Shown here: one piece after another, positions 1-64,000 of the stretch | Numbering within the stretch: position 1 is the first letter of the stretch | Layout: each line of letters begins with the position of its first letter | DNA from: Asticcacaulis aquaticus | GTDB lineage: Bacteria > Pseudomonadota > Alphaproteobacteria > Caulobacterales > Caulobacteraceae | Direction of reading: 5' to 3' | Assembly (NCBI RefSeq): GCF_028550415.1 | Contig: NZ_JAQQKX010000003.1 | Location: forward strand, 124,001 to 188,000 | DNA length: 64,000 nucleotides | The notes under the pieces: generated by a model | What the model was told of the DNA's origin: nothing | The model's input: only the letters and a program-made list of their open reading frames with translations | The model's database searches: none | Position numbers and translations under genes: made by a program

Positions 1-1
1 G

Positions 2-628
2 AACGACGGCTTCCACGAGGCGATCGGCGATTTCATCGGCCTGAGCGCCGTGACCCCGGTCTACCTCAACCAGATCGGTTTGCTGGACAAGGTGCCGGGC
101 GAGTCCGAGGACATCCCGTACCTGTTGAAAATGGCGCTGGGCAAGGTCGCCTTCCTGCCGTTCGGCCTGATGGTCGACCGCTGGCGCTGGGAAGTCTATT
201 CCGGCAAGATCACGCCCGCCCAGTACAACAGCCGCTGGTGGGAACTGGTCAATCAGTATCAGGGCCTGACGCCGCCGGGCGTGCGTCCGGCCGATGCCTT
301 CGATCCGGGCGCCAAGTACCACGTGCCGGGCAATGTCCCCTATACGCGCTACTTCCTCGCCCACATCTATCAGTTCCAGTTCCAGAAGGCCGCCTGCGAT
401 CAGATCGGCTGGAAAGGTCCGCTGCACCGCTGCTCGATCTACGGCCACAAGGAGGTCGGCGAAAAGTTCAACAAGATGATGGAACTGGGGCAATCCAAGC
501 CGTGGCCGGACGCGCTGGAAAGCTTCACCGGCACGCGCCAGACGGACGCCTCGGCGGTGGCGGAATATTTCAAGCCGCTCAACGAATGGCTGATCGTACA
601 GAACAAGGGGCAGCAGTGCGGGTGGTAA
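2..628 (+). CDS. M2 family peptidyl-dipeptidase (angiotensin-converting-enzyme-like), C-terminal part
   Basis: The reading frame is open from the first bases, so the gene begins before the window and only about 208 C-terminal residues are visible. It opens with [10 protein letters not shown], which in the M2 family carries the downstream glutamate zinc ligand. Further on, [14 protein letters not shown] matches the ACE region that holds the substrate-binding histidine and transition-state tyrosine. The HEXXH motif must lie upstream of the window. M2 enzymes remove C-terminal dipeptides and are usually exported in bacteria; the signal peptide is not visible here. The family call is strong; the physiological substrate is unknown. 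Confidence 0.9.
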
Positions 629-710
629 GCCTCGCATAGACTTTTGATGCTGCGATCCAGACAAAGGCTGTGAGTACGCTCGCAGTCTTTGTTCATGCTT
701 TGAGGATATT

Positions 711-1133
711 ATGTATTTGCCGGTCAGCTGGCAGACCTTTGTCGACGATATGACCGTCTGGGTCGCGGATCTGCCGTGGGGCGGTGACTATATCCTCAGC
801 CAGAGCCTGATGGTGTTCTGGGTCAGCGGCGTCGTTCTGGCCCTGACGCCGACGGGGCAGCGCGCCGGACGCGCCCTGCGGATATTCGTCGGACTGGCCC
901 TGTTCAGCAGCCTGCTCAGTTTCGGCGTCCCGGCGATACGATTGCTGATGATGCTGCAACTCGGCAATACCGGTGAACAGATCGGGATACTGGTTCAGTG
1001 GTGCCTGCTGTTCGCGGGGTTTTATGTCCTTATCGCTCTGCTGGGTTACGGCCCCGGACGGCTGATCGGCGCGGTGCTGAGGCCCGGACTTAAAAAGAGC
1101 CCCCGTCGCCGGAGGCTCTTTCTGGAAGATTGA
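711..1133 (+). CDS. small integral membrane protein, unknown function
   Basis: This 140-residue protein has an amphipathic N-terminus, then about three hydrophobic helices (roughly residues 27-42, 56-82 and 92-116) and a basic tail (SPRRRR). I recognise no family. The start ATG has a GAGGA ribosome-binding site just upstream. Its stop codon directly abuts the stop of the convergent oxygenase gene. The last dozen codons lie inside a strong hairpin that works as a terminator for that opposite gene, so the basic C-terminal tail may be a by-product of that DNA constraint. Coding status is likely from the membrane-protein pattern, but not certain. Confidence 0.6.
   Translation: MYLPVSWQTFVDDMTVWVADLPWGGDYILSQSLMVFWVSGVVLALTPTGQRAGRALRIFVGLALFSSLLSFGVPAIRLLMMLQLGNTGEQIGILVQWCLLFAGFYVLIALLGYGPGRLIGAVLRPGLKKSPRRRRLFLED
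1094..1121 (-). terminator. rho-independent terminator of the minus-strand oxygenase gene
   Basis: AAAGAGCC and GGCTCTTT pair over 8 bp, with an inner CCG/CGG stem. On the minus strand the hairpin is followed by a T-run (positions 1096-1092). It begins about 13 bp past the stop of the 1134-2129 gene and lies inside the 3' end of the convergent plus-strand ORF. Confidence 0.75.
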
Positions 1134-2129
1134 TTAAGCCAGCTTGATTTCCCGCAAACGCTGCTGAAGGAAGTCGTTAGCGGTGATCGACTGACCCGCA
1201 TACTGATCAGGACGGTCTGCGGTGATCGTGCCGGGCAGGGTCTCGATCACATAGGGGCTTTCGAAATGCAGGAAGAACGGCATCGAATAGCGCGAGAAGC
1301 CCTTGCGCGACTCCGCCGGATTGACCACGCGGTGGATGGTCGACGGCAGGACGTGGTTGGTCAGGCGCGACAGCATATCGCCGATATTGATGACGATGGC
1401 GCCCGGCGGCGGCGTGATCGGCAGCCACGAGCCGTCGCGGTCGAGCAGTTGCAGACCCGGCTCCTCGGCCCCCATCAGAAGGGTAATCGCGTTGATGTCG
1501 CCGTGCGCCCCGGCGCGGACGCTCGCCCCGGCCTTGTCCACCGGCGGATAGTGCAGCATGCGCAGGACTGAATTGCCCAGTTCGACCTTGTCGTCGAAAA
1601 AGGTAGGCTCAAGCTTCAGATAGATGGCGATGGCCTTGAGCACCTTCTTGCCGAGACCGTCGAGGGCCGCATAGAGCGCCTGAAACGTCTCTTTGAATTC
1701 CGGCACTTCGGTCGGCCAGATATTGTCGCGCATATGGTCGCGGTACGGATGGCCTTCGGGCAGGTCGCGACCGATGTGGTAAAACTCTTTCAGGTCGCTG
1801 GCCGTATAGCCTTTGGCGGTTTCGACGCCGAACGGCGTATAGCCGCGCGCGCCGCCCTTGCCCTTTTCGTGGTGGGCGCTCTTGGTTTCGACCGGCAGTT
1901 CGAAATAGTCTTTCGCCAGCGCATAGGCCTTGTCCACCAGGGCCTTATCAAGACCCGCGCCATCCTTGTCGAACAGGCCCGACAGCACCGCAAAGCCATA
2001 GCGCTCGAACGATCCGCCCAGTTTCTGCGAGAAGGCAGACAGGTCTGTATCGTAAAGCGACAGGGGCACCGGCTCGATCGCGGGCGCGGTGGACAGGGGC
2101 GCGGAATCGTAAAGGGCGGTGTCGGACAT
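1134..2129 (-). CDS. 2-oxoglutarate/Fe(II)-dependent oxygenase of the isopenicillin N synthase-like family
   Basis: This 331-residue protein has the two-part layout of the IPNS/plant-type oxygenases: an N-terminal DIOX_N-like half, then the double-stranded beta-helix. Visible motifs are GAHGDINAITLL (H and D iron ligands), STIHRVVNP (distal H ligand) and RYSMPFFLHF (R-x-S for 2-oxoglutarate binding). Members oxidise small metabolites; bacterial members of this type are often annotated as ethylene-forming-like or flavone synthase-like without a known substrate. It is a single gene with its own terminator, and no neighbour suggests a pathway. Confidence 0.88.
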   Translation of the reverse strand: MSDTALYDSAPLSTAPAIEPVPLSLYDTDLSAFSQKLGGSFERYGFAVLSGLFDKDGAGLDKALVDKAYALAKDYFELPVETKSAHHEKGKGGARGYTPFGVETAKGYTASDLKEFYHIGRDLPEGHPYRDHMRDNIWPTEVPEFKETFQALYAALDGLGKKVLKAIAIYLKLEPTFFDDKVELGNSVLRMLHYPPVDKAGASVRAGAHGDINAITLLMGAEEPGLQLLDRDGSWLPITPPPGAIVINIGDMLSRLTNHVLPSTIHRVVNPAESRKGFSRYSMPFFLHFESPYVIETLPGTITADRPDQYAGQSITANDFLQQRLREIKLA

Positions 2130-2362
2130 GGCTTACTCTTTTGGTGCTTTCAGATGATACTTTTATGACGATGCGGGCATCGCCATGCAAGCGGATAAAT
2201 GGTCGCGGTTTGCGGAACCCTGAGGCTGTTTTCGTTCAGTTTGGCGTCGTCACCCGCGCAATAGTATCACAGTACGCGACTCATGTATGCTGTCGCGCGA
2301 TTTTTCGATTGCAGCGACGGCGCGAGTGTCGTTTTGATGCGGACATATTTTAGTGTCGCGTA

Positions 2363-4177
2363 ATGGCGTTTTTCGGGCGGTTTTCACGGGTGGCTACAGG
2401 CAAGTTTCGGTTGGGTAAAATAGTGACCGCGGGCGTCTTCGCTCTGTCGGCCATGGCCCTGTGCGCGATCGGCTGGCCGGTGGCGGCGCAACTTCTGCCG
2501 GAAGAGCCCGCCAATGCCGAAGCGCTCGACAGCCTCGATCCCGCCTTGCAGCCGGTTAATTCGACTCAGGCGCTCAAAACGTCGGAACAGTCGGTGGTGC
2601 GCGTTCTGGTCGTTTATCGCGGCTATGGCGGCGTGCCGCTCGATGCGGTGGGCATGGGGTCGGGCTTCGTCGTCGCCCCCGGCTATATCGTCACCAATTA
2701 TCACGTCATCGAAACCCCGCCCGAAGCCACCTCGGCGGAAATTTACATCGTCCCGCACAAGGATTCCGGCGCCGCCTATCAGCAGGTGACCCTGGCCCGT
2801 CCGTGGATGGAGGGCGATCTGGCGCTTTTGCGCGCCGAAGGTCTCAAGATCGCGCCGCTGAAACTGTCGCTGGTGCCTCAAAAGAACCAGCAGGTGGTGG
2901 CCATGGGCTATCCCGGCATCACCGACCGATTGCTCAAGCGTGGCGGCACCGAACTGCTGGAGCCCGCCGACGCCTATGTGACGCAGGGCTCGATCGCCCT
3001 GTTCGCTTCGACCAATCCGGACGGCTCGCGCGTCGATACCCTGTTCCATACGGCGCCGATCAACCCCGGCAATTCCGGCGGACCGCTGATGGACGAATGC
3101 GGTCAGGTGGTCGGCGTCAATACCTGGTCGGCGGTGTCCACCATGTCCGAAGGCGGCGACATGGACGTCCCGGCGGGTCAGTATGTGGCAACCCACGTAT
3201 CGGCGCTCAACACCTTCCTGCAATCGGCCGGCGTGCCGGTCCAGACGACGTCCGACCCCTGCTACGCCAAGACCGCCGACGAAATCGTCAAGGACGAGGG
3301 CCTGTCGAAGGCGCTCGCCGCCTATCGTGACGCTCAGGCCAAGCGTATCGAAGAGCAGCGCAAGGCCGAGCAACTGAACGCCGTGATGGATCAGTTGCAG
3401 TTGGGAGCTCTGGTCCTGTTGTCGCTGTTGGTCGTGGTGCTCATCGCCCTGATCATCCGCCGTCGCCCGCATAAGGAAAAGGACGCGCCGACGGCCTATA
3501 GCGCGCCGACGGCGGACGACCTGCCGCCGCCCGCCCTGTCGATCCCCAATCCCCGGGCCCGCGCAAAGACGCCGGAGCCGGTGGAGAAAAAGCCGCACGC
3601 CAAACACCCCTTCCCGTGGGGGTGGATCGCGCTGGGGACGGTCGTGGTCCTGATTGCGCTCGGTTTCGTCCTGCGCGAAAGCCCGATGTTCCAGACCATG
3701 TCGCAGAAGGCCGAGGCCTCCGCCGTCAGTCCGGCCATCATGCGCCTGAGCTGCGATGTCGATCTCAAGGCCTCGCCGAAACCGTTGCCGGGGGTGGGGC
3801 CGATCGATTTCGAATTCGATGCCGCCCATGCCTGCGTCAGCGGCCGCACGCCCTATGAGGTGCAGCCCAATGGCACGCTTCTGCGCTTTACGGTGTCGGA
3901 TGCCGAGCCTGTTGCCGCGCGGCTGGAACTGTCGCGCGACGGTCTGGTGTTCAAGCGCAGCGATTACCGCCTGAGCGACGATGCGCACAGGTCCTATGTC
4001 GCTCAGCGTCAGGCGCTCGGCTCGCTGCGTTGCGTCAGCGGCAAGGATACGGGTCAGGCCGAGGCCCTGAAGGATAATCTGCGTAAGGTCCGTACGCTGG
4101 CGCAATCTTTTCTGACCGCCGGACCCGAAACGGAAACGGTATGGAAGTGCCGCAAAGCGCCTGAAAAAGCGCAATAG
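2363..4177 (+). CDS. membrane-anchored trypsin-like serine protease
   Basis: The 604-residue protein starts with a basic stretch and a hydrophobic signal or anchor (about residues 17-42). An S1-type protease domain follows with His114 (TNYHVIE), Asp152 (GDLALL) and Ser238 (NPGNSGGPL). After the protease come a charged, probably coiled segment (about 310-345), a transmembrane helix (about 346-366), a proline-rich linker, a second transmembrane helix (about 418-438) and a C-terminal domain of about 140 residues with four cysteines that I do not recognise. No PDZ domain is seen, unlike DegP/HtrA. The topology suggests an envelope protease with a second periplasmic sensor or substrate domain. It stands alone. 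Confidence 0.85.
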   Translation: MAFFGRFSRVATGKFRLGKIVTAGVFALSAMALCAIGWPVAAQLLPEEPANAEALDSLDPALQPVNSTQALKTSEQSVVRVLVVYRGYGGVPLDAVGMGSGFVVAPGYIVTNYHVIETPPEATSAEIYIVPHKDSGAAYQQVTLARPWMEGDLALLRAEGLKIAPLKLSLVPQKNQQVVAMGYPGITDRLLKRGGTELLEPADAYVTQGSIALFASTNPDGSRVDTLFHTAPINPGNSGGPLMDECGQVVGVNTWSAVSTMSEGGDMDVPAGQYVATHVSALNTFLQSAGVPVQTTSDPCYAKTADEIVKDEGLSKALAAYRDAQAKRIEEQRKAEQLNAVMDQLQLGALVLLSLLVVVLIALIIRRRPHKEKDAPTAYSAPTADDLPPPALSIPNPRARAKTPEPVEKKPHAKHPFPWGWIALGTVVVLIALGFVLRESPMFQTMSQKAEASAVSPAIMRLSCDVDLKASPKPLPGVGPIDFEFDAAHACVSGRTPYEVQPNGTLLRFTVSDAEPVAARLELSRDGLVFKRSDYRLSDDAHRSYVAQRQALGSLRCVSGKDTGQAEALKDNLRKVRTLAQSFLTAGPETETVWKCRKAPEKAQ

Positions 4178-4344
4178 CTGTATCGGTTCTTTATAAAACC
4201 ACGTTAAGATTTTACGACAGCCTTAACGAATCCTTATTTCCCGTACATTGGCTATTTATACCCTTCATCATAGGTTCATGTGAAAGAGGCTAACTGTGCC
4301 TTCAACGGCGTCATACCCGCCGGATAACATACGGAGAGACCAAG

Positions 4345-5025
4345 ATGCGTAAAGTTGCTGGACTGAAAGTCTTTGGCGCCCTGACCGGCCTCGCGCTGCT
4401 GACGGCGGCCTGCACGACCACCGACCCGAACACCGGCGAAGTGGTGCGCGACAACACCAAGACCAATGCCCTGATCGGGGCCGCCGTCGGCGCGGGCCTG
4501 GGCTATGCCACCAATACCAATAAGGGCGAGCAGGGTCGCAAGAACGCCGTCATCGGCGCAGGCATCGGCGCTCTGGCCGGTGCCGCCGTCGGCAACTACA
4601 TGGACAAGCAGCAGGCCGAACTGCGCAAGGAACTGGCCGGGACGGGCATCGGTGTGACGCGTAACGGCGACAACATCATTCTCAACATGCCGTCGGATGT
4701 GACCTTCGCCACCGGCAGCGCCACCATCGATTCCGGTTTCTATCCGACGCTGAACGACGTGGCGACGGTGTTGAACAAGTACCCCTCGACCTATGTCGAT
4801 ATCGTCGGTCACGCCGATTCAACGGGCTCGGACGCTATCAATGAACCTCTGTCGGAAAACCGCGCCAATTCGACCGCCGCTTACCTGACCGGTCGCGGTG
4901 TCGCCAATCAGCGCCTGTTCGTCGCCGGCATGGGCTCGCGTCAGCCGATCGCATCGAACGCCACGCCGGAAGGCCGCGCCAAGAACCGTCGCGTGGAAAT
5001 CACCCTGCGTCCGGTTACGGAGTAA
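4345..5025 (+). CDS. OmpA-family outer membrane lipoprotein with glycine zipper
   Basis: The 226-residue precursor has a lipoprotein signal ending in LLTAAC (Cys about residue 24). A glycine-rich zipper follows (about 45-95, GAAVGAGLGYA and GAGIGALAGAAVG). The C-terminal OmpA/MotB-like peptidoglycan-binding domain contains VDIVGHADSTGS and ends NRRVEITL. This is the YiaD/Pal-like architecture that ties the outer membrane to peptidoglycan. The ATG is preceded by a good GGAGAG site. A 10-bp hairpin follows the stop codon directly. Confidence 0.92.
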   Translation: MRKVAGLKVFGALTGLALLTAACTTTDPNTGEVVRDNTKTNALIGAAVGAGLGYATNTNKGEQGRKNAVIGAGIGALAGAAVGNYMDKQQAELRKELAGTGIGVTRNGDNIILNMPSDVTFATGSATIDSGFYPTLNDVATVLNKYPSTYVDIVGHADSTGSDAINEPLSENRANSTAAYLTGRGVANQRLFVAGMGSRQPIASNATPEGRAKNRRVEITLRPVTE

Positions 5026-5028
5026 CCT

Positions 5029-5051
5029 CCGAATGCCGTTGCGGCATTCGG
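5029..5051 (+). terminator. hairpin after the OmpA lipoprotein gene
   Basis: CCGAATGCCG pairs perfectly over 10 bp with CGGCATTCGG around a 3-nt TTG loop, 3 bp after the stop codon. No T-run follows, so it may act as a 3' stabiliser or a weak terminator. Confidence 0.6.
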
Positions 5052-5166
5052 CAAGGGCGACCGCCCGCCGCCGCTTATGCGGCGAGCCATGCGGCGTTTG
5101 AGCTAAAGAAAGCCTTAACCCTGTTTCGTCAGGGGATTGAAACGGCTTTAGACTAGGCTGGGCGGC

Positions 5167-5946
5167 ATGGAACATCCTTGTCGCCCTTCTCATGTCCGTC
5201 GTCTGCCCCTGCTGGGGGCCGAGGTCGATGTCGTCACACCCGATATGGTGATGGACTTCATCAGTGCGGCGCGCGGGCAAAAGGCCATCGTCGCCAATCA
5301 CAATCTGCACAGTCTGTATCTGTTCAAAAAGCGCGCCGATATGCGCCGCTTTTACGATCACGCGGCCCTGATCGAGATCGATTCGGTGCCGATGATCGCC
5401 TGGGCGAAACTGATGGGGCACGACGTGTCGCGGGCGCATCGCTGCACCTATCTCGATTTCCGCGACACTTTCTGGGGCCGCGCCGTAGCCGAGGGCTGGC
5501 GCGTCTATCACATCGGCGGTGCGCCCGAACATAATGCCGCGTCGAAACAGGCGATCCTCAAGCGCCATCCGGGCGCGCAGCTTGAGGTGCGCAGCGGCTA
5601 TTTCGACGTCAACGGCCCGGCCAACGAGCTGTTGCTGGCGGATATCCTTGCCCACAAACCGGATGTTCTGCTGGTCGGCATGGGTATGCCACGTCAGGAA
5701 ACCTGGATACTCAACAATCTCGATAAATTGCCCGAGTGCGTGATCCTGCCCGTCGGGGCGGCCTTCGATTATGAGGCCGGGGTCATGTACACGCCGCCGC
5801 GCTGGGCCGGGCAGATGGGAGTCGAGTGGCTGGTGCGCTTTTTCCACGAGCCCAAACGTCTGTTCGAGCGCTATTTCGTCGAGCCGTGGGTGCTGATTCC
5901 GCAGATGCTGGGCGATCTCAGGCAACGTGGCAAGCGAACGGCCTAG
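5167..5946 (+). CDS. WecG/TagA/CpsF family (GT26) glycosyltransferase
   Basis: The 259-residue protein shows family hallmarks: NHNLHSL and IEIDSVPMI near the N-terminus (nucleotide-sugar and acceptor site) and the signature GMGMPRQETW at about residues 177-186. GT26 enzymes transfer N-acetylmannosamine(uronic acid) or related sugars to lipid-linked acceptors at the inner face of the membrane. The C-terminus has amphipathic helices (WLVRFFHEPKRLFERYF) typical of membrane association. It lies about 70 bp upstream of pseB on the same strand. It may act with that locus, or be the counterpart of the caulobacterial holdfast transferase HfsJ, which I recall as belonging to this family. Sequence alone does not decide between these. 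Confidence 0.85.
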   Translation: MEHPCRPSHVRRLPLLGAEVDVVTPDMVMDFISAARGQKAIVANHNLHSLYLFKKRADMRRFYDHAALIEIDSVPMIAWAKLMGHDVSRAHRCTYLDFRDTFWGRAVAEGWRVYHIGGAPEHNAASKQAILKRHPGAQLEVRSGYFDVNGPANELLLADILAHKPDVLLVGMGMPRQETWILNNLDKLPECVILPVGAAFDYEAGVMYTPPRWAGQMGVEWLVRFFHEPKRLFERYFVEPWVLIPQMLGDLRQRGKRTA

Positions 5947-6012
5947 GATATTAACCAATATTTCAGCGGCGCGCGCGACAATCCCGCCTAAGTAGTGGCA
6001 GGAACTATGCGT

Positions 6013-7059
6013 ATGGCTGATATTTTCAGGGATTTCGCGCCGCAGGGCGATCCGGTTAAGGGCCAGTCGGTCCTGATTACCGGCGGCACGGGCAGCTTCG
6101 GCAAGAAGCTGGTCCATACGCTTCTGGAAAAATACGATCCGCGCAAGGTCATTATCCTGTCGCGCGACGAACTCAAGCAGTACGAGATGCGCTGCGAGCT
6201 GGAAGAAACCTTCCCGCCGGAAAAGCTGGCGAAGCTGCGCTTTTTCCTTGGTGATGTGCGCGACCGCCCGCGTTTGGAATTAGCTTTCCGCAGCGTCGAT
6301 ATCGTGGTCCACGCCGCCGCGCTGAAACAGGTGCCTGCGGCGGAATATAACCCGTCCGAATGTATCGCCACCAATGTCAACGGCGCGGAAAACGTCGTCT
6401 GGGCTTGCCTACAGCAAGGGGTGAAGCGCGTCGTGGCCCTGTCCACCGACAAGGCCTGTTCGCCGATCAATCTCTATGGGGCGACCAAGCTGGCCTCGGA
6501 CAAGATTTTCGTCGCCGCCAATAACCTGTCCGGCGATATCGGCACGCGGTTCTGCGTCGTGCGTTACGGCAATGTGGTGGGCTCACGCGGTTCCGTGGTG
6601 CCCTATTTCAAGCGCCTGCTGGCGCAAGGCGCGAAAGACCTGCCGATCACCGACCCGCGCATGACGCGCTTCTGGATTTCGCTGCATCAGGGCGTTGATT
6701 TCGTCCTGTCGTGTCTGGAAACGACGCGCGGCGGGGAAATCTTCGTGCCGAAAATTCCCGCCACGACCGTCAGCGATCTGGCCACCGCCATGGCGCCCGA
6801 CGCGCCGCAGCGGACGATCGGCATCCGTCCGGGGGAAAAGCTGCACGAAATCATGATCTCGGCTGACGATTCCCGCGCCACCTGGGAACTGCCTGACCGT
6901 TATATGATCGAGCCGGAATTCGTCGAATATCCGCGCGAAGGGGCCGACACCGTCGGCGCGCAGAAGGTCGAGGAAGGCTTTGCCTATTCCAGCGACATCA
7001 ATCCGGAACGCCTGGATGTCGACGGCATCAAGGGCATGATGGAAGCCTATTTCGCGTGA
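6013..7059 (+). CDS. pseB: UDP-N-acetylglucosamine 4,6-dehydratase (inverting), PseB
   Basis: First step of pseudaminic acid synthesis: dehydration and C5 epimerisation of UDP-GlcNAc. The Rossmann motif GGTGSFG is close to the start, followed by LSRDELKQ (NADP-binding context) and HAAALKQVP; YGATKLASDK carries the Y-x-x-x-K pair. Length (about 348 residues) fits the PseB/FlmA group rather than the larger membrane-bound dehydratases. Three starts are possible: GTG 5995, ATG 6007 and ATG 6013. I chose 6013 because AGGA at 6000-6003 is then 9 nt away. The last codons overlap the start of pseC by 4 nt, so the two are translationally coupled. Confidence 0.93.
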   Translation: MADIFRDFAPQGDPVKGQSVLITGGTGSFGKKLVHTLLEKYDPRKVIILSRDELKQYEMRCELEETFPPEKLAKLRFFLGDVRDRPRLELAFRSVDIVVHAAALKQVPAAEYNPSECIATNVNGAENVVWACLQQGVKRVVALSTDKACSPINLYGATKLASDKIFVAANNLSGDIGTRFCVVRYGNVVGSRGSVVPYFKRLLAQGAKDLPITDPRMTRFWISLHQGVDFVLSCLETTRGGEIFVPKIPATTVSDLATAMAPDAPQRTIGIRPGEKLHEIMISADDSRATWELPDRYMIEPEFVEYPREGADTVGAQKVEEGFAYSSDINPERLDVDGIKGMMEAYFA

Positions 7060-8243
7060 GCGGGTTTCTGCCCTATGGCCGGCAGTCGATCGACGACAGC
7101 GATATCGCCGCCGTCGTCGAGGCTTTGCATTCCGATTACCTGACGACCGGGCCGATGGTCGAGCGCTTCGAGCGTGAACTGGCGGCCACCGTCGGCGCGA
7201 ACGAGGCGGTGGTGGTGTCGAACGGCACGGCGGCCCTGCATCTGGCGGTTTTGACGCAAAATCTCGGCCCGGAAGACGCCGTCATCGTGCCGTCGATCAC
7301 CTTTGCCGCCTCGGCCAATTGCGTGGCCTATTGCGGGGCTCAGGTGGTGTTTGCCGACGTCGATCCGCTGACGGGCCTGATCACCGATGAGGGCTTCGAT
7401 GCGGCGGTGCGTCTGATCGACAGCCTCGGCCATCGGTTTGCCGGGGTTATTCCGGTCCATTATGCGGGGCGTCCGGTCGATCTGGGCCATATATCCGCCG
7501 TTTGTCGGGCGCGTGTGGCCTTCCTGATCGAAGATGCCTGTCATGCGCTGGGGACGCAAGGCGGGCAAGGCCCGGTCGGGTCGTGCGCGGCCTCCGATAT
7601 GGCCGTCTTCTCCTTCCATCCGGTCAAGACCCTGACGACGGGCGAGGGCGGAGCGATCACCACGAACGACGCCGATCTGGCGCGGCAACTGCGCCTGTTG
7701 CGCAGTCACGGGATCGAGCGCGATCCGGCGCGGTTCGACGGCCTCGGGTATGGCGACAGCGACGATGCCGGGCCGTGGGTCTATGAGATGCAGGCGCTGG
7801 GGTTCAACTACCGTTTGCCGGACCTGAACTGTGCGCTGGGCGTGGCGCAGTTGAAGCGCCTGCCGTGGTTTATCGAGCGTCGTAAGGCGCTGGTTACGGC
7901 CTACGAAAATCTGCTAAAGACGAACCTGTCTGTCTCGTGGCCTTCGGCTGACTCGGGAACCGATCCGGTCTTCCACCTGATGGCCGTGGCAATTGATTTT
8001 GCCGCTGCCGGCAAATCCCGCGCTCAGGTCATGGCTGAGCTTAAATCGCGCGGCATCGGCACACAGGTCCATTATATCCCCGTGCATCGCCAGCCCTACT
8101 GGCAGACGAGGCAACTGGCCGCCCGCGACCTGCCGGGCGCAGATGCGTTTTATCGTTCGACCCTGTCCTTACCGCTCTATCCCGACATGACCGATGCCGA
8201 CCCGGCGCGGGTCGTCGAGGCGTTGAAAGAGGTTTTGTCGTGA
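7056..8243 (+). CDS. pseC: UDP-4-amino-4,6-dideoxy-N-acetyl-beta-L-altrosamine transaminase, PseC
   Basis: This is a PLP enzyme of the DegT/DnrJ/EryC1/StrS family, 395 residues. It puts an amino group at C4 of the PseB product. Motifs include VVSNGTAALHLAV (phosphate binding), EDACHALGT, and FSFHPVKTLTTGEGG with the PLP-lysine (about residue 193); the C-terminal segment HYIPVHRQPYW is usual for PseC. The GTG start overlaps the pseB stop as GTGA. Order and coupling pseB-pseC-pseI support the specific call over other aminosugar transaminases. Confidence 0.93.
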   Translation: MSGFLPYGRQSIDDSDIAAVVEALHSDYLTTGPMVERFERELAATVGANEAVVVSNGTAALHLAVLTQNLGPEDAVIVPSITFAASANCVAYCGAQVVFADVDPLTGLITDEGFDAAVRLIDSLGHRFAGVIPVHYAGRPVDLGHISAVCRARVAFLIEDACHALGTQGGQGPVGSCAASDMAVFSFHPVKTLTTGEGGAITTNDADLARQLRLLRSHGIERDPARFDGLGYGDSDDAGPWVYEMQALGFNYRLPDLNCALGVAQLKRLPWFIERRKALVTAYENLLKTNLSVSWPSADSGTDPVFHLMAVAIDFAAAGKSRAQVMAELKSRGIGTQVHYIPVHRQPYWQTRQLAARDLPGADAFYRSTLSLPLYPDMTDADPARVVEALKEVLS

Positions 8244-9289
8244 CCCCCGAATTCACCATCGCCGGACGCAGGATTGGTGCCGCGCACAGCCCCTACATCA
8301 TCTGCGAATTGTCGGGGAACCATAACGGATCGCTCGACCGGGCGCTGGCGCTGGTCGATGCCGCTGCCGATACGGGCTGCGACGCCATCAAGCTGCAAAC
8401 CTATACCGCCGACACCATCACCCTCAAATCCGATCGCCCGGAGTTTCAGCTGACCGGCGGCATGTGGAAGGGGTATTCGCTTTACGACCTTTATGCCGAG
8501 GCCCACACGCCGTGGGACTGGCATCCGGCGCTGTTCGAGCGGGCAGCCAAACGCGGCGTGACGATGTTTTCCTCGCCGTTCGATGATACTGCCGTCGATT
8601 TCCTCAACGACCTCGGCGCCCCGGCGTTCAAGATTGCCTCGTTCGAACTGGTCGATCTGCCGCTGGTCGCCTATGCGGCCTCGAAGGGTAAGCCGCTGAT
8701 CATGTCGACCGGCATGGCCAATCTGGAAGAGATCCACGCCGCCGTCGAGACGGCCCGCAAATTCGGCACCGGGGAGATTGTGCTGCTCCATTGCGTCAGC
8801 GAATATCCGGCTAATATCCACGACGCCAATGTCCGCGTCGTGCCTGACCTCGGCGCGAAGTTCGGTGTGCCGTCGGGCCTCAGCGACCATACCTTCGGCA
8901 CCGCGGCCTCGGTCGCGTCGGTGGCTTTAGGCGGTTGTGTGATCGAAAAGCACTTCACGCTGGCGCGCGCCGATGGTGGGCCGGATTCGGGATTTTCGCT
9001 GGAACCCGCCGAATTCACCGCCTTGGTCAATGACTGCAAGGACGCCTGGGCAGCGCTGGGCCAGATTCACTACGACACGCTGGGCTCGGAGCGCGGCTCG
9101 AAACAGTTCCGCCGCTCGCTTTATGTGGTTGAGGATATCAAGGCTGGTGAGCCCTTCACCAAGGCCAATGTCAAATCGATCCGTCCGGGGCTGGGCTTGC
9201 CGCCGGTACGTCTGTGGGACGTGTTGGATAAGACGGCGTCGCGCGATATCGCCCGCGGCGAACCGCTCCGCGACGATATGATTGGCTAG
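8240..9289 (+). CDS. pseI: pseudaminic acid synthase, PseI
   Basis: This 349-residue NeuB-family enzyme condenses 2,4-diacetamido-2,4,6-trideoxy-L-altrose with phosphoenolpyruvate. The N-terminal TIM barrel has ICELSGNHNGS, AIKLQTYTADT and EAHTPWDWH, which read as PseI rather than NeuB or LegI. The C-terminal SAF (antifreeze-like) domain is at about 288-349 (GSKQFRRSLYVVEDIKAGE). The GTG start overlaps the pseC stop by 4 nt. It is the last gene of this pse operon; the later steps are encoded about 45 kb downstream. Confidence 0.93.
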   Translation: MTPEFTIAGRRIGAAHSPYIICELSGNHNGSLDRALALVDAAADTGCDAIKLQTYTADTITLKSDRPEFQLTGGMWKGYSLYDLYAEAHTPWDWHPALFERAAKRGVTMFSSPFDDTAVDFLNDLGAPAFKIASFELVDLPLVAYAASKGKPLIMSTGMANLEEIHAAVETARKFGTGEIVLLHCVSEYPANIHDANVRVVPDLGAKFGVPSGLSDHTFGTAASVASVALGGCVIEKHFTLARADGGPDSGFSLEPAEFTALVNDCKDAWAALGQIHYDTLGSERGSKQFRRSLYVVEDIKAGEPFTKANVKSIRPGLGLPPVRLWDVLDKTASRDIARGEPLRDDMIG

Positions 9290-9337
9290 CCAGGCCTTGC
9301 CTTAAGCCATTGCGGCGACTATGGCGGACGCAGGGGG

Positions 9338-9946
9338 ATGCCGATGGATTACCGCGAACCAAAACGTCTGAGCTTTTGGCTAAAAGGTATGACTCTGTCC
9401 GGTCTGGGGGTGTCGCTGACAGGAGGGCTGCTCATCAGTCTGTCTGTCCTTATCGACCCCAATCTCCAAGGCCTGAACGATGTAAATGTTTTATTGCTGC
9501 TGGGTGTTTTGTTGTCTGCCGTCAACCTGCCCCTCAACGTCGCGGCCCAGCTATTCTGGATATTCTGGCTGCGTCGCCTGAGCCTGAATGCGGGGTTGAG
9601 CGGCGCAACGGCCGTGGCGGCCTATCTGATCCCCATCGGCACACTCTGGGGGCCGTTCAGAGTCATAAAGCGGGTAAGCACGCGTATCGGCGAAGTGACG
9701 GACCTGAGGCCTTGGTGGACCGTAACCGTGCTCGCGGGCCTGCCTATATTGCCGTTTACTATATGGCTGGCCGGTGAAGGCCTCGACAGGGCCGGATTGT
9801 CCACCCCGTCCATAGTTGTCATGCTTTTCGGTTATATGTCGGTCATCACCGGTGCCCGCGACTATACCGGTTGGCAGTTGGTCAAGCGTTTTAGCGCCGC
9901 CGACCACCGCGCCAAACAAACGGAAGTCGCGGTCAACGCTTTTTGA
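9338..9946 (+). CDS. DUF4328-like membrane protein
   Basis: The 202-residue protein has about four hydrophobic helices. The central motif IFWLRRLSLNAG ... YLIPIGTLWGPFRVIKRV resembles the DUF4328 core, in which a Trp/Pro-rich stretch links two helices. No biochemical role is known for the family. It is followed after 10 bp by a hydrolase gene on the same strand, probably co-transcribed. The family call is by motif recall and is moderate. Confidence 0.6.
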   Translation: MPMDYREPKRLSFWLKGMTLSGLGVSLTGGLLISLSVLIDPNLQGLNDVNVLLLLGVLLSAVNLPLNVAAQLFWIFWLRRLSLNAGLSGATAVAAYLIPIGTLWGPFRVIKRVSTRIGEVTDLRPWWTVTVLAGLPILPFTIWLAGEGLDRAGLSTPSIVVMLFGYMSVITGARDYTGWQLVKRFSAADHRAKQTEVAVNAF

Positions 9947-9956
9947 GGTAAGCCAA

Positions 9957-10781
9957 ATGAAGTGGATCATGCGGGGCGCTCTAACCCTGTTGCTGACGGT
10001 GGCTCTGGCCTATGCCGGGGTGTGCGCCTACCTCTATATCAAGCAGCGCGATATGCTTTACATCCCGCCGAAAGAGGTCGTGGCCCCGAACGTCGAGGGG
10101 GTGGCCATCGAGGTGGTGACAATCGCCACGCCCGACGGTGAGACCCTGAACGGCTGGTACACACCGCCCGCTAAAAAAGACGGACTGGTCTTTCTCTATT
10201 TGCCGGGCCAGGGCGGCGGCCTCGACATGCAGGCCGGGCGTTATAAACGCATGGCGGCGAAAGGCATGGGTTTCCTCAGTCTGGCCTATCGCGGCTTCTT
10301 CGGCTCGACCGGTCAACCGACCGAAGCCGGTATCCTGACCGATGGACTAGCGGCCTATGACTGGCTGATCAGGCAAGGCTACAAACCCGAACAGATCGTT
10401 CTGCATGGGCATTCGCTGGGTTCGGGCCCGGCGACCTATATCGCCACACAGCGCAATGCGCGGGGGCTGATCCTCGAAGCGCCGTTCACGGCCGCGTCCG
10501 ATGTGGCGCAGGAGCGCTATCCTTACGTGCCGGTGGGGATGCTGATGAAGGACAAATTCGCCAATCGCGAACGTATCAGGGACGTGCACATGCCGGTCCT
10601 CATCGTCCACGGCGACCGCGACAGCGTCGTGCCCTACCATCATGGTGAGCGCCTGTTCGCTCTGGCCAATGAACCGAAGATATTCAAACGCATGGCGGGG
10701 GAGGACCATTCGACCCTCACCCGCGCCGGTGTCTATGATATCTATTGGGCGTGGCTCGGCCTTACTTCAGCAAAGCCATAG
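9957..10781 (+). CDS. membrane-anchored alpha/beta hydrolase
   Basis: The 274-residue protein begins with an N-terminal membrane anchor or signal (about residues 2-25). It then has the catalytic fold with nucleophile GHSLGSGPA (Ser about 147), an acid in VHGDRDSVVPY and the histidine in GEDHSTL. It resembles the BEM46/YfhR-like group, whose substrates are poorly defined. I chose the ATG at 9957, after an AGGTAAG stretch, over an upstream in-frame ATG inside the previous gene. The 3' end overlaps the convergent Yip1-family gene by 20 bp, so the two transcripts are antisense at their ends. Confidence 0.8.
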   Translation: MKWIMRGALTLLLTVALAYAGVCAYLYIKQRDMLYIPPKEVVAPNVEGVAIEVVTIATPDGETLNGWYTPPAKKDGLVFLYLPGQGGGLDMQAGRYKRMAAKGMGFLSLAYRGFFGSTGQPTEAGILTDGLAAYDWLIRQGYKPEQIVLHGHSLGSGPATYIATQRNARGLILEAPFTAASDVAQERYPYVPVGMLMKDKFANRERIRDVHMPVLIVHGDRDSVVPYHHGERLFALANEPKIFKRMAGEDHSTLTRAGVYDIYWAWLGLTSAKP

Positions 10782-11982
10782 CCCGGTTCTGATCGACCGA
10801 GGCAACCGCCGCTTTCAGGGTCGCGATGTCGATATCGGAACCTTCGGCCTCGATGGCGATGCGTTCACCGACGACGATCGTATAGCTGCCGCTGCGGGCG
10901 GCGCTGTCGTAGCGTTCGGAGACCAGCTTGCCGCCTTCGGTCGAGACCTTTTCATAGGACGTGCCGTTCTGGCTGGAGGACTGCACCTTCATCGCCGAGC
11001 CCAGCGCCGTCATGGCCCCCAGCGCGCCAATGTCGGTGATCTTGAGGTTGATGCGGCCAGTGCCCACGGCGTAGGACGCATGGGCTTCGGAAGTCGAGTA
11101 ATTACCCGCGCCCCCGGCGGAGGTGCCGCCATCGGCCTTGGCGGCACCCGCGACGGAACCCGGCAGGAGACCGTCGAGCAGGGCCGGATCGAGCGCTGGC
11201 TTGGCCGTGCCGTCCTGCATCGCCTTGGCGGCGGATTCCATGCGTTTGGCGGCGGTTTCCAGACTGTTGCCTTCGACATTGACCGTGCCGTCAGGGGTGT
11301 TGATGCTGACATTGCCGGTGGTGTGCAGACCGCCGCCCGCCAGTGTCCCCATGAGCAGGATGGGGGCGGTAATTGCGCCGATTATGATCTGGATGACGAT
11401 GGCGATGACCACGACGACGGCGGTATAGCCGAGGCTCTTTGCCTTCGGGGTCCTCATCAGGATCGGCAGGCCGGTATAGAGCAGATAAAGGCCGTATATG
11501 CCCAGAAGGCCGAGCACACCCAGCATCGGAATGGCCGCGAATATCCCGGCGACCCAACTGGCCGTCGCCGAATAGGCGGCGACCTTGAAGGCCTGTACAT
11601 TGTTCTTCTGCCCGTCGAAACTCGGCGCCAGGGCGTCGATGATGAAGCCGGCGATATAGACCGAGGCGACCGACAGGGCGTAGATGACGGCCGCATAGAT
11701 CAAGCCGCTGACCACCGAGACCTTGGTGGTGATGCCGAGTACGGAAATCCCGATCAGGCTCTGGCCGATAAAGCCCGCTACCGCCGGAATAGCGGCCAGA
11801 ATCAGGACGTAGCCGGTGGTTATGCCGCTGATCGTCGACGGCTCGACGTCGATTTTCTGCCATTCCGGCGTCGGGCGCAGCAATATGCCCTTGACGCGTT
11901 CGACCAGCGACGGCGAGGCGGAGGTGACGGTGGGTGTCGACGTCGGCAGGGGCGGTATATCGCCTGTGGGGGTGTCGTTCAT
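10762..11982 (-). CDS. Yip1-domain membrane protein with C-terminal extension
   Basis: This 406-residue protein has a proline/threonine-rich cytoplasmic start. A short motif, VERVKGILLRPTPEWQKI, is typical of bacterial Yip1 proteins, and about five transmembrane helices follow (residues 50-225). The C-terminal 170 residues are polar, include TPDGTVNVEG and lack a recognised domain. The function of bacterial Yip1 proteins is not established. It overlaps the hydrolase gene tail to tail by 20 bp. Confidence 0.75.
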   Translation of the reverse strand: MNDTPTGDIPPLPTSTPTVTSASPSLVERVKGILLRPTPEWQKIDVEPSTISGITTGYVLILAAIPAVAGFIGQSLIGISVLGITTKVSVVSGLIYAAVIYALSVASVYIAGFIIDALAPSFDGQKNNVQAFKVAAYSATASWVAGIFAAIPMLGVLGLLGIYGLYLLYTGLPILMRTPKAKSLGYTAVVVVIAIVIQIIIGAITAPILLMGTLAGGGLHTTGNVSINTPDGTVNVEGNSLETAAKRMESAAKAMQDGTAKPALDPALLDGLLPGSVAGAAKADGGTSAGGAGNYSTSEAHASYAVGTGRINLKITDIGALGAMTALGSAMKVQSSSQNGTSYEKVSTEGGKLVSERYDSAARSGSYTIVVGERIAIEAEGSDIDIATLKAAVASVDQNRAMALLK

Positions 11983-12099
11983 AAGGAGTTGTCCCGCGGT
12001 AAGAGGCCTTTAGGGCCATGCCTGAAAAGAAGCGAACGCGTACAAAAAGAGCGTCGCTACTTTTAGGTGCGGTGCGGAACCGGTCAATTCACCTTTAAG

Positions 12100-13326
12100 T
12101 CAGATGTAACGATCCAGCCGGACATATTCTGCCATTTCCCCCCGCTGCAATGCCGGGGCATTGGCCGGACGGCGGATAAGGGCATCGCTTTGCGAAAAGA
12201 CGGCGATGAGCGACGAGTCCTGATCGGCAAAGGGTTTCAGGGTGGGTTGACCTGACGCATCGGTGACGATGCGGGCGCGCAGGAAGGTTTCACGCGGACC
12301 GTTGGCCGAAATATCCGAAGCCATAGGCAGGCGATGCGGTTGCGGCGGTTCGGGTTGGCCCAGCGCCGCCTCGATCCACGGTTTCAGGAACAGTTGCGCG
12401 CAGACCATTGCCGAGGCCGGATTGCCGGGCAGACCGAGGACGCGCTGATCGTTGGCGAGTGTGCCTGTCCAGGTCGGCTTTCCCGGTCTGATATTGATGC
12501 TGCTGAAATCGAGCGTCAGGCCAAGGCGTTCCAGCGCCGGTTTGACGAGGTCGTAATCGCCGACGCTGGCCCCGCCGATCGTGACAATCAGGTCGGCCTC
12601 GCAGGCTTTCACCGCGTCATGGATGCCATCGAGGTCGTCGCTTTCGACGCCGAGAAATTCGGCCTTGGCCCCCCACTGACGGCACATGGCCATCAGGGCG
12701 AAGGAGCCGGATTCGAAGATCTGATCAGGGCGCGGGTCGTCGCCGGGCGCGACCAGTTCGTCGCCGGTCGACAAAATAGCGATGCGTGGACGACGCGCCA
12801 CGGTCACAGATTTGCTGCCCGCCGCTGCCGCCAGCGACAACCGCCACGGGTCGAGCCTGAGACCGGCGGAGAGCAGTTCGTGACCGGCTTTGAAGTCCTG
12901 ACCGCGTGGGCGGATATGGGTCTTGGGATCGTTCCAGCCATCGGCCTCGATGAAGATGCCATGGTCCGTATGGCGCACGTTTTCCTGAATAACCACGGCC
13001 TTGGCGCCGTCCGGCACCGGGGCGCCGGTGAATATGCGCACGCACTGCCCCCATTCGACGCGGCCTTCGAAACGCTTACCGGCTATGCTTTCGCCGATCA
13101 GTTTTAGCGGCGCGCTCTGGGCCACCGGATCGGTCAGTGACTTGCATATGGCGTAGCCATCCATGGCCGAGGCGTCGAACGGCGGCTGGTCGCGGGTGGC
13201 CACGACCGGCGCGGTCAGGACGCGGCCGAGCGCCTTGCGCAGGGCGATCTTGCGCGGCACGGGCGCCGGTGCGACCTCACGCAGGAAGGCGCGCGCTTCA
13301 TCGACGGTAATGCCTTTGCGAGTCAT
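12100..13326 (-). CDS. moeA: molybdopterin molybdotransferase MoeA
   Basis: MoeA inserts molybdate into adenylylated molybdopterin. The 408-residue protein has the MoeA domain order: N-terminal linker with VVATRDQPPFDASAMDGYA, the GAPVPDGAKAVVIQE segment, the MoCF-binding domain with LSTGDELV and TIGGASVGDYD, and LGLPGNPASAMV near the C-terminal beta-barrel domain. The ATG at 13326 overlaps the moaB stop as ATGA, which decides the start; the frame is open further upstream but that lies inside moaB. It is the third gene of the minus-strand moaA-moaB-moeA operon. A 117-bp gap separates it from the Yip1-family gene downstream. Confidence 0.95.
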   Translation of the reverse strand: MTRKGITVDEARAFLREVAPAPVPRKIALRKALGRVLTAPVVATRDQPPFDASAMDGYAICKSLTDPVAQSAPLKLIGESIAGKRFEGRVEWGQCVRIFTGAPVPDGAKAVVIQENVRHTDHGIFIEADGWNDPKTHIRPRGQDFKAGHELLSAGLRLDPWRLSLAAAAGSKSVTVARRPRIAILSTGDELVAPGDDPRPDQIFESGSFALMAMCRQWGAKAEFLGVESDDLDGIHDAVKACEADLIVTIGGASVGDYDLVKPALERLGLTLDFSSINIRPGKPTWTGTLANDQRVLGLPGNPASAMVCAQLFLKPWIEAALGQPEPPQPHRLPMASDISANGPRETFLRARIVTDASGQPTLKPFADQDSSLIAVFSQSDALIRRPANAPALQRGEMAEYVRLDRYI

Positions 13327-13889
13327 TTTTCTAAGAGCCGGGGCATAAGTTCGACCATATTGCACGGGCCGTGGCGTGAATCGAGCTGCCAGCGGATGAC
13401 CTTGTCCCAGCCGTCCTTGCACGCGCCGTTCGACCCCGGCAGGCAGAAGATGAAGACGCCGCGGATAATCCCGGCCAGGGCCCGCGATTGCAGGGTGGAC
13501 AGGCCGACCGTCTGGAAACTGACCATATGGAAGATGGTCGAAAAGCCTTCGATGCGCTTGTCCAGCATCGGTTCGACGGCTTCAGGCGTGATGTCGCGGC
13601 CCGTAATGCCGGTACCGCCGGTCGAGATGATCACGTCCACATTCCCGGACTCGATCCAGTTGGTTATGACGGTGCGGATATGATCCTTATCGTCGCGGAC
13701 CAGTTCGCGTGCGGCCACATGATGACCCGCCGCCGTAATCCGCTTATCGAGCAAATCTCCGGACGTATCATTTTCGCGCGTGCGGCTGTCGGACACGGTC
13801 AGGACGGCGATATTGACGCTTTTGAACGGGCGGTCGGCATCGATGCGGCCTGCCCCCAGATAGGACCGTTCTGTCTCTGTCAGTTCCAT
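13323..13889 (-). CDS. moaB: molybdenum cofactor biosynthesis protein MoaB
   Basis: The 188-residue protein of the MoaB/MogA fold probably adenylylates molybdopterin. It has IAVLTVSDSRT, IISTGGTGITGRDITPE and FCLPGSNGACKDGWD, all conserved in the family. I placed the start at MELTETERS (13889), 19 bp after the moaA stop, and not at the more upstream in-frame codon. The 3' end overlaps moeA. Confidence 0.94.
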   Translation of the reverse strand: MELTETERSYLGAGRIDADRPFKSVNIAVLTVSDSRTRENDTSGDLLDKRITAAGHHVAARELVRDDKDHIRTVITNWIESGNVDVIISTGGTGITGRDITPEAVEPMLDKRIEGFSTIFHMVSFQTVGLSTLQSRALAGIIRGVFIFCLPGSNGACKDGWDKVIRWQLDSRHGPCNMVELMPRLLEK

Positions 13890-13908
13890 GAAAGTCTCGC
13901 TTGTGAAA

Positions 13909-14931
13909 TTAACCGCCGGTGACGGACATGGTCCGGCGCGGCACATAGGTCCGTTGGGGCGGCGGTGCGCCGTGACCGGCGATGAAAAAGTCGTGCGCCT
14001 TCGGCTTATGCGACAGCGCCGCCTTGAAAGCGTCAGTTAAAGACTGATCTGTCTGGTCTTCGCGCAGGGCCGTGCGCAGATCGACGTGATCGTCCTGCCC
14101 TAGGCACATATAGAGCTGGCCGGTACAGGTGACGCGCACGCGGTTGCAGGTATCGCAGAAATTATGGCTGAGCGGCGTGATTAGGCCTAGCTTGCCGCCG
14201 GTTTCCGCCACGCGATAATATCGCGCCGGGCCGCCGGTGGTGTCGGAAACCGGCGTAATGTCCCAGAAGCTATGCAGGTCGCTCATGACCTCGCGCAAAG
14301 AGACGAACTGGTCTTCCCGGCCCTCGATTTCGTCACCCAGCGGCATGGTCTCGATCAGCGACACGTCGATGTCGCGCGCGTGGGCAAACTGGATGATATC
14401 GGGCAGGTCGTGGCGATTGTCCTGCTGAAGGGCGACGACGTTCAGCTTGACCCGAAGGCCGGCCGTCTGCGCCGCCTCGATGCCGTCCAGCACCACGCCC
14501 AGATTGCCGGTGCGCGTAATGCGACGAAACACGTCGGGCCTGAGGCTGTCGAGCGAGACATTGACGCGCCTGATCCCCGCCTCAACCAGGTGCGGCGCGG
14601 CGGATTTCAACAGGGTGCCATTGGTCGTCAGGGTCAGTTCTTTCAAACGCCCATTGTGAACCTGCTGACCCAGTCGTTTGAGGAAATCGAGGATGCCCTT
14701 GCGTACCAGAGGTTCGCCGCCGGTGATGCGCAGACGTTCGACGCCGCGATCGATCAGAAACAGGCTCAGACGCTCCAGCTCCTCGAAACTCAGCAGTTCT
14801 TTTCGGGGCAGAAAGGTCTGTCTTTCCGGCATGCAATAGGTGCAGCGCAGGTCGCAACGGTCCGTCACCGAAATCCGCACATAGGAGATGCGGCGGTTGA
14901 AACCATCGATAAGCGCGGGCGACAAACTCAT
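13909..14931 (-). CDS. moaA: GTP 3',8-cyclase MoaA (radical SAM)
   Basis: MoaA turns GTP into the cyclic precursor of molybdopterin together with MoaC, which is not in the window. The 340-residue protein has the radical SAM cluster motif CDLRCTYCMP, GGEPLVRKG, and a C-terminal second [4Fe-4S] site with NFCDTCNRVRVTCTGQLYMCLG. It ends in the conserved GG dipeptide. The start MSLSPALIDGFNRR is preferred; an in-frame upstream ATG would add 12 residues. It is the first gene of the Moco operon. Confidence 0.95.
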   Translation of the reverse strand: MSLSPALIDGFNRRISYVRISVTDRCDLRCTYCMPERQTFLPRKELLSFEELERLSLFLIDRGVERLRITGGEPLVRKGILDFLKRLGQQVHNGRLKELTLTTNGTLLKSAAPHLVEAGIRRVNVSLDSLRPDVFRRITRTGNLGVVLDGIEAAQTAGLRVKLNVVALQQDNRHDLPDIIQFAHARDIDVSLIETMPLGDEIEGREDQFVSLREVMSDLHSFWDITPVSDTTGGPARYYRVAETGGKLGLITPLSHNFCDTCNRVRVTCTGQLYMCLGQDDHVDLRTALREDQTDQSLTDAFKAALSHKPKAHDFFIAGHGAPPPQRTYVPRRTMSVTGG

Positions 14932-15049
14932 GCCTTTGAAATAACCGGAAAATCGCGGCCAATACAAGGCGTGACGCCTTTACTTTTGCGTGTTTCCGCG
15001 CAAACCTCGGCTCACAAGAAGAACATAATCCGAAACACAGGAAACCCTC

Positions 15050-16648
15050 ATGAACCGCCGCCAAGTCCTGTCGGGCCTTTCCGCCATTGCCTTGTCATCT
15101 GCCGTGCCACCGGTGTCAGCCGCCGACGCGACCGTTACCGTCAAGACCGTAGCAGGGCCGGTTATCGGGCAGGTCAAGAATGGTGCCGTGGTGTTTCTGG
15201 GGCTGCGCTATGGCGAAACGACCGCGCCGCCGCATCGCTTTCAGCCGCCGCGCAAGCCCGTTGCGTGGACGCAGCCAGTACTGGCCGATACATATGGCCC
15301 GGCAAGCCCGCAAGGTAGCAATCCCGATTCTTACGGCAAGAGCGAAGACTGCCTGTTTCTCAATGTGTGGACGCCGGAGGCCAGTACCAAAACCAAACGC
15401 CCGGTGATGGTCTATCTGCACGGCGGGGCCTATTCGAACGGGTCAGGCTCGCACGCGGAATATGACGGGACGAACCTGTCTTTGCACGGCGATGTGGTGG
15501 TGGTGACGATCAATCACCGGCTCAACGCCTTTGGTTATCTATATCTGGCGCGGCTGGAGCGGCAGATTACCGGTAAGGCGGGGCCGCTGGCCCTGTCCGG
15601 CAATTGCGGGCAGCTTGATATCATTCTGGCGCTGGAATGGGTGCGTGACAATATCGCTCAGTTCGGCGGCGATCCCGGCAATGTCATGGCCTTCGGTCAA
15701 TCGGGCGGCGGTGCCAAGATCGCGACCATGATGGCGACGCCCGCCGCCAAAGGTCTGTTCCACAAGGCCGCGACCATGAGCGGGCAGCAGGTCACCGCCT
15801 CCGGCCCCGGCAATGCGACTTTGCGCGCCAAGGCGTTTCTGGCGGCGCTCAATCTGAAGCCCGATGCGGACGGTCTGGCGGCGGTGCAGACCCTGCCGTG
15901 GGAACAATTGGTCACGGCTTTGAAAGCCACCGATCCGGTGCTGGGGGGCGGGGTCTATATGGGGCCGGTGCTGGACGAGACGCATCTGTTCCGGCATCCC
16001 TTCTATCCCGACGCCGCGCCGCAATCGCGTAACATGCCGATGATTATCGGCAATACCCTGAATGAAACCAAGGGGTTTCAGGTCAATAATCCGGAATTCC
16101 AGAATCTTACGTGGGAGGCGCTGGCCGAAAAACTGCCGCCCAATTATCGCGTCGATATAGATCCCTATCTGGTGATCGACACCTACCGCAAACTCTATCC
16201 GCAGATGACACCGACCGATATCTATTTTGCCGCGACAACGGCAGGGCGGTCCTGGCGCGGCGCGGTTATCGAAGCCGAGGAACGGGCCAAGGTGGGCGCT
16301 AAAACCTTCGTCTATCAGGCCAACTGGCAAAGCCCGAAGGATGGCGGCAAGTACGGCGCGCCGCACGCGGTAGAAATTCCGCTGGTCTTCCGTAATACGG
16401 CGGTGCCGAGTGCGGTGACCACAGACTCCGAAGGCGCACGGAAAATGGCGGATCTGTTCTCCGATGCGTTTATCGCCTTTGCCCGAACGGGATCGCCGCA
16501 GACCGCGGCCCTGCCGAAATGGACGCCCTACAGCTTGCCCAACCGCGAGACGATGTTGATGGACCTGCCGCCGAAGCTGGCCAATGACCCGCGCGGGGCG
16601 GAGCGCAGGTTGTTCGACAAGGTGCCTTTTGTTCAGGCGGGGACGTAA
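15050..16648 (+). CDS. type B carboxylesterase, exported
   Basis: The 532-residue precursor has the signal MNRRQVLSGLSAIALSSAVPPVSAAD, with twin arginines compatible with Tat export. The fold is the carboxylesterase/lipase type B family: SEDCLFLNVWTP, YLHGGAYSNGSG (oxyanion hole) and APHAVEIPLVF (catalytic His). The nucleophile elbow reads FGQSGGGAK, where the family norm is GESAGG. The serine is kept but the flanking residues differ. The substrate is unknown. Confidence 0.87.
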   Translation: MNRRQVLSGLSAIALSSAVPPVSAADATVTVKTVAGPVIGQVKNGAVVFLGLRYGETTAPPHRFQPPRKPVAWTQPVLADTYGPASPQGSNPDSYGKSEDCLFLNVWTPEASTKTKRPVMVYLHGGAYSNGSGSHAEYDGTNLSLHGDVVVVTINHRLNAFGYLYLARLERQITGKAGPLALSGNCGQLDIILALEWVRDNIAQFGGDPGNVMAFGQSGGGAKIATMMATPAAKGLFHKAATMSGQQVTASGPGNATLRAKAFLAALNLKPDADGLAAVQTLPWEQLVTALKATDPVLGGGVYMGPVLDETHLFRHPFYPDAAPQSRNMPMIIGNTLNETKGFQVNNPEFQNLTWEALAEKLPPNYRVDIDPYLVIDTYRKLYPQMTPTDIYFAATTAGRSWRGAVIEAEERAKVGAKTFVYQANWQSPKDGGKYGAPHAVEIPLVFRNTAVPSAVTTDSEGARKMADLFSDAFIAFARTGSPQTAALPKWTPYSLPNRETMLMDLPPKLANDPRGAERRLFDKVPFVQAGT

Positions 16649-16682
16649 GCTTCGTATGGAGGGGTCTTTAGGGAGGGTGGAT

Positions 16683-17168
16683 ATGTCGCGCATCGGTATT
16701 GCGCTATGCCTTCTATTGCTCGGTGGTTGCCGTGTGGATTTCAAACCCCCAAGACACCTGCCACCCCTTTACGGGGAAAGTGCTCACCTGACGGATAGGT
16801 ATTATATAGCTCGCCAAACAGAAAAGTTTCCCGTGGCACGGGCAGGCGATCAGATACGCCGCGAGCCGGGAGATTTAAGTTTGTGCCGATGGAATGAGCC
16901 GCCGGAGGGCGATTGCACAGCGGTTGTGCCTGGTAAAGTATTAGCTCTGGGTTTTGACGAGCATTACCTTGTCGTCAAGCAGGCGGTCGAGGGGCACGTC
17001 TCTTACTTTGTTATTGATCTTGCTGCCGATACGGCAGATCAGCCCCACGCGGGCGCCCTGTCCGAGGTGGAGTTTCAAAAGCAAGTCAAGGCTAAGGCTT
17101 TACCAGCCTTTGCCTCCCGGTTGCCCCGCTTGAAAGTCGGCAAGGCCGGGCCGCCTAGCGAAATATAG
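16683..17168 (+). CDS. small putative lipoprotein, unknown function
   Basis: The 161-residue ORF starts MSRIGIALCLLLLGGCRVDF, a short lipoprotein signal with lipobox LGGC. The mature part is polar with no family that I recognise. Local GC is visibly lower than in the neighbours, so it may be an acquired or fast-evolving gene. An in-frame ATG at 16656 would add nine residues before the signal and seems less likely. Its stop lies just before the tail-to-tail GNAT gene. Confidence 0.55.
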   Translation: MSRIGIALCLLLLGGCRVDFKPPRHLPPLYGESAHLTDRYYIARQTEKFPVARAGDQIRREPGDLSLCRWNEPPEGDCTAVVPGKVLALGFDEHYLVVKQAVEGHVSYFVIDLAADTADQPHAGALSEVEFQKQVKAKALPAFASRLPRLKVGKAGPPSEI

Positions 17169-17170
17169 AG

Positions 17171-17605
17171 CTACCTATTCTGCACCATAAACACGATGGG
17201 GTAAGGATTGCCCGCATCGTCGGTTTCCGACCGGCCTGTTATGGTGAAACCGCACTTTTCGTAGAAGGTGATATTGCCGTCGACCTGCTCGTTAACCGTG
17301 ACGGTCAGGGGGCCTTTCAGCGCTTGCGCGTGGTCGATCAGACCGCGACCGATGCCGTGGCGCTGAAACGCCGGAGCGACGAACAGCATGGCCAGTACAT
17401 TCTCCCCGACCAGTGTCGCAAAGCCTGCCGACTGGTTGCCAATCTCCGCCACCCACACCTCGCCCCCGACCAGTCCGGCCAGCAGATAGGGCCGGTAAAA
17501 GTCGATGTCGGCCTCGCTAAGGAAGTGATAGGCGGCGCGCACCGAGTCTTCCCAGATGGCGATCAGGCGCGGGGCATCGGCGGTGGTGGCAGGACGAATA
17601 TTCAC
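17171..17605 (-). CDS. GNAT family N-acetyltransferase
   Basis: The 144-residue protein starts VNIRPATTADAPRLIAIW and has the acetyl-CoA-binding motif FQRHGIGRGLIDHA and the C-terminal FYEKCGFTITGRSETD. It resembles YjaB-like acetyltransferases with unknown acceptors. The GTG start overlaps the stop of the upstream hydrolase gene as GTGA, so I prefer it to the longer frame; the pair is translationally coupled. Confidence 0.82.
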   Translation of the reverse strand: MNIRPATTADAPRLIAIWEDSVRAAYHFLSEADIDFYRPYLLAGLVGGEVWVAEIGNQSAGFATLVGENVLAMLFVAPAFQRHGIGRGLIDHAQALKGPLTVTVNEQVDGNITFYEKCGFTITGRSETDDAGNPYPIVFMVQNR

Positions 17606-18429
17606 CCCAGAACCTTGTCGAACCAGCGCGCGGCCAGCGCCGGCCACTGATCGTGGGTGCCGTCCAGTTCGCGCAGAGCAAAGCCGTGCGGGGCCTGCGG
17701 GAAGATGTGCGCTTCCAGATCGGCCCCCGTCTGCTGCGCCGTGCGGATGAAGTTCAGGGCGTGGTCGATGGGGACGATCTTATCGTGCAGGGCATAGGCC
17801 AGAAAGACCGGAATTTGCGGCACGCCGTGTGGCTCGGCGGCGATGCCGACCGGCCATGCGTTGTAGAAATCCTGCTTCTGCACCGGCGGAAAGTCTGGCT
17901 TGCCCGCGGGGGCCTTGTAATCCTTGTGGTTAGCATTGACCGGTGCATAGGCGATCAGCACGCCTTTGGCGGTCAGTTCATGCGGCTGACAGGCCATGAC
18001 CCCGGCCAGATGTCCTCCCGACGACAGGCCGACATGCAGCAACGGCAGCGCGTCCAGCGTCGCCAGATGATCGAGCGCGGTCATGCCGTCCTGAAGCGCG
18101 ATATCGTGCGGGTGGATATCGCCCGGACCATCATCGGTGCCGGGGAGGCGATGGACCAGCACATAGGCGTCGAGGCCCAGCGCGTTGAGCCACAGGGCAA
18201 TTTCGATGCCTTCGCGATCGGCCACCAGATTAACATAGCCGCCGCCGCCATAGACCAGCGCTCGCCCACGCGGTGTTTCGATCTTATATTCGTGCAGTTC
18301 GGCGCGTGTGACGCGGTTGTAGCGCCGCTCGGGCCACTCGCCTTCGGCAATATTGGCCGCGCCTTCGCTGAGGGCGATGACGCGGTCGGCAGCAGGGGGA
18401 TGATCGGGCAGGGCAGGGAGAGCGGTCAT
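17602..18429 (-). CDS. alpha/beta hydrolase (esterase/lipase-like)
   Basis: The 275-residue cytoplasmic protein has the elbow HVGLSSGGHLAG (Ser about 143), the acid in YALHDKIVP and the histidine in APHGFALRE. YGGGGYVNL near residue 60 may form the oxyanion region, as in the HSL/Aes-like esterases, where it is HGGG. It is coupled to the GNAT gene. It lies just downstream of the uronate genes but has no clear tie to them. Confidence 0.78.
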   Translation of the reverse strand: MTALPALPDHPPAADRVIALSEGAANIAEGEWPERRYNRVTRAELHEYKIETPRGRALVYGGGGYVNLVADREGIEIALWLNALGLDAYVLVHRLPGTDDGPGDIHPHDIALQDGMTALDHLATLDALPLLHVGLSSGGHLAGVMACQPHELTAKGVLIAYAPVNANHKDYKAPAGKPDFPPVQKQDFYNAWPVGIAAEPHGVPQIPVFLAYALHDKIVPIDHALNFIRTAQQTGADLEAHIFPQAPHGFALRELDGTHDQWPALAARWFDKVLG

Positions 18430-18481
18430 GGGTGTTCCTCAAGGTCGGAGACACCTATGACCGCCGTGCGGACGCTGTCAA

Positions 18482-19921
18482 TCAGGCTGCGACATTTTCG
18501 CGAGACAGAAGAGTCTTGTACGCGGCTTCGACCGCCGCAATCACGCGCGGATCGCTGGCGAGTCCTTCGGGGAAAACCTTTCGGAACGCCAGCACCGTCG
18601 TCACATCCGCCACATCGTCGGTCAGGCCCTGGCCCAGGGCGATCAGGTCGGCGGCCAGCGGGTCGGTGATCGTGCCGCCCGAGACCGCCTTGTCACGGAT
18701 AAAGCGCGCCCACGCGGCCAGCGGCACGGCAAAGCGCGATACGTCCTGACCCTTTTCGAGGGCTTCCGACAGCGAGGACAGCAGGCGGATAGGGATCTTC
18801 TGCGAGCCATCCCAGGCGATCTGCGCCAGCAGGTGCTTGATGGCCGGATTGCGGAAACGCTTAAGGATGGCTTCGGAATAGTCGACCAGATCGAGACCTT
18901 TCGGGGCTTCCAGCAGCGGCACGACGTCGGAAATCATCAGGTCGCGGGCCAGTTCGGCCAGTTCCGCGTCCTTCATGGCTTCGGACACGCTCTCGATCCC
19001 CTTGTGCAGCCCAGCATAGGCCAGAGTCGAGTGCGGCCCGTTAAGCAGGCGCAGCTTGGCGCGTTCATAGGCCGGCACATTGTCGGTCAGGATGACGCCG
19101 ACGCTGGCCCAGTCGGGGCCGCCCTGGTGGACGTGTTCTTCGACCACCCACTGCGTGAAGGCTTCACGCTGGATCGGCCAGGCATCGCTGACGCCGATAG
19201 CCTCGGCCACGCGCTCGCGCAGGGCGTCGTCGGTGGCGGGGGTGATCGAATCGACCATGGTGCACGGGCAAGACAGGTCTGTCTCAATGCGTTGGGCGAG
19301 GGGGGCGTCCAGCTTGGCGACAAAGGCCACCACGGCGGCTTTCAGGCGATGACCGTTCTTGGGCAGGTTATCGCACGGGATCAGGACGAACGGCGCGACA
19401 CCGGCGGCGTAGCGGCGGCGCAGGCCCTCGGCCACATAGCCGATATAGGATTTCGGCGTCGCGGGGTTGGCGAGATCGTGGACGATGTCGGCGTTGTTGA
19501 AATCGAGTTCCCAGTTCGGGTCGAGGCAATAGCCCTTTTCGGTGACGGTCGAGGTGACGATCTGCACTTCGGGACGCGTCAGGCGCTCCAGAACGGCCTC
19601 GATATCTTCAGGACCGACCAGCACTTCGCGCATCGAGCCGAGGATCTGATACTCGATCTTCTCGTCAAGGATGGCCAGCGTATAGAGGCCGTCCTGCGGC
19701 ACCAGCGCATCGCGCACACCCTTGGAATGCAGGGAAACCCCGCAGATGCCCCAACGCGGATCGCTGGCCAGCAGCGCATCGACAAAGGCCGCCTGATGGG
19801 CGCGGTGGAAGGCGCCGGGGCCGAAATGGACGATGCCGACGGAGACCCTGGCCGGATCGTAGGCAGGTTTGATGACGTCGGATTTCAGGGCATCGAGCGT
19901 GGCAAGCGACAGGCGGGTCAT
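18482..19921 (-). CDS. uxuB: mannitol-dehydrogenase-family uronate reductase, UxuB (fructuronate reductase) type
   Basis: The 479-residue NAD-dependent enzyme begins with VGIVHFGPGAFHRAHQAAF, the signature of the long-chain mannitol dehydrogenase family and close to E. coli UxuB. Further matches are TVTEKGYCLDPN, CDNLPKNGH and the C-terminal catalytic region with KLRLLNGPHSTLAY. UxuB reduces fructuronate to mannonate, the glucuronate branch. The gene directly follows uxaA (altronate dehydratase, the galacturonate branch), so in this locus it may instead reduce tagaturonate. It is probably co-transcribed with uxaA across a 67-bp gap that contains a hairpin. Confidence 0.85.
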   Translation of the reverse strand: MTRLSLATLDALKSDVIKPAYDPARVSVGIVHFGPGAFHRAHQAAFVDALLASDPRWGICGVSLHSKGVRDALVPQDGLYTLAILDEKIEYQILGSMREVLVGPEDIEAVLERLTRPEVQIVTSTVTEKGYCLDPNWELDFNNADIVHDLANPATPKSYIGYVAEGLRRRYAAGVAPFVLIPCDNLPKNGHRLKAAVVAFVAKLDAPLAQRIETDLSCPCTMVDSITPATDDALRERVAEAIGVSDAWPIQREAFTQWVVEEHVHQGGPDWASVGVILTDNVPAYERAKLRLLNGPHSTLAYAGLHKGIESVSEAMKDAELAELARDLMISDVVPLLEAPKGLDLVDYSEAILKRFRNPAIKHLLAQIAWDGSQKIPIRLLSSLSEALEKGQDVSRFAVPLAAWARFIRDKAVSGGTITDPLAADLIALGQGLTDDVADVTTVLAFRKVFPEGLASDPRVIAAVEAAYKTLLSRENVAA

Positions 19922-19940
19922 GAGGGGTTCCTGTATAATT

Positions 19941-19960
19941 CCCTCTCTCTTGAGAGAGGG
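19941..19960. repeat. intercistronic hairpin between uxaA and uxuB
   Basis: CCCTCTCTC pairs perfectly with GAGAGAGGG (9 bp) around a 2-nt centre. It lies 20 bp upstream of the uxuB start on the transcribed strand and could adjust the relative expression of the two genes. It has no T-run in the minus direction. Confidence 0.5.
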
Positions 19961-19988
19961 CGAAAGTATAGGGGGTTGTGAATAAGGG

Positions 19989-21536
19989 TCAGAGCGTCAC
20001 GCCATTCTTCCAGATGGCGATTTCGCGTTCTTCGTTCTTTTCGTTGTTGCTTTGCTGGCCCGACGCGACGCGCAGGATCAAATCCATCAGATCGTCGGCG
20101 GTTTCGTCCAGCGTCTTGCCTTCCAGCGCCTGACCGGCGTTGAAGTCGATCCAGTGCGGCTTCTTTTCGGCCAGCGCCGTATTCGAGGCGATCTTGAGCG
20201 TCGGCGCGGGGAAGCCCAAGGGCGTGCCGCGGCCGGTGGTGAACAGGACGATGACCGCGCCCGCCGCCGTCAGGGCCGTCGAGGACACCGCGTCATTGCC
20301 GGGCGCTTCGAGCAGCGACAGGCCGGGCTGGCTGGCCCGCTCGCCATAGCGCAGGACCTCGGTCAACTGGCTCAGACCGCCTTTTTGTACGGCTCCAAGC
20401 GACTTTTCTTCCAGCGTGGTGATGCCGCCGGCCTTGTTGCCCGGCGAGGGATTTTCAAAGACAGGCTGATTGTTGTCGAGGAAATATTGCTTGAAATCGT
20501 TGACCACGTCGACGATCTCATGGAACACGTTCTCGTCCTTGGCGCGGGCCATCAGGATGCGTTCGGCGCCGAACACTTCCGGAATTTCGGTCATGATCGA
20601 CATGCCGCCGGCCTGCGCCACCGTGTCGGCGACGCGACCGACCAGCGGGTTGGCGGTCAGGCCCGAAAAGCCGTCCGATCCGCCGCATTTCACGCCGATG
20701 GCCAGATCAGAGACGTGGCATAGTTCGCGCTGGTCCTTTTCGACCACGGCGACCAGTTCTTCCAAGGCTTCGAGACCCGCCTCGTGCTCGTCATCGACCA
20801 TCTGGGCCGCGAAATATTTCAGGCGATCCGGACTGCGACCCTGAATTTCGTCGAGCAGGGCGGTAAGCTGGTTGTTTTCACACCCCAGACCGACGATCAG
20901 CACGCCCCCGGCATTGGGGTGCGAGGCCAGCGCCGCCAGCAGCTTGCGCGTATGGCTGAGGTCGTCACCCAGTTGCGAGCAGCCGAGCGGGTGGGTGAGC
21001 GCATAGACGCCGTCAACCCGGCCCTTGAAACGTTCCGATGCCACCTTGGCCAGACGCTCGGAGGTGCGGGCCACGCAACCCACCGTGCACAGAATCCAGA
21101 TTTCGTTGCGGATACCGACACGACCATCCGCCCGACGATACCCCATAAAGGTGCGGCTGTCGGGATGCGAGCCCGGGCCTTCGGCGGGTTCGGGGAGATA
21201 GGCATAGTCTTCGACCCCGCTCAGAGCGGTCGCCAGGTTATGGGTGTGGATATGTTCGCCCGCCGCGATCGGGGCGATGGCCTTGCCGATGACGAAACCG
21301 AATTTCAGCACCTCCTGACCGGGGGCGATATCGTAGAGCGCGATCTTGTGACCCTTGGGGATATCGGTGGCCAGGGTCACGGTCAGATCGCCGAAGCGCA
21401 AAACCTCACCGGCGCTCAGCGGCTCGACCGCAATGGCGACGTGATCGGTCGAATGGACGCGCACATAGCGCGACATGGCTGGCGTTGCGGCGTCTTTATC
21501 GCTCAGGACCGCACAGGAGGGGGTATCGTTCGGCAT
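19989..21536 (-). CDS. uxaA: altronate dehydratase UxaA
   Basis: The enzyme dehydrates D-altronate to 2-keto-3-deoxygluconate. The 515-residue protein has the small N-terminal SAF domain (about residues 30-105, GHKIALYDIAPGQEVLKFG) and the large UxaA C-terminal domain. The latter carries TVGCVARTSERLA, HPLGCSQLGDD, IGVKCGGSDGFSGLTANP and TTGRGTPLGFP. It is transcribed away from lacI. A 14-bp operator lies 61 bp upstream of its start. Confidence 0.94.
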   Translation of the reverse strand: MPNDTPSCAVLSDKDAATPAMSRYVRVHSTDHVAIAVEPLSAGEVLRFGDLTVTLATDIPKGHKIALYDIAPGQEVLKFGFVIGKAIAPIAAGEHIHTHNLATALSGVEDYAYLPEPAEGPGSHPDSRTFMGYRRADGRVGIRNEIWILCTVGCVARTSERLAKVASERFKGRVDGVYALTHPLGCSQLGDDLSHTRKLLAALASHPNAGGVLIVGLGCENNQLTALLDEIQGRSPDRLKYFAAQMVDDEHEAGLEALEELVAVVEKDQRELCHVSDLAIGVKCGGSDGFSGLTANPLVGRVADTVAQAGGMSIMTEIPEVFGAERILMARAKDENVFHEIVDVVNDFKQYFLDNNQPVFENPSPGNKAGGITTLEEKSLGAVQKGGLSQLTEVLRYGERASQPGLSLLEAPGNDAVSSTALTAAGAVIVLFTTGRGTPLGFPAPTLKIASNTALAEKKPHWIDFNAGQALEGKTLDETADDLMDLILRVASGQQSNNEKNEEREIAIWKNGVTL

Positions 21537-21596
21537 GGGCTCAAGCTCCTCAACCGCCCCATTGGGGCAGATGAAACTTTATTGTTGTCTTTACTT

Positions 21597-21610
21597 GGTA
21601 ACCGGTGTCA
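21597..21610. promoter_or_regulatory. LacI-type operator upstream of uxaA
   Basis: The site reads GGTAACCGGTGTCA on the plus strand, i.e. TGACACCGGTTACC toward uxaA. It is identical to sites in front of uxaC and the TonB receptor gene. CCGG-centred palindromes of this size are typical of LacI-family operators. The site lies in the divergent uxaA/lacI intergenic region, so autoregulation of lacI is also possible. Confidence 0.8.
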
Positions 21611-21747
21611 TACTGCTGAACCGGTCCTATAGGCAAGAGCCCAGCGTCACGGGCGTCAAAAAAAGCAACAGCTTGCTCATCGGTCGGCTTTGCGCATAAT
21701 ACCGAATAATAAGAACCCTCGGGTCGAATCCGGAACCGCTCGCCTTC

Positions 21748-22857
21748 ATGTCCATACCGCCGTCTTCGAAAACCCCTTCCGGTCCGTCCGCTGTCGATCC
21801 GGTCGAAGCGTTCCTTCAGCGCCGCAAAAAGGCGACCATCAACGACGTCGCCTCATTGGCTCAGGTGTCGAAAAAGACGGTCTCGCGCGTTATCAATAAT
21901 TCGCCTTCGGTGCGCGCCGAAACGCGGGAGCAGGTCAATGCCATCATCAACCGCATCGGTTTCAAGCCCGATCCGCAGGCGCGCGGCCTGGCCTTTCGCC
22001 GCTCGTTTTTGCTGGGGCTGATCTACGATAACCCCAATGCACAGTACGTCGTCAATATTCAGGCCGGCATCCTCGATTGTATCCGCGGGTCGGGCACCGA
22101 GATCATCGTCCATCCCTGCGACAAGAACAGCGACGATTTTCTTGAGGAAATCCGCGATTTCGTCGAACTGCAAAGGCTGGCCGGGGTTATCCTGCTGCCG
22201 CCGATCGCCGAAAACCGCCAGCTTCTCGCCATGCTCGACGATCTGGATGTGCCCTATGTGCGGATTACCGCCATGCATGGCGCGGAAAACACGCCGCCCA
22301 TCCTGTCGCCGCAGGTCGTATCACGGGACAGACAGGGCTGTCTGGCGGCGGCGGAGCATCTGGTCGAGCTGGGTCATACGCGCATCGGTTTCATTTCCGG
22401 CCCGGCGGGCTATGCTTCGGCGCGGGAACGTCGCCAGGGGTTCGACGAAGGGCTGGCCCGGCATGGCCTGAGTCTGTCGGATGAGCTGATCACCGGCGGG
22501 GAATATACCTTCGAATCCGGGTTCGAGGCCGCCCGTCATCTGCTGGCCTTGTCGCCGCGTCCGACGGCCATCTTTGCGTCGAACGATGAGATGGCGATCG
22601 GTGCCTATAAGGCGGCGGCGCAACTGGGCCTGACCATCCCCGATGAGTTGAGCGTCATCGGCTATGACGACGCTCCGATCGCGTCGCGCATTACGCCGGG
22701 CCTGACCAGCGTGAAGGCGCCGATCCGCGACATCGGGCGCACGGCGGCGGAAACCCTTATTTCCGAAGAGAAGCCCCGCCGCAACACCACTATTTTCGAT
22801 ACGGCGCTGATTGTACGGGAATCGACAGGTCCGCGTGAGCCGGACTTCAAACCGTAA
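21748..22857 (+). CDS. LacI family transcriptional regulator of the uronate locus
   Basis: The 369-residue protein has an N-terminal helix-turn-helix (about residues 29-52, TINDVASLAQVSKKTVSRVINN) followed by the hinge helix and a periplasmic-binding-like effector domain (LGLIYDNPNAQYVV, GFISGPAGYASARERRQGF, ASNDEMAIGAYKAA, VIGYDDAPIA). It is divergent from uxaA and 310 bp upstream of uxaC. It is the only regulator inside the locus, so it is the best candidate to bind the repeated TGACACCGGT operators. The likely inducer is a uronate or ketodeoxygluconate-type metabolite, by analogy with other uronate regulators. Confidence 0.92.
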   Translation: MSIPPSSKTPSGPSAVDPVEAFLQRRKKATINDVASLAQVSKKTVSRVINNSPSVRAETREQVNAIINRIGFKPDPQARGLAFRRSFLLGLIYDNPNAQYVVNIQAGILDCIRGSGTEIIVHPCDKNSDDFLEEIRDFVELQRLAGVILLPPIAENRQLLAMLDDLDVPYVRITAMHGAENTPPILSPQVVSRDRQGCLAAAEHLVELGHTRIGFISGPAGYASARERRQGFDEGLARHGLSLSDELITGGEYTFESGFEAARHLLALSPRPTAIFASNDEMAIGAYKAAAQLGLTIPDELSVIGYDDAPIASRITPGLTSVKAPIRDIGRTAAETLISEEKPRRNTTIFDTALIVRESTGPREPDFKP

Positions 22858-22880
22858 GCCGAATAGGTTGCGCGCGTCTA

Positions 22881-23042
22881 AGAGACTGTTTGGAAAGCCT
22901 TCGGGTCGCTCCCGCGGGTCTTTATTTCCGCCCGCTGTGTTGGAAACTTGCCCCGATGTTCACATCGCGACTTCGTTTCCGCCTTGCGGATCGAAAAAAA
23001 TCCCTCACGGGCGCTCAGCCGCTGACTTCCCAAACAGTCTCT
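22881..23042. repeat. 162-bp inverted-repeat (MITE-like) element
   Basis: The ends AGAGACTGTTTGG (22881-22893) and CCAAACAGTCTCT (23030-23042) are perfect 13-bp inverted repeats. The exact middle holds CGATGT-TC-ACATCG (22954-22967). Between them the two arms pair imperfectly (GTTTCC, GCGG and CGGG blocks match). The whole unit is thus one long foldback. It has no coding capacity, consistent with a miniature element or an extragenic palindrome family. No obvious target-site duplication was identified. Confidence 0.75.
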
Positions 23043-23064
23043 AAAAAAACGTTGATTAAAATCA

Positions 23065-23078
23065 TGACACCGGTTACC
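23065..23078. promoter_or_regulatory. LacI-type operator upstream of uxaC
   Basis: TGACACCGGTTACC, identical to the uxaA site and to one TonB-receptor site. It lies 88 bp before the uxaC start and 22 bp after the inverted-repeat element. Confidence 0.82.
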
Positions 23079-23166
23079 TGTTGCGGCGGGAGATCTGGGG
23101 CCAGTGATCGCAAAAAAGAACGCACAACGATCCGTCGGCTCGCTTTTTAACGGTTAAAAAATTCGC

Positions 23167-24579
23167 ATGTCCAAGCCCTTGATTCTGAACGAAGATCGCC
23201 TGTTTTCGGCCGACCCGGCGCAGCGCGCCGTCGCCCGCGAACTCTATGCGCTCGTCAAAGCCTTTCCGATCCTATCGCCGCACGGCCACACCGACCCGCA
23301 ATGGTTCGCCGACAATGAAAACTTCGGCAATGCGACCGAGCTGTTGCTGGCGCCCGACCACTATGCGTACCGCATGCTCTATTCGCAGGGCGTCGCCATG
23401 AACGATGTCGGCGTCGGCTCCAAGGCCGGCCCGTCGACCGCCGATCCGCGCGCCGCGTGGAAGATTTTCGCGTCGAACCAGCATCTGTTCCGCGGTACGC
23501 CGACCTCGATGTGGATGAGCCACGTCTTCGGCGAGATCATGGGCTTCGACAAGCGTCTGGATGAAACCACGGCGGATCATTATTACGACCGCATCGGCGA
23601 GCTTCTGGCGTCCGACGCCTATAAGCCGCGCGCCCTGTTCGAACGCTTCAACATCGAGCTTCTGGCGACGACCGAAAGCCCGACCGACACGCTGGAGCAC
23701 CATCAGAAGATCAAGGCGTCCGGCTGGAAAGGCCGCGTGGTCACGGCCTATCGCCCGGACCCGGTCATCGACGCCGAACACGAGGATTTCCGCGACAAGC
23801 TGAAGGTGTTCGCCGAACTGTCGGGCGAGGACGTCTATAGCTGGACCGGTTACCTCAAGGCCCACCGTATCCGCCGCGATTTCTTCATGGAACTGGGCGC
23901 GACCTCGACCGACCACGGTCATCCGACGGCGCAGACGGCGAACCTGTCGACCGCCGAGTCCGAGGCCCTGTTCAACCGCATCATCAAGGGCGATTTCACC
24001 GCCGCCGATGCCGAGCTGTTCCGCGCCCAGATGCTGACCGAAATGGCCCGCATGAGCCTCGACGACGGTCTGACCATGCAGATCCACCCGGGTTCGTTCC
24101 GCAATCATAACCAGAAGGTTTTTGAGACCTTCGGTCGTGACAAGGGCTGCGATATCCCGATGGCGACGGGTTATGTCAACGAACTCAAGCCGTTGCTGGA
24201 TGCGTTCGGCAACGAAAAGAACCTGACGGTGATCGTGTTCACGCTGGACGAAACCAGCTATTCGCGCGAACTGGCGCCGCTGGCCGGGCACTATCCGATC
24301 CTCAAGCTCGGCCCCTCGTGGTGGTTCCACGATTCGCCGGAAGGCATGACGCGCTTCCGCGAGCAGGTCACGGAAACGGCGGGCTTCTATAATACGGTCG
24401 GCTTCAACGACGACACCCGCGCCTTCCTGTCGATCCCGGCGCGCCACGACGTCGCGCGCCGCATCGATGCCAACTTCCTGGCGCGTCTGGTCGTCGAGCA
24501 TCGCCTGGATATCGAAGAGGCAGCGGAGACGATCAAAGACCTGACCTATAATCTGCCGAAGGCGGCCTATAAGTTATAA
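23167..24579 (+). CDS. uxaC: uronate isomerase UxaC
   Basis: The 470-residue amidohydrolase-fold enzyme isomerises D-glucuronate to D-fructuronate and D-galacturonate to D-tagaturonate. Motifs are LSPHGHTDPQWF (metal ligands), LATTESPTDTLEHH, QIHPGSFRNHN, LKLGPSWWFHDSPEGM and GFNDDTRAF with the catalytic Asp. Length is normal for UxaC. It is a monocistronic unit with its own operator upstream, and a hairpin plus a rho-independent terminator downstream. It supplies substrate to the divergent uxaA/uxuB pair. Confidence 0.96.
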   Translation: MSKPLILNEDRLFSADPAQRAVARELYALVKAFPILSPHGHTDPQWFADNENFGNATELLLAPDHYAYRMLYSQGVAMNDVGVGSKAGPSTADPRAAWKIFASNQHLFRGTPTSMWMSHVFGEIMGFDKRLDETTADHYYDRIGELLASDAYKPRALFERFNIELLATTESPTDTLEHHQKIKASGWKGRVVTAYRPDPVIDAEHEDFRDKLKVFAELSGEDVYSWTGYLKAHRIRRDFFMELGATSTDHGHPTAQTANLSTAESEALFNRIIKGDFTAADAELFRAQMLTEMARMSLDDGLTMQIHPGSFRNHNQKVFETFGRDKGCDIPMATGYVNELKPLLDAFGNEKNLTVIVFTLDETSYSRELAPLAGHYPILKLGPSWWFHDSPEGMTRFREQVTETAGFYNTVGFNDDTRAFLSIPARHDVARRIDANFLARLVVEHRLDIEEAAETIKDLTYNLPKAAYKL

Positions 24580-24583
24580 GAAT

Positions 24584-24604
24584 GAAGGGGCCGCAGGCCC
24601 CTTC
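24584..24604 (+). terminator. GC-rich hairpin after uxaC
   Basis: GAAGGGGCC and GGCCCCTTC form a perfect 9-bp stem with a GCA loop, 4 bp after the stop codon. The 15-nt core GGGGCCGCAGGCCCC recurs after pseH at 63788-63802, so it may be a dispersed 3' element. Confidence 0.6.
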
Positions 24605-24620
24605 ACCCCCTAATATTTAG

Positions 24621-24649
24621 AGCTCCATCGGTAACGGTGGAGCTTTTTT
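24621..24649 (+). terminator. rho-independent terminator of uxaC
   Basis: AGCTCCA and TGGAGCT pair, extended by a T-G and two C-G pairs around a GTAA (GNRA) tetraloop. A run of six T follows directly (24644-24649). Confidence 0.88.
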
Positions 24650-24658
24650 GCTTCGAGG

Positions 24659-24713
24659 TGCAGGCGCGCTTTTTGTGCGCTACCGCTTCGCTGCTTGAGC
24701 GCGCCCTCCTGCA
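24659..24713. repeat. imperfect inverted repeat between uxaC and the ABC operon
   Basis: TGCAGGCGCGCT (24659-24670) pairs with AGCGCGCCCTCCTGCA (24698-24713), with one internal 4-nt bulge. The role is unknown; it may be a second part of the uxaC 3' end or a small repeat. Confidence 0.4.
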
Positions 24714-24746
24714 TTCTTACATATTCAGCGAGAGGGGCGTTGAAAA

Positions 24747-24760
24747 TGACACCGGTTTCC
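24747..24760. promoter_or_regulatory. LacI-type operator upstream of the ABC transporter operon
   Basis: TGACACCGGTTTCC differs at one base from the uxaC site. It lies 50 bp before the first gene. ATGACA (24746-24751) with TCGATA 17 nt later could be the promoter, so the operator would cover the -35 box. Confidence 0.75.
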
Positions 24761-24796
24761 TATACAGGTCGATAAAACATATAAAAACGAAAAATA

Positions 24797-25951
24797 ATGC
24801 GGGGAAACGTGGTTACGAACAGTGTCAAACTCACTGACGTCAAAAAGTCGTTTAATGGCCATGACGTTATCAAGGGCGTGTCGCTCGACGTGCAAAAAGG
24901 CGAAATGGTCGTCTTCGTCGGGCCGTCGGGTTGCGGCAAATCGACCCTTCTGCGCCTGATCGCCGGGCTCGATACGCCGACTTCCGGTCAGATCGAGATC
25001 GCCGGCAATGATGTCACCTACGCCCATCCGTCGAAGCGCGGCGTGGCGATGGTGTTTCAGTCCTACGCCCTTTATCCGCATATGACCGTGGCCGACAATA
25101 TCGCCTTCGCGCTCAAGATTCAGGGCCTGCCCAAGGCCGAGATCGACGCCAAGGTCAGGGACGTGGCCGAAGTCCTGCAACTGACGCACCTGCTCAAGCG
25201 CCGCCCCAAAGCCCTGTCGGGCGGGCAGCGCCAGCGCGTCGCCATCGGGCGCGCCATCGTGCGTGAGCCCGATGTCTTCCTGTTCGACGAACCCCTGTCA
25301 AACCTTGATGCTTCCCTGCGCGGTCAGATGCGCGTCGAAATCGCGCGCCTGCATACCAAGCTCAACGCGACCTCGGTTTATGTGACCCACGATCAGGTCG
25401 AGGCCATGACCTTGGCCGACAAGATCGTCGTGCTCAATGCCGGTCGGATCGAGCAGATCGGCGCGCCGATGGAGCTTTATCGCAAGCCCGCCAACCTGTT
25501 CGTGGCCGGATTTATCGGTTCGCCGCGGATGAATATTCTGGGCGCCAAGGTCCGTTCGTCGTCGGGCGAAGCGGTGACGCTCGATACGCCTCAGGGCGTG
25601 CTGGCCATTCCGCGTACGGGGGCTCAGGCCGCGACCGGCGCGTCGATCAGCTTAGGGATTCGTCCGGAAAATCTGCATGTGGCGGCAGCGGGTGAAGAGG
25701 GGCATCTGAGCGGCTACGTCATCCTCATTGAGCGTCTGGGCGGAGAGACCTTTGCCTATGTGACGCTGAAAGGCTTCGACGGTGAGCCCGTCATTCTCAA
25801 GCTGGATGGCGAAGCTCAGGTACATAACCATCAGGAAGTGCGCCTGACGGTCGATCTGAACCGCGCGCACCTGTTCGACGAGGCCGGTCTGGCCGTCGGG
25901 GTTTCGCCCGACTTCGCAGATAAGACAGACGGGTCTGGTCATGTACAATAA
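24797..25951 (+). CDS. ABC transporter ATP-binding protein (MalK/UgpC type)
   Basis: The 384-residue subunit has Walker A GPSGCGKST (about residues 45-53), the Q-loop VFQSYALYPHM, signature LSGGQRQRVAIGRA, Walker B VFLFDEPLSNLD and the H-loop TVYVTHDQ-type motif. The C-terminal TOBE/OB regulatory domain follows (about 250-370). It energises the two permeases encoded next and belongs to the CUT1 carbohydrate importers. A GTG at 24809 with GGGGA in front is a possible alternative start. It overlaps the next gene by 11 nt. Unusually, the ATPase gene leads the operon. Confidence 0.93.
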   Translation: MRGNVVTNSVKLTDVKKSFNGHDVIKGVSLDVQKGEMVVFVGPSGCGKSTLLRLIAGLDTPTSGQIEIAGNDVTYAHPSKRGVAMVFQSYALYPHMTVADNIAFALKIQGLPKAEIDAKVRDVAEVLQLTHLLKRRPKALSGGQRQRVAIGRAIVREPDVFLFDEPLSNLDASLRGQMRVEIARLHTKLNATSVYVTHDQVEAMTLADKIVVLNAGRIEQIGAPMELYRKPANLFVAGFIGSPRMNILGAKVRSSSGEAVTLDTPQGVLAIPRTGAQAATGASISLGIRPENLHVAAAGEEGHLSGYVILIERLGGETFAYVTLKGFDGEPVILKLDGEAQVHNHQEVRLTVDLNRAHLFDEAGLAVGVSPDFADKTDGSGHVQ

Positions 25952-26843
25952 CAAGCTGATCGGTAGTCTCTACGTCACCCCCTTCGTCATCGGCTTTTTG
26001 CTGTTTACCGCCTTTCCGTTCGTCGCCTCCTTCATCCTCAGCCTGACCGACGCGCGTTTGCAGGACCAACTGGGCGCGGCGCAGTTTACCGGTGTTGCCA
26101 ACTATACCGGCATGGTCGCGGATTCGACGTTTCAGAAGTCGCTGGGCGTGACCTTCGCCTATGTCTTCATCACCGTGCCGTTGAAGCTTGCCTTCGCGCT
26201 ATTTATCGCCGTGGTGCTGAATTTCAAATTGCGCGGCATCGGCCTGTTCCGCACGGCCTTTTATCTGCCGTCTATCCTGGGCGGCAGTGTTGCCATCGCG
26301 GTCGTCTGGCGCTTCGTCTTCGCGGGCGACGGCCTGATCAATCAGGGGCTGGGCTCGCTCGGCATCGGCGGCGTCAACTGGTTAGGCGAGCCGACCACGG
26401 CCATGTTTTCCATCGTCCTGCTGCGTCTGTGGCAGTTCGGGTCGGCCATGGTCGTGTTCCTCGCCGGTCTGAAAGCCATCCCCGAAGATCTGTATGAGGC
26501 CGCCGACCTCGACGGTGCCTCGCGGATGAAGCAGTTCTGGATGATCACCCTGCCGTTGCTGACGCCGGTCCTGTTCTTCAACTTCATCATGCAGATCGTG
26601 CAGGCGTTTCAGGAGTTCAACGGGCCGTACATCATCACCGCCGGGGGGCCGCTCAAGTCGTCCTATCTGCTGCCGCTGATGATCTACGAGGAAGCCTTCA
26701 AATACTTCAATCTCGGCTATTCCTCGGCCCTGTCCTGGGTGCTGTTCATCATCATCGCCATCTTTACCGCCGTGGCCTTCTGGTCGCAGAAACACTGGGT
26801 GTTCTATGCTCAGGATCGCGGCGACGACAAGGGAGGCCACTGA
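25941..26843 (+). CDS. sugar ABC transporter permease (MalF type)
   Basis: The 300-residue protein has six predicted transmembrane helices and the inner-membrane EAA loop EDLYEAADLDGASRMKQFWMITLPLL, which docks on the ATPase. It is a CUT1 family permease. It overlaps the ATPase gene by 11 nt and is followed after 1 bp by the second permease. The likely cargo, from context, is oligogalacturonides or another pectin fragment. Confidence 0.93.
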   Translation: MYNNKLIGSLYVTPFVIGFLLFTAFPFVASFILSLTDARLQDQLGAAQFTGVANYTGMVADSTFQKSLGVTFAYVFITVPLKLAFALFIAVVLNFKLRGIGLFRTAFYLPSILGGSVAIAVVWRFVFAGDGLINQGLGSLGIGGVNWLGEPTTAMFSIVLLRLWQFGSAMVVFLAGLKAIPEDLYEAADLDGASRMKQFWMITLPLLTPVLFFNFIMQIVQAFQEFNGPYIITAGGPLKSSYLLPLMIYEEAFKYFNLGYSSALSWVLFIIIAIFTAVAFWSQKHWVFYAQDRGDDKGGH

Positions 26844-26844
26844 T

Positions 26845-27717
26845 ATGGTCACCGCAACTATCGACACCGGCTGGCGCAAGCATCTGCCCGTCCTCAACGC
26901 CTTTCTGCGCTACGGCATTCTGATCCTCGTCGGCTTCGTCATGATCTATCCGCTGCTGTGGATGATCGGCGGGGCGTTCAAGAACAATGCCGAAATCTTC
27001 TCCTCGATCGGCTTTATTCCGAAAGCACCGACAACGGATGGCTTCGTCAATGGCTGGAAGACCTCGACCGAATATAGCTTCGCGACCTACCTGCTCAATA
27101 CGATGAAGATCGTCATCCCCAAGGTCATCGTCACCGTCATTTCCTCGGTCGTCGTCGCCTATGGGTTTGCACGCTTCGCCATTCCGGGCCGCAAGTGGCT
27201 GTTTGCGCTGCTGATGGCCACCGTCCTGCTGCCGAAGTCGGTCCTGCTGATCCCGCAATATCTGATGTTCCGCGAATTCGGCTGGCTCGATACCTATCTG
27301 CCGCTCTACGCACCGCAGGCCTTTGCGACGGAGGGTTTCTTCGTCTTCATGATCATCCAGTTCATGCGCACCCTGCCACTCGATATGGAAGAGGCGGCGG
27401 TGATGGACGGCTGCAATTCGTTTCAGGTTCTGACCCTGATCGTCTGCCCGGTCATCCTGCCGGCGATTATCTCGGTCGCCCTGTTCCAGTTCATGTGGTC
27501 GATGAACGACTTCCTCCAGCCGCTGATCTATCTGTCGTCGGTCGAGAAATACCCTGTGGCGCTGGCGCTCAAGATGTCGATCGACGTTACCGAGGCGACG
27601 TCTTGGAACGAGATTCTGGCCATGTCGACCATCGCCATCGCGCCGTCGCTGATCCTGTTCTTCGCGGCCCAGAAATACTTCGTTGAAGGCCTGACCTCCG
27701 GCGCGGTGAAGGGCTAG
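26845..27717 (+). CDS. sugar ABC transporter permease (MalG type)
   Basis: The 290-residue inner membrane protein has six helices and the EAA-like loop LPLDMEEAAVMDGCNSFQVLTLIVCPVILP. The start ATG 26845 follows GGGAGG and is preferred to an in-frame codon inside the previous gene. It pairs with the MalF-type permease to form the channel. Confidence 0.93.
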   Translation: MVTATIDTGWRKHLPVLNAFLRYGILILVGFVMIYPLLWMIGGAFKNNAEIFSSIGFIPKAPTTDGFVNGWKTSTEYSFATYLLNTMKIVIPKVIVTVISSVVVAYGFARFAIPGRKWLFALLMATVLLPKSVLLIPQYLMFREFGWLDTYLPLYAPQAFATEGFFVFMIIQFMRTLPLDMEEAAVMDGCNSFQVLTLIVCPVILPAIISVALFQFMWSMNDFLQPLIYLSSVEKYPVALALKMSIDVTEATSWNEILAMSTIAIAPSLILFFAAQKYFVEGLTSGAVKG

Positions 27718-27721
27718 GGCG

Positions 27722-29020
27722 ATGGACGCGTACAGATTACATCGCCGGACCATGCTGCTGGGGGCGGCTGCCGCCTTGACGGCGTGCGGTCGGACGCCTT
27801 CGCGACCCGCTGGGACCAAGGAATTGCGTATGAGCTGGTGGGGCGGCTCGTCCGCTCACAAGGCGACACTTGAGGCACTAAGTCGCTTCGAAAAGCGCCA
27901 CGGTATCCGCGTGCGCGCCGAATATACCGGGTTCGCCGGGCATCTGGAGCGCCTGACGACGCAGATTTCCGGGCGAACCGCGCCCGACGTCATGCAGATC
28001 AACTGGTTCTGGCAGACCCTGTTTTCACCGGAAGGCACGGGCTTCCTCGACCTCAACCAACACCGCGATAAAATCGATCTCAGCCAATTCGACGCGCGTA
28101 GCCTGAACATGGGGACGACGAAGGGGCATCTGAACGCCATTCCGGTGTCGAATGCCGCGCGACTGGTCTATCTCAATAAAACGACCTACGACAAGGCGGG
28201 CCTGTCGCTGCCGTCGTCGTGGGACGAGCTGTTTGCGCGTGGTCCGCAATTCAAAGAAAAACTCGGCGACGGCTACTATCCCATCGACGGCCTGTTCCTT
28301 GAGTTTATTGGCCTCGCGCGGACCTATGTGGTGCAGGGGACCGGCAAGCCGCTGATCAGTGCCGAGACCAAATCGCTCAACTGTTCGCGGCAGGACATGC
28401 ATGACTTCGCCGGGCTCTATGCCCGGATGACGCGCGACCACGTGTGGCCAAGCGCTCAGGTCCGCGCCTCCTACGGCAACGTCGCCCAGCAGGAGATGCG
28501 CCCGTGGATCAACGGGCAATTCGCCGGGACCTTCATGTGGAACTCGACCATCGAGAAGTACAGCGACACCCTGGCCGGGAACCAGAAAATCGCGCTGGCG
28601 CCCTATCCGTTGCGCGAAGGCGCGAAAGACTCCGGCATGATGTTCCGCCCGTCGATGATGTTCGCCGCCAATGCCACGACGGCCCATCCGGACGAAGCGG
28701 TGATGCTGATCGACTTCCTGCTCAACGATCCCGACGGGGTGCGGGCGATGGAGCTGAAACGCGGCGTGCCGGTGTCGAAAACCGCCCGGAAACTGCTCAG
28801 CGACGAAGGCCTGATCAGTCCGCTGCAACAGGCCAGTGAGGCGCAACTGGCATCGGCGCAGATCAACGTGCTGGAAAGCCCCTATTTCGAGCATCCCCGC
28901 GTCCGCGACGGTTTTCAGGACATTCTCGAAGCGCTGGGCTATGGCCGGATTTCGGAACAGCAGGCGGGCGACCGCCTGTTCGACGACATCAATGCCATAC
29001 TTCACCGCGTCGTGAGATAA
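27722..29020 (+). CDS. extracellular solute-binding protein of the sugar ABC importer (lipoprotein)
   Basis: This 432-residue family 1 binding protein has N-terminal RRTMLLGAAAALTACG, a lipobox LTAC with twin arginines in front, so it is possibly a Tat-exported lipoprotein. The mature domain shows ELRMSWWGGSSAH, PDVMQINWFWQ and the C-terminal PHDEAVMLIDFLLNDPDG-like segment of sugar-binding proteins. It gives the importer its specificity, expected to be a pectin-derived oligosaccharide. It starts 4 bp after the permease stop, and the next gene starts immediately after its own stop. Confidence 0.9.
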   Translation: MDAYRLHRRTMLLGAAAALTACGRTPSRPAGTKELRMSWWGGSSAHKATLEALSRFEKRHGIRVRAEYTGFAGHLERLTTQISGRTAPDVMQINWFWQTLFSPEGTGFLDLNQHRDKIDLSQFDARSLNMGTTKGHLNAIPVSNAARLVYLNKTTYDKAGLSLPSSWDELFARGPQFKEKLGDGYYPIDGLFLEFIGLARTYVVQGTGKPLISAETKSLNCSRQDMHDFAGLYARMTRDHVWPSAQVRASYGNVAQQEMRPWINGQFAGTFMWNSTIEKYSDTLAGNQKIALAPYPLREGAKDSGMMFRPSMMFAANATTAHPDEAVMLIDFLLNDPDGVRAMELKRGVPVSKTARKLLSDEGLISPLQQASEAQLASAQINVLESPYFEHPRVRDGFQDILEALGYGRISEQQAGDRLFDDINAILHRVVR

Positions 29021-30553
29021 ATGGGTGACCTGAAACTCATCGCCGACCTGCCGACCGCGCTGACCTTCGAGGTGGATGACGGCAGCATCTACCGCGCCGA
29101 TGCGCCGCGTCAGGTCGTGGTCGATGGTGTCGTGCGCTTAGAGACAGACCTGAATGTCTTTACCCTGCGCGATCTGAAGCCCGATACGGTTTATCGTGTC
29201 TCGGTGGGCAATTTGAGCGTCGCCGCGCGCACCACGGCGTTGAAGGCGGTGATCGATCCGCGTGCGTTCGGGGCCAGGGGCGACGGCGTCACCGACGATA
29301 GCCGCGCCTTGCAGGCCGCCATCTCGGCCTGCCCACGCGACGGGCTGGTTCGGCTGTCGGACGGCGATTACCTGACCGCGCCATTGTTCTTCAAAAGCGA
29401 TATGGCGCTGGAAATCACCAAAGGCGCGCGACTGCTGGGGCATCGTGATGTCACACAGTGGCCCATTTTGCCGGGGGTATTGTACGACGGCGAAGGGCGC
29501 GAAAAGGCGTATCTCGGTTCGTGGGAGGGCGAGGCGGACGATTGCCATGCAGGGCTGCTTAATCTCTTGTCGGTCAGCAATGTCCAGATCTATGGCGAGG
29601 GCGAAATCGACGGTCAGGCCGGGTTCGATACCTGGTGGTCGAAACCTAAGGAAAAGTTTATCGGCTGGCGACCACGGCTGATCTATGCGGTGGATTGCGA
29701 ACATGTGCTGATCGAGGGCGTGACCTTGATCAACAGCCCGTCGTGGACCTTGCATCCGCTGGCCTCGCGCTGGCTGACCTTCGCCAATCTCAAGATCAAA
29801 GCGCCCGCTAACAGCCCCAATACGGACGGTTTGAATCCGGAAAGCTGTACCGACGTGACCATCTGCGGCGTACATTTCACGGTTGGCGATGACTGCATCG
29901 CGCTCAAATCCGGCAAGCTGTCGATGGCGCGTCGCGTCGTGCGCCCGACGCGGCGGGTGCGGATATCGAATTGCTGGATGCAAGATGGTCATGGGGCCGT
30001 CGTCATCGGCTCGGAGATGGCCTGTGGGGTATATGATGTGTGGGTACAGAACTGTCTGTTTACCGGCACGGATCGGGGCATTCGCCTGAAAACCCGGCGC
30101 GGTCGCGGCAAGGACGCCATCGGGCGCAACCTCAACTTCGACAATATTCGTATGCAGGATGTCGGCACGGCCTTCGTGATCAACAGCTTCTACTGGTGCG
30201 ATCCGGACGGCAAGACCGACTATGTGGCCGACCGTAACGCCCGCGCCGTGGACGAGGGCACGCCGAGCCTCGGCGGACTGTCGTTGCGCAATATCACCGC
30301 TGAGGGTGTACGCCACGCTGCGGTTTATGCGCTGGGGCTGCCGGAACAGCCCATTGACGGCCTGTCCATCGAAAATTTCCGCGTCCGTTATAATCCCGAC
30401 GCTCAACCGGGCGAACCCGATATGGCGGCAACTATCGCGCCCATCGCGCGTCTGGGCGTATATATTTCCGCCGCCGAACATGCCCGCCTGACCGGAATCG
30501 ATATCGAAGGTCAGGACGGCGAACCGATCATTCTGGAAAACGTCACATGCTAG
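29021..30553 (+). CDS. glycoside hydrolase family 28 (polygalacturonase), apparently cytoplasmic
   Basis: The 510-residue protein has an N-terminal beta-sandwich-like domain of about 80 residues, then the right-handed beta-helix with the four GH28 signatures in order: NTDG (267-270), GDDC (289-292), a G-H-G with His324, and RLK (355-357). No signal peptide is present (MGDLKLIADLPTALTF). It should therefore act inside the cell, as an exo-type enzyme on imported oligogalacturonides. The ATG follows the binding-protein stop with no gap. It overlaps the GH105 gene by 7 nt. Confidence 0.92.
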   Translation: MGDLKLIADLPTALTFEVDDGSIYRADAPRQVVVDGVVRLETDLNVFTLRDLKPDTVYRVSVGNLSVAARTTALKAVIDPRAFGARGDGVTDDSRALQAAISACPRDGLVRLSDGDYLTAPLFFKSDMALEITKGARLLGHRDVTQWPILPGVLYDGEGREKAYLGSWEGEADDCHAGLLNLLSVSNVQIYGEGEIDGQAGFDTWWSKPKEKFIGWRPRLIYAVDCEHVLIEGVTLINSPSWTLHPLASRWLTFANLKIKAPANSPNTDGLNPESCTDVTICGVHFTVGDDCIALKSGKLSMARRVVRPTRRVRISNCWMQDGHGAVVIGSEMACGVYDVWVQNCLFTGTDRGIRLKTRRGRGKDAIGRNLNFDNIRMQDVGTAFVINSFYWCDPDGKTDYVADRNARAVDEGTPSLGGLSLRNITAEGVRHAAVYALGLPEQPIDGLSIENFRVRYNPDAQPGEPDMAATIAPIARLGVYISAAEHARLTGIDIEGQDGEPIILENVTC

Positions 30554-31725
30554 ATGTCAGCCATTCTATCCCCGTCGATGTCGCCGCGGCGACGGTCCAG
30601 CGCCCGTTCGATTTGTCGGTGGAAACGACACGTCGCCTGGGTCAGTTTGGCCTGCAGGTGCCGGACTTCCTCACCGGCTATTTCCGGAGCTGGACGCCTT
30701 ATCGCCCTTACTGGAATTACGAGGACGGCGTCATCTGGAAAGGCGCGCTCGACCTCTATCTGGTCACTCGCGACCCGGCATTGCTCGATTACGTGCTGCA
30801 GGAAATGGAGAGCCGTATCCTGCCCGACGGTTCGATGCCGACCTTCCTGCCCAGGGAATACAATATCGACCACGTCAATGGCGGCAAGATACTCTTCCCG
30901 CTTTACGCCATCACTGGCGACGAACGGTTCCGCAAGGCAATGGATGTGCAGTTCGCGCAGCTGAAAGACCATCCGCGCACGAAATCCGGCAATTACTGGC
31001 ACAAGCAGATCTATCCGCATCAGGTCTGGCTCGACGGCCTGTTCATGGCGCAACCGTTTCAGGCGTCCTATGCCCGGATCACCGGCAACGAAGTGCTGTT
31101 TGCCGATACGGTGGCGCAGTTCAGCAGCGTCGATCGTCTATTGAAAAAGGACAATGGTCTCTATTTCCACGGCTGGGACGAGAGCCGCGCCGAGCGCTGG
31201 GCCGATAAACAGACCGGTCTGTCTCAGAATGTGTGGGGCCGGTCGATGGGCTGGTGGATCGGGGCTCTGGTCGATGTCTATGAGGCGTCGGAAGGTTTCA
31301 GTGAGCACCTGCGCGACGAAATCGCCCGCATCACGCGCGATACCCTGACCGCGCTGCTGACATTTCGCTCGGAAAACGGCCTGTGGTATCAGGTCGTCGA
31401 TCAGGGCGACCGCGAGGGCAATTACGAAGAGGCCTCGGCCTCGGCCATGGTGGCCTACGGTCTGATCAAGGCCGCGCGCATGGGCATTATGGGCAAGGAT
31501 GTTAGCGATACCGGAATCGCATCGCTGCATGCGGTTTGTGATCGCTTTGTCACGCCGGGTGCGCTAAATGGCATTTGCGGAGTCGCCGGCTTGGGCAATG
31601 TGCCTTACCGCGACGGCTCCTACGAATATTATCTGTCGGAAAAAATTACGCCGAACGACCCCAAGGGTGTGGGCGCGCTGATGTGGGCGCTCTCCGAGGG
31701 GGTTCGGGTGAGGGAGCCCCAATGA
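30547..31725 (+). CDS. glycoside hydrolase family 105 (unsaturated rhamnogalacturonyl/galacturonyl hydrolase)
   Basis: The 392-residue (alpha/alpha)6-barrel protein resembles YteR/YesR. Motifs are YPHQVWLDGLFMAQP, with the catalytic-site Asp, and WGRSMGWWIGALVDVYE, plus YEEASASAMVAYGL near the C-terminus. GH105 enzymes hydrate the 4,5-double bond of lyase-generated oligouronides and release 4-deoxy-hexosulose uronate. No signal peptide, so cytoplasmic. It overlaps both the GH28 gene before it and the hydratase gene after it. Confidence 0.92.
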   Translation: MLDVSHSIPVDVAAATVQRPFDLSVETTRRLGQFGLQVPDFLTGYFRSWTPYRPYWNYEDGVIWKGALDLYLVTRDPALLDYVLQEMESRILPDGSMPTFLPREYNIDHVNGGKILFPLYAITGDERFRKAMDVQFAQLKDHPRTKSGNYWHKQIYPHQVWLDGLFMAQPFQASYARITGNEVLFADTVAQFSSVDRLLKKDNGLYFHGWDESRAERWADKQTGLSQNVWGRSMGWWIGALVDVYEASEGFSEHLRDEIARITRDTLTALLTFRSENGLWYQVVDQGDREGNYEEASASAMVAYGLIKAARMGIMGKDVSDTGIASLHAVCDRFVTPGALNGICGVAGLGNVPYRDGSYEYYLSEKITPNDPKGVGALMWALSEGVRVREPQ

Positions 31726-32564
31726 GCACTCAGGATATCGCCAATCGTTTCGTTTCCGCCCGCCGCGCCGCGACGGCGCTTAAGGACTATCCGGGGACGA
31801 TCCCGTCAGCCCTGACCGAGTCCTATGCCATTCAGGAAGCCGCCATCGGCCTGTGGAACCGTCCGGTCGTCGGCTGGAAGATCGGTCGTCTGGCGCCGGA
31901 ACGTCAGGCCGAACACGGCACCGAGCGTCTGGCCGGGCCGGTGTTCGACACCCTGTTCAAGCCGGCTGCCGGTCAGGTCGAAATCCCCGTCTTCACCGAC
32001 GGTTTTGCGGCTGTCGAGGCCGAGTTCGTCTTCCGCATCGGTAAGGACGCCGAGCCGGGCAAGACCGACTATAGCGAAGTCGAGGCGCTGGGCCTGATCG
32101 ATGCCCTGTTTGCCGGTGTCGAAATGGCGGGTTCGCCCCTGCCGACGATCAACAAGCTGGGGCCGACGGTCGTGGCTTCGGATTTCGGCAATAATTTCGG
32201 TTTGATTCTGGGTCTGCAACTGGCGGCCTATGATGAGACCAGCACGGTCGCCGACCTCAGCGATTCCACCGTCAAGGGCTATAAGGCAACGACCGAGATC
32301 GATGGCGTTGTCGTCGGTGAAGGGGGCCTGTTCACCATGCCGGGCGGTCCGCTGAAGGCTATTGCCTGGCTGGCCGGGCATCTGGCGGCGCGGGGCCGCC
32401 CGCTCAAAGCCGGTCAATTGATCTCTTCGGGCGCCACGACCGGCATCCACGACATCGTCGCCGGTCAGGTCTCGAAAGTGACCTATTCCGGTCCGCATCA
32501 CGACGAATACAGCATCGACCTTAAGACGGTCGAACTGACCCCGGACAAGTCCGAACTGGTATAG
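31722..32564 (+). CDS. 2-keto-4-pentenoate hydratase / fumarylacetoacetase-fold protein
   Basis: This 280-residue protein is MhpD-like: VVGWKIGRLAPE near the N-terminus, AEFVFRIGKD (acidic metal ligands) and GVEMAGSPLP. The C-terminus has AWLAGHLAARGRPLKAGQLISSGATTGI, the family hallmark. The ATG overlaps the GH105 stop as ATGA, so it is the last gene of the pectin operon. MhpD enzymes act on 2-keto-4-pentenoates in aromatic degradation; no aromatic pathway is present here. It more likely handles a keto-acid from unsaturated galacturonate. The substrate is unknown. Confidence 0.82.
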   Translation: MSTQDIANRFVSARRAATALKDYPGTIPSALTESYAIQEAAIGLWNRPVVGWKIGRLAPERQAEHGTERLAGPVFDTLFKPAAGQVEIPVFTDGFAAVEAEFVFRIGKDAEPGKTDYSEVEALGLIDALFAGVEMAGSPLPTINKLGPTVVASDFGNNFGLILGLQLAAYDETSTVADLSDSTVKGYKATTEIDGVVVGEGGLFTMPGGPLKAIAWLAGHLAARGRPLKAGQLISSGATTGIHDIVAGQVSKVTYSGPHHDEYSIDLKTVELTPDKSELV

Positions 32565-32588
32565 GCCTGACGAGATTACGGTGATCCA

Positions 32589-32620
32589 CGCCGTCCCTGA
32601 TTTTCAGGGGCGGCGTTTTT
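32589..32620 (+). terminator. rho-independent terminator of the ABC-GH28-GH105-hydratase operon
   Basis: CGCCGTCCCTGA pairs with TCAGGGGCGGCG (12 bp, one T-G pair) around TTT and is followed by five T. It starts 25 bp after the hydratase stop. Confidence 0.92.
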
Positions 32621-32778
32621 GTTTCAGAATTTATTAAGCCTGTTACGCGAACATTCTGACATCAGCGTCGAAAAAGACATTTTTCAGGTCGAAAATATGG
32701 CAGATATGTCACCCTTTATATCTTGTTGTGACGTATCTCTTGTTTTTCGCGTGGAGATATGTCTTTCTTGCCGGGATT

Positions 32779-32792
32779 GACACCGGTTACCT
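32779..32792. promoter_or_regulatory. LacI-type operator 1 of the TonB receptor gene
   Basis: TGACACCGGTTACC, identical to the uxaA and uxaC sites. Its centre is 25 bp from that of operator 2. Confidence 0.82.
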
Positions 32793-32802
32793 CAAATCTT
32801 TT

Positions 32803-32832
32803 TGACACCGGTGTCAGCAACGTCAATATCAT
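32803..32832 (+). promoter_or_regulatory. probable promoter of the TonB receptor gene
   Basis: TTGACA (32803-32808) with TATCAT (32827-32832) at 18-nt spacing. The -35 box is part of operator 2, which would give simple repression. The leader to the ATG at 32920 is about 80 nt. Confidence 0.5.
32804..32817. promoter_or_regulatory. LacI-type operator 2 of the TonB receptor gene
   Basis: TGACACCGGTGTCA is a perfect 14-bp palindrome and the most symmetric copy in the window. It overlaps the -35 box of the predicted promoter. Confidence 0.82.
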
Positions 32833-32839
32833 AATGCCC

Positions 32840-32853
32840 GATAACGGGTGTCA
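32840..32853. promoter_or_regulatory. degenerate third LacI-type site before the TonB receptor gene
   Basis: GATAACGGGTGTCA matches the inverted uxaC-type site at 12 of 14 positions. It is downstream of the predicted -10 box and may be an auxiliary operator or chance. Confidence 0.4.
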
Positions 32854-32919
32854 CAGTGCCGGAGAGCTTACCGCATAAAAAACAGCGGAAGCCTCCCGGT
32901 GTAACGGGGAGTTAAATTT

Positions 32920-35844
32920 ATGAAGTCCAAGTCAATTCACGCTCGAACTGCGTCCAGAATCGCGCCTTACGGGGTATCGTTACTGGCCTTGATGGCGGCG
33001 GGGACGGCGTTTGCGCAAGAGAGCGCTCCGGCCGCACAGGAAGAAACGGTCGTTGTCGTCACCGGTTTCCGTAATTCGCTGCAAACGGCAATCAGCGAAA
33101 AGAAAAAATCGGTCGATATGGTCGATGTCATCAAGGCCGAGGATATCGGGCAGTTTCCCGACCTCAACCTTGCTGAATCGCTGCAACGGATTCCCGGTAT
33201 TTCCATCGATCGTGACGGCGGCGAAGGCAAGCAGATTACGGTGCGCGGCCTGAACTCCGAATTTTCGCGCACCCGCCTGAATGGGCTTGAGGCGCTGGCG
33301 ACGACGGGATCCAAGGATGCGTCGGGTGGCACCAATCGCGGTCGCGGCTTCGACTTCAACGTCTTCGCGGCGGACCTGTTCAACTCGATCACGGTGCGTA
33401 AGTCGCTATCGGCCGAGGTGGAAGAGGGCTCGTTAGGGGCCACGGTCGACCTGCAAACGGCGCGCCCCTTCGACTACAAAGGCTTCACCATGGCCTCGTC
33501 GTTCCAGCTTGGCTATAACGACCACTCGAAGGACACGGCGCCGCGCGGGACTTTCATGATCTCGAACCGTTGGGCGGATGGCCGTTTGGGCGCGCTCCTT
33601 TCGGTGGCCTATGGCGAGCGCACGGTGGTCGAGGATTCGGTCAATACGACGCGCTGGGAAAACGCCTATTCGGCGTCGAATGTGGGGCGTTTCGAGCGCT
33701 ATTCGACCGACGGCGGTACGACCTGGAACACCATAGCGGCCTGTACCAACGCCAACGCCGCCTGCAACACGACCGAAACCCATACGACCAACCCGGCGCT
33801 GACCGGCGAAGCGCAGAAAATCAGCCGCGCCCTGCATCCGCGTATCCCGCGCTACAACCACTTCGAAACCGACCAGAAGCGCCTCGGCATCACCGGTGCG
33901 TTCCAGATGCGCCCGTTCGACGGCACTCTGGTGACCATCGACGCTATGCACGCCGAATTCCAGGCCAACCGCGACGAGTGGGAAATCGAAGCCATTTCGT
34001 TCAGCCGCAACGGTCAGGGCCTGCCCAAAACCGATGTGTACAACTATCAGATCGACGATCAGGGAACGCTGGTCAAAGGCAGCTTCAACGACGTCGATAT
34101 CCGCTCGGAACATCGTTTCGATGAACTGAAGACCACCTTCGACCAGTTGAACGTCACCTGGGATCAGAAGTGGGGCGACCGTCTGTCGTCCAAGCTTTTG
34201 ATTGGTTCCTCGGAATCGTTCCAGAACAATCCGGAACAGACGACCTTCACCTTCGAATCCTACAATGTGCAGGGCTATAGCTACGACTTCACGGATAGCC
34301 GTCACCCGACCTTCAACTACGGCAAGTCGTCAACGAACTGCACACCGGATCAAGCTTGTTACTGGACCTATTCGTCATCGACGGCTCTGGGTGACGCCTC
34401 GCTGATTCGTATTCGTCCGCAGACGGTCAAAAACACGTTCGGCACCACGCGTCTGGACCTCAAATTCGACCTGACCGACAGCCTGACCCTGAGGGGCGGT
34501 ATTTCGGATAAAACCTACAAGTTCGTCTCGACGGAATACGGGCGCATTACCAACCTGACGACGCCGCAAACCCGCGACGAAAACGCGTCGGGTGTCATCC
34601 AGACAACGATCAACGCCGATATCGCCAAATATTCGCAAACGGTTACCGTCGCCGGCAACACCTTTCTGGTGCCGAATCTCGACCTGATCCGGTCGAATTT
34701 CGACTATAATTGCAACTGCGCCAACGCTTACGGCACCTTCTATCTCAACAATACCAATTCGTCGTCGCGTACCAATAACCGTCAGGCGCAGGAGGACGAT
34801 TCGGCCTGGTATCTGCAACTCGATTTCTCGACGCAGCTGGGGAATATGCCTATCCGCGGCAATATCGGTACGCGTGAGGTCGAAACGAGCCTGACGGCGA
34901 CGGGCTATGTCGGGTCCGGCAATAACGCTATCCTGACAACCGTGCGCCGCAGCTACAAGGACTCGCTGCCCTCGATCAACCTGTCGGTCGAGCCGATGGA
35001 GAACCTCTATATCCGCTTCGCCGCAGCCAAGACCATGGCGCGTCCGACCCTGCTCAGCCTGACCCCCGGCGGCGGCTCGATCAGCACCACGGCCCTGACC
35101 ATCACCACGGGTAACCCGGACCTCGATCCGGTGCGCGCCAATACGATGGATTTCTCGGTCGAATGGTATCCGGACAAGGACACCCTGATCACCTTCGCGG
35201 CATTTAAAAAGGACCTGAAGAGCTATATCCAGACGGTTCAGAGCAGCAAGACCCTCAGCGAGCTGGGCTATACCCCGGCGGATCTGGGCGTTACCGGCGA
35301 TCCGGCCTTCACGGTCACAACCCCGATCAACACGGCGGGCGGCGAGCTCAAGGGCTGGGAAATCAGCCTGCAAAAGCCCTTCCACTTCCTTCCGGGTTTC
35401 CTGTCGAAGACCGGCGGTATCCTGAACTACACCCACGTCGAGTCGCAGATCAACTACTACACCTCGCCGACCGCGACGACGACGACGCGTGCCAACCTGC
35501 TGGGCCTGTCGCCCGAAGCCTGGAACGCAACGGCCTATTACGAAGGGGAAGCGCTGTCGGGCCGTGTCGCTTTCTCGTATCGCGATGGCTATTTGTCGGT
35601 CCTGAATCCCGGTTCGTCGGCGGACTTCTGGGGTAAGAACGAGACCTTCAATATCGACGCTCAGGTCACCTGGAAAATCAACAAGAAGATGACGTTCGTC
35701 TTCGAAGGGATCAACCTGACCGACGAGGCCGACGACCGCTACATCGCCTACAATACGGCGCAGGGGAATACGGCTCAGGACCTGCTCTACGATTACGGCA
35801 CGTCGGGCCGTCAATACTATCTGGGTCTGCGTTACAAGTACTGA
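32920..35844 (+). CDS. TonB-dependent receptor for pectin-derived oligosaccharides
   Basis: The 974-residue outer membrane receptor has a signal peptide (cleavage about residue 32, TAFA). Its plug domain starts ETVVVVTGFRNSLQTAIS, with DIGQFPDLNLAESLQRIPGI and ITVRGLNSEF. The beta-barrel ends in GRQYYLGLRYKY, with a terminal aromatic residue. It is the long Caulobacter-type carbohydrate receptor family. Two or three LacI operators in front and kdgK behind tie it to uronate uptake. It would feed the periplasm, from where the ABC importer takes over. It has its own terminator. Confidence 0.93.
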   Translation: MKSKSIHARTASRIAPYGVSLLALMAAGTAFAQESAPAAQEETVVVVTGFRNSLQTAISEKKKSVDMVDVIKAEDIGQFPDLNLAESLQRIPGISIDRDGGEGKQITVRGLNSEFSRTRLNGLEALATTGSKDASGGTNRGRGFDFNVFAADLFNSITVRKSLSAEVEEGSLGATVDLQTARPFDYKGFTMASSFQLGYNDHSKDTAPRGTFMISNRWADGRLGALLSVAYGERTVVEDSVNTTRWENAYSASNVGRFERYSTDGGTTWNTIAACTNANAACNTTETHTTNPALTGEAQKISRALHPRIPRYNHFETDQKRLGITGAFQMRPFDGTLVTIDAMHAEFQANRDEWEIEAISFSRNGQGLPKTDVYNYQIDDQGTLVKGSFNDVDIRSEHRFDELKTTFDQLNVTWDQKWGDRLSSKLLIGSSESFQNNPEQTTFTFESYNVQGYSYDFTDSRHPTFNYGKSSTNCTPDQACYWTYSSSTALGDASLIRIRPQTVKNTFGTTRLDLKFDLTDSLTLRGGISDKTYKFVSTEYGRITNLTTPQTRDENASGVIQTTINADIAKYSQTVTVAGNTFLVPNLDLIRSNFDYNCNCANAYGTFYLNNTNSSSRTNNRQAQEDDSAWYLQLDFSTQLGNMPIRGNIGTREVETSLTATGYVGSGNNAILTTVRRSYKDSLPSINLSVEPMENLYIRFAAAKTMARPTLLSLTPGGGSISTTALTITTGNPDLDPVRANTMDFSVEWYPDKDTLITFAAFKKDLKSYIQTVQSSKTLSELGYTPADLGVTGDPAFTVTTPINTAGGELKGWEISLQKPFHFLPGFLSKTGGILNYTHVESQINYYTSPTATTTTRANLLGLSPEAWNATAYYEGEALSGRVAFSYRDGYLSVLNPGSSADFWGKNETFNIDAQVTWKINKKMTFVFEGINLTDEADDRYIAYNTAQGNTAQDLLYDYGTSGRQYYLGLRYKY

Positions 35845-35870
35845 TCCATACCTTTGCGCCAAACTGACTG

Positions 35871-35899
35871 GAGGCGTCGCAGCAGCGGCGCCTCTTTTT
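35871..35899 (+). terminator. rho-independent terminator of the TonB receptor gene
   Basis: GAGGCGTCGC pairs with GCGGCGCCTC (10 bp, one T-G pair) around AGCA, followed by five T. Confidence 0.88.
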
Positions 35900-35997
35900 G
35901 TAATCATATCTGCGTTCAAAGGGTTCCCCTTTTGGGGATAAGGCTTTAAAGCCTGACACAAATATATCCAACGGAAGCCGCTCCCAAAGGAACTTTC

Positions 35998-37026
35998 ATG
36001 TCCTCGACGCCCCAAGCCTTTACCTGTTTCGGCGAATTGCTGATCCGCCTGTCCACCTCGGGCCGCGATCCGCTCTATAGCCTGCCGGAACTGACGCCCT
36101 TCGTCGGGGGGGCGGAGGCCAATGTGGCGGTCGGTCTGGCGCGTCTGGGGCACGCGACCCGCGTCATCAGCGTCATTCCCGACAATGATCTGGGGCACGC
36201 CGCCGCCGGGCAGTTGCGCTTCTGGGGCGTCGACGCCAGCCGCGTGACCACCGCGCCGGGCCGGATGGGCCTCTATTTCCTGACCACCGGCGGCATTCAC
36301 CGTCCGTCGGACATCCTCTATGACCGTGCCGGTTCGGCCTTTGCCGAGGCCGATTTTGCGGCGTTCGACTGGGCGAAGCTTCTGGCCGGGTCGTCGTGGC
36401 TGCACGTCTCGGGCGTTACGGCGGCGCTGGGCCTCAATGCGTTCAACGGCGCGCTCAGGGCCATGCAGGTCGCCCGCACGCTCGGCATCAAGGTCTCGTT
36501 CGACTGCAACTACCGTCCGAAGCTGTGGGAAGCCTGGGGCGGCGACGCCCGCGCGCTGATCCCGCAATTGATGGCGCAGGCCGACCTGATCTTCGGCGGC
36601 TACCGCGACATCGAACTGGTCTTCCAGACGACCTTTGCCGGTGAGCCGGGCAGCGATGGCCGTAGCCGCGCCGCGGCCGATCACGCTTTCGCGGCCTTCC
36701 CCGATTTGCAACGCCTGATCTGCACGCGCCGCGAACAGGTCAATGTCGATCACAACCGTCTGGCAGGTCTGATGTATACCCGCACCGAGTCGCTGGAGAC
36801 GAAGTGCTATGATATTGCGCGCATCATCGACCGGATCGGCGGCGGCGATGCCTTCGCGGCGGGGGTCTTGCACGGGATCCTCAGCGGCAAGAGCGATGCC
36901 GAAGCGCTGGATCTGGGTATCGCGGGCGGCTGCCTGAAACACGCCATGCCGGGCGATTTCGCGCTGGCGACGGTCGCCGACCTCGAAGCCTTCCTCAGTG
37001 AAGACGGCTTCGACGTAAAACGCTGA
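35998..37026 (+). CDS. kdgK: 2-dehydro-3-deoxygluconokinase KdgK (PfkB family)
   Basis: This 342-residue ribokinase-fold kinase has FGELLIRLS near the start, VGGAEANVAVGLARLG (substrate loop), FDCNYRPKLW (a KdgK marker) and the catalytic IGGGDAFAAG (Asp284). It phosphorylates 2-keto-3-deoxygluconate, the product of UxaA, to KDPG. The aldolase for the next step is not in the window. It lies 150 bp after the TonB receptor gene, behind a terminator. No clear LacI operator is seen in front. Its stop abuts the stop of the convergent histidine kinase gene. Confidence 0.93.
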   Translation: MSSTPQAFTCFGELLIRLSTSGRDPLYSLPELTPFVGGAEANVAVGLARLGHATRVISVIPDNDLGHAAAGQLRFWGVDASRVTTAPGRMGLYFLTTGGIHRPSDILYDRAGSAFAEADFAAFDWAKLLAGSSWLHVSGVTAALGLNAFNGALRAMQVARTLGIKVSFDCNYRPKLWEAWGGDARALIPQLMAQADLIFGGYRDIELVFQTTFAGEPGSDGRSRAAADHAFAAFPDLQRLICTRREQVNVDHNRLAGLMYTRTESLETKCYDIARIIDRIGGGDAFAAGVLHGILSGKSDAEALDLGIAGGCLKHAMPGDFALATVADLEAFLSEDGFDVKR

Positions 37027-38742
37027 TCAAGCTGTCTTGCGCGCGTCGGTTTCCGCAGCATTGACCCGCGCCATCAGCGTATCGATCAGCAAATCCGGGT
37101 CGATCGGCTTGGTCAGGAAGTCATAAACTCCGACCGCTTCCCACGCCTTTTTATGCCCGTCCAGCGCATTGGCGGTCAGGGCGATGATCGGGGTCGTCTG
37201 GTTGGGACCGGCCTCGGCGCGAATGGCGGCGGTGGCGTCGATGCCGCCCATGACCGGCATCTGCATGTCCATCAGGATCGCATCGAAGGTCTCGACCCGT
37301 GCCGCCTCTACGGCTTCGGCACCGTTGACGGCCATGACGGCGTCGAAACCCATCGGCTTGATAAACAGCGAGACGATGCGGCGATTGACCTCGTGGTCGT
37401 CGACGATCAGGACGCGACGGGCGCGCGGCGTATCGGTGGGGGACGCGGACATGGGAACTTCCTCGACAGGCGCGGTACGGACCGGCAGATAGGGCAGGCT
37501 GAGCGTAAAGGCCGAGCCGACATGGGGGATGGAGCACAGCTCGATATCGCCGCCCATCAGGCGGGCCAGCTGGCGTGAAATGGGCAGGCCGAGCCCCGTG
37601 CCGCCATAACGGCGGGTCGTGGCGGCTTCGGCCTGTTCGAAACTGGAAAAGATGCGGTCTTTCAGCGCCGGCGCGATACCTATGCCCTGATCGGCGACCT
37701 CGAAACAGAGGATGCCGTCGTGCTGAACGACGCTGAGGCGGATCGTGCCGTGCGCGGTGAACTTTACGGCGTTGGACAGCAGATTGAACAGGATCTGGCG
37801 CAGACGCAGCGGATCGGTCTGGATATGGCGCGACAGGTCCGGCGCGATATTGACCTCCAGGCGGAGCGATTTTTGCTCGATCTGGGGCCGCCATATCCGC
37901 GTCAGGCCATCGACCATGTCGGGCAGGTCGAGCGTAGCACGTTCGATGGTCATTTTGCCCGCTTCGATCTTGGAGATATCGAGCACATCATTGACCAGCC
38001 CCAGAAGCACGTCGCTGGCCTCGCCCAGCATGGTGACGTGTTCGGTCTGTTCCGACGTCAGGTCGGTACGCTTGAGCAGGTGGGCGGCGGAGACGACCGC
38101 GTTCATCGGTGTACGGATTTCGTGCGTCATGACGGCGAGGAAGTTCGACTTCGCCGCCGAAGCCTGTTCGGCCGTGCGGCGGGCTTCGGTGACCTCGATC
38201 ATGGCGCGATGCGACTGGCGTACCGCGAGGGCCAGATTGGCCAGAAAGACCAGCGTCCCGATATTCAGGGTCAGGAGCATCAGGCCCTCACGGCCTTCGG
38301 TAAAGGCGCTGATAGTCGGCAGGGCCAGAAGATACAGCGCATGCGGGCCGACGGCGGCGTAGAGAAACCGCCGCTTCTGATACATTTGCAGACTGACGTG
38401 CAGCAGGGCGCCGGAAATGGCGACCACGGCAAACAGGCGTCCGACGGTGCCGCCAAGGAACCACGTATAGGCCGCCATACTGGAAAAGATGATGACGCTG
38501 ACGGCGACCGAAACGATCAGGCGGATTTCCTGAGCCCGGTCGGGCGTGCGGTCGGGCTGTGCCGCCCATTCGCTGAACAGGCGTTTGTCGGCGGTTTGCG
38601 ACACCGTGTAGATGATCAGCCACAGCGGCGGCCAGACGCTCCAGTGCAGCAGCAGGGCCGTGCCGCAGACGAAGGCGGCCAGCACGAGGCGCTCGGTAAA
38701 ACCGCGCACACGGGAGGCGGCGATGTCGTGAAAGCCGTTCAT
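37027..38742 (-). CDS. membrane-bound hybrid histidine kinase with C-terminal receiver
   Basis: The 571-residue protein has about five or six N-terminal transmembrane helices (residues 20-170) and no large periplasmic sensor. A HisKA domain follows with FLAVMTHEIRTPMN (phospho-His about 209), then an HATPase_c domain with NLLSNAVKFT and GTGLGLPIS. The receiver domain (about 440-560) has VLIVDDHEVNRR and the phospho-acceptor Asp in ILMDMQMPVMGG. The architecture resembles hybrid kinases that feed a phosphotransfer protein. No cognate regulator is adjacent. It lies 30 bp downstream of the M1 peptidase gene. Confidence 0.92.
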   Translation of the reverse strand: MNGFHDIAASRVRGFTERLVLAAFVCGTALLLHWSVWPPLWLIIYTVSQTADKRLFSEWAAQPDRTPDRAQEIRLIVSVAVSVIIFSSMAAYTWFLGGTVGRLFAVVAISGALLHVSLQMYQKRRFLYAAVGPHALYLLALPTISAFTEGREGLMLLTLNIGTLVFLANLALAVRQSHRAMIEVTEARRTAEQASAAKSNFLAVMTHEIRTPMNAVVSAAHLLKRTDLTSEQTEHVTMLGEASDVLLGLVNDVLDISKIEAGKMTIERATLDLPDMVDGLTRIWRPQIEQKSLRLEVNIAPDLSRHIQTDPLRLRQILFNLLSNAVKFTAHGTIRLSVVQHDGILCFEVADQGIGIAPALKDRIFSSFEQAEAATTRRYGGTGLGLPISRQLARLMGGDIELCSIPHVGSAFTLSLPYLPVRTAPVEEVPMSASPTDTPRARRVLIVDDHEVNRRIVSLFIKPMGFDAVMAVNGAEAVEAARVETFDAILMDMQMPVMGGIDATAAIRAEAGPNQTTPIIALTANALDGHKKAWEAVGVYDFLTKPIDPDLLIDTLMARVNAAETDARKTA

Positions 38743-38772
38743 GCGGTTGAGCCTAACCGCAAAAACTTAAAA

Positions 38773-40719
38773 TTACTTCACGATGCCGTCCACGGTTGAT
38801 CGGGTCACGTCGTGATAGAGCGGTCGCGCGGTCGCATAGACGCGTTTGGCCATATCGACCCCCCAGCCTTTCTGCGCCATCAGGTCTTCGTACAGCGGTT
38901 TGACGAACTTGCGCCGCCCCTGCGAGGTCAGGAAGGTTTCCAGCGGTTTCATCGCTGGTTCGTAATGGTGCGCGATGGCGATTTTCAGCCAGTCGAACAG
39001 GATTTCCGAATTGTGCGTCGTGGTGAAGCCAAACGTCGCGTCGAGATCCTTCAACTGCGCCTCGGTCATATCCTGCGGCAATTCTTCGAGGAAGCGCTGC
39101 CACTCCTGTGTGACCCATTCGCCGGTCTGCAAATCCTTGGCGGGTGTACCGGTCTTGAAGGCCTCGACTTGAGCATCGACGCGGGCAAAGGCGTCCGAAA
39201 TCGGTGCGACGGCATTGGACGGCAGGCCCGGCTTATACAGCCATTCGTTCAGTTTCAGGCGGTCTTCGATACCGACCTCGCCCTTGAACAGGTTTTCGCG
39301 CATGTCGGCGACGAAGCCCTCGGTGGTCATGCCCTTGAAGGCGTAGCGCTGGAAATAGCCCTTGAGATAGGCGTCGAAGCGCTTGCGGCCGAAGGTCTGC
39401 TCCAGCAGGCGCAGGAAGGCAGCCCCCTTCTCATAGGGCACATCCGAGAACCCGTCGTCGGGATGCTTGCCTTTGAGATTGGTGTGCAATTGTTGCAGCA
39501 TCGGGTTTTCGATGCCCTTCAATTCACCTTCGAGGCTGGTATAGCCGAGGCTTTGCAGCATCAGGGCGCGGTCCTTGCCATAGACCTCTTCCATGATGCG
39601 GTTTTCGAAATAGGTCGTGAAACCTTCGTTGAGCCAGAAATCGTCCCACGTCGCATTGGTGACGAGGTTGCCCGACCACGAATGGGCCAGTTCGTGGGCG
39701 ATGAGCGAGACCAGCGACTTGTCACCGGCCAGAATGGTCGGGGTGGCAAAGGTCAGGCGCGGGTTTTCCATGCCGCCGAACGGGAAGGACGGCGGCAAAA
39801 CCAGCACGTCGTAGCGGCCCCAACGGTAAGGGCCGTAGATCTTTTCGGCGGCGGTGACGAACTTTTCGAGGTCTTCCAGCTCGGCAGCGGATTTTTCGAC
39901 CATGGCGCGTTCGGCATAGACGCCGGTGCGCTTGCCCGTCGAGCGGAAGTCGATATCGCCGATGGCCAGCGCGATCAGATAGGGCGGGATCGCCTCGTCC
40001 ATCTCGAAGCGATAGGCTTTCAGCCCCGGTTTGCCATCGACGGCTTCGCCCTTGGGGGTGAGCATCTTGGCGCTCATCACCGCCGTCAGTTCTTTCGGGA
40101 CGAGGATGGTGGCGCTATAGGTCTGACGCACGGCGGGCGAGTCCTGCGTCGGAATCCAGCTGCGCGTCAGGATCGACTGCCCTTGCGAGAACAGGAACGG
40201 GTGGACCTTGCCTTCGGTTTGCGACGGGCTGAGCCACTGCAGGGCTTCGGTCTTGTCGGTCGTCTGATAATGGACGACGACCTTTTGCGCGCCTTGAGGC
40301 AGTTCGATGGTCAGGGCGCTGCCGAGATATTTATCCGCCTTGCCGACTGTATATTTCAGTGCCGCGCCCGAAGCGTCGGTGACGCCCTGAATATCGAGCG
40401 CCTTGATGTCGAGCACGACCTGCTTGGCGGCGGGGTCGGTTTCCAGCGTCAGGGCGGCGGTGCCCTTAAGCACTTTCGCCTTGAAATCGGCGGTCAGGTT
40501 GAGATCGACGTGGCGCACACGCGCGACGTTCGGCTGGGCGTAGGAATGGACGTCGGCAGCGTTGCGAACCAGAGTCAGGACTTCGGAGTTTTCAGCGGCG
40601 GGCTCGACGGGCTTCGGCTGACAGGCCATGAGCGTCAGGCCTCCGGCCAGTGCCGCCGCAACACCCAGTGCCGCCCATAAACGGCGCCCTGGGGCGATCG
40701 ATTGGCCCGAAACCTTCAT
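38773..40719 (-). CDS. M1 family metallo-aminopeptidase (leukotriene A4 hydrolase-like), lipoprotein
   Basis: The 648-residue precursor has a hydrophobic signal ending LTLMAC (lipobox). The M1 domains show GGMENPRLTF (substrate-binding GxMEN), the zinc motif HELAHSW with the third ligand in NEGFTTYFENRI, and a C-terminal armadillo-like helical domain, as in LTA4 hydrolase. It probably trims peptides in the periplasm or at the inner or outer membrane surface. It may be co-transcribed with the downstream histidine kinase, but a functional link is not evident. Confidence 0.93.
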   Translation of the reverse strand: MKVSGQSIAPGRRLWAALGVAAALAGGLTLMACQPKPVEPAAENSEVLTLVRNAADVHSYAQPNVARVRHVDLNLTADFKAKVLKGTAALTLETDPAAKQVVLDIKALDIQGVTDASGAALKYTVGKADKYLGSALTIELPQGAQKVVVHYQTTDKTEALQWLSPSQTEGKVHPFLFSQGQSILTRSWIPTQDSPAVRQTYSATILVPKELTAVMSAKMLTPKGEAVDGKPGLKAYRFEMDEAIPPYLIALAIGDIDFRSTGKRTGVYAERAMVEKSAAELEDLEKFVTAAEKIYGPYRWGRYDVLVLPPSFPFGGMENPRLTFATPTILAGDKSLVSLIAHELAHSWSGNLVTNATWDDFWLNEGFTTYFENRIMEEVYGKDRALMLQSLGYTSLEGELKGIENPMLQQLHTNLKGKHPDDGFSDVPYEKGAAFLRLLEQTFGRKRFDAYLKGYFQRYAFKGMTTEGFVADMRENLFKGEVGIEDRLKLNEWLYKPGLPSNAVAPISDAFARVDAQVEAFKTGTPAKDLQTGEWVTQEWQRFLEELPQDMTEAQLKDLDATFGFTTTHNSEILFDWLKIAIAHHYEPAMKPLETFLTSQGRRKFVKPLYEDLMAQKGWGVDMAKRVYATARPLYHDVTRSTVDGIVK

Positions 40720-40836
40720 AAGTCTGTCCCCATTACGCCGGCCGGAATGGGTTCCGGCGGGTAGAAATCTGATTAAACTGAATATTAGCTACATTCACAA
40801 TCGTTAAAATGCAACCGGATGCGCCAGATACAACGC

Positions 40837-40864
40837 AAAAGGGGCCGCCGTTTCCGGCAGCCCC
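40837..40864 (-). terminator. rho-independent terminator of the DEAD-box helicase gene
   Basis: On the minus strand GGGGCTGCCG pairs with CGGCGGCCCC (one T-G pair) around GAAA, followed by four T. It lies 22 bp past the stop codon. Confidence 0.85.
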
Positions 40865-40886
40865 CTCTTGTTATTCAGCGCTGTGA

Positions 40887-42659
40887 TTAACCGTTGCGCG
40901 AACGGCGCTTGAATTGTGCGCCTTCCGAACGATCGCCGACGGGCTCCGAATGGTGGGCACGCGGCTTGGTGTTGGTCTTCTTGCCCCCGAACTTCTTGCG
41001 GTCGCCGAACTTTCGGTCACCGGCAGGGCGTTCACCGGCGGGACGCGCCGGACGCTCTTCGAAGAAGCGCGAGTCCGAACGGACATCGTCCTTCTTCTTG
41101 AACGGGCGGTCGCCTTTCGGTTTGTCGAAGCGCGGCTTTTCCGCACGGTCGGCTGCCGGGAAGTCGCGGGCGGCCTTGGTCGGGGCGCGCTCGGCGGCCA
41201 TCGGGTCGTAACGCTCGGTGCGCTCCGGACGGCCACCACGACCGCCGTTGCGATCTTGGCGCGCGCTGCGGTCACCGAAAGCGTTCTTCTTGCCGAAGGG
41301 GCGCTCACCACGATCTTCACGCGGTGTGAATTCACCACGCGTACCATCGCGTGGGGTGTCGGCGTTATTGCGACCTGGACGGTTGCGCGAACGCTTGTGC
41401 ACGCGCTCGGCGTCCGGATCGCTGTGACGGGCTTCCTTGATGCGGTCGGGCGTCTTCGGCTTTTCGGTCTGACCCGAGGCGAGGATCGCTTCGTCGAGCA
41501 GCTTCAGGGCCTGATCCTTGCGGCGGTCGAAGGACGGGATGCGCTGACGGGTGATGCGCTCGATGTCCTTCAGCAGCTTGCGCTCGTCGTCCGACACCAG
41601 CGTGATGGCGAAGCCTTCGCGACCGGCGCGGGCGGTACGGCCGATGCGGTGGACATAGGCTTCCGGACCGAACGGCAGTTCGTAGTTGATGACGTGGGTG
41701 ACGTTGTCGACGTCGATGCCGCGGGCGGCGATATCGGTGGCGACCAGGGCGCGAACCTTACCGGCCTTGAAGGCTTGCAGGGCGCGTTCACGCTGCGACT
41801 GGTTCTTGTCGCCGTGGATGGCGGCGGCTTCGATGCCACCGGCTTGCAGATAGGCGGTAACGCGGTCGGCGGAACGCTTGGTGCGCGTGAAAACCAGCGT
41901 ACGGCTCAACTTGTCCTCAGCGTAGAGTTCGCTGAGCAAGGCGCGCTTGCGCAGGGATTCGACGAAGATGACGCTTTGCTCGACGCGCTCGGCGGTGGTG
42001 GCTTCCGGCGTGATTTCGACACGCTTGGGGTTGGTCAGCAATTCACCGGCCAGCAGGCCGATTTCCTTGGGCATGGTCGCCGAGAAGAACAGGTTCTGAC
42101 GCTTGGCCGGCATGCGGCTGGCGACCTGACGGATCGGCTTGACGAAGCCGAGGTCGAGCATCTGGTCGGCTTCGTCGAGGACGAAGAATTCGACCGAACG
42201 CAGATCGACGGTCTTTTGTTCGAGGTGGTCCATCAGACGGCCCGGCGTCGCCACCAGGATGTCGAGGCCCTGCGCCAGCGCCTTATATTGCGGGCCGTAC
42301 TTCACGCCGCCGAAAATGGTGGCGATTTGCAGGCCGAAGCCGCGCGAATAGGCCTTGAAGCTGTCGGCGATCTGGGTCGCCAGTTCGCGCGTCGGCGACA
42401 GGACCAGCACGCGGCAGGTCTTGGGGGCGGCGATGATGCGGTTCGACAGGACGTGGTGCAGGATCGGCAGGGCGAAGGCGGCGGTCTTGCCGGTGCCGGT
42501 CTGGGCGATGCCCAGCAGGTCCTGACCGTTCAGCAGCGACGGGATGGCTTGCGCCTGAATGGGGGTAGGGGTGTGATAACCCTCTTTGTCGAGGGTGGCC
42601 AGCAGGCTGGGGGACAGGCCTAAATCTTTAAACGTGGTCAAGAGCTTGCGCTTTCTCAA
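40887..42659 (-). CDS. DEAD-box RNA helicase (RhlE type)
   Basis: The 590-residue protein has the Q motif region (GYHTPTPIQAQAI), Walker A AQTGTGKT, PTRELA, VLDEADQMLD, SATMP and HRIGRTARAG, all intact, in the first 380 residues. The C-terminal 200 residues are low-complexity and basic (many R, D, K, G and P), as in RhlE-like helicases that bind RNA nonspecifically. Such enzymes act in ribosome assembly and RNA decay, often in the cold. The long upstream region could be a regulated leader. I kept the ATG at 42659; the conserved part starts at TTFKDLGL. Confidence 0.93.
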   Translation of the reverse strand: MRKRKLLTTFKDLGLSPSLLATLDKEGYHTPTPIQAQAIPSLLNGQDLLGIAQTGTGKTAAFALPILHHVLSNRIIAAPKTCRVLVLSPTRELATQIADSFKAYSRGFGLQIATIFGGVKYGPQYKALAQGLDILVATPGRLMDHLEQKTVDLRSVEFFVLDEADQMLDLGFVKPIRQVASRMPAKRQNLFFSATMPKEIGLLAGELLTNPKRVEITPEATTAERVEQSVIFVESLRKRALLSELYAEDKLSRTLVFTRTKRSADRVTAYLQAGGIEAAAIHGDKNQSQRERALQAFKAGKVRALVATDIAARGIDVDNVTHVINYELPFGPEAYVHRIGRTARAGREGFAITLVSDDERKLLKDIERITRQRIPSFDRRKDQALKLLDEAILASGQTEKPKTPDRIKEARHSDPDAERVHKRSRNRPGRNNADTPRDGTRGEFTPREDRGERPFGKKNAFGDRSARQDRNGGRGGRPERTERYDPMAAERAPTKAARDFPAADRAEKPRFDKPKGDRPFKKKDDVRSDSRFFEERPARPAGERPAGDRKFGDRKKFGGKKTNTKPRAHHSEPVGDRSEGAQFKRRSRNG

Positions 42660-43015
42660 ATAGGGGCGCGGACGCTAAAGCGCGCACAACACCCATTGGC
42701 CCGTTCTTATCGTAAGACGGGCGGTTTCGGGTGAGGCCAGCGCGTGTCTTAGCTCTCGGTTTTATTTTTAAAGATTATCAAGCACCGGATAGTCTGGCGC
42801 ATCTGTCATCACTTAAAGTCTGGCGGAAGGGCGAAAAGCGGTGCCTATCCTCACGCGGCCAGATATGTCCCAAAAGGGGTTCGGCGTCTGTGTGCAGACG
42901 CGAAGATTGCGCATATGAGGCAAGACGGTGGAAAAGTCAAGCGGTGTAAAGAGTCTCTTCATGCTCTTGCGCCATTTGAGCCGTCCTTTTCCGCAGTCGT
43001 TTTTGCACTGCCCCT

Positions 43016-43054
43016 AGGATGGAATGACTTTGATTGGAATTGGCATTCCACCCT
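43016..43054. repeat. hairpin in the helicase/PilZ intergenic region
   Basis: AGGATGGAATG (43016-43026) pairs with CATTCCACCCT (43044-43054), 10 of 11 positions, around a 17-nt loop. GGGTTTTCTTT follows on the plus strand, so it could end a plus-strand transcript. Confidence 0.45.
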
Positions 43055-43080
43055 GGGTTTTCTTTGGTCGCGATATTGTA

Positions 43081-43107
43081 GCCGAAAACCGCTTCACACT
43101 TTTCGGC
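43081..43107. repeat. 27-bp palindromic repeat, intergenic copy
   Basis: The sequence starts GCCGAAAACCGCTTC and ends CACTTTTCGGC, with GCCGAAAA/TTTTCGGC arms. A second copy, inverted and with one mismatch over 26 nt, lies inside cysG at 48559-48584. It looks like a member of the small palindromic repeat families of alphaproteobacteria. Confidence 0.75.
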
Positions 43108-43198
43108 ATATCGCTCTTATTTCTGAAAATTCATGCACGTTTTATCAACCTCGGGTCGCTATTCTCCTGCCAACGCACACAAACGGAAGTCTCCTGTC

Positions 43199-43696
43199 AT
43201 GACCGCGCCCGCCGGGCGAGAGGCTTCGCCAGCCGCTCGTCCCATTAGTCCTGTGTCGAGCCCGGTAGCGGGCGTCTCGTCGCCGCGTCCCGGCGTCGAA
43301 ATCATCCAGCCCTATGCGCAATTCACCAATCGTCGTTCGGAGCCACGGTTCGACTGCAACGAGACGGCCACCCTGTTCCTGTTCCCCAGTCAGGCCCAGG
43401 TCGAATGCCGTATCCTGAACCAGAGCGCGTCCGGCGCACAGGTTATCTTCGAATCCCTGCCTGAGGTTCCGGCTGAGATATGGCTCATCGATATCAGGAC
43501 GCACACGGTCAAATGCGGCACGGCAGCGTGGTCGATGACCTCCAAGATGGGATTGAAATTCAGCTTCCTGCAACGTCTCGATCCGAACGCCGTGCGTCCG
43601 GCGCGGGTGCCCGAAGCCGTGTTCAAGGCGTGGCGTAAGCTGGCCGGTCTCGACCCGGAACCGCCGGTCGAGGATGATGTGTTTTTCTTGGATTAA
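43199..43696 (+). CDS. PilZ domain protein (putative c-di-GMP binding)
   Basis: The 165-residue protein has a proline/serine-rich N-terminal tail and then a single PilZ domain (about residues 45-130). Its RRSEPRFDC supplies the RxxxR motif, and NQSASGAQV gives the (D/N)xSxxG motif. A c-di-GMP effector is likely. The target is unknown; in this group, motility and surface attachment are the usual outputs. I start it at MTAPAGRE after CGGAAGT; an in-frame ATG at 43133 is possible. Confidence 0.82.
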   Translation: MTAPAGREASPAARPISPVSSPVAGVSSPRPGVEIIQPYAQFTNRRSEPRFDCNETATLFLFPSQAQVECRILNQSASGAQVIFESLPEVPAEIWLIDIRTHTVKCGTAAWSMTSKMGLKFSFLQRLDPNAVRPARVPEAVFKAWRKLAGLDPEPPVEDDVFFLD

Positions 43697-43703
43697 GCCC
43701 TAT

Positions 43704-43876
43704 TATACCTCCCCAGTTTACTGGGGAGGGGGACCGCACGACGCGTGGAGCGCTAGATGCGGTGGTGGGGGTTTTTGCTTGCTTAAGACCGTGGCCTCTG
43801 AAACAAAGAAAGATACCCCACCACCCCGCCCGCTACGCGGTCGCGGTCCCCCTCCCCAACAAGTTGGGGAGGTATA
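43704..43876. repeat. 173-bp inverted-repeat element between convergent genes
   Basis: The outer arms TATACCTCCCC (43704-43714) and GGGGAGGTATA (43866-43876) are perfectly inverted. Each end also forms its own hairpin: CTCCCCAG-TTTA-CTGGGGAG (43709-43728) and CTCCCCAAC-AA-GTTGGGGAG (43852-43871). Inner blocks GGGGGACCGC/GCGGTCCCCC and GGTGGTGGGG/CCCCACCACC also pair. It is non-coding and sits between the stops of the PilZ and serA-fusion genes, where it may terminate both transcripts. It is probably a multicopy genomic repeat. Confidence 0.75.
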
Positions 43877-43904
43877 AGAAGGGGATAGTCTCTCGTCGAA
43901 GTAA

Positions 43905-45830
43905 CTACACTAGCGAGCGGAACTTCAGTGTCCCGTTGACGGCGCGTAACTCATCGAGCGCCTCCTTCGAATAGCCGCGATCGACATCGACGATCACATA
44001 ACCCAGTTGCTCGTTCGTCTTGAGGTGCTGGGCCAGGATGTTGAGATTGTACTTCGCCATGATCTGGTTGATCGAAGCCATGACGCCCGGCACGTTCTTA
44101 TGGATGTGCAGGAAGCGGTGGCGGCCCTCGACCTCAGACAACTGCACGTTCGGCATATTGACGCTGAAGGTCGTGTCGCCGCGGCTGATGAAGTTCAGAA
44201 GGCGCTCGGAGGCGAACTCTCCGATGGCTTCCTGTGCTTCTTCGGTCGAGCCGCCGATGTGCGGGCTGAGGATGACATTGTCGAGCCCCATCAGCGGGCT
44301 GTCGAACGGATCGTCATTGGTGCGCGGCTCTTCCGGGAACACATCGACACCGGCGCCGTAAATTTTCTTCGACCTGATCGCCTCGGCCAGCGCCTCGATA
44401 TCGACCACATGGCCGCGCGACAGGTTGATGAACAGCGCGCCGTCCTTCATCTTGGCAAACTGCGCCTTGCCGAAGATGTTCTTGTTCTCGGCGCGCCCAT
44501 CGACGTGCAGCGACACCACATCGGCTTCGGCCAGAAGCGCGTCGAGCGAGCGATAGCGCTTGGCATTGCCCATGGTCAGTTTTTCGGCGACGTCGTAATA
44601 GATGACGCGCATGCCGAAGGCTTCGGCCAGCACCGAGAGCTGAGAACCGATAGCCCCATAACCGATGATGCCGATGGTTTTATTGCGGACTTCGTGCGCG
44701 CCGGTGGCCGACTTGTCCCACTTGCCGGTGTGCATCTGGATCGACTTGGAATAGATGTTCCGCGTCAGGACGACCGTCAGGCCCATGACCATTTCCACTA
44801 CGGAACGCGTGTTGGAATAGGGGGCATTGAATACGGCCACGCCCTTTTCCGAGGCGGCCTTGAGGTCGATCTGATTGGTGCCGATGCAGAAAGCCCCGAT
44901 GGCCATCAGCTTGTCGGCGGCGTCGAGCACCTTGCGCGTGACATTGGTCTTCGAGCGGATGCCCAATACGTGCACGCCTTGAATCGCCTCGATCAGCGCA
45001 TCTTCGTCGAGCGCGCCTTTCAGGGTCGAGACGTCGTAGCCTTCTTCGCGGAAGTGCGCGATGGCGACCGGGTGGACGTTTTCCAGCATCAGCATCTTCA
45101 TGCGCGAGCGCGGGAAGGAATAACGGCCTTCATAGCCTTCGTTATGCAGCACTTCATCGAACGAAGCCGCGACCTGAGTCGCCTCGTTGCCGGTGGTGGC
45201 GGCGACGACCTTTTCGCGGCTGATGTTCTCGACGAAGGCGTAGAAGCGATCCGCGCCGCCGCCCTTGAAGACCTCGAAATCGGTCCAGCCGTCGCCGATC
45301 ATGACGACCTGACCGCTGACGGCCCAGCTTTGCAGGGCGATGATCTTGCCGCCGTCCTTCGACAGGGGATTGTCCTGCTCGACGCCGGTGGCGATGCCGT
45401 TGTCGTCGAAGATCAGGCGGTTAGCCAGCACGTGCTCGGCCTTGATGCCGTAATCGGCGACGACGGGCTCGATAAATTCATGGAAGCCGCCCGAGATGAT
45501 GCGGATCTTGCCGGGATGCTCCTGAAACACCTTGAGGTTCCGGCCGATCGAGTCCGACACCTGCCGTTTCAGCGTCTCGGCCAGACCGGCGATGTCCTCA
45601 CGCGACGGCTTCAGAATCTGGATGCGCTTTTGCAGGGCCTCGCCGAAGCCGATCTCGCCCGACATAGCCAGTTCGGTCAGTTCCTTGATCGCGTTCAGGT
45701 CCGTCAGGCGCGCCGGGTCGGACGAAAAGAGCTGTTCGGCAAGGACGTCGAGCGCCTCGACCTTGGTGAAGGTCGAGTCGAAATCGAGGACGAGCGTGGC
45801 GAGATTTGCGCTGGAGGGAGCCATGTGCAT
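43905..45830 (-). CDS. serA: phosphoserine phosphatase-D-3-phosphoglycerate dehydrogenase fusion (SerB-SerA)
   Basis: The 641-residue protein starts with a complete HAD phosphatase of the SerB type: LDFDSTFT (Asp16/Asp18), IISGGFHEF (motif II Ser), a motif III Lys in DGGKI, and MIGDGWTDFE (motif IV). From about residue 237 an E. coli-type SerA follows: GIRSKTNVT, FCIGTNQIDL, GIIGYGAIGSQ (NAD binding), SPHIGGSTEEAQE with the catalytic His, and a C-terminal ACT domain (about 570-641, HKNVPGVMASIN) for serine feedback. One polypeptide would thus do the first and last steps of serine synthesis; SerC is not in the window. Confidence 0.9.
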   Translation of the reverse strand: MHMAPSSANLATLVLDFDSTFTKVEALDVLAEQLFSSDPARLTDLNAIKELTELAMSGEIGFGEALQKRIQILKPSREDIAGLAETLKRQVSDSIGRNLKVFQEHPGKIRIISGGFHEFIEPVVADYGIKAEHVLANRLIFDDNGIATGVEQDNPLSKDGGKIIALQSWAVSGQVVMIGDGWTDFEVFKGGGADRFYAFVENISREKVVAATTGNEATQVAASFDEVLHNEGYEGRYSFPRSRMKMLMLENVHPVAIAHFREEGYDVSTLKGALDEDALIEAIQGVHVLGIRSKTNVTRKVLDAADKLMAIGAFCIGTNQIDLKAASEKGVAVFNAPYSNTRSVVEMVMGLTVVLTRNIYSKSIQMHTGKWDKSATGAHEVRNKTIGIIGYGAIGSQLSVLAEAFGMRVIYYDVAEKLTMGNAKRYRSLDALLAEADVVSLHVDGRAENKNIFGKAQFAKMKDGALFINLSRGHVVDIEALAEAIRSKKIYGAGVDVFPEEPRTNDDPFDSPLMGLDNVILSPHIGGSTEEAQEAIGEFASERLLNFISRGDTTFSVNMPNVQLSEVEGRHRFLHIHKNVPGVMASINQIMAKYNLNILAQHLKTNEQLGYVIVDVDRGYSKEALDELRAVNGTLKFRSLV

Positions 45831-46048
45831 ATACGCATCCCATAATTAACAGGGGGAGAAAAGTCGCGTTGGCGATTAAGCCAAAAGCCCCCGCAAGACA
45901 ACCGCGTTTGTGATTATTTGCCTTCGGCGCGGCTTTTTTATACTGATGCGATGGTTTATGCTGGCTAACTTCCGAAGTCTCGTCTTGAAACTGGTCGAGA
46001 CTGAAACTATCTGGGCGGCTTGCCCTTCTTTTTGTGTGAAATACCTAA

Positions 46049-46963
46049 ATGACCGCCACGACCTTGCCCACTCAGGACTATGCCGCCCGTTTCGTGATCG
46101 ACACCCTGCCGGTGCATGGCCGACTGGTGCGGCTGGACGAGACCCTGAACCGTATCCTTGATGCCCACGCCTATCCGGAGCCGGTGGCGACGCTACTGGG
46201 CGAGGCCTGCGTGCTGGCCGTGCTGGTCGGTTCGGCGCTGAAGTTCGATGGCCGTCTGATCCTGCAGGCCCAGGGCCGTCCCGATGAAGGGGGCGGGCCG
46301 GTGCGATACGTCGTGGCCGATTACGACACACGCGGGACGTTGCGCGGCTTTTGTCGTTACGATGAGGGCGAACTGGACGCGCTTCAGGCTGCCAACCAGG
46401 GCAATTTCCAGTCGCTGGGGGCCATGCAACTGCTCGGCAAGGGCACCTTCATCATGACGCTTGAGCCCGACGCGGCCTCGGGTCTGGGCGACCGCTATCA
46501 GGGTGTGACGCCGATCGAGGGCGACAGCCTGTCTTTGTGCGCGGAATACTATTTCGCCCAGTCCGAACAGGTGCCGACCCAGATCAAGCTGGCCGTCTCA
46601 CACGTGGACGGTCAATGGCGCGCCGGTGGGGCGATGATTCAGGCCACCGCGGGCGACGATGCCCGCGGCGATACGAAGGACGCCTTCGAACATATCCGCG
46701 CCCTGTTCGCGACGCTGGGCGAAGACGAACTGACCGACTTCGACATCGACGCCGAACGCCTGCTCTATCGTCTGTTCCACGAAGACGGCGTGCGCCTGTC
46801 GCCGCTAATGCCGGTGGCGCAACAGTGCCGCTGCTCGCAGGAACGCGTCGAGGATCTGGTCAAGTCGTTCTCCGCCGTCGATCAGGAAGATATGATCGAG
46901 GCCGACGGTCAGGTGCATATTACCTGCGAATACTGCTCGAAGACCTATCACGTCGCGCCGTGA
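46049..46963 (+). CDS. hslO: redox-regulated chaperone Hsp33
   Basis: The 304-residue protein has the Hsp33 fold with EACVLAVLVGSALKFDGRLILQAQG near residues 50-75. The C-terminal zinc redox switch has a C-x-C pair (QQCRCSQE) and a C-x-x-C pair (TCEYCSKTY). Oxidation releases zinc and activates holdase function. The C-x-C/C-x-x-C pattern is complete, so it should be redox-active. It is preceded by a 218-bp gap without other features. Confidence 0.94.
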   Translation: MTATTLPTQDYAARFVIDTLPVHGRLVRLDETLNRILDAHAYPEPVATLLGEACVLAVLVGSALKFDGRLILQAQGRPDEGGGPVRYVVADYDTRGTLRGFCRYDEGELDALQAANQGNFQSLGAMQLLGKGTFIMTLEPDAASGLGDRYQGVTPIEGDSLSLCAEYYFAQSEQVPTQIKLAVSHVDGQWRAGGAMIQATAGDDARGDTKDAFEHIRALFATLGEDELTDFDIDAERLLYRLFHEDGVRLSPLMPVAQQCRCSQERVEDLVKSFSAVDQEDMIEADGQVHITCEYCSKTYHVAP

Positions 46964-47025
46964 TGGCCGATTGATTTTTAACGCGCTTGCGTGTCTTATC
47001 CGGTAACGAAAACCGGGAGCGCGTT

Positions 47026-47376
47026 ATGACCACACATCAGGGAAGCTGCCATTGCGGGAAGATCGCCTTCGCGGTCGAGGGCGATTTCAGCGAGGCCATC
47101 GACTGCAACTGTTCGATCTGCCGCCGCAAGGGTTCGCTACTGGCCTTCGTGCCGCGCGACAAACTGGTCCTCAGCACGCCGGAAGCGGATATTTCGACCT
47201 ACACCTTCAACAAACACATCATCCAGCACCATTTCTGCGGGACGTGCGGCACCTCGCCCTTCGGCGAGGGCAAGGGGCCGGACGGTTCGGCCATGGCGGC
47301 GGTCAATCTGCGCTGCGTGCCGGATGTCGATCTCGATAGCCTCAAAATTAATAAGTGGGACGGGGCCTCACACTGA
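47026..47376 (+). CDS. GFA/CENP-V domain protein (glutathione-dependent formaldehyde-activating family)
   Basis: The 116-residue zinc protein has GSCHCGKIAF, CNCSICRRKG and HFCGTCGTSPF, the full set of cysteines of the GFA fold. Most members are not true formaldehyde-activating enzymes, and their substrates are unknown. The start MTTHQGSC follows GGGAGCG; the frame is open for 13 more codons upstream. Confidence 0.87.
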   Translation: MTTHQGSCHCGKIAFAVEGDFSEAIDCNCSICRRKGSLLAFVPRDKLVLSTPEADISTYTFNKHIIQHHFCGTCGTSPFGEGKGPDGSAMAAVNLRCVPDVDLDSLKINKWDGASH

Positions 47377-47460
47377 CAAGCATTAAATAGCCGCTCTAAA
47401 CCTTCGTCACACAAACCATCGCTTTCCTTGGTCGGGTCAAAGGATTAGAAGACCGGCAAT

Positions 47461-47482
47461 GGGGCCGTCAGCGCCCCTTTTT
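47461..47482 (+). terminator. terminator-like hairpin just upstream of cysG
   Basis: GGGGC (47461-47465) pairs with GCCCC (47473-47477) and is followed by five T (47478-47482), only 14 bp before the cysG ATG. It may end the GFA transcript or attenuate entry into the cys operon. Confidence 0.5.
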
Positions 47483-47496
47483 GCCGTGGTTTTCTT

Positions 47497-48930
47497 ATGC
47501 TCGCATTGCCGCTGTCCTGGCCGCTGGAAGGCCGTCGCGTCGTCCTGATTGGGGCGGGGGACTGGCTTGCGCGTAAGCTGACCCTGCTGCGCCGGACCCC
47601 GGCGCGCCTGAGCGTCTATACGCCCGACGGCGGGACATTCGACATTGAGACCGAGCAACGCTGGCCTGAGGTCGCTGACCTTAGCGATGCAACGCTGGTC
47701 GTTGTCGCCTTCGATGATCGCGCCAAGGCCGAACGTGGGGCGGCACTGGCCCGCGCGGCGCATCTGCCCGTTAATGTCGTCGATTTCCCCGATCTGGGCG
47801 ATTTCCATATTCCGGCGATCATCGACCGGGGCAGCCTCAGCATCGGCGTCGCGACCGGCGGGACCGCTCCGGTTCTGGCCCGCGAGACCCGCCGCAAGAT
47901 CGAAGCCGCCGTGCCGCCGTCGGAAGCCTTCCTCGCTGATTTCGCCACACGCCTGAGCCCGGCTCTGCGCGAAGCCTTCGCCAATGTCGACGACCGTCGC
48001 CGGGTGTGGGAAGCCGTGCTCGACTCGTCTGCCGCCCGTCTGGCGCGCGAAGGCAAGGTCGAGGCGGCGCTGGAGCAGGCGCGCAAGGACATTCAGAACT
48101 CGCCGTCGCGCACGGGCGTCGTCCATCTGGTCGGGGCCGGTCCAGGCGATCCGGAACTGCTGACGCTTAAGGCGCTGCGCCTCCTCAGCGAGGCCGATGT
48201 CATCGTCTATGACCGGCTGGTCGGCGACGGGATCATGGACATGGCGCGCCGCGACTGCGAACGCTTCTATGTCGGCAAGGCGCGCTCGAACCATTCGGTG
48301 CCGCAGGATCAGATTCACACGCTTCTGGTCGAACAGGCCAAACTCGGCAAGCGCGTCGTGCGTCTGAAAGGCGGCGATCCGTTCGTTTTCGGGCGGGGCG
48401 GCGAAGAGGTCGAGGCCCTCAAAGCCGCCGGGATCGAGGTCCATATCACGCCGGGGATTACGGCTGCGCTGGGCTGTGCGGCGTCATCCGGCGTGCCGCT
48501 GACGCACCGCGATCATGCGCAAAGCGTGAGTTTCATAACCGGTCATGCCCAAGCGCCCGCCGAAAAGTGCGAAGCGGTTTTCGGAAGCGAGGGCGCGACC
48601 ACTAAAAAAGAGGGGGATTTTGAGCATAATCCCCTCCAACTCGACTGGGATCGTCTGGCGGCGAAGAACCATACCTTGGCCGTCTATATGGGCGTCCATA
48701 CGGCGCAGACCATTTCGGATAAGCTGACCGCGCACGGTCGCGATCCTGAGACGCCGGTTCTGGTCATCGAGAATGGCACCCGCCCGAACGAGAAACGCAG
48801 ACTGACCCGTCTGTCTCTGTTGCCCGACGCCCTGCGCGCCGATCCGCCGCAAGGCCCCGCCCTGCTGATGATCGGCGAAGTGGCGTCTCTCTATACCCCT
48901 ACTGCACCTGAACTCGGGATTTCCCTATGA
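47497..48930 (+). CDS. cysG: siroheme synthase CysG with repeat-derived insertion
   Basis: The 477-residue trifunctional protein makes siroheme for the sulfite reductase encoded downstream. The N-terminal precorrin-2 dehydrogenase/ferrochelatase domain (about 1-205) has VVLIGAGDWLARKL and SIGVATGGTAPVLAR. The C-terminal uroporphyrinogen methyltransferase (about 208-470) has VGAGPGDPELLTLKA, RLKGGDPFVFGRGGEE and ITPGITAALGCAA. After SFITGH about 30 residues are inserted (about 350-380) before LDWDRLA, where E. coli CysG has only a few. This insert contains a genomic palindromic repeat read in frame. The stop overlaps the next gene as ATGA. Confidence 0.93.
   Translation: MLALPLSWPLEGRRVVLIGAGDWLARKLTLLRRTPARLSVYTPDGGTFDIETEQRWPEVADLSDATLVVVAFDDRAKAERGAALARAAHLPVNVVDFPDLGDFHIPAIIDRGSLSIGVATGGTAPVLARETRRKIEAAVPPSEAFLADFATRLSPALREAFANVDDRRRVWEAVLDSSAARLAREGKVEAALEQARKDIQNSPSRTGVVHLVGAGPGDPELLTLKALRLLSEADVIVYDRLVGDGIMDMARRDCERFYVGKARSNHSVPQDQIHTLLVEQAKLGKRVVRLKGGDPFVFGRGGEEVEALKAAGIEVHITPGITAALGCAASSGVPLTHRDHAQSVSFITGHAQAPAEKCEAVFGSEGATTKKEGDFEHNPLQLDWDRLAAKNHTLAVYMGVHTAQTISDKLTAHGRDPETPVLVIENGTRPNEKRRLTRLSLLPDALRADPPQGPALLMIGEVASLYTPTAPELGISL
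48559..48584. repeat. 26-bp palindromic repeat embedded in cysG
   Basis: It is the inverted copy of the intergenic repeat at 43081-43107, with one mismatch. It encodes AEKCEAVFG (from residue 355) in frame, within the extra loop of the methyltransferase domain. Confidence 0.78.
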
Positions 48931-49238
48931 AGCTACTGACTGCCAATCGCCTGACCGACGGTCTGGTCCTGTGGTATCGCGACGGCGACGACCTGAGCGG
49001 CTGGACGGAAAACGCTGTCGACGCCGCGCGTCTGGACGACGAGGCCGCGACCGCGCTTTTGGACGTCTGGAAGGCGCGCGAAACGCTTCTGGTTGCGCCA
49101 TATCTGGTGCCGCTGGTCGATGATCACACGCTGGTCAAGCGCGAATATGTCCGTGAATTTGTCCGCGCCAACGGCCCGACCATCGGCCAGACCGCGCTCG
49201 ATACCGCCAAGCTCCAAAATCGCGGAGAGGTTTTCTAA
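48927..49238 (+). CDS. DUF2849 protein of the sulfite reductase operon
   Basis: The 103-residue soluble protein begins MKLLTANRLTDGLVLWYRDGD and contains VPLVDDHTLVKREYVRE, as in DUF2849. This family is typically found between cysG and cysI in alphaproteobacteria. Its role is unknown; context suggests sulfite reductase assembly or electron transfer. It overlaps cysG by 4 nt, and cysI starts at the next base after its stop. Confidence 0.85.
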   Translation: MKLLTANRLTDGLVLWYRDGDDLSGWTENAVDAARLDDEAATALLDVWKARETLLVAPYLVPLVDDHTLVKREYVREFVRANGPTIGQTALDTAKLQNRGEVF

Positions 49239-50882
49239 ATGTACGTTTACGATCAGTTCGATCACGCCGTCGTCGCCGCGCGCAACGCCGAATTCAAGGA
49301 TCAGGTCGCCCGCCGTCTGGCCGGTGAGCTCTCCGAGGATCAGTTCAAGCCGCTGCGCCTGATGAACGGCCTGTACCTGCAACTGCACGCCTATATGCTG
49401 CGCATCGCCGTGCCTTACGGTGTACTGTCGTCGGCCCAGATGCGCACCTTTGCGCACATCGCGCGGACCTATGACCGCGACTTCGGCCACTTCACCACGC
49501 GTCAGAACATCCAGTTCAACTGGATCAAGCTGGCCGACACGCCGCAGATTCTCGAAGACCTGGCGAAGGTCGAGATGCACGCCATCCAGACCTCCGGCAA
49601 CTGCATCCGCAACACCACGACCGATCAGTTCGCCGGGGCCGCGAAGGACGAGATCGACGATCCGCGTCCGTGGGCCGAACTGATCCGTCAGTGGTCGACC
49701 TTTCACCCGGAATTCACCTTCCTGCCGCGCAAGTTCAAGATCGCCATCACCGGCGCGACGCGCGACCGGGCGGCGATCCGTGTCCACGACATCGGCCTGC
49801 AACTGACCGCCAACGGCTTCGACGTCTATGTCGGTGGCGGCATGGGTCGTACGCCGCACCTCGGTCACCTGATTAAATCGGGCGTACCGGGCGAAAAGCT
49901 GCTCAGCTATCTCGAAGCGGCTCTGCGCGTCTATAACCGCTATGGTCGCCGCGACAATATCTACAAGGCGCGGATCAAGATCCTCGTCTCGGCGCTGGGG
50001 CCGCAGGAATATGCGCGTCAGGTCGAAGAGGAATGGGCCTCGCTCGATCAGGCGAAGATCGACGCGCCCTATGCCGAAATCGCCCGCATCAAAAGCTTCT
50101 TCCCGGAGCCCGACTATACCGCTAAGGCGTTCGACGCTGCGGCGCTGGACCGTGCGAAAGCCGCCGATCCGGGCTTTGCCCGCTGGGTGCGCAACAATAC
50201 GTTGGCGCATCGCCGCGACGACCATGTCTCGGTGACCATTTCGCTCAAGCCGACCGGTTTGCCGCCGGGCGACGCCTCGTCCGAGCAGATGGACGTCATG
50301 GCCGACCTCGCCGACGACTATGGCTATGCCGAACTGCGTGTCAGCCATGAGCAGAACGTCATCCTGCCGCATGTGGCCAAGGCCGACCTCTACGACCTCT
50401 ATCAACGTCTGGATAAGACCGGTCTGTCTTCTGCCAATGTCGGCAAGATCACCGACATGATCGCCTGCCCCGGCCTCGACTATTGTTCGCTGGCCAATGC
50501 CCGTTCGATCCCGCTGGCGCAGGATATCTCGAAGCGTTTCGAGGATGCCGGTTATACGGACAAGATAGGCGATCTTCAGATCAAGATTTCCGGCTGCATC
50601 AACGCCTGTGGTCACCACCACGTGGGCCATATCGGCATCCTGGGCGTCGATAAGCAGGGCGAGGAATTCTACCAGATCCTGCTCGGTGGCCGGGCCGATG
50701 AACAGGCTGCTCTGGGCGCGATCACCGGCAAGGGCATGCCCGCCGAAGCCGTGCCGGCCGCCATCGAACGCGTCGTCAACCTCTACCTCGAACTGCGCAC
50801 GGACGAATCCGAACGCTTCATCGACACCGTTGGCCGTCTGGGCCGCGAAGCCTTTGCCGGAGCCCTGCATGAGCCTGCTTAA
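49239..50882 (+). CDS. cysI: sulfite reductase hemoprotein subunit (CysI/nitrite-sulfite reductase family)
   Basis: The 547-residue siroheme/[4Fe-4S] protein has two ferredoxin-like repeats with TRQNIQFNWIKL and TSGNCIRNTTTD. Cluster ligands are in IACPGLDYCSLA and KISGCINACGHHHVGHIG, the C-x5-C and C-x3-C pattern. It reduces sulfite to sulfide, with siroheme from CysG. No CysJ flavoprotein is next to it, so a ferredoxin-type donor or the small DUF proteins may deliver electrons. The end overlaps the DUF934 gene by 14 nt. Confidence 0.93.
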   Translation: MYVYDQFDHAVVAARNAEFKDQVARRLAGELSEDQFKPLRLMNGLYLQLHAYMLRIAVPYGVLSSAQMRTFAHIARTYDRDFGHFTTRQNIQFNWIKLADTPQILEDLAKVEMHAIQTSGNCIRNTTTDQFAGAAKDEIDDPRPWAELIRQWSTFHPEFTFLPRKFKIAITGATRDRAAIRVHDIGLQLTANGFDVYVGGGMGRTPHLGHLIKSGVPGEKLLSYLEAALRVYNRYGRRDNIYKARIKILVSALGPQEYARQVEEEWASLDQAKIDAPYAEIARIKSFFPEPDYTAKAFDAAALDRAKAADPGFARWVRNNTLAHRRDDHVSVTISLKPTGLPPGDASSEQMDVMADLADDYGYAELRVSHEQNVILPHVAKADLYDLYQRLDKTGLSSANVGKITDMIACPGLDYCSLANARSIPLAQDISKRFEDAGYTDKIGDLQIKISGCINACGHHHVGHIGILGVDKQGEEFYQILLGGRADEQAALGAITGKGMPAEAVPAAIERVVNLYLELRTDESERFIDTVGRLGREAFAGALHEPA

Positions 50883-51387
50883 TTCCTCGCATGAGCCGAA
50901 ACTGGTCACCGCCGACGGCACCCTGATCCCCGACGGCTGGCGTCTGCTGGCCGACGACGAAACCGTCGGCGTCGACGAGCCGAACGTGCTGGGCTTCGAC
51001 CGCGCCTTGGCCGAACTCGACGGCCTGAACGGTAAGTATGGTGTGCGCGTCAATCCGGCGGATGACGTGCGCAAGCTCTTGCCGTTCATCGACAAGATCG
51101 CCCTGATCGAGGTCGCCTTCCCGGGCTACCGCGACGGCCGCGGCTATTCGACCGCCCGCATCCTGCGCGAAGAAGGTTTCACCGGCCCGATCCGCGCCGT
51201 CGGCGACGTCCTGCGCGATCAGTTACTGTACATGATCCGCGTCGGCTTCGACGAGTTCCTCGTCAAGGACGCCGATCCGCAAGGGGCCATCGCCCACGCC
51301 AAGAGCCTGTTCGATTACGCCTATCAGTCGGCGGCGGATGACCTCAAGCCGGTGTGGCAATTGCGGCAGGAAGCCACCGGAGCGTAA
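50869..51387 (+). CDS. DUF934 protein of the sulfite reductase operon
   Basis: This 172-residue protein has FPGYRDGRGYSTARILRE and GDVLRDQLLYMIRVGFDEF, diagnostic of DUF934. The family almost always accompanies this type of cysI and is thought to serve as a partner of the reductase; its mechanism is unproven. The ATG overlaps the end of cysI, and the next gene starts 1 bp after its stop. Confidence 0.9.
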   Translation: MSLLNSSHEPKLVTADGTLIPDGWRLLADDETVGVDEPNVLGFDRALAELDGLNGKYGVRVNPADDVRKLLPFIDKIALIEVAFPGYRDGRGYSTARILREEGFTGPIRAVGDVLRDQLLYMIRVGFDEFLVKDADPQGAIAHAKSLFDYAYQSAADDLKPVWQLRQEATGA

Positions 51388-51388
51388 G

Positions 51389-52129
51389 ATGACCGTTCTG
51401 ATCAACAATCTGGTCGTCGATACGCCGGAGCATGAGCGGGCGCGCCAGTTGAGCGCCAAGTACGAAGGTTGGAACGCGGAGTCGATCCTGCGTGACGCCA
51501 TCGACCACGAATTTGTGGGACAGATCGCTCTGTCTTCTTCGTTCGGGGCTGATGCCGTGGTGCTGCTGCATCTGGTGGCGCAGATCGACCGCACGACGCC
51601 GGTCATTTTTCTCGACACCGATCGGCACTTTTTTCAGACCCTGCAATATCGCGACGAACTGGTGGCGCAGCTTGGGTTGACCAATCTTATCAATCTGCGC
51701 CCGGCGCTGGAAGATGTGCGGGCGCTGGACCCGAAGAACGTCCTGTTCCAGAGCGATCCGGACGCCTGCTGCGACTTCCGCAAGACGAAGCCGCTGGCAG
51801 CGGTGACGAAGGATTACGCGGCGTGGATTTCAGGCCGCAAACGCGCTCAGGCCGCGACGCGCAAGGCCATGCAGATCGTTGAATTCGACGGACGCAATTT
51901 CAAGATCAATCCTTTGGCCGACTGGACGGCGCAGGACGTGGCCGACTATATCCGCGCCCATGATCTGCCACCGCATCCGCTGGTCGAACAGGGCTATCCG
52001 TCGATCGGTTGCTTCACCTGCACCAAGCCGGTCGAAGAGGGGCAGGACGCCCGTTCAGGTCGCTGGGCCGGTCAGGACAAGACCGAGTGCGGCATCCACC
52101 TCAGCGTCTATGACGGCGGTGGGATTTAA
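51389..52129 (+). CDS. cysH: adenylyl-sulfate (APS/PAPS) reductase CysH, iron-sulfur type
   Basis: The 246-residue enzyme has SSFGADAVVLLHL (PP-loop), FLDTDRHFFQT, ACCDFRKTKPL and GCFTCTKP, and the catalytic ECGIH near the C-terminus. The paired CC and C-x-x-C bind a [4Fe-4S] cluster and mark the APS-reducing type rather than the E. coli PAPS type. It supplies sulfite to CysI. Its 3' end overlaps the convergent MFS gene by 4 nt. Confidence 0.93.
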   Translation: MTVLINNLVVDTPEHERARQLSAKYEGWNAESILRDAIDHEFVGQIALSSSFGADAVVLLHLVAQIDRTTPVIFLDTDRHFFQTLQYRDELVAQLGLTNLINLRPALEDVRALDPKNVLFQSDPDACCDFRKTKPLAAVTKDYAAWISGRKRAQAATRKAMQIVEFDGRNFKINPLADWTAQDVADYIRAHDLPPHPLVEQGYPSIGCFTCTKPVEEGQDARSGRWAGQDKTECGIHLSVYDGGGI

Positions 52130-53385
52130 ACCTCCACTGCCCCATAGCCCTTACGGCGGTCGTTGAGTACCGACACGACCCACATCAGCAGTCCGCCCAG
52201 CGTCAGGGCGCAGCCGACCCAGCCGGCTGACGGAAAGCCGTACCCGGCGGCGACGGCCATCCCGGCGAGATACGGCCCCAAGGCGTTGGCCGTATTGAAG
52301 GCCGAATGATTGAGCGCGGCGGCCAGAGTCTGGGCCTCACCGGCAACGTCCATCAGGCGCGTCTGCAACATGATGCCCAGTCCGCCGCCGCAGCCGATCA
52401 TGAAGACGACCACGCACATGGCCCACAGCCAGGGTGTGGCGAAAACGAACAGCACCATGCACAGGGCGCTCCACAGCAAACAGGCGGCGACCATCGGCAT
52501 CAGGGCGCTGTGCTGGCTGGACAGAGACAGAGCCGTCCACATCGGCTGAATCGAAGCGGGCAGGGGCTTGTCCGCCGCCCAGCCGCAGAACAACGTACCT
52601 GCGGTCATGCCGATACCGAAGATGCACAGCACGACCGGCACCATGGCGGGTGCGACATGCGTGACCTCCAGCAGCGTCGAGGCGACGTAGGTATAGACCG
52701 CGAACATCCCGCCGAAGCCGATGGCCCCGATGCCGAGCGTCAACCATACCTGCGATTTTTTCAATGCGCCCAGTTCACGCAGGGGACTGGCGTCTGTGTC
52801 CGGCACGTCCTGCGGCGCATAGAGTGCGATCAACAGCACCGTCAGGGCCGCCAGTCCGGCGACAATGCCGAAGCCCCAGCGCCAGCCGATGGCCTGCCCC
52901 AAAGCATTGGCGGCGGGCACGCCGATCACGGTAGCGACCGTCAGACCAATCATGATTAACGACACGGCCTGGGCGCGCTTGTGGTTGGCGACCAGCGATG
53001 CCCCCACCAAAGCAGCAACCCCGAAATAGGCCCCGTGCGGCAGACCGCTCAGGAAACGAAACAGCAGCATCGTATGATAGTCGGGTGCCAGCGCGCTCAG
53101 GCCGTTGGCGATGCCGAAAACGATCATCAGGCCGATCAGCAGGGTGCGCCGCGACAGCTTTGCCGCCAGAATGGCGATGGTCGGCGCGCCGACGACGACC
53201 CCCAGCGCATAGGCGCTGATCACGTGTCCCGCGACGGGTTCGCTGATGTTCAGGCCCCGGCTGAAATAGGGCAGCAGGCTCATGGCGGCGAATTCGGTCG
53301 TGCCGATGGCGAACGAACCGACGGCCAGCGCGAATAAAACCACCCCCGGATGAACTTTGGGATGAACTTTGGGGAGAGGGGACAT
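52126..53385 (-). CDS. MFS transporter, DHA1 drug/sugar efflux type
   Basis: The 419-residue protein has 12 predicted helices with FAIGTTEFAAMSLLPYFS in helix 1 and GLPHGAYFGVAALVGASLV in helix 5. It belongs to the AraJ/YdhP/CmlA-like group of exporters. The substrate is unknown. I start it at MSPLPKVHPKVHPG; this tail includes a 12-bp tandem duplication (53348-53371) that makes the KVHP repeat. Confidence 0.87.
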   Translation of the reverse strand: MSPLPKVHPKVHPGVVLFALAVGSFAIGTTEFAAMSLLPYFSRGLNISEPVAGHVISAYALGVVVGAPTIAILAAKLSRRTLLIGLMIVFGIANGLSALAPDYHTMLLFRFLSGLPHGAYFGVAALVGASLVANHKRAQAVSLIMIGLTVATVIGVPAANALGQAIGWRWGFGIVAGLAALTVLLIALYAPQDVPDTDASPLRELGALKKSQVWLTLGIGAIGFGGMFAVYTYVASTLLEVTHVAPAMVPVVLCIFGIGMTAGTLFCGWAADKPLPASIQPMWTALSLSSQHSALMPMVAACLLWSALCMVLFVFATPWLWAMCVVVFMIGCGGGLGIMLQTRLMDVAGEAQTLAAALNHSAFNTANALGPYLAGMAVAAGYGFPSAGWVGCALTLGGLLMWVVSVLNDRRKGYGAVEV

Positions 53386-53475
53386 ACGAACTCCGGCTGC
53401 ACACACAAAAGACAGCGCTGTCTCTGTAGCAGGTTGGAACTGGCTCGTAAATTCCGAAACTATGGGTTCAGTAAA

Positions 53476-54165
53476 TCACGATTTGTGACGGGTTGCCGCG
53501 TAAAGCTGTTCGGCGACGGCCCAGTCTTCAGGTGTGTCGATATCGACGACCTCGGTGCGCGGCAGGATGACCGGGGCGGCGTCCGGCGAAAACACGCTTT
53601 CGCCCGCCAATGTCGCCTCGGTCCAGCTCCAGTAAAACTGCGCCGCGTCGTGATAGGCTTCGACCAGATCCTGTGACCGGGTGCTCAGATGTTCGGGTTG
53701 GAACATGGCCACCCCGCCATCAGGTGTCCGGTACAACGCGCGCTGAATGGGGAAAGCATAGGACGTCACTGAAAAGGCAAACCGCTTACCCTGCAAGGCT
53801 TGCCAGCCTTCGATCAGGCGTTCGGCGGTCAGGAACGGCGCGGTGGCATACACGCAGCATAAGGCGTCGGGACGTTCGCCCTGCTCGGTCAGCCAGTTGG
53901 CGGCGTGGATCATGACCGCGCCGGTCCCGGCCTGATCGTTGGACAGTTCCGATGGGCGCACGAAGGGCGTCTCGGCCCCAAACGACCGCGCAACCCCGGC
54001 GATCTCGGCATCGTCGGTCGAGACGATGACGTGGTCGAACAGGTCTGTCTCTATGGCCGCGCGGATCGAATAGGCGATCATCGGCTGGCCAAAAAACGGC
54101 TTGATGTTCTTGCGCGGGATGCGTTTGGAGCCGCCGCGTGCTGGGATGATGCACACGCGCCTCAT
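53476..54165 (-). CDS. pseF: pseudaminic acid cytidylyltransferase PseF
   Basis: The 229-residue CMP-sugar synthetase starts CIIPARGGSKRIPRKNIKPF (CTP loop). It continues with VIVSTDDAEIAGVA, CCVYATAPFL and the C-terminal VVDIDTPEDWAVAEQ with metal-binding Asp residues. ELSNDQAGTGAV is closer to PseF than to NeuA or LegF. It activates pseudaminic acid to CMP-Pse, the donor for flagellin or surface glycosylation. Its ATG overlaps the dioxygenase gene stop by 4 nt. It is the third gene of the ACP-PhyH-pseF unit, which ties these oddly matched genes together. Confidence 0.93.
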   Translation of the reverse strand: MRRVCIIPARGGSKRIPRKNIKPFFGQPMIAYSIRAAIETDLFDHVIVSTDDAEIAGVARSFGAETPFVRPSELSNDQAGTGAVMIHAANWLTEQGERPDALCCVYATAPFLTAERLIEGWQALQGKRFAFSVTSYAFPIQRALYRTPDGGVAMFQPEHLSTRSQDLVEAYHDAAQFYWSWTEATLAGESVFSPDAAPVILPRTEVVDIDTPEDWAVAEQLYAATRHKS

Positions 54166-55091
54166 CGCAGGAACACCTTGTTAGTATAGGGATCGTAGCC
54201 GCTGGGATTGTCCATAATCGGTGCTTTCGGCGAATGCGGCGACGGATAGAGATTATACTGAATAGCCAGCAACAGGCGCGGCTTCGCGACCGGCAGCAGC
54301 CCCTTATGAAAGCCGTAGACGTCTTCCATGAACCACGACCCGGCGGGGCCGGTGATGCGCACGACGTTTTCAGGGCCGAAGGCCTCGCTGATCGTGTCGT
54401 CGGTCTGAGCCTTACCGGTTTCCAATATGCGCGACCGCTGAGACCCCTTCGCATAGACGTGCGGTCCGGCCTCATTGTCGACCTCGGTCAGATAGTAGAA
54501 CAGCTTCACATTGCGCACACAGTCATAGTCGCGATGGAAACGCTGAACGCCCTTGGACACGTCGCGCCCCGGCCACGACCACATACAGCCGATATTGTCG
54601 AGCACGGGTTTGGCACCGAGATAAAGCTCCGCGGCGGCCAGCACGTCGGGCCGGTTCATCAGGTCGAGCATGTGCGGGGCGCGCAGCACCTCTTCCGGCG
54701 TGAAATAGCCGATATTGACCTCATCCGACGGCACGGCGTCCCAGGCGAACGTCCCCAGATGCGGACGATAGGGATCGTGGCACGGCGTGGTTTTGAAGTA
54801 GCTGACCACATCGTTCAGTATGTCTGAAGCAATCGGCGGCTGGACGGCACTGAACCCGTCACGGCGCAGATCCCTGCACAGGGATCGCGCCACCGGCGAC
54901 AGCTTGAGGCCGGGCGTTTTTGGATGGAAGGCGCTGACGATATTGCCCACGCGCCGACGCCCTTTCAGGCCCAGTGCCGGGAGCAGATCGTAGGCGATAT
55001 TGCGCTCGTCGGCGCGGGCGCGGGCAAGGAAGTGCGACCACGACGGCACGCGCGTTTTCAGACGCTCGGCAAAGGTGGTCGTCTCCGGCAC
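54162..55091 (-). CDS. phytanoyl-CoA dioxygenase (PhyH)-family oxygenase
   Basis: The 309-residue Fe(II)/2-oxoglutarate enzyme has the iron triad His186/Asp188 (RFHRDYD) and His262 (YGFHKG), with Arg272 (KPRLLLA) for 2-oxoglutarate. Residues before about 85 are not typical of the family and may be a substrate or carrier-binding part. It starts one base after the ACP stop and overlaps pseF. By position it would hydroxylate an ACP- or CoA-bound acyl chain or the sugar itself; the substrate is not known. Confidence 0.85.
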   Translation of the reverse strand: MPETTTFAERLKTRVPSWSHFLARARADERNIAYDLLPALGLKGRRRVGNIVSAFHPKTPGLKLSPVARSLCRDLRRDGFSAVQPPIASDILNDVVSYFKTTPCHDPYRPHLGTFAWDAVPSDEVNIGYFTPEEVLRAPHMLDLMNRPDVLAAAELYLGAKPVLDNIGCMWSWPGRDVSKGVQRFHRDYDCVRNVKLFYYLTEVDNEAGPHVYAKGSQRSRILETGKAQTDDTISEAFGPENVVRITGPAGSWFMEDVYGFHKGLLPVAKPRLLLAIQYNLYPSPHSPKAPIMDNPSGYDPYTNKVFLR

Positions 55092-55313
55092 TTAAAGCTC
55101 CGCGACGGCGGCCAGATCGTTGAGCGTTACGGCGTCTTTCAGCTTTTCGCCATCGACGATGTGGCCCAGATCGGAATCGACCATGGCGACGAAGGAGATG
55201 ACCGACAAGCTGTCCCAGTTGCCGATGTCGCGCACCTTTTCCTCGCCGGTCAGACCGGCGGGGTCGATTTCGAGGATTTCCGCGACGGCGGCAAAGAAGG
55301 CGGGTTTGTCCAT
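55092..55313 (-). CDS. acyl carrier protein (first of two)
   Basis: The 73-residue acidic protein has IGNWDSLSVISFV, with the phosphopantetheine-attachment serine at residue 35 in a DSL motif. It is unlike housekeeping AcpP, which has DSLD(T/V)VE. Abutting the PhyH gene and upstream of pseF, it is probably a dedicated carrier for the module on the other strand. It starts 111 bp from the divergent KAS III gene. Confidence 0.88.
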   Translation of the reverse strand: MDKPAFFAAVAEILEIDPAGLTGEEKVRDIGNWDSLSVISFVAMVDSDLGHIVDGEKLKDAVTLNDLAAVAEL

Positions 55314-55424
55314 GATGAATTACTCTCTAAGGGCGAAGTTGAGGCTGATGGAATCGCCTTTTCGTCAATATTTGCTTAAAACTTGATAACTAAGGTTAAC
55401 GACGCGAATTTTAGTGGAGTCCAC
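55314..55424. promoter_or_regulatory. divergent promoter region of the acyl/Pse cluster
   Basis: This 111-bp gap separates the minus-strand ACP-PhyH-pseF unit from the plus-strand KAS III-to-pseH operon. It is AT-rich in the middle (TTTGCTTAAAACTTGATAA). Both operons must start here or nearby, so joint control is likely. No specific promoter box is clear. Confidence 0.5.
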
Positions 55425-56486
55425 ATGACCGACGGCGTGTTGCAGGGGGTATCGATCCGCGGCGTGCGCGCCTGCGTGCCCGCGCAAAGCCGGGGCATAG
55501 ACGGCCTGATCCCCGACGAGGCCGAACGCACGCGCCTGACCGGCTCGATCGGCGTGCTGTCGCGCCGTATCGCGCCCGCGGGTGTCCTGACGTCGGACCT
55601 GTGCAGCCGCGCGGCGGAAAACCTTCTCGCTGATCTCGGCTGGGAAAAAGACAGCGTCGACGTGCTGATCCTCGTGACGCAAAATCCCGACTATGTGATT
55701 CCGGCGACGGCCTGCGTGCTGCAAACGCGGCTGGGGCTCGGCAACTGTCTGGCCTTCGATATCAATCTCGGTTGTTCGGGCTATACCTACGGCCTGTGGA
55801 CGGCGGCCAGTTTGCTCAAAACCCTCACCGTCGAAGGTCGTCCGGCGCGCGCGCTTCTGCTCGCCGGCGACGTCAGTTCGGCGCGACTGCTGCCGGATGA
55901 TCGTTCGACCGTGCCTCTGTTTGGCGATGCCGGATCGGCGACCGCGCTGGAAATCGATCCCGAGGCATCCGACATCTACGGCGTCTTCGGCACCGATGGT
56001 TCCGGTGCGCCGCATATCCTGATCGAGGCGGGCGGCACGAAGATGTCGCTCATGCCACCGAAAGAGCCGGTATCGCCCGAAGAGGCGGAAAAACTGTATA
56101 AGGCCGCGCGGCTGCATCTCAACGGTGCCGAGGTCTTCAATTTCACGCTCAAGGCCGTGCCGCCGCTGATGAAGGCCATCCTCGAACGGTCGCAAGCGAC
56201 GGTCGAAGACATCGACTACGTCCTGTTCCATCAGGCCAATGCCTTCATGCTCAACCACCTGCGCAAGAAATCCGGCCTCCCCGAGACCAAGGTGCCAGTG
56301 GCGATGGAAAGCTACGGCAATACGTCCTCGGCCTCGATCCCGCTGACCCTGTGTGCGTCTCTGGCCGATGTGCTGGACGTGCCGAAGCATGTGGTCATGA
56401 TGGGTTTCGGGGTCGGCTGGTCGTGGGGCGCCTTGAAATTGACCCTGCACCCGGCGGTGCGCCCCGCCATTGACGAGTACGCCTGA
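55425..56486 (+). CDS. 3-oxoacyl-ACP synthase III-like ketosynthase (first copy)
   Basis: The 353-residue KAS III/FabH-fold protein has the full catalytic triad: Cys117 (NLGCSGYTYG), His269 (LFHQANAFML) and Asn299 (YGNTSSAS). It should prime chain building by condensing an acyl-CoA with malonyl-ACP, or act as an acyl transferase as some KAS III homologues do. The second copy at 61233-62234 is a paralogue with a 34-nt identical DNA block. I prefer the ATG 55425 after GTGGAGT. It leads the operon. Confidence 0.92.
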   Translation: MTDGVLQGVSIRGVRACVPAQSRGIDGLIPDEAERTRLTGSIGVLSRRIAPAGVLTSDLCSRAAENLLADLGWEKDSVDVLILVTQNPDYVIPATACVLQTRLGLGNCLAFDINLGCSGYTYGLWTAASLLKTLTVEGRPARALLLAGDVSSARLLPDDRSTVPLFGDAGSATALEIDPEASDIYGVFGTDGSGAPHILIEAGGTKMSLMPPKEPVSPEEAEKLYKAARLHLNGAEVFNFTLKAVPPLMKAILERSQATVEDIDYVLFHQANAFMLNHLRKKSGLPETKVPVAMESYGNTSSASIPLTLCASLADVLDVPKHVVMMGFGVGWSWGALKLTLHPAVRPAIDEYA

Positions 56487-56487
56487 C

Positions 56488-57576
56488 ATGCAGATGGGCG
56501 CAGTCACCTCCGATTTCTATCACCGCGACGCCGTCTTCGCGGCGGAGATGGACCGTGTCTTTCGCCCAAGCTGGCTGTGTGTCGGCTTTGCCGAAGATCT
56601 GAAAAATCCGAACGACTTCATCACGACCGACATCGGGCCGCACGGCATCGTCGTGCAGAATTTCAAGGGCGAGCTGCGGGCGTTCAGAAACGTCTGCACG
56701 CATCGCTTTTCGCGGCTCCAGACCGAACCCTGCGGCAATCGTCCCCTGACCTGTCCCTATCACGGCTGGACCTTCGGCAAAGATGGCGCACCCGTTGGCA
56801 TCCCGTTCGAGCGGCAGAGCTTCGGATTTTCCGCGGAAGAAAAGGTGTCCCTGAGCCTCGATACCTACGCGGTCGAGGTGGTTGGTAATTTCGTCTTTGT
56901 ACGGATGGAACCGGGTGACGTGACCCTGCGCGACTATCTGGACACCTATTACGACATGCTGGCGCATCTGGGCGGTCTGTGTACCGACCGGGTCGAGAGC
57001 GAACGTTTCGTATGGGAGGGCAACTGGAAGCTGGCTATGGATAATGCCGCCGAGGCCTATCACGTGCCGCTGGTTCACGCCGACAATTTCAGCCTGATCC
57101 TGCACAACGATCTCAGCATCACGACCGAGGGCGAACATGCGACCTCAACCGGTGAGTTGAAAGAACGTTCGGTGAAATGGTGGGCCAATGCCTGTAGGGC
57201 GCTTAAGATCGAGCGGTCTGATCAGTGGCAGGGCTATATGAGCGCCGTTATTTTCCCGAACATCGTCCTCACCTTTTCCTACGGTGCGTTTCTGACGTTT
57301 CAGACCTTCGATCCGATCGATAAGGATTGTTTCACCATCAAGACGGCGGCGTGGATCGGCACCAATCGCGGTGGCGCAGCGCGCGCCATGATTCACGAAA
57401 ACCTGCGCGAATTTACCGCCAGCGTCCGCGCCGACGACGAGCACATCATCGCTCAGGTCCATAAGGGTACGCGCGATCTGCCGACGCCGCGCCGCGCGGT
57501 TTTAGGCGCGATGGAGGCCGGTCCGGCGCAATTGCAACGCGCCTACGCCGAACGCATGAAGGGCGTACTCGCATGA
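56488..57576 (+). CDS. Rieske non-heme iron oxygenase, alpha subunit type
   Basis: The 362-residue protein has an N-terminal Rieske [2Fe-2S] site, Cys70-x-His72 and Cys89-x2-His92 (CTHRF ... CPYHGW). The catalytic domain carries the iron ligands in DNAAEAYHVPLVHADN. It starts 1 bp after the KAS III stop and overlaps the SDR gene by 4 nt. Members hydroxylate, demethylate or desaturate small molecules and need a reductase, which is not encoded nearby. Inside this module it probably oxidises the acyl group or the final sugar. Confidence 0.9.
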   Translation: MQMGAVTSDFYHRDAVFAAEMDRVFRPSWLCVGFAEDLKNPNDFITTDIGPHGIVVQNFKGELRAFRNVCTHRFSRLQTEPCGNRPLTCPYHGWTFGKDGAPVGIPFERQSFGFSAEEKVSLSLDTYAVEVVGNFVFVRMEPGDVTLRDYLDTYYDMLAHLGGLCTDRVESERFVWEGNWKLAMDNAAEAYHVPLVHADNFSLILHNDLSITTEGEHATSTGELKERSVKWWANACRALKIERSDQWQGYMSAVIFPNIVLTFSYGAFLTFQTFDPIDKDCFTIKTAAWIGTNRGGAARAMIHENLREFTASVRADDEHIIAQVHKGTRDLPTPRRAVLGAMEAGPAQLQRAYAERMKGVLA

Positions 57577-58367
57577 CCGACCTGATCCCGAACACACCAT
57601 CGGCGCGACGCCCTTTCAATCCTCTGTCGCTCGAAGGCCGCACGATCCTCATCACCGGCGCGACCAGCGGCATCGGTCAGGCGACGGCCGTCTATCTGTC
57701 GAAGCTTGGGGCACGGATCATCGCCACGGGCCGTGACGAGACGCGCCTGCAAATGACGCTCGATCAACTGTCCGGCGACAGCCATGTGGGTCGCACCTGC
57801 GACCTCGGTGAAGCCGATAAGATCGCCGTCTGGATGAAGCAACTGTGCGCCGATCATGGCCCGCTCAACGGTCTGGCGCATTGCGCGGGCATCCAGACGA
57901 CGCGCCCGCTTCAGGCGATCAATCTGGCCTATGTGACCGAGATGCTGAACGCCAATCTGGTCACGGCCTTCATGCTGCTTCAGGCGTTCCGCCTCAAGGC
58001 CTGCCACCATCCCAATGCTTCGGCTGTATTAGTTTCCTCCTCCTCGGCCTTGAAATGCGCGCCGGGTAATTCGGTCTATGCGGCGTCGAAAGGCGGCATC
58101 ATTTCCGCGACCAAAGGACTGGGCGTCGAGCTGATCCGCGATGGCATTCGCGTCAATGCGGTGGCTCCAGCTCTGGTCGATACGCCTATGTCGGATCGGT
58201 TCAAATCGGTCCTGTCCGAGGATAATTTCCAGCGTGTCGTCGACATGCATCCCCTCGGTCTCGGGCAGCCCGACGATGTAGCGGGCGCGATTGCCTTCCT
58301 GCTGGCGGATACGTCACGCTGGATCACCGGCTCGGTCATCACGGTCGATGGCGGGTTGCTGGCGTGA
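57573..58367 (+). CDS. short-chain dehydrogenase/reductase, FabG-like (first copy)
   Basis: The 264-residue SDR has the NAD(P) motif TGATSGIG, LAHCAGIQ (NNAG variant), the Ser in VLVSSSSA, and the Y-x-x-x-K in YAASKGG, with a C-terminal TGSVITVDGG. It likely reduces the 3-ketoacyl-ACP made by the KAS III proteins. It is coupled to the genes on both sides by overlaps. Confidence 0.9.
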   Translation: MTDLIPNTPSARRPFNPLSLEGRTILITGATSGIGQATAVYLSKLGARIIATGRDETRLQMTLDQLSGDSHVGRTCDLGEADKIAVWMKQLCADHGPLNGLAHCAGIQTTRPLQAINLAYVTEMLNANLVTAFMLLQAFRLKACHHPNASAVLVSSSSALKCAPGNSVYAASKGGIISATKGLGVELIRDGIRVNAVAPALVDTPMSDRFKSVLSEDNFQRVVDMHPLGLGQPDDVAGAIAFLLADTSRWITGSVITVDGGLLA

Positions 58368-59167
58368 TGCTCGTGGCCGAAAAACCCTCGCGCAAGATCA
58401 GCCTGTCGTACACGGACGGTTCGCAGGGCCGCATCAGCTTCCTTGAAATGGGGCGTGCCGATGCGGCTGCCGTTGTGTTCGTACACGGCTTTGCAGCAGA
58501 CCTTCTGACGTGGCAGTTCTGTCTGGTGCCGATGGCCGCAAACTATCGTGTCATCGCGATTGACCTGCCCGCACATGGCAAGACGCACGATGCCGCGGGC
58601 GATTGCAGCCTCGACTATATGGCCGACTGGCTCAATGCAGCGCTGAACCTACTAGGCGTCGAAGCGGCCCATATTGTCGGTCATTCGATGGGCGGGCGTA
58701 TCGCTCTGGCCCTAGCTGAAGCCCATCTGGAAAAAGTGCTTAGTCTGTCACTGATCGCACCAGCGGGGATCGGCGGACATTTCCATCGCGAGGCCTTCGA
58801 GCGCTATCTGTACGAAGGCAGTGAGGCCGCCGCCCATGCGGCCGCCGTTCAATTGGTCGGCACGGACAATACCGCTTATATTCCGGCCCTGACGTCGTCC
58901 TTGATCGCCGCCGCGACACCGGAACGCCGCGAAACCCTGTTGCGGTTTCTACGTCGCATCGAGTCCGCATCGGGAGATCTCGGCGTCTATGACTGGTCGC
59001 AGCTACACTGTCCGGTGACGGTGCTGTGGGGGGATCAGGACCGCATCATTCCCGTGCCGGACGGCTTGCCCAACCTTCGACGGATCGACGGTGCAGGCCA
59101 TGTGCCGCATATCGAGGCCTCGCGCCGCGTCACGAACCATATTCTGGAGTTTCTCAATGTCCTTTGA
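58367..59167 (+). CDS. alpha/beta hydrolase of the acyl module
   Basis: The 266-residue protein has VFVHGFAADLLTWQF (oxyanion region), the nucleophile elbow VGHSMGGRIA, an acid in LWGDQDRIIPV and the histidine in GAGHVPHIEA. It resembles thioesterase- or MhpC-like hydrolases and may release the acyl group from its carrier, or act as an acyltransferase. The ATG at 58367 overlaps the SDR stop by one base; a GTG at 58364 is an alternative. Confidence 0.87.
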   Translation: MLVAEKPSRKISLSYTDGSQGRISFLEMGRADAAAVVFVHGFAADLLTWQFCLVPMAANYRVIAIDLPAHGKTHDAAGDCSLDYMADWLNAALNLLGVEAAHIVGHSMGGRIALALAEAHLEKVLSLSLIAPAGIGGHFHREAFERYLYEGSEAAAHAAAVQLVGTDNTAYIPALTSSLIAAATPERRETLLRFLRRIESASGDLGVYDWSQLHCPVTVLWGDQDRIIPVPDGLPNLRRIDGAGHVPHIEASRRVTNHILEFLNVL

Positions 59168-59399
59168 CCTTGTCCGTACTGAGTTGACGCAAATCCTGAC
59201 GGACAAATCCGCGCCGGTGGTGGAGATCACGCCGGACACGGTTCTCCTCAACGGACCGCTGGATATCGACAGCCTGGATCTGGCGACGCTGGTGGTGACG
59301 CTGGAAGAAGCGACGGGCTTACAGCCGTTCCGTGAAGGTTTTGTCCTGTTTCATACGGCGGGCGAACTCGGCGCTCTGTTCACGAAGGCTGCCGGATGA
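59157..59399 (+). CDS. acyl carrier protein (second copy)
   Basis: The 80-residue protein has GPLDIDSLDLATLVV, with the carrier serine at residue 39 in the DSLD motif. It overlaps the hydrolase gene by 11 nt and the ligase gene by 4 nt. The sequence is clearly distinct from the minus-strand ACP, so the cluster encodes two different carriers. Confidence 0.9.
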   Translation: MSFDLVRTELTQILTDKSAPVVEITPDTVLLNGPLDIDSLDLATLVVTLEEATGLQPFREGFVLFHTAGELGALFTKAAG

Positions 59400-60505
59400 A
59401 CCTGAGCCTCGACACGCGTTTTGAACTGATCGAAGGCGGACAGGTATTCACTGCCGCCGATCTGCGCACGCGTGCCGAAAATGTCTCGACGGTTGTAACC
59501 GTCACGGGCGATCACCCCGTTGCCGATCTGATTGCAGCTCTGATTGCGATATCGGAAAATGGGACAGACCTGTTCGTTCAGCGTAATTCCGACGCCGAGA
59601 TTCTGGTGCCGGATCAATCGCCGGGTCGTGTGTGGTTGCAGACCTCCGGCACCACGGGCACGCCCAAATGGGCAGGCCATGATCTGTCTAAACTAACGCA
59701 AAAAATCGCTGCCGGATCAGGAGCGAAGGCGCGCTGGTTGCTGACCTATCATCCGTTCAGCTTCGCCGGGGTACAGGTCGTCTTGTCAGCCATGATCGGC
59801 GGTCACACCCTGATCGCGCCGCCGCTAAAGGCTTCGGTGTCTGATATGGCCGGGCTGGCGGAGGCCACGCAACCGACCCATATCAGCGGCACCCCTACCT
59901 TCTGGCGCGCCTTCCTGATGGCCGCGCCGAACCTTGACCTCAAGAGCGTGACACTGGGCGGTGAGGCCACGGACCAGGGCCTGCTCGACGCCCTGCGTGC
60001 GCGATTCCCGAACGCTCATATCCGCCATATTTACGCCACGACCGAGGCCGGGGTGGTGTTTACGGTCAGCGATGGCAAGGCGGGTTTTCCGGCGACGTGG
60101 TTGAACGATCAACTGGCCATAACCGAGCACGGCACTTTGAGCGTCAACGGGCGCGATACCCACGATGCGGTGACCATCGACGGCGACCGTGTCCTCTTCC
60201 GCGGGCGGCTGGATTCGATGGTCAATATCGGCGGCGTGAAAGTCTTCCCCGAAGAGGTCGAGGCCTATCTTCTGACCTGTACGGCTGTGCGCGATGTGCG
60301 GGTCACCGCCCGACCAAACCCCATCACAGGCCATATCCTGACCGCTGAAATCGCGCTTGATCCGTCAGCGGATGAAACCGGGGCGAAGGCGCAAATCAAG
60401 GCCCATATCCAGACCTTGCCGCGCGCCCAGAGACCGGTCAGTCTTTCTTTCGTCGAAGCGATCCCGTACGGCGAAACAGGCAAGAAATCGAGGGCTGCAT
60501 CATGA
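59396..60505 (+). CDS. adenylate-forming acyl ligase (ANL family), short form
   Basis: The 369-residue protein has the P-loop LQTSGTTGTPKW (A3 motif), IYATTEAGVVF (A5), FRGRLDSMVNIGGVKVFPEEVE (A8) and the C-terminal ETGKKSR with the catalytic Lys (A10). It is much shorter than normal (about 500 residues), as most of the N-terminal subdomain is missing. Such short ligases often load an acyl group onto an ACP. The ACP gene just in front is the obvious partner. Confidence 0.88.
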   Translation: MNLSLDTRFELIEGGQVFTAADLRTRAENVSTVVTVTGDHPVADLIAALIAISENGTDLFVQRNSDAEILVPDQSPGRVWLQTSGTTGTPKWAGHDLSKLTQKIAAGSGAKARWLLTYHPFSFAGVQVVLSAMIGGHTLIAPPLKASVSDMAGLAEATQPTHISGTPTFWRAFLMAAPNLDLKSVTLGGEATDQGLLDALRARFPNAHIRHIYATTEAGVVFTVSDGKAGFPATWLNDQLAITEHGTLSVNGRDTHDAVTIDGDRVLFRGRLDSMVNIGGVKVFPEEVEAYLLTCTAVRDVRVTARPNPITGHILTAEIALDPSADETGAKAQIKAHIQTLPRAQRPVSLSFVEAIPYGETGKKSRAAS

Positions 60506-61233
60506 GCCAATGGGTAATCGTCAGCGGCGTCAGCCGGGGCCTGGGCCACGCTATCGCGCTGGATTTGCTGGCGGCCGGATATGACGTAGCGGGCTGTTCG
60601 ACGACCCTGAGTGACGAGGTCAAGGCCCTGCAATCCGAATTTGGTCCGCGCTTTGTCTGGCAGGCGACCGACATGGGCGACAACGACGCCATCGATGCCT
60701 TTGTGGCGGGATCTATTGCGCATTTCGACGCCCCGCCGTGGGGTGTGGTCAATAATGCCGGCATGTCGGTCGAAGGCATTTTGTCCACCCTGCCGTTGGC
60801 CGATATCGAGCGCGTCTTGCAGGTCAATCTGACCGGGGCGATAGCTCTGACGCGTGCCGCCTTGCGTCGGATGATGCGCACGCGCAAGCCGGGGCGGATC
60901 ATCAATATTTCCTCGATCACCGGTTCGCGCGGCTATACGGGCCTCAGCGCCTATGCGGCGTCGAAGGCGGGCATGGACGGCTTCGGTCGCGCCCTGTCGC
61001 GCGAAGTCGGGCGGCTGGGGATCACGGTCAATTCCATCGCACCGGGCTATATGAAGACCGCCTTGTCGGCCGGACTGGATGACAAGCAGCTCGATCAGAT
61101 CGTGCGCCGTACGCCGCTCAACCGGCTGTGCGAGCTGAGCGACATCACGCCTTTGGTGCGTTTCCTGTTGTCGGATGAGGCGGCGTTCATTACCGGGCAA
61201 ACCCTCACCGTGGACGGGGGGCTGACCAGCTGA
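60502..61233 (+). CDS. short-chain dehydrogenase/reductase, FabG-like (second copy)
   Basis: The 243-residue SDR has VSGVSRGLGHAIA, VVNNAGMSVEG, INISSITGSRG, Y-x-x-x-K in YAASKAGMD and a C-terminal TGQTLTVDGG, very close to FabG. It overlaps the ligase by 4 nt and the next KAS III gene by one base (TGATG). Confidence 0.92.
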   Translation: MSQWVIVSGVSRGLGHAIALDLLAAGYDVAGCSTTLSDEVKALQSEFGPRFVWQATDMGDNDAIDAFVAGSIAHFDAPPWGVVNNAGMSVEGILSTLPLADIERVLQVNLTGAIALTRAALRRMMRTRKPGRIINISSITGSRGYTGLSAYAASKAGMDGFGRALSREVGRLGITVNSIAPGYMKTALSAGLDDKQLDQIVRRTPLNRLCELSDITPLVRFLLSDEAAFITGQTLTVDGGLTS

Positions 61234-62234
61234 TGACGGCCTTTGCCATGACAGCTCCGGTGTTGCGCGGCGTGGTCACAGCCATGCCCGAAGCCGTGTC
61301 CGAAAATGCCGATCTGGCGCCGCAGTTCGGTAGCGAGGTCATGGCCAAGATCATCGCGGCCACCGGCATCGAACGCCGCCCGGTCTCCACCGTTCACACC
61401 GTGTCGGAACTGGCCGTCGTGGCGGCTGAAACACTGATCGAGGCGCTGGAGTGGGCGCGTGACTCGATTGATCTGCTGGTCGTCGTGACCCAGACGCCGG
61501 ACTATCCTCTGCCGTCCACGGCCTGCGTCATTCAGAACAAGCTCGGTCTGGGGGCGCAGGTGGCGGCCTTCGATCTGGGGCTTGGCTGTTCGGGTTACGT
61601 GTACGGATTGTCGGTCATCAGCGCCATGATGCAGGCCGGAAACATCCGTCGCGCCCTGCTGGTGACCGGGGACATGACCTCGCGCATGATCTCCGACGAT
61701 AACCGCGCGCTGGCCCCTTTGTTTGGGGATGCGGTGTCGGTGACGGCTTTGGAGACAGGCCAAGCGACCGCAGCTTTCGATCTTGGCTCTGATGGTTCCG
61801 GCGCACCCTATCTGATCTCGAAGACCGGCGGTCTGGCCGAACCGGGTACGCCGGAACTGTTTATGGACGGCACGCAGGTCATGGCCTTTTCGCTCCGTCA
61901 GGTCGCGCCGTCGATTGCGCGCGCTTTGACGACGGCGGGCAAGGACATTGCCGATATCGACCACGTTATCCTGCATCAGGCCAATGCCCTGATGCTGCGG
62001 ACTCTGGGTCATAAGATCAAGGCGCGCGACGATCAGATGGTCTATGCCGTGCGCGACTACGGCAATACGTCCTCGGCCTCGATCCCGCTGGCCCTGTGCG
62101 ACTATCTGCCGAAGCAACCACCCAGGGATCGCCTTGAATTGCTGCTGTGCGGGTTCGGGGTAGGCTGGTCGTGGTCGACCGCTGTGTGGTCGACGCCCGC
62201 GCCCGCCATCGCTGCCATCGTACAGGTGCCCTGA
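61233..62234 (+). CDS. 3-oxoacyl-ACP synthase III-like ketosynthase (second copy)
   Basis: This 333-residue paralogue of the 55425 gene has Cys119 (LGLGCSGYVYG), His248 (LHQANALML) and Asn278 (YGNTSSAS) intact. Both copies end in a FGVGWSW-type motif. Its last base is the first base of the pseG start codon, so acyl genes and sugar genes are translated as one unit. Confidence 0.92.
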   Translation: MTAFAMTAPVLRGVVTAMPEAVSENADLAPQFGSEVMAKIIAATGIERRPVSTVHTVSELAVVAAETLIEALEWARDSIDLLVVVTQTPDYPLPSTACVIQNKLGLGAQVAAFDLGLGCSGYVYGLSVISAMMQAGNIRRALLVTGDMTSRMISDDNRALAPLFGDAVSVTALETGQATAAFDLGSDGSGAPYLISKTGGLAEPGTPELFMDGTQVMAFSLRQVAPSIARALTTAGKDIADIDHVILHQANALMLRTLGHKIKARDDQMVYAVRDYGNTSSASIPLALCDYLPKQPPRDRLELLLCGFGVGWSWSTAVWSTPAPAIAAIVQVP

Positions 62235-63223
62235 TGCGGATGTGGGTGCGCACCGAAGCCTCGACGCGGATCGGCCTGGGGCACTTCATGCGCTGTTTCG
62301 CTATCGCCGAAGAGGCTCGCCACCACGAAATCGAGGTCGTGTTTCTGCTCAACGAAGCGCCGGACGCCGCCATCGCGCGCCTGCAATCCATCGGTGCGAA
62401 ATGGCGCTGGATGGAGACGCGGATCGGCTCACCCGAAAACGCTGCGGCCATCAAAACCGTGGTCCCGAAAGGCGATGTCCTGCTGCTCGATTCCTATGCG
62501 TTCGACGCCGATAGCTATGATCGTCTGTCGGCGGACTATTATCTGGCCGTGATGGATGATCTGGCCGAAGTTTGCCCCCTTAAAGCACACCTGATCGTCA
62601 ATGCCGCCGGATCGGCGGTCGATCTGCCCTATGCCGAGATCGCGCCCGACGCCACCCTGTGCCTCGGCCCTGACTACGCGCAAATCCGCCGCGAGTTCCG
62701 TCGTCATTACCCAGCTCCGCGCCGCCCGCACATCTGCATCATGTTCGGCGGGTCCGATCCCAAAGGTCTGACCGCCATCTGTGCCGAAGCCTTGCTGGAG
62801 TCCGCCCCGGCGATGGATATTCGCCTGATCGTCGGTCCTGCCAATGCCAATGTCGATGCCTTGCGCCAGCTCTGTGCGAAGCGAGCGGGGCTAAAGCTCT
62901 ACCTGTCGCCCGACAATGTCGCTGAAGTCCTGACCGGTGCCGAACTGGTCGTCACCGCGGCGGGGGGCAGCGTCGGCGAAATCGCCGCCATGAACCTGGC
63001 GGCTCTGGTCATGGTCGTGGTCGATAATCAGGTGGCCGCGCTCAAATCGTCGCCCTTTCCGGTCCTCGACGCCCGCAAGGGCTGGCCCACCGACTTCGCC
63101 CTGACCATCGAGGCCCTGATGGGCGATGCCGACATGCGGCGTGAGATCGCCGCCCGCGCGCACGGGCTGATCGACGGCAAAGGCTGCGAACGCATCATAA
63201 AGGCGATCCGATCCCATGGCTGA
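62234..63223 (+). CDS. pseG: UDP-2,4-diacetamido-2,4,6-trideoxy-beta-L-altropyranose hydrolase PseG
   Basis: The 329-residue GT-B-fold hydrolase starts MWVRTEASTRIGLGHFMRC, with the loop and catalytic His typical of PseG. It continues with DVLLLDSYAFDADSY, ICIMFGGSDPKGLT and TAAGGSVGEIAAMN. It removes UDP to give the free sugar used by PseI. The start overlaps the KAS III stop, and the end overlaps pseH by 8 nt. Confidence 0.94.
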   Translation: MRMWVRTEASTRIGLGHFMRCFAIAEEARHHEIEVVFLLNEAPDAAIARLQSIGAKWRWMETRIGSPENAAAIKTVVPKGDVLLLDSYAFDADSYDRLSADYYLAVMDDLAEVCPLKAHLIVNAAGSAVDLPYAEIAPDATLCLGPDYAQIRREFRRHYPAPRRPHICIMFGGSDPKGLTAICAEALLESAPAMDIRLIVGPANANVDALRQLCAKRAGLKLYLSPDNVAEVLTGAELVVTAAGGSVGEIAAMNLAALVMVVVDNQVAALKSSPFPVLDARKGWPTDFALTIEALMGDADMRREIAARAHGLIDGKGCERIIKAIRSHG

Positions 63224-63776
63224 GTTCCTCTCCTACCGCCCGATCACGCCCGACGATGCGATGCTCCTGCTCGATTGGCGAACAGCCCCGCATATCACGC
63301 GCTATATGCTGACCGACGTGCCCTACGATATCGAGCGCCAGAAGGCCTGGATCGAGCGATCCAATGCCCGCGACGACTACCATCACCGCATCATCCAGAT
63401 TCACGGCAAGGATGTCGGCTTCTGTTCTCTGACCGTCACCGATAAGGCCAACCAGATCGGCGAGGTCGGGGTCTATATCGGCGACCCGGAGGTGCCCGTT
63501 GCCCTATCGATGTACAATTTCCTCGGCACGCTGAACCATGCCTTTTTTACGCTGGGTCTGCATAAGCTGGTCAATCACGTCGTCGACTGGAACGATCGGG
63601 TGATCCGTACCCAGGCCTTTATCGGTTATCGTCACGTCGGTGTTCTGAAGAACCATGCTTTGAAAGACGGTGTGCGGCATGATTTGCATATCTTCGAGCA
63701 GGAAGCGTCTGAATGGGCCGCCTTCCGTAAAAAGTTTCGCGACACCCGTGATTGGGATGGGAACGAGACTATATAA
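63216..63776 (+). CDS. pseH: UDP-4-amino-sugar N-acetyltransferase PseH (GNAT)
   Basis: The 186-residue GNAT protein has YRPITPDDAMLLLDWRTAPHITRYM at the N-terminus and GEVGVYIGDP, NHAFFTLGLHKLVNHV and DGVRHDLHIFE further on, the PseH/FlmH pattern. It normally acetylates the 4-amino group made by PseC. In this operon, next to an acyl-building module, it might accept a different acyl donor. This is inference. Confidence 0.92.
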   Translation: MAEFLSYRPITPDDAMLLLDWRTAPHITRYMLTDVPYDIERQKAWIERSNARDDYHHRIIQIHGKDVGFCSLTVTDKANQIGEVGVYIGDPEVPVALSMYNFLGTLNHAFFTLGLHKLVNHVVDWNDRVIRTQAFIGYRHVGVLKNHALKDGVRHDLHIFEQEASEWAAFRKKFRDTRDWDGNETI

Positions 63777-63785
63777 GACGAAGAA

Positions 63786-63804
63786 TTGGGGCCGCAGGCC
63801 CCAA
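63786..63804 (+). terminator. hairpin after pseH
   Basis: TTGGGGCC pairs with GGCCCCAA (8 bp) around GCA, 10 bp after the pseH stop. The core equals that after uxaC (24587-24601). No T-run follows, so termination is uncertain. Confidence 0.5.
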
Positions 63805-63826
63805 ACCCCGGAACTGGAAGTTTAAA

Positions 63827-64000
63827 ATGGCGAAATCGAAACTCGGCTTTGACCTGACGCCACCCTCAAAAGAACAAATCGATCAACTGGCCGCGCGGCT
63901 TGATCCCGAAGCGCGGCGCATCCTGCTCAATCATGGCACCGAACCGCCCTTCTGTGGCAAGTTCGACGAGTACGAGGACGAGGGCATCTATACCTGCGCC
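63827..64000 (+). CDS. msrB: peptide-methionine (R)-S-oxide reductase MsrB, N-terminal part
   Basis: Only 58 residues are in the window. MAKSKLGFDLTPPSKEQ is followed by LNHGTEPPFCGKFDEYEDEGIYTCA, the start of the MsrB fold; the zinc and catalytic cysteines would lie beyond. It repairs methionine sulfoxide in proteins. It is separated from pseH by a hairpin and is probably a separate unit. Confidence 0.88.
   Translation, partial: MAKSKLGFDLTPPSKEQIDQLAARLDPEARRILLNHGTEPPFCGKFDEYEDEGIYTCA

Follow-up and report, generated by a model that had tools for sequence, protein, structure and literature searches.

A candidate acyl-supply module for pseudaminic acid in Asticcacaulis, coupled to a separate clade of PseH-like acyltransferases

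The window analyzed here, a 64,000-nt stretch of the Asticcacaulis aquaticus genome, carries a fatty-acid-like synthesis line lodged among pseudaminic acid (Pse) genes together with an altered acyltransferase, a combination of sequences that suggests a custom hydroxylated acid placed on Pse instead of acetate. We consider it moderately probable that this module is an acyl carrier protein (ACP)-dependent donor supply for the third step of Pse synthesis, with a PseH-like protein (PseH') delivering a hydroxyacyl group to N-7. An earlier note on this DNA had proposed a Pse with an unusual hydroxylated N- or O-acyl group, which fits the data and which we would narrow to N-7. The module thus offers a gene-level candidate route by which some bacteria may place non-acetyl hydroxyacyl groups on nonulosonic acids.

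Gene content and operon structure

The locus consists of two divergent, tightly coupled operons, pseF-PhyH-ACP1 and KS1-Rieske-SDR1-hydrolase-ACP2-ANL-SDR2-KS2-pseG-pseH, separated by 111 nt (55314..55424, read directly) in which the promoters presumably lie. The analysis recovered every gene that had been named between pseF and pseG-pseH, and the tight plus-strand coupling into pseG and pseH is borne out by the junctions, all nine of which, read exactly, show an overlap or a 1-nt gap (from KS1 to pseH +1, -4, -4, -11, -4, -4, -1, -1 and -8 nt, with gaps positive, overlaps negative and start codons chosen by us). The proposed joining of ACP, PhyH and pseF also holds, with a gap of 0 between ACP1 and the PhyH-like gene and a 4-nt overlap between the latter and pseF. 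GC content showed no contrast between the module and its surroundings.

Three enzymes of the Pse pathway pass their NCBIfam equivalog cut-offs: the CMP-pseudaminic acid cytidylyltransferase PseF (53476..54165, minus strand; TIGR03584, 316.5 bits against 205.7), the UDP-sugar hydrolase PseG (62234..63223, plus strand; TIGR03590, 175 bits against 153.55), and PseI (8240..9289, plus strand; TIGR03586, 500.6 bits against 340.25). The last is encoded with pseB (5995..7059) and pseC (7056..8243), both on the plus strand, in the same window and 44 kb from pseF; PseB and PseC are present by annotated-gene match only (52% and 43%, respectively, to genes so annotated in Sphingobium sp. TKS). The GNAT acyltransferase PseH' (63216..63776, plus strand) falls below its equivalog cut-off (TIGR03585, 61.7 versus 93.1 bits).

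Among the acyl genes, ACP1 (55092..55313, minus strand; PF00550, E 2.3e-6) has the DSL serine in 18/18 relatives, the KAS III-type ketosynthase KS1 (55425..56486, plus strand; PF08541/PF08545) has Cys-His-Asn in 18/18, and the FabG-like reductase SDR1 (57573..58367, plus strand; PF13561) has Ser-Tyr-Lys in 18/18. The alpha-type Rieske non-haem iron oxygenase (56488..57576, plus strand; PF00355 and PF00848) aligns with a CxH..CxxH cluster and two histidine ligands in 18/18 relatives and in the window gene itself. No partner reductase or ferredoxin gene was found for it among the module genes, which counts against the proposed pathway.

The remaining genes are optional. The alpha/beta hydrolase ABH (58364..59167, plus strand; PF00561) has aligned serine and histidine in 15/15 proteins and an aligned aspartate in 11/15; the absence of the aspartate from 4/15 also counts against the proposed pathway. 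ACP2 (59157..59399, plus strand) matches PF00550 with E 5.7e-4, at a score of 20.5 bits slightly below the cut-off of 20.8, and its serine is present in 9/9. The short acyl-AMP ligase ANL (59396..60505, plus strand; PF00501 and PF13193), of which none was found in the modules of genomes G260 and G367, is followed by the FabG-like reductase SDR2 (60502..61233, plus strand; PF13561) and the second KAS III-type ketosynthase KS2 (61233..62234, plus strand; PF08541/PF08545), for which 14/25 genus genomes, A. aquaticus included, have an orthologue-level match. The PhyH-like gene (54162..55091, minus strand), a putative Fe(II)/2-oxoglutarate oxygenase, matches Pfam PhyH below cut-off (12.1 bits versus 22, E 0.24), and a search for a structure match found none. 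Its protein keeps H-x-D...H...R in 13/13 aligned relatives, residues that we take to be the iron and 2-oxoglutarate ligands, and a 33% relative (H8) is annotated as phytanoyl-CoA dioxygenase family. The gene occurs in 14/25 genus genomes, each of them module-bearing, and relatives at 42-50% adjoin module genes outside the genus.

Distribution within Asticcacaulis

The module is present in 18 of 25 Asticcacaulis genomes and lies between pseF and pseG-pseH in all 18, contiguously in 17 and split across two contigs in G361. Its versions are nested, from a four-gene core up to the full set: core only in three genomes (G361 being scored so from a missing KS2, with contigs that break at SDR1 and pseG), core with ABH in one, with ABH and KS2 in five, with ABH-ACP2-SDR2-KS2 in two, and with ANL in addition in seven. 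The five genomes with KS2 and without ACP2 and SDR2 are ones that any elongation model must account for. Given this nesting, what stays constant is the core together with PseH', and the KS2 arm is an add-on.

An alternative that we think unlikely, though not lightly dismissed, is that the KS2 arm makes a second acyl group for O-4/O-8 or N-5, with the hydrolase or KS2 as acyltransferase, and that Pse is doubly modified. The arm is indeed separable, being not found in 3/18 module genomes and partial in 8/18, and in Azospirillum sp. B510 the KS2 and KS1 arms are on different replicons; moreover, a di-O-methylglyceroyl group replaces the N-5 acetyl in Campylobacter jejuni (PMC3068675). However, the module has a single recognizable N-acyltransferase gene, and in Flavobacterium psychrophilum a single 3,5-dihydroxyhexanoyl group was predicted to need no more than a pair of synthases with one ACP and one reductase (PMC6519341).

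A pseF match (65-100%) and likewise pseI occur in all 25 genomes, so that presence alone is weak evidence and position and PseH type carry the argument. The invariant slot in the genus (18/18) and the distinct PseH type support the view of the earlier note that acyl and Pse synthesis form one pathway. Acyl genes in relatives lacking pse genes, which that note held would speak against it, were not seen in the genus; outside it, some acyl sets had no core pse gene within the stretch examined.

A separate clade of PseH-like acyltransferases

In a tree of PseH-like proteins PseH' forms a separate clade with branch support of 100/100, unchanged once 20 lower-scoring PseH-like proteins were added. 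Acyl-module genes lie within 1.5 kb of PseH' in 24/25 genomes, versus 0/50 for other PseH-like genes. The GNAT loop R/QxxGxG/A, of which Gly103 would be a residue, is found at the aligned position in 0/32 PseH' proteins and in 46/53 others (31/33 canonical rows and 15/20 lower-scoring proteins); the canonical exceptions are PseH of Sinorhizobium meliloti Rm41 and Sphingobium TKS. Since the loop is changed or shortened in 5/20 other PseH-like proteins with no module nearby, its loss alone is no mark of an ACP donor.

These loop changes would also suit a rival that we hold to be rather unlikely, in which PseH' acetylates from acetyl-CoA and an unrecognized enzyme subsequently attaches the chain to a Pse or CMP-Pse hydroxyl. 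PseH' does keep its GNAT profile match (PF13302), and three module genomes (G327, G364, and G361) have a canonical PseH elsewhere (131-165 bits), which makes PseH' no simple replacement there. Against this rival, PseH' is a clade of its own that co-occurs with the module, and in both genomes with a canonical PseH in the pseF/pseG slot (G353 and G358) the module is absent.

Recurrence outside the genus and the likely acceptor

Searching with a PseH' profile added 7 genomes out of 385 from the class and 1 more out of 398 from the phylum. Each of the eight carries acyl-module genes no more than about 10 kb away, and five also have pse genes nearby; the combined set recurs in Azospirillum, Niveispirillum, further Alphaproteobacteria, and a single genome from another class. 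At the other three loci (G429, G438, and G524) the sequence that was read showed no pse gene, two of the contigs ending close by. Related KS-ACP-SDR-Rieske sets in Undibacterium and a Vampirovibrionales MAG have a PglD-like acyltransferase and a DegT aminotransferase as neighbors, and the surrounding stretch revealed no core pse gene; the acyl part is thus not exclusive to Pse.

The three loci that showed no pse gene over the length read would fit the idea that the acyl genes make a lipid or small molecule unrelated to Pse and are pse neighbors by operon hitch-hiking, and KAS III, ANL, and SDR genes are also found in polyketide and lipid loci. We nevertheless judge this very improbable, given the same slot in 18/18 module genomes of the genus, the pse linkage in 5/8 genomes elsewhere, and the linkage of related sets to amino-sugar N-acyltransferases of two types.

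Flagellin is the acceptor that we infer, with a TPR protein as the glycosyltransferase. In Azospirillum brasilense Sp7 the gene order is pseG, KS1, Rieske, SDR1, PseH', pseI, ACP1, ABH, ACP2, ANL, SDR2, KS2, flagellin, and the TPR protein of this strain has a 31% relative in A. aquaticus, encoded beside FlbT, FlaF, and a flagellin gene. Both observations oppose the idea, which we regard as unlikely but deserving of weight, that the acceptor is a surface polysaccharide or another protein, such as the ALTTAQ-repeat protein beside a GT41 enzyme; in its favor, arm A on the Azospirillum plasmids lies among polysaccharide-type genes, and the sole GT41 gene found in the A. aquaticus genome adjoins that 2500-aa repeat protein. 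Two published results count against the proposed pathway. The Sp7 polar flagellin glycan is described, in the available parts of PMC3958885 and PMC8100600, as a Rha/Fuc/Gal/GlcNAc repeat, with no nonulosonic acid named, and in Caulobacter crescentus removing the PseH gene, flmH, even along with two paralogues, does not phenocopy disruption of neuB, flmA, flmB, or flmG (PMC7591256).

Proposed pathway

Our proposal for chain length, oxidation order, hydroxylation, ACP donor, and N-7 position is as follows. KS1 would condense malonyl-ACP1 with a short acyl-CoA starter (probably acetyl-CoA), and reduction by SDR1 would give a 3-hydroxyacyl-ACP, probably the 3-hydroxybutyryl form. Hydroxyls may be introduced by the Rieske oxygenase, together with the PhyH-like enzyme where present. 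Where the module is complete, KS2-ACP2-SDR2 could perform a second round of extension and reduction, giving a chain of the dihydroxyhexanoyl type, while ANL may load or reload an acid onto an ACP and ABH may release or proofread acyl groups. PseH' would then take the acyl-ACP as its donor in place of acetyl-CoA and acylate the PseC product at its 4-amino group; once PseG, PseI, and PseF have acted, the acyl group would be the N-7 substituent of CMP-Pse, whose sugar a FlmG-like TPR protein is predicted to place on flagellin.

A broader joint reading, which we advance tentatively as possible rather than probable, is that the interval between pseF and pseG serves as an exchangeable slot for N-7 acylation, with an acyl-ACP-dependent PseH', a Rieske enzyme that hydroxylates the ACP- or sugar-bound chain, and a C4 or C6 product readable from module content. 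As part of it, the slot might hold canonical PseH (acetyl), PseH' with the ACP line and Rieske (hydroxyacyl), a SAM-methyltransferase/flavoenzyme/WbqC set, or nothing. PseH' would in that case be the first N-acyltransferase for nonulosonic acids known to us to depend on acyl-ACP. Because the PseH-like clade with ACP genes is set apart from ordinary acetyltransferases, a prediction of Pse5Ac7Ac based solely on pse genes could be mistaken there. A. brasilense Sp7, where the set adjoins a flagellin gene, is a tractable model.

Comparison with known systems

A full-text search, whose scope excluded most subscription papers and all preprints, returned no article joining Rieske, pseudaminic, and acyl carrier, and no pseudaminic or flagellin glycosylation paper with "Rieske" among the matches listed; Asticcacaulis and pseudaminic met in a single article within that scope, a Campylobacter phage paper. 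C. crescentus shares a six-step Pse pathway (flmA/B/H/D/neuB/flmC) that feeds flagellin glycosylation with FlmG, but its PseH (FlmH) is described as an acetyltransferase, and the available text has no word starting "acyl" (PMC7591256). The Pse5(2,3-di-O-methylglyceroyl)7Ac of C. jejuni is likewise a flagellar Pse with a non-acetyl acyl group; there, however, the group is at N-5 and needs the aminopeptidase-like Cj1295, and the term "acyl carrier" is absent from the text available (PMC3068675). Undibacterium squillarum (L051) and the Vampirovibrionales MAG (L049) have KS1, ACP1, SDR1, and Rieske relatives beside amino-sugar enzymes, but with a PglD-like hexapeptide acyltransferase instead of a GNAT and, of pse-like genes in the stretch, only the DegT gene (24% to pseC).

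The kind of system is already known, with precedents in the F. psychrophilum O-antigen and the Pseudomonas syringae viosamine island, and like the vio and wfp sets the window module has KAS III, ACP, and 3-oxoacyl-ACP reductase genes beside amino-sugar genes. In F. psychrophilum, wfpC/D/E/F/G are predicted to account for the NMR-shown 3,5-dihydroxyhexanoyl group on the 4-amino of UDP-Qui2NAc4N, and strains without wfpC-wfpG have another pglD homologue instead (PMC6519341). That system shares two ketosynthases, an ACP, a reductase, and an N-acyltransferase with ours, a likeness in described gene content; it differs in its PglD-like acyltransferase (the window module has no such WfpG-type gene and a GNAT in its place), in bacillosamine and the O-antigen, and in that the available description includes no oxygenase. 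The P. syringae island (vioA, vioM, vioT, vioS, vioB, vioR, acp) likewise combines KAS III, ACP, 3-oxoacyl-ACP reductase, and N-acyltransferase, and also equips an amino sugar of the flagellin glycan with a 3-hydroxybutyryl amide; vioS-vioB-vioR-acp lead to 3-hydroxybutyryl-viosamine, with mass spectrometry of a vioR deletion (PMC3927599). It uses dTDP-viosamine, the VioB acyltransferase, and one ketosynthase, with no Rieske, PhyH, or ANL among the seven tabulated genes, whereas the Asticcacaulis system has UDP-/CMP-Pse, a GNAT, two ketosynthases, two ACPs, and oxygenases.

Gene content and layout of the acyl module

The plus-strand operon of the window consists, in order, of KS1, a Rieske oxygenase, SDR1, an alpha/beta hydrolase, ACP2, a short ANL ligase, SDR2, KS2, pseG, and pseH, with each junction from KS1 to pseH either overlapping or separated by at most 1 nt. 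A divergent minus-strand operon of ACP1, a PhyH-like gene, and pseF is joined in the same manner, and pseB-pseC-pseI form a separate operon at 5995-9289. The earlier note had listed the genes of the two divergent operons and described them as tightly coupled, and both points are borne out, with the gene names backed by Pfam and NCBIfam save for two weak points: the PhyH gene falls below its Pfam cutoff and pseH below that of the PseH equivalog. The residues taken as catalytic, chosen from general knowledge of the enzyme families, are intact in KS1, KS2, ACP1, ACP2, SDR1, SDR2, Rieske, and PhyH, both in the window and in all orthologue-level relatives (for KS2 and SDR2, 14 and 9 such matches, respectively, counting Azospirillum brasilense and excluding the window gene). 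The aligned Asp is absent from the hydrolase in 4 of 15 cases.

We rejected a reading of the module as a recent foreign insert, as there is no step in GC content and the module is present in 18 of 25 genomes of the genus. A major facilitator superfamily (MFS) transporter at 52126-53406 adjoins pseF, as it does in the close relative G318; no match was seen in the other module-bearing stretches read.

Distribution and nested versions in Asticcacaulis

All 25 Asticcacaulis genomes searched encode pseF and pseI, the latter above the cutoff in 24. Fourteen have orthologue-level KS2 and a further 4 have KS1 but lack KS2, which puts the module in 18; only orthologue-level KS2 and SDR2 matches were counted, because the best matches in genomes without these genes fall on paralogues. 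A nineteenth genome (G372), with a 36% match only and without the surrounding module, was not counted, and the contigs of A. solisilvae and Asticcacaulis sp. AC466, which match G371 and G373 in gene order, were counted once. The module lies between pseF and pseG-pseH in 18/18 genomes, contiguous in 17 and split over two contigs in G361.

The versions of the module form a nested series. The smallest, with only the core of ACP1, KS1, Rieske, and SDR1, occurs in G327, G375, and G361, the last placed in this class by the absence of KS2 at a point where its contigs break. The core is joined by the hydrolase in G376, by the hydrolase and KS2 in five genomes (G348, G355, G339, G374, and G344), by hydrolase-ACP2-SDR2-KS2 in G260 and G367, and by these four plus the ANL ligase in the window's own genome (G000) and six others (G318, G364, G370, G378, G371, and G373). 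PhyH was found in 14 of the 25 genomes, namely, 14/18 with the module versus 0/7 without it (Fisher value of 0.0007, a guide only, since relatives are not independent). The module of G370 contains two tandem Rieske genes (L182:10855-13050), 44 to 45% identical to that of the window, which suggests either two oxidation steps or a duplication.

In the seven genomes without the module, the pseF-pseG slot holds a canonical PseH, holds a methyltransferase/flavoenzyme/WbqC set, or is empty. A canonical PseH occupies it in G353 and G358; in G353, an unclassified 305-amino-acid open reading frame (ORF) lies between pseG and this gene (L156:7909-8826). The three ORFs of the second type were seen in G352, G372, and G350 and Pfam tested in G352, and the flavoenzyme ORF occupies the corresponding position in G334, with other frames picked for the remaining ORFs. 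The set, read as a SAM methyltransferase, a flavin oxidoreductase, and a WbqC-family protein between pseG and pseF (L203:7000-9571 in G352, also L204, L207, and partly L205), may be an alternative route for finishing the amino group of the sugar; no PseH was seen in the slots of these loci. The slot is empty in G377, where pseF and pseG are direct neighbors and no acyltransferase gene intervenes (L206:4649-6365).

A distinct PseH clade accompanies the module

The PseH model matched in 79 of 119 Caulobacteraceae genomes, 65 of them above the cutoff, with scores graded downward from 211 bits. The canonical name was rejected for the window's pseH (63216-63776, plus strand), which scores 61.7 bits, below the cutoff, and belongs to another clade, here called PseH′. 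In a 65-row tree, PseH′ (32 rows) formed one side of a branch with 100/100 support, opposite 33 canonical rows, and it remained apart at 100/100 after the addition of 20 lower-scoring PseH-like proteins (50 to 141 bits), although both trees carried the program's long-branch warnings. Canonical rows were obtained by HMM-guided extraction from the 30 top-scoring loci, a few 20-kb stretches, and two plasmid records, with five (four copies and one fragment) left out of the 65-row tree; the 20 further controls came from the remaining lower-scoring PseH-model matches.

The two clades differ at the GNAT loop. The aligned loop resembles VRGLGVG in 31/33 canonical rows, whereas PseH′ has a one-residue deletion there and R/QxxGxG/A in 0/32 rows; the motif does occur somewhere in 9 of 23 PseH′ rows, but at nonaligned positions. 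It is present in 15 of the 20 additional PseH-like proteins and changed or shortened in the other 5, which have no module nearby, so loss of the loop is not unique to PseH′. The PseH-like proteins at L241, L242, and L243 (G096, G255, and G131), which score 114 to 118 bits, have a shortened loop but lack acyl-module genes in the surrounding 1.5 kb; they represent a separate case of loop change.

Relatives of the acyl-module genes lie within 1.5 kb of the gene at 24/25 PseH′ loci (18 from Asticcacaulis and 7 found by profile), versus 0/30 canonical loci and 0/20 others. The sole exception is G361, where the locus is near a contig end. Three module-bearing genomes (G327, G364, and G361) also hold a canonical PseH elsewhere, which in the stretches read does not lie near pseF or pseG.

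Occurrence beyond the genus and a possible flagellin link

A search with the PseH′ profile provided a test that makes no use of the acyl genes. It returned 8 matches among 385 genomes of the class and 2 among 398 genomes of the phylum, the window's own included in each. Acyl-module genes lie within ∼10 kb in 8/8 new genomes (G552, G429, G647, G438, G653, G730, G524, and G949), of which G552, G647, and G429, relatives by tree of the Azospirillum and Niveispirillum rows included in the profile, are less independent. A Rieske relative is present in 6 of the 8 and core pse genes in 5; the latter were not found in the stretches read of G429, G438, and G524, with contig ends close by in the last two. 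Within 16 kb, G949, from outside the class, has pseB, pseC, pseG, and pseI together with KS1, KS2, two SDR1-type genes, SDR2, ACP1, ACP2, ANL, Rieske, and PseH′. A Rieske search of 299 genomes of the order gave one orthologue-level match (450 bits) besides that of the window, the next among the matches listed scoring 121 bits, and in a scan of at least 80 Rieske loci no KS/ACP/SDR set beside Rieske stood out beyond L039 to L051.

Plasmid p3 of A. brasilense Sp7 carries, in order, pseG, an SDR, KS1 (51%), Rieske (39%), SDR1 (47%), PseH′ (38%), a nucleotidyltransferase, a TPR protein, a glycosyltransferase, pseI (60%), a cytidylyltransferase-type gene, ACP1 (52%), the hydrolase (38%), ACP2 (54%), ANL (44%), SDR2 (56%), KS2 (48%), and then flagellin. 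Azospirillum sp. B510 has a KS1/PseH′/Rieske/PhyH arm and a pseI/ACP1/ACP2/ANL/SDR2/KS2 arm on two plasmids. The window's genome encodes a 31% relative of the Sp7 TPR protein adjoining FlbT, FlaF, and a flagellin gene; two more ORFs at this locus are candidate flagellins. In Pfam, both proteins match mainly TPR repeats, and the sole sign of a glycosyltransferase domain is a Glyco_transf_9 match below the cutoff in the Sp7 protein; we infer that they are comparable with FlmG. Against the flagellin reading stands the Sp7 polar flagellin glycan, published as Rha/Fuc/Gal/GlcNAc repeats, with nonulosonic acid not named in the available portions of those reports (PMC3958885, PMC8100600). Elsewhere in the window's genome (contig C21, L215:8477-17954), a TPR-GT41 (OGT-like) glycosyltransferase lies directly downstream of a Ser/Thr-rich protein of 2,500 residues with ALTTAQ repeats, a possible enzyme-substrate pair.

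Proposed pathway and relation to known systems

The explanation we lean toward, with somewhat more confidence than doubt, is an ACP-dependent acyl supply from which PseH′ transfers a group to the later N-7 of pseudaminic acid. Confidence in it is reduced slightly by the changed loop in 5 of the 20 controls and by the canonical PseH retained in three module genomes. By analogy with Pseudomonas syringae and Flavobacterium psychrophilum, the core arm would make a 3-hydroxyacyl-ACP of C4 length, with a second round carried out by the KS2 arm; the oxygenases would fit further hydroxylation of the acyl chain, and the altered PseH′ would be the natural transferase, acylating the UDP-sugar at its 4-amino group, which becomes N-7. 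The least secure step is the elongation assigned to the KS2 arm, which might instead make a group of its own, because KS2 stands without SDR2 or ACP2 in five genomes; the roles of ANL and the hydrolase are guesses. More tentatively, and weakened slightly by the same two findings, the pseF-pseG interval may be an exchangeable slot for N-7 acyl genes, with PseH′ an acyl-ACP-dependent N-acyltransferase and Rieske hydroxylating the acyl chain. The model yields concrete mass predictions. Pse5Ac7Ac gives an oxonium ion at m/z 317 (PMC3068675); a 3-hydroxybutyryl group in place of one acetyl would raise this by 44.03 (to 361), a dihydroxyhexanoyl group by 88.05 (to 405), and every additional hydroxyl by 15.99, so that the shift predicted for the full module exceeds that for the core by about 44 Da.

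Sets in Undibacterium squillarum (L051:3059-11008) and a Vampirovibrionales metagenome-assembled genome (MAG) (L049:1822-7674) have DegT, KS, ACP, SDR, a PglD-like acyltransferase, and Rieske as consecutive parts of one locus and represent a related acyl module, probably for another amino sugar; a TPR-GT41 glycosyltransferase lies upstream of the former, and the MAG locus has a phosphopantetheinyl transferase.

As far as the available portions of the sources go, the module resembles the P. syringae vio and F. psychrophilum sets, in which KAS III, ACP, and reductase act as makers of hydroxyacyl amides on amino sugars. In P. syringae, vioS/acp/vioR/vioB give 3-hydroxybutyryl viosamine on flagellin, and deletion of vioR abolishes the modified sugar (PMC3927599); in F. 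psychrophilum, two synthases, an ACP, a reductase, and a PglD homologue are the predicted makers of a 3,5-dihydroxyhexanoyl group (PMC6519341). The combination of a pseudaminic acid pathway, two KAS III enzymes, a Rieske oxygenase, and a GNAT lacking the usual loop did not turn up in the literature searched for it, and it is a recurrent unit in Alphaproteobacteria and one genome beyond. The ingredients are each of a known kind.
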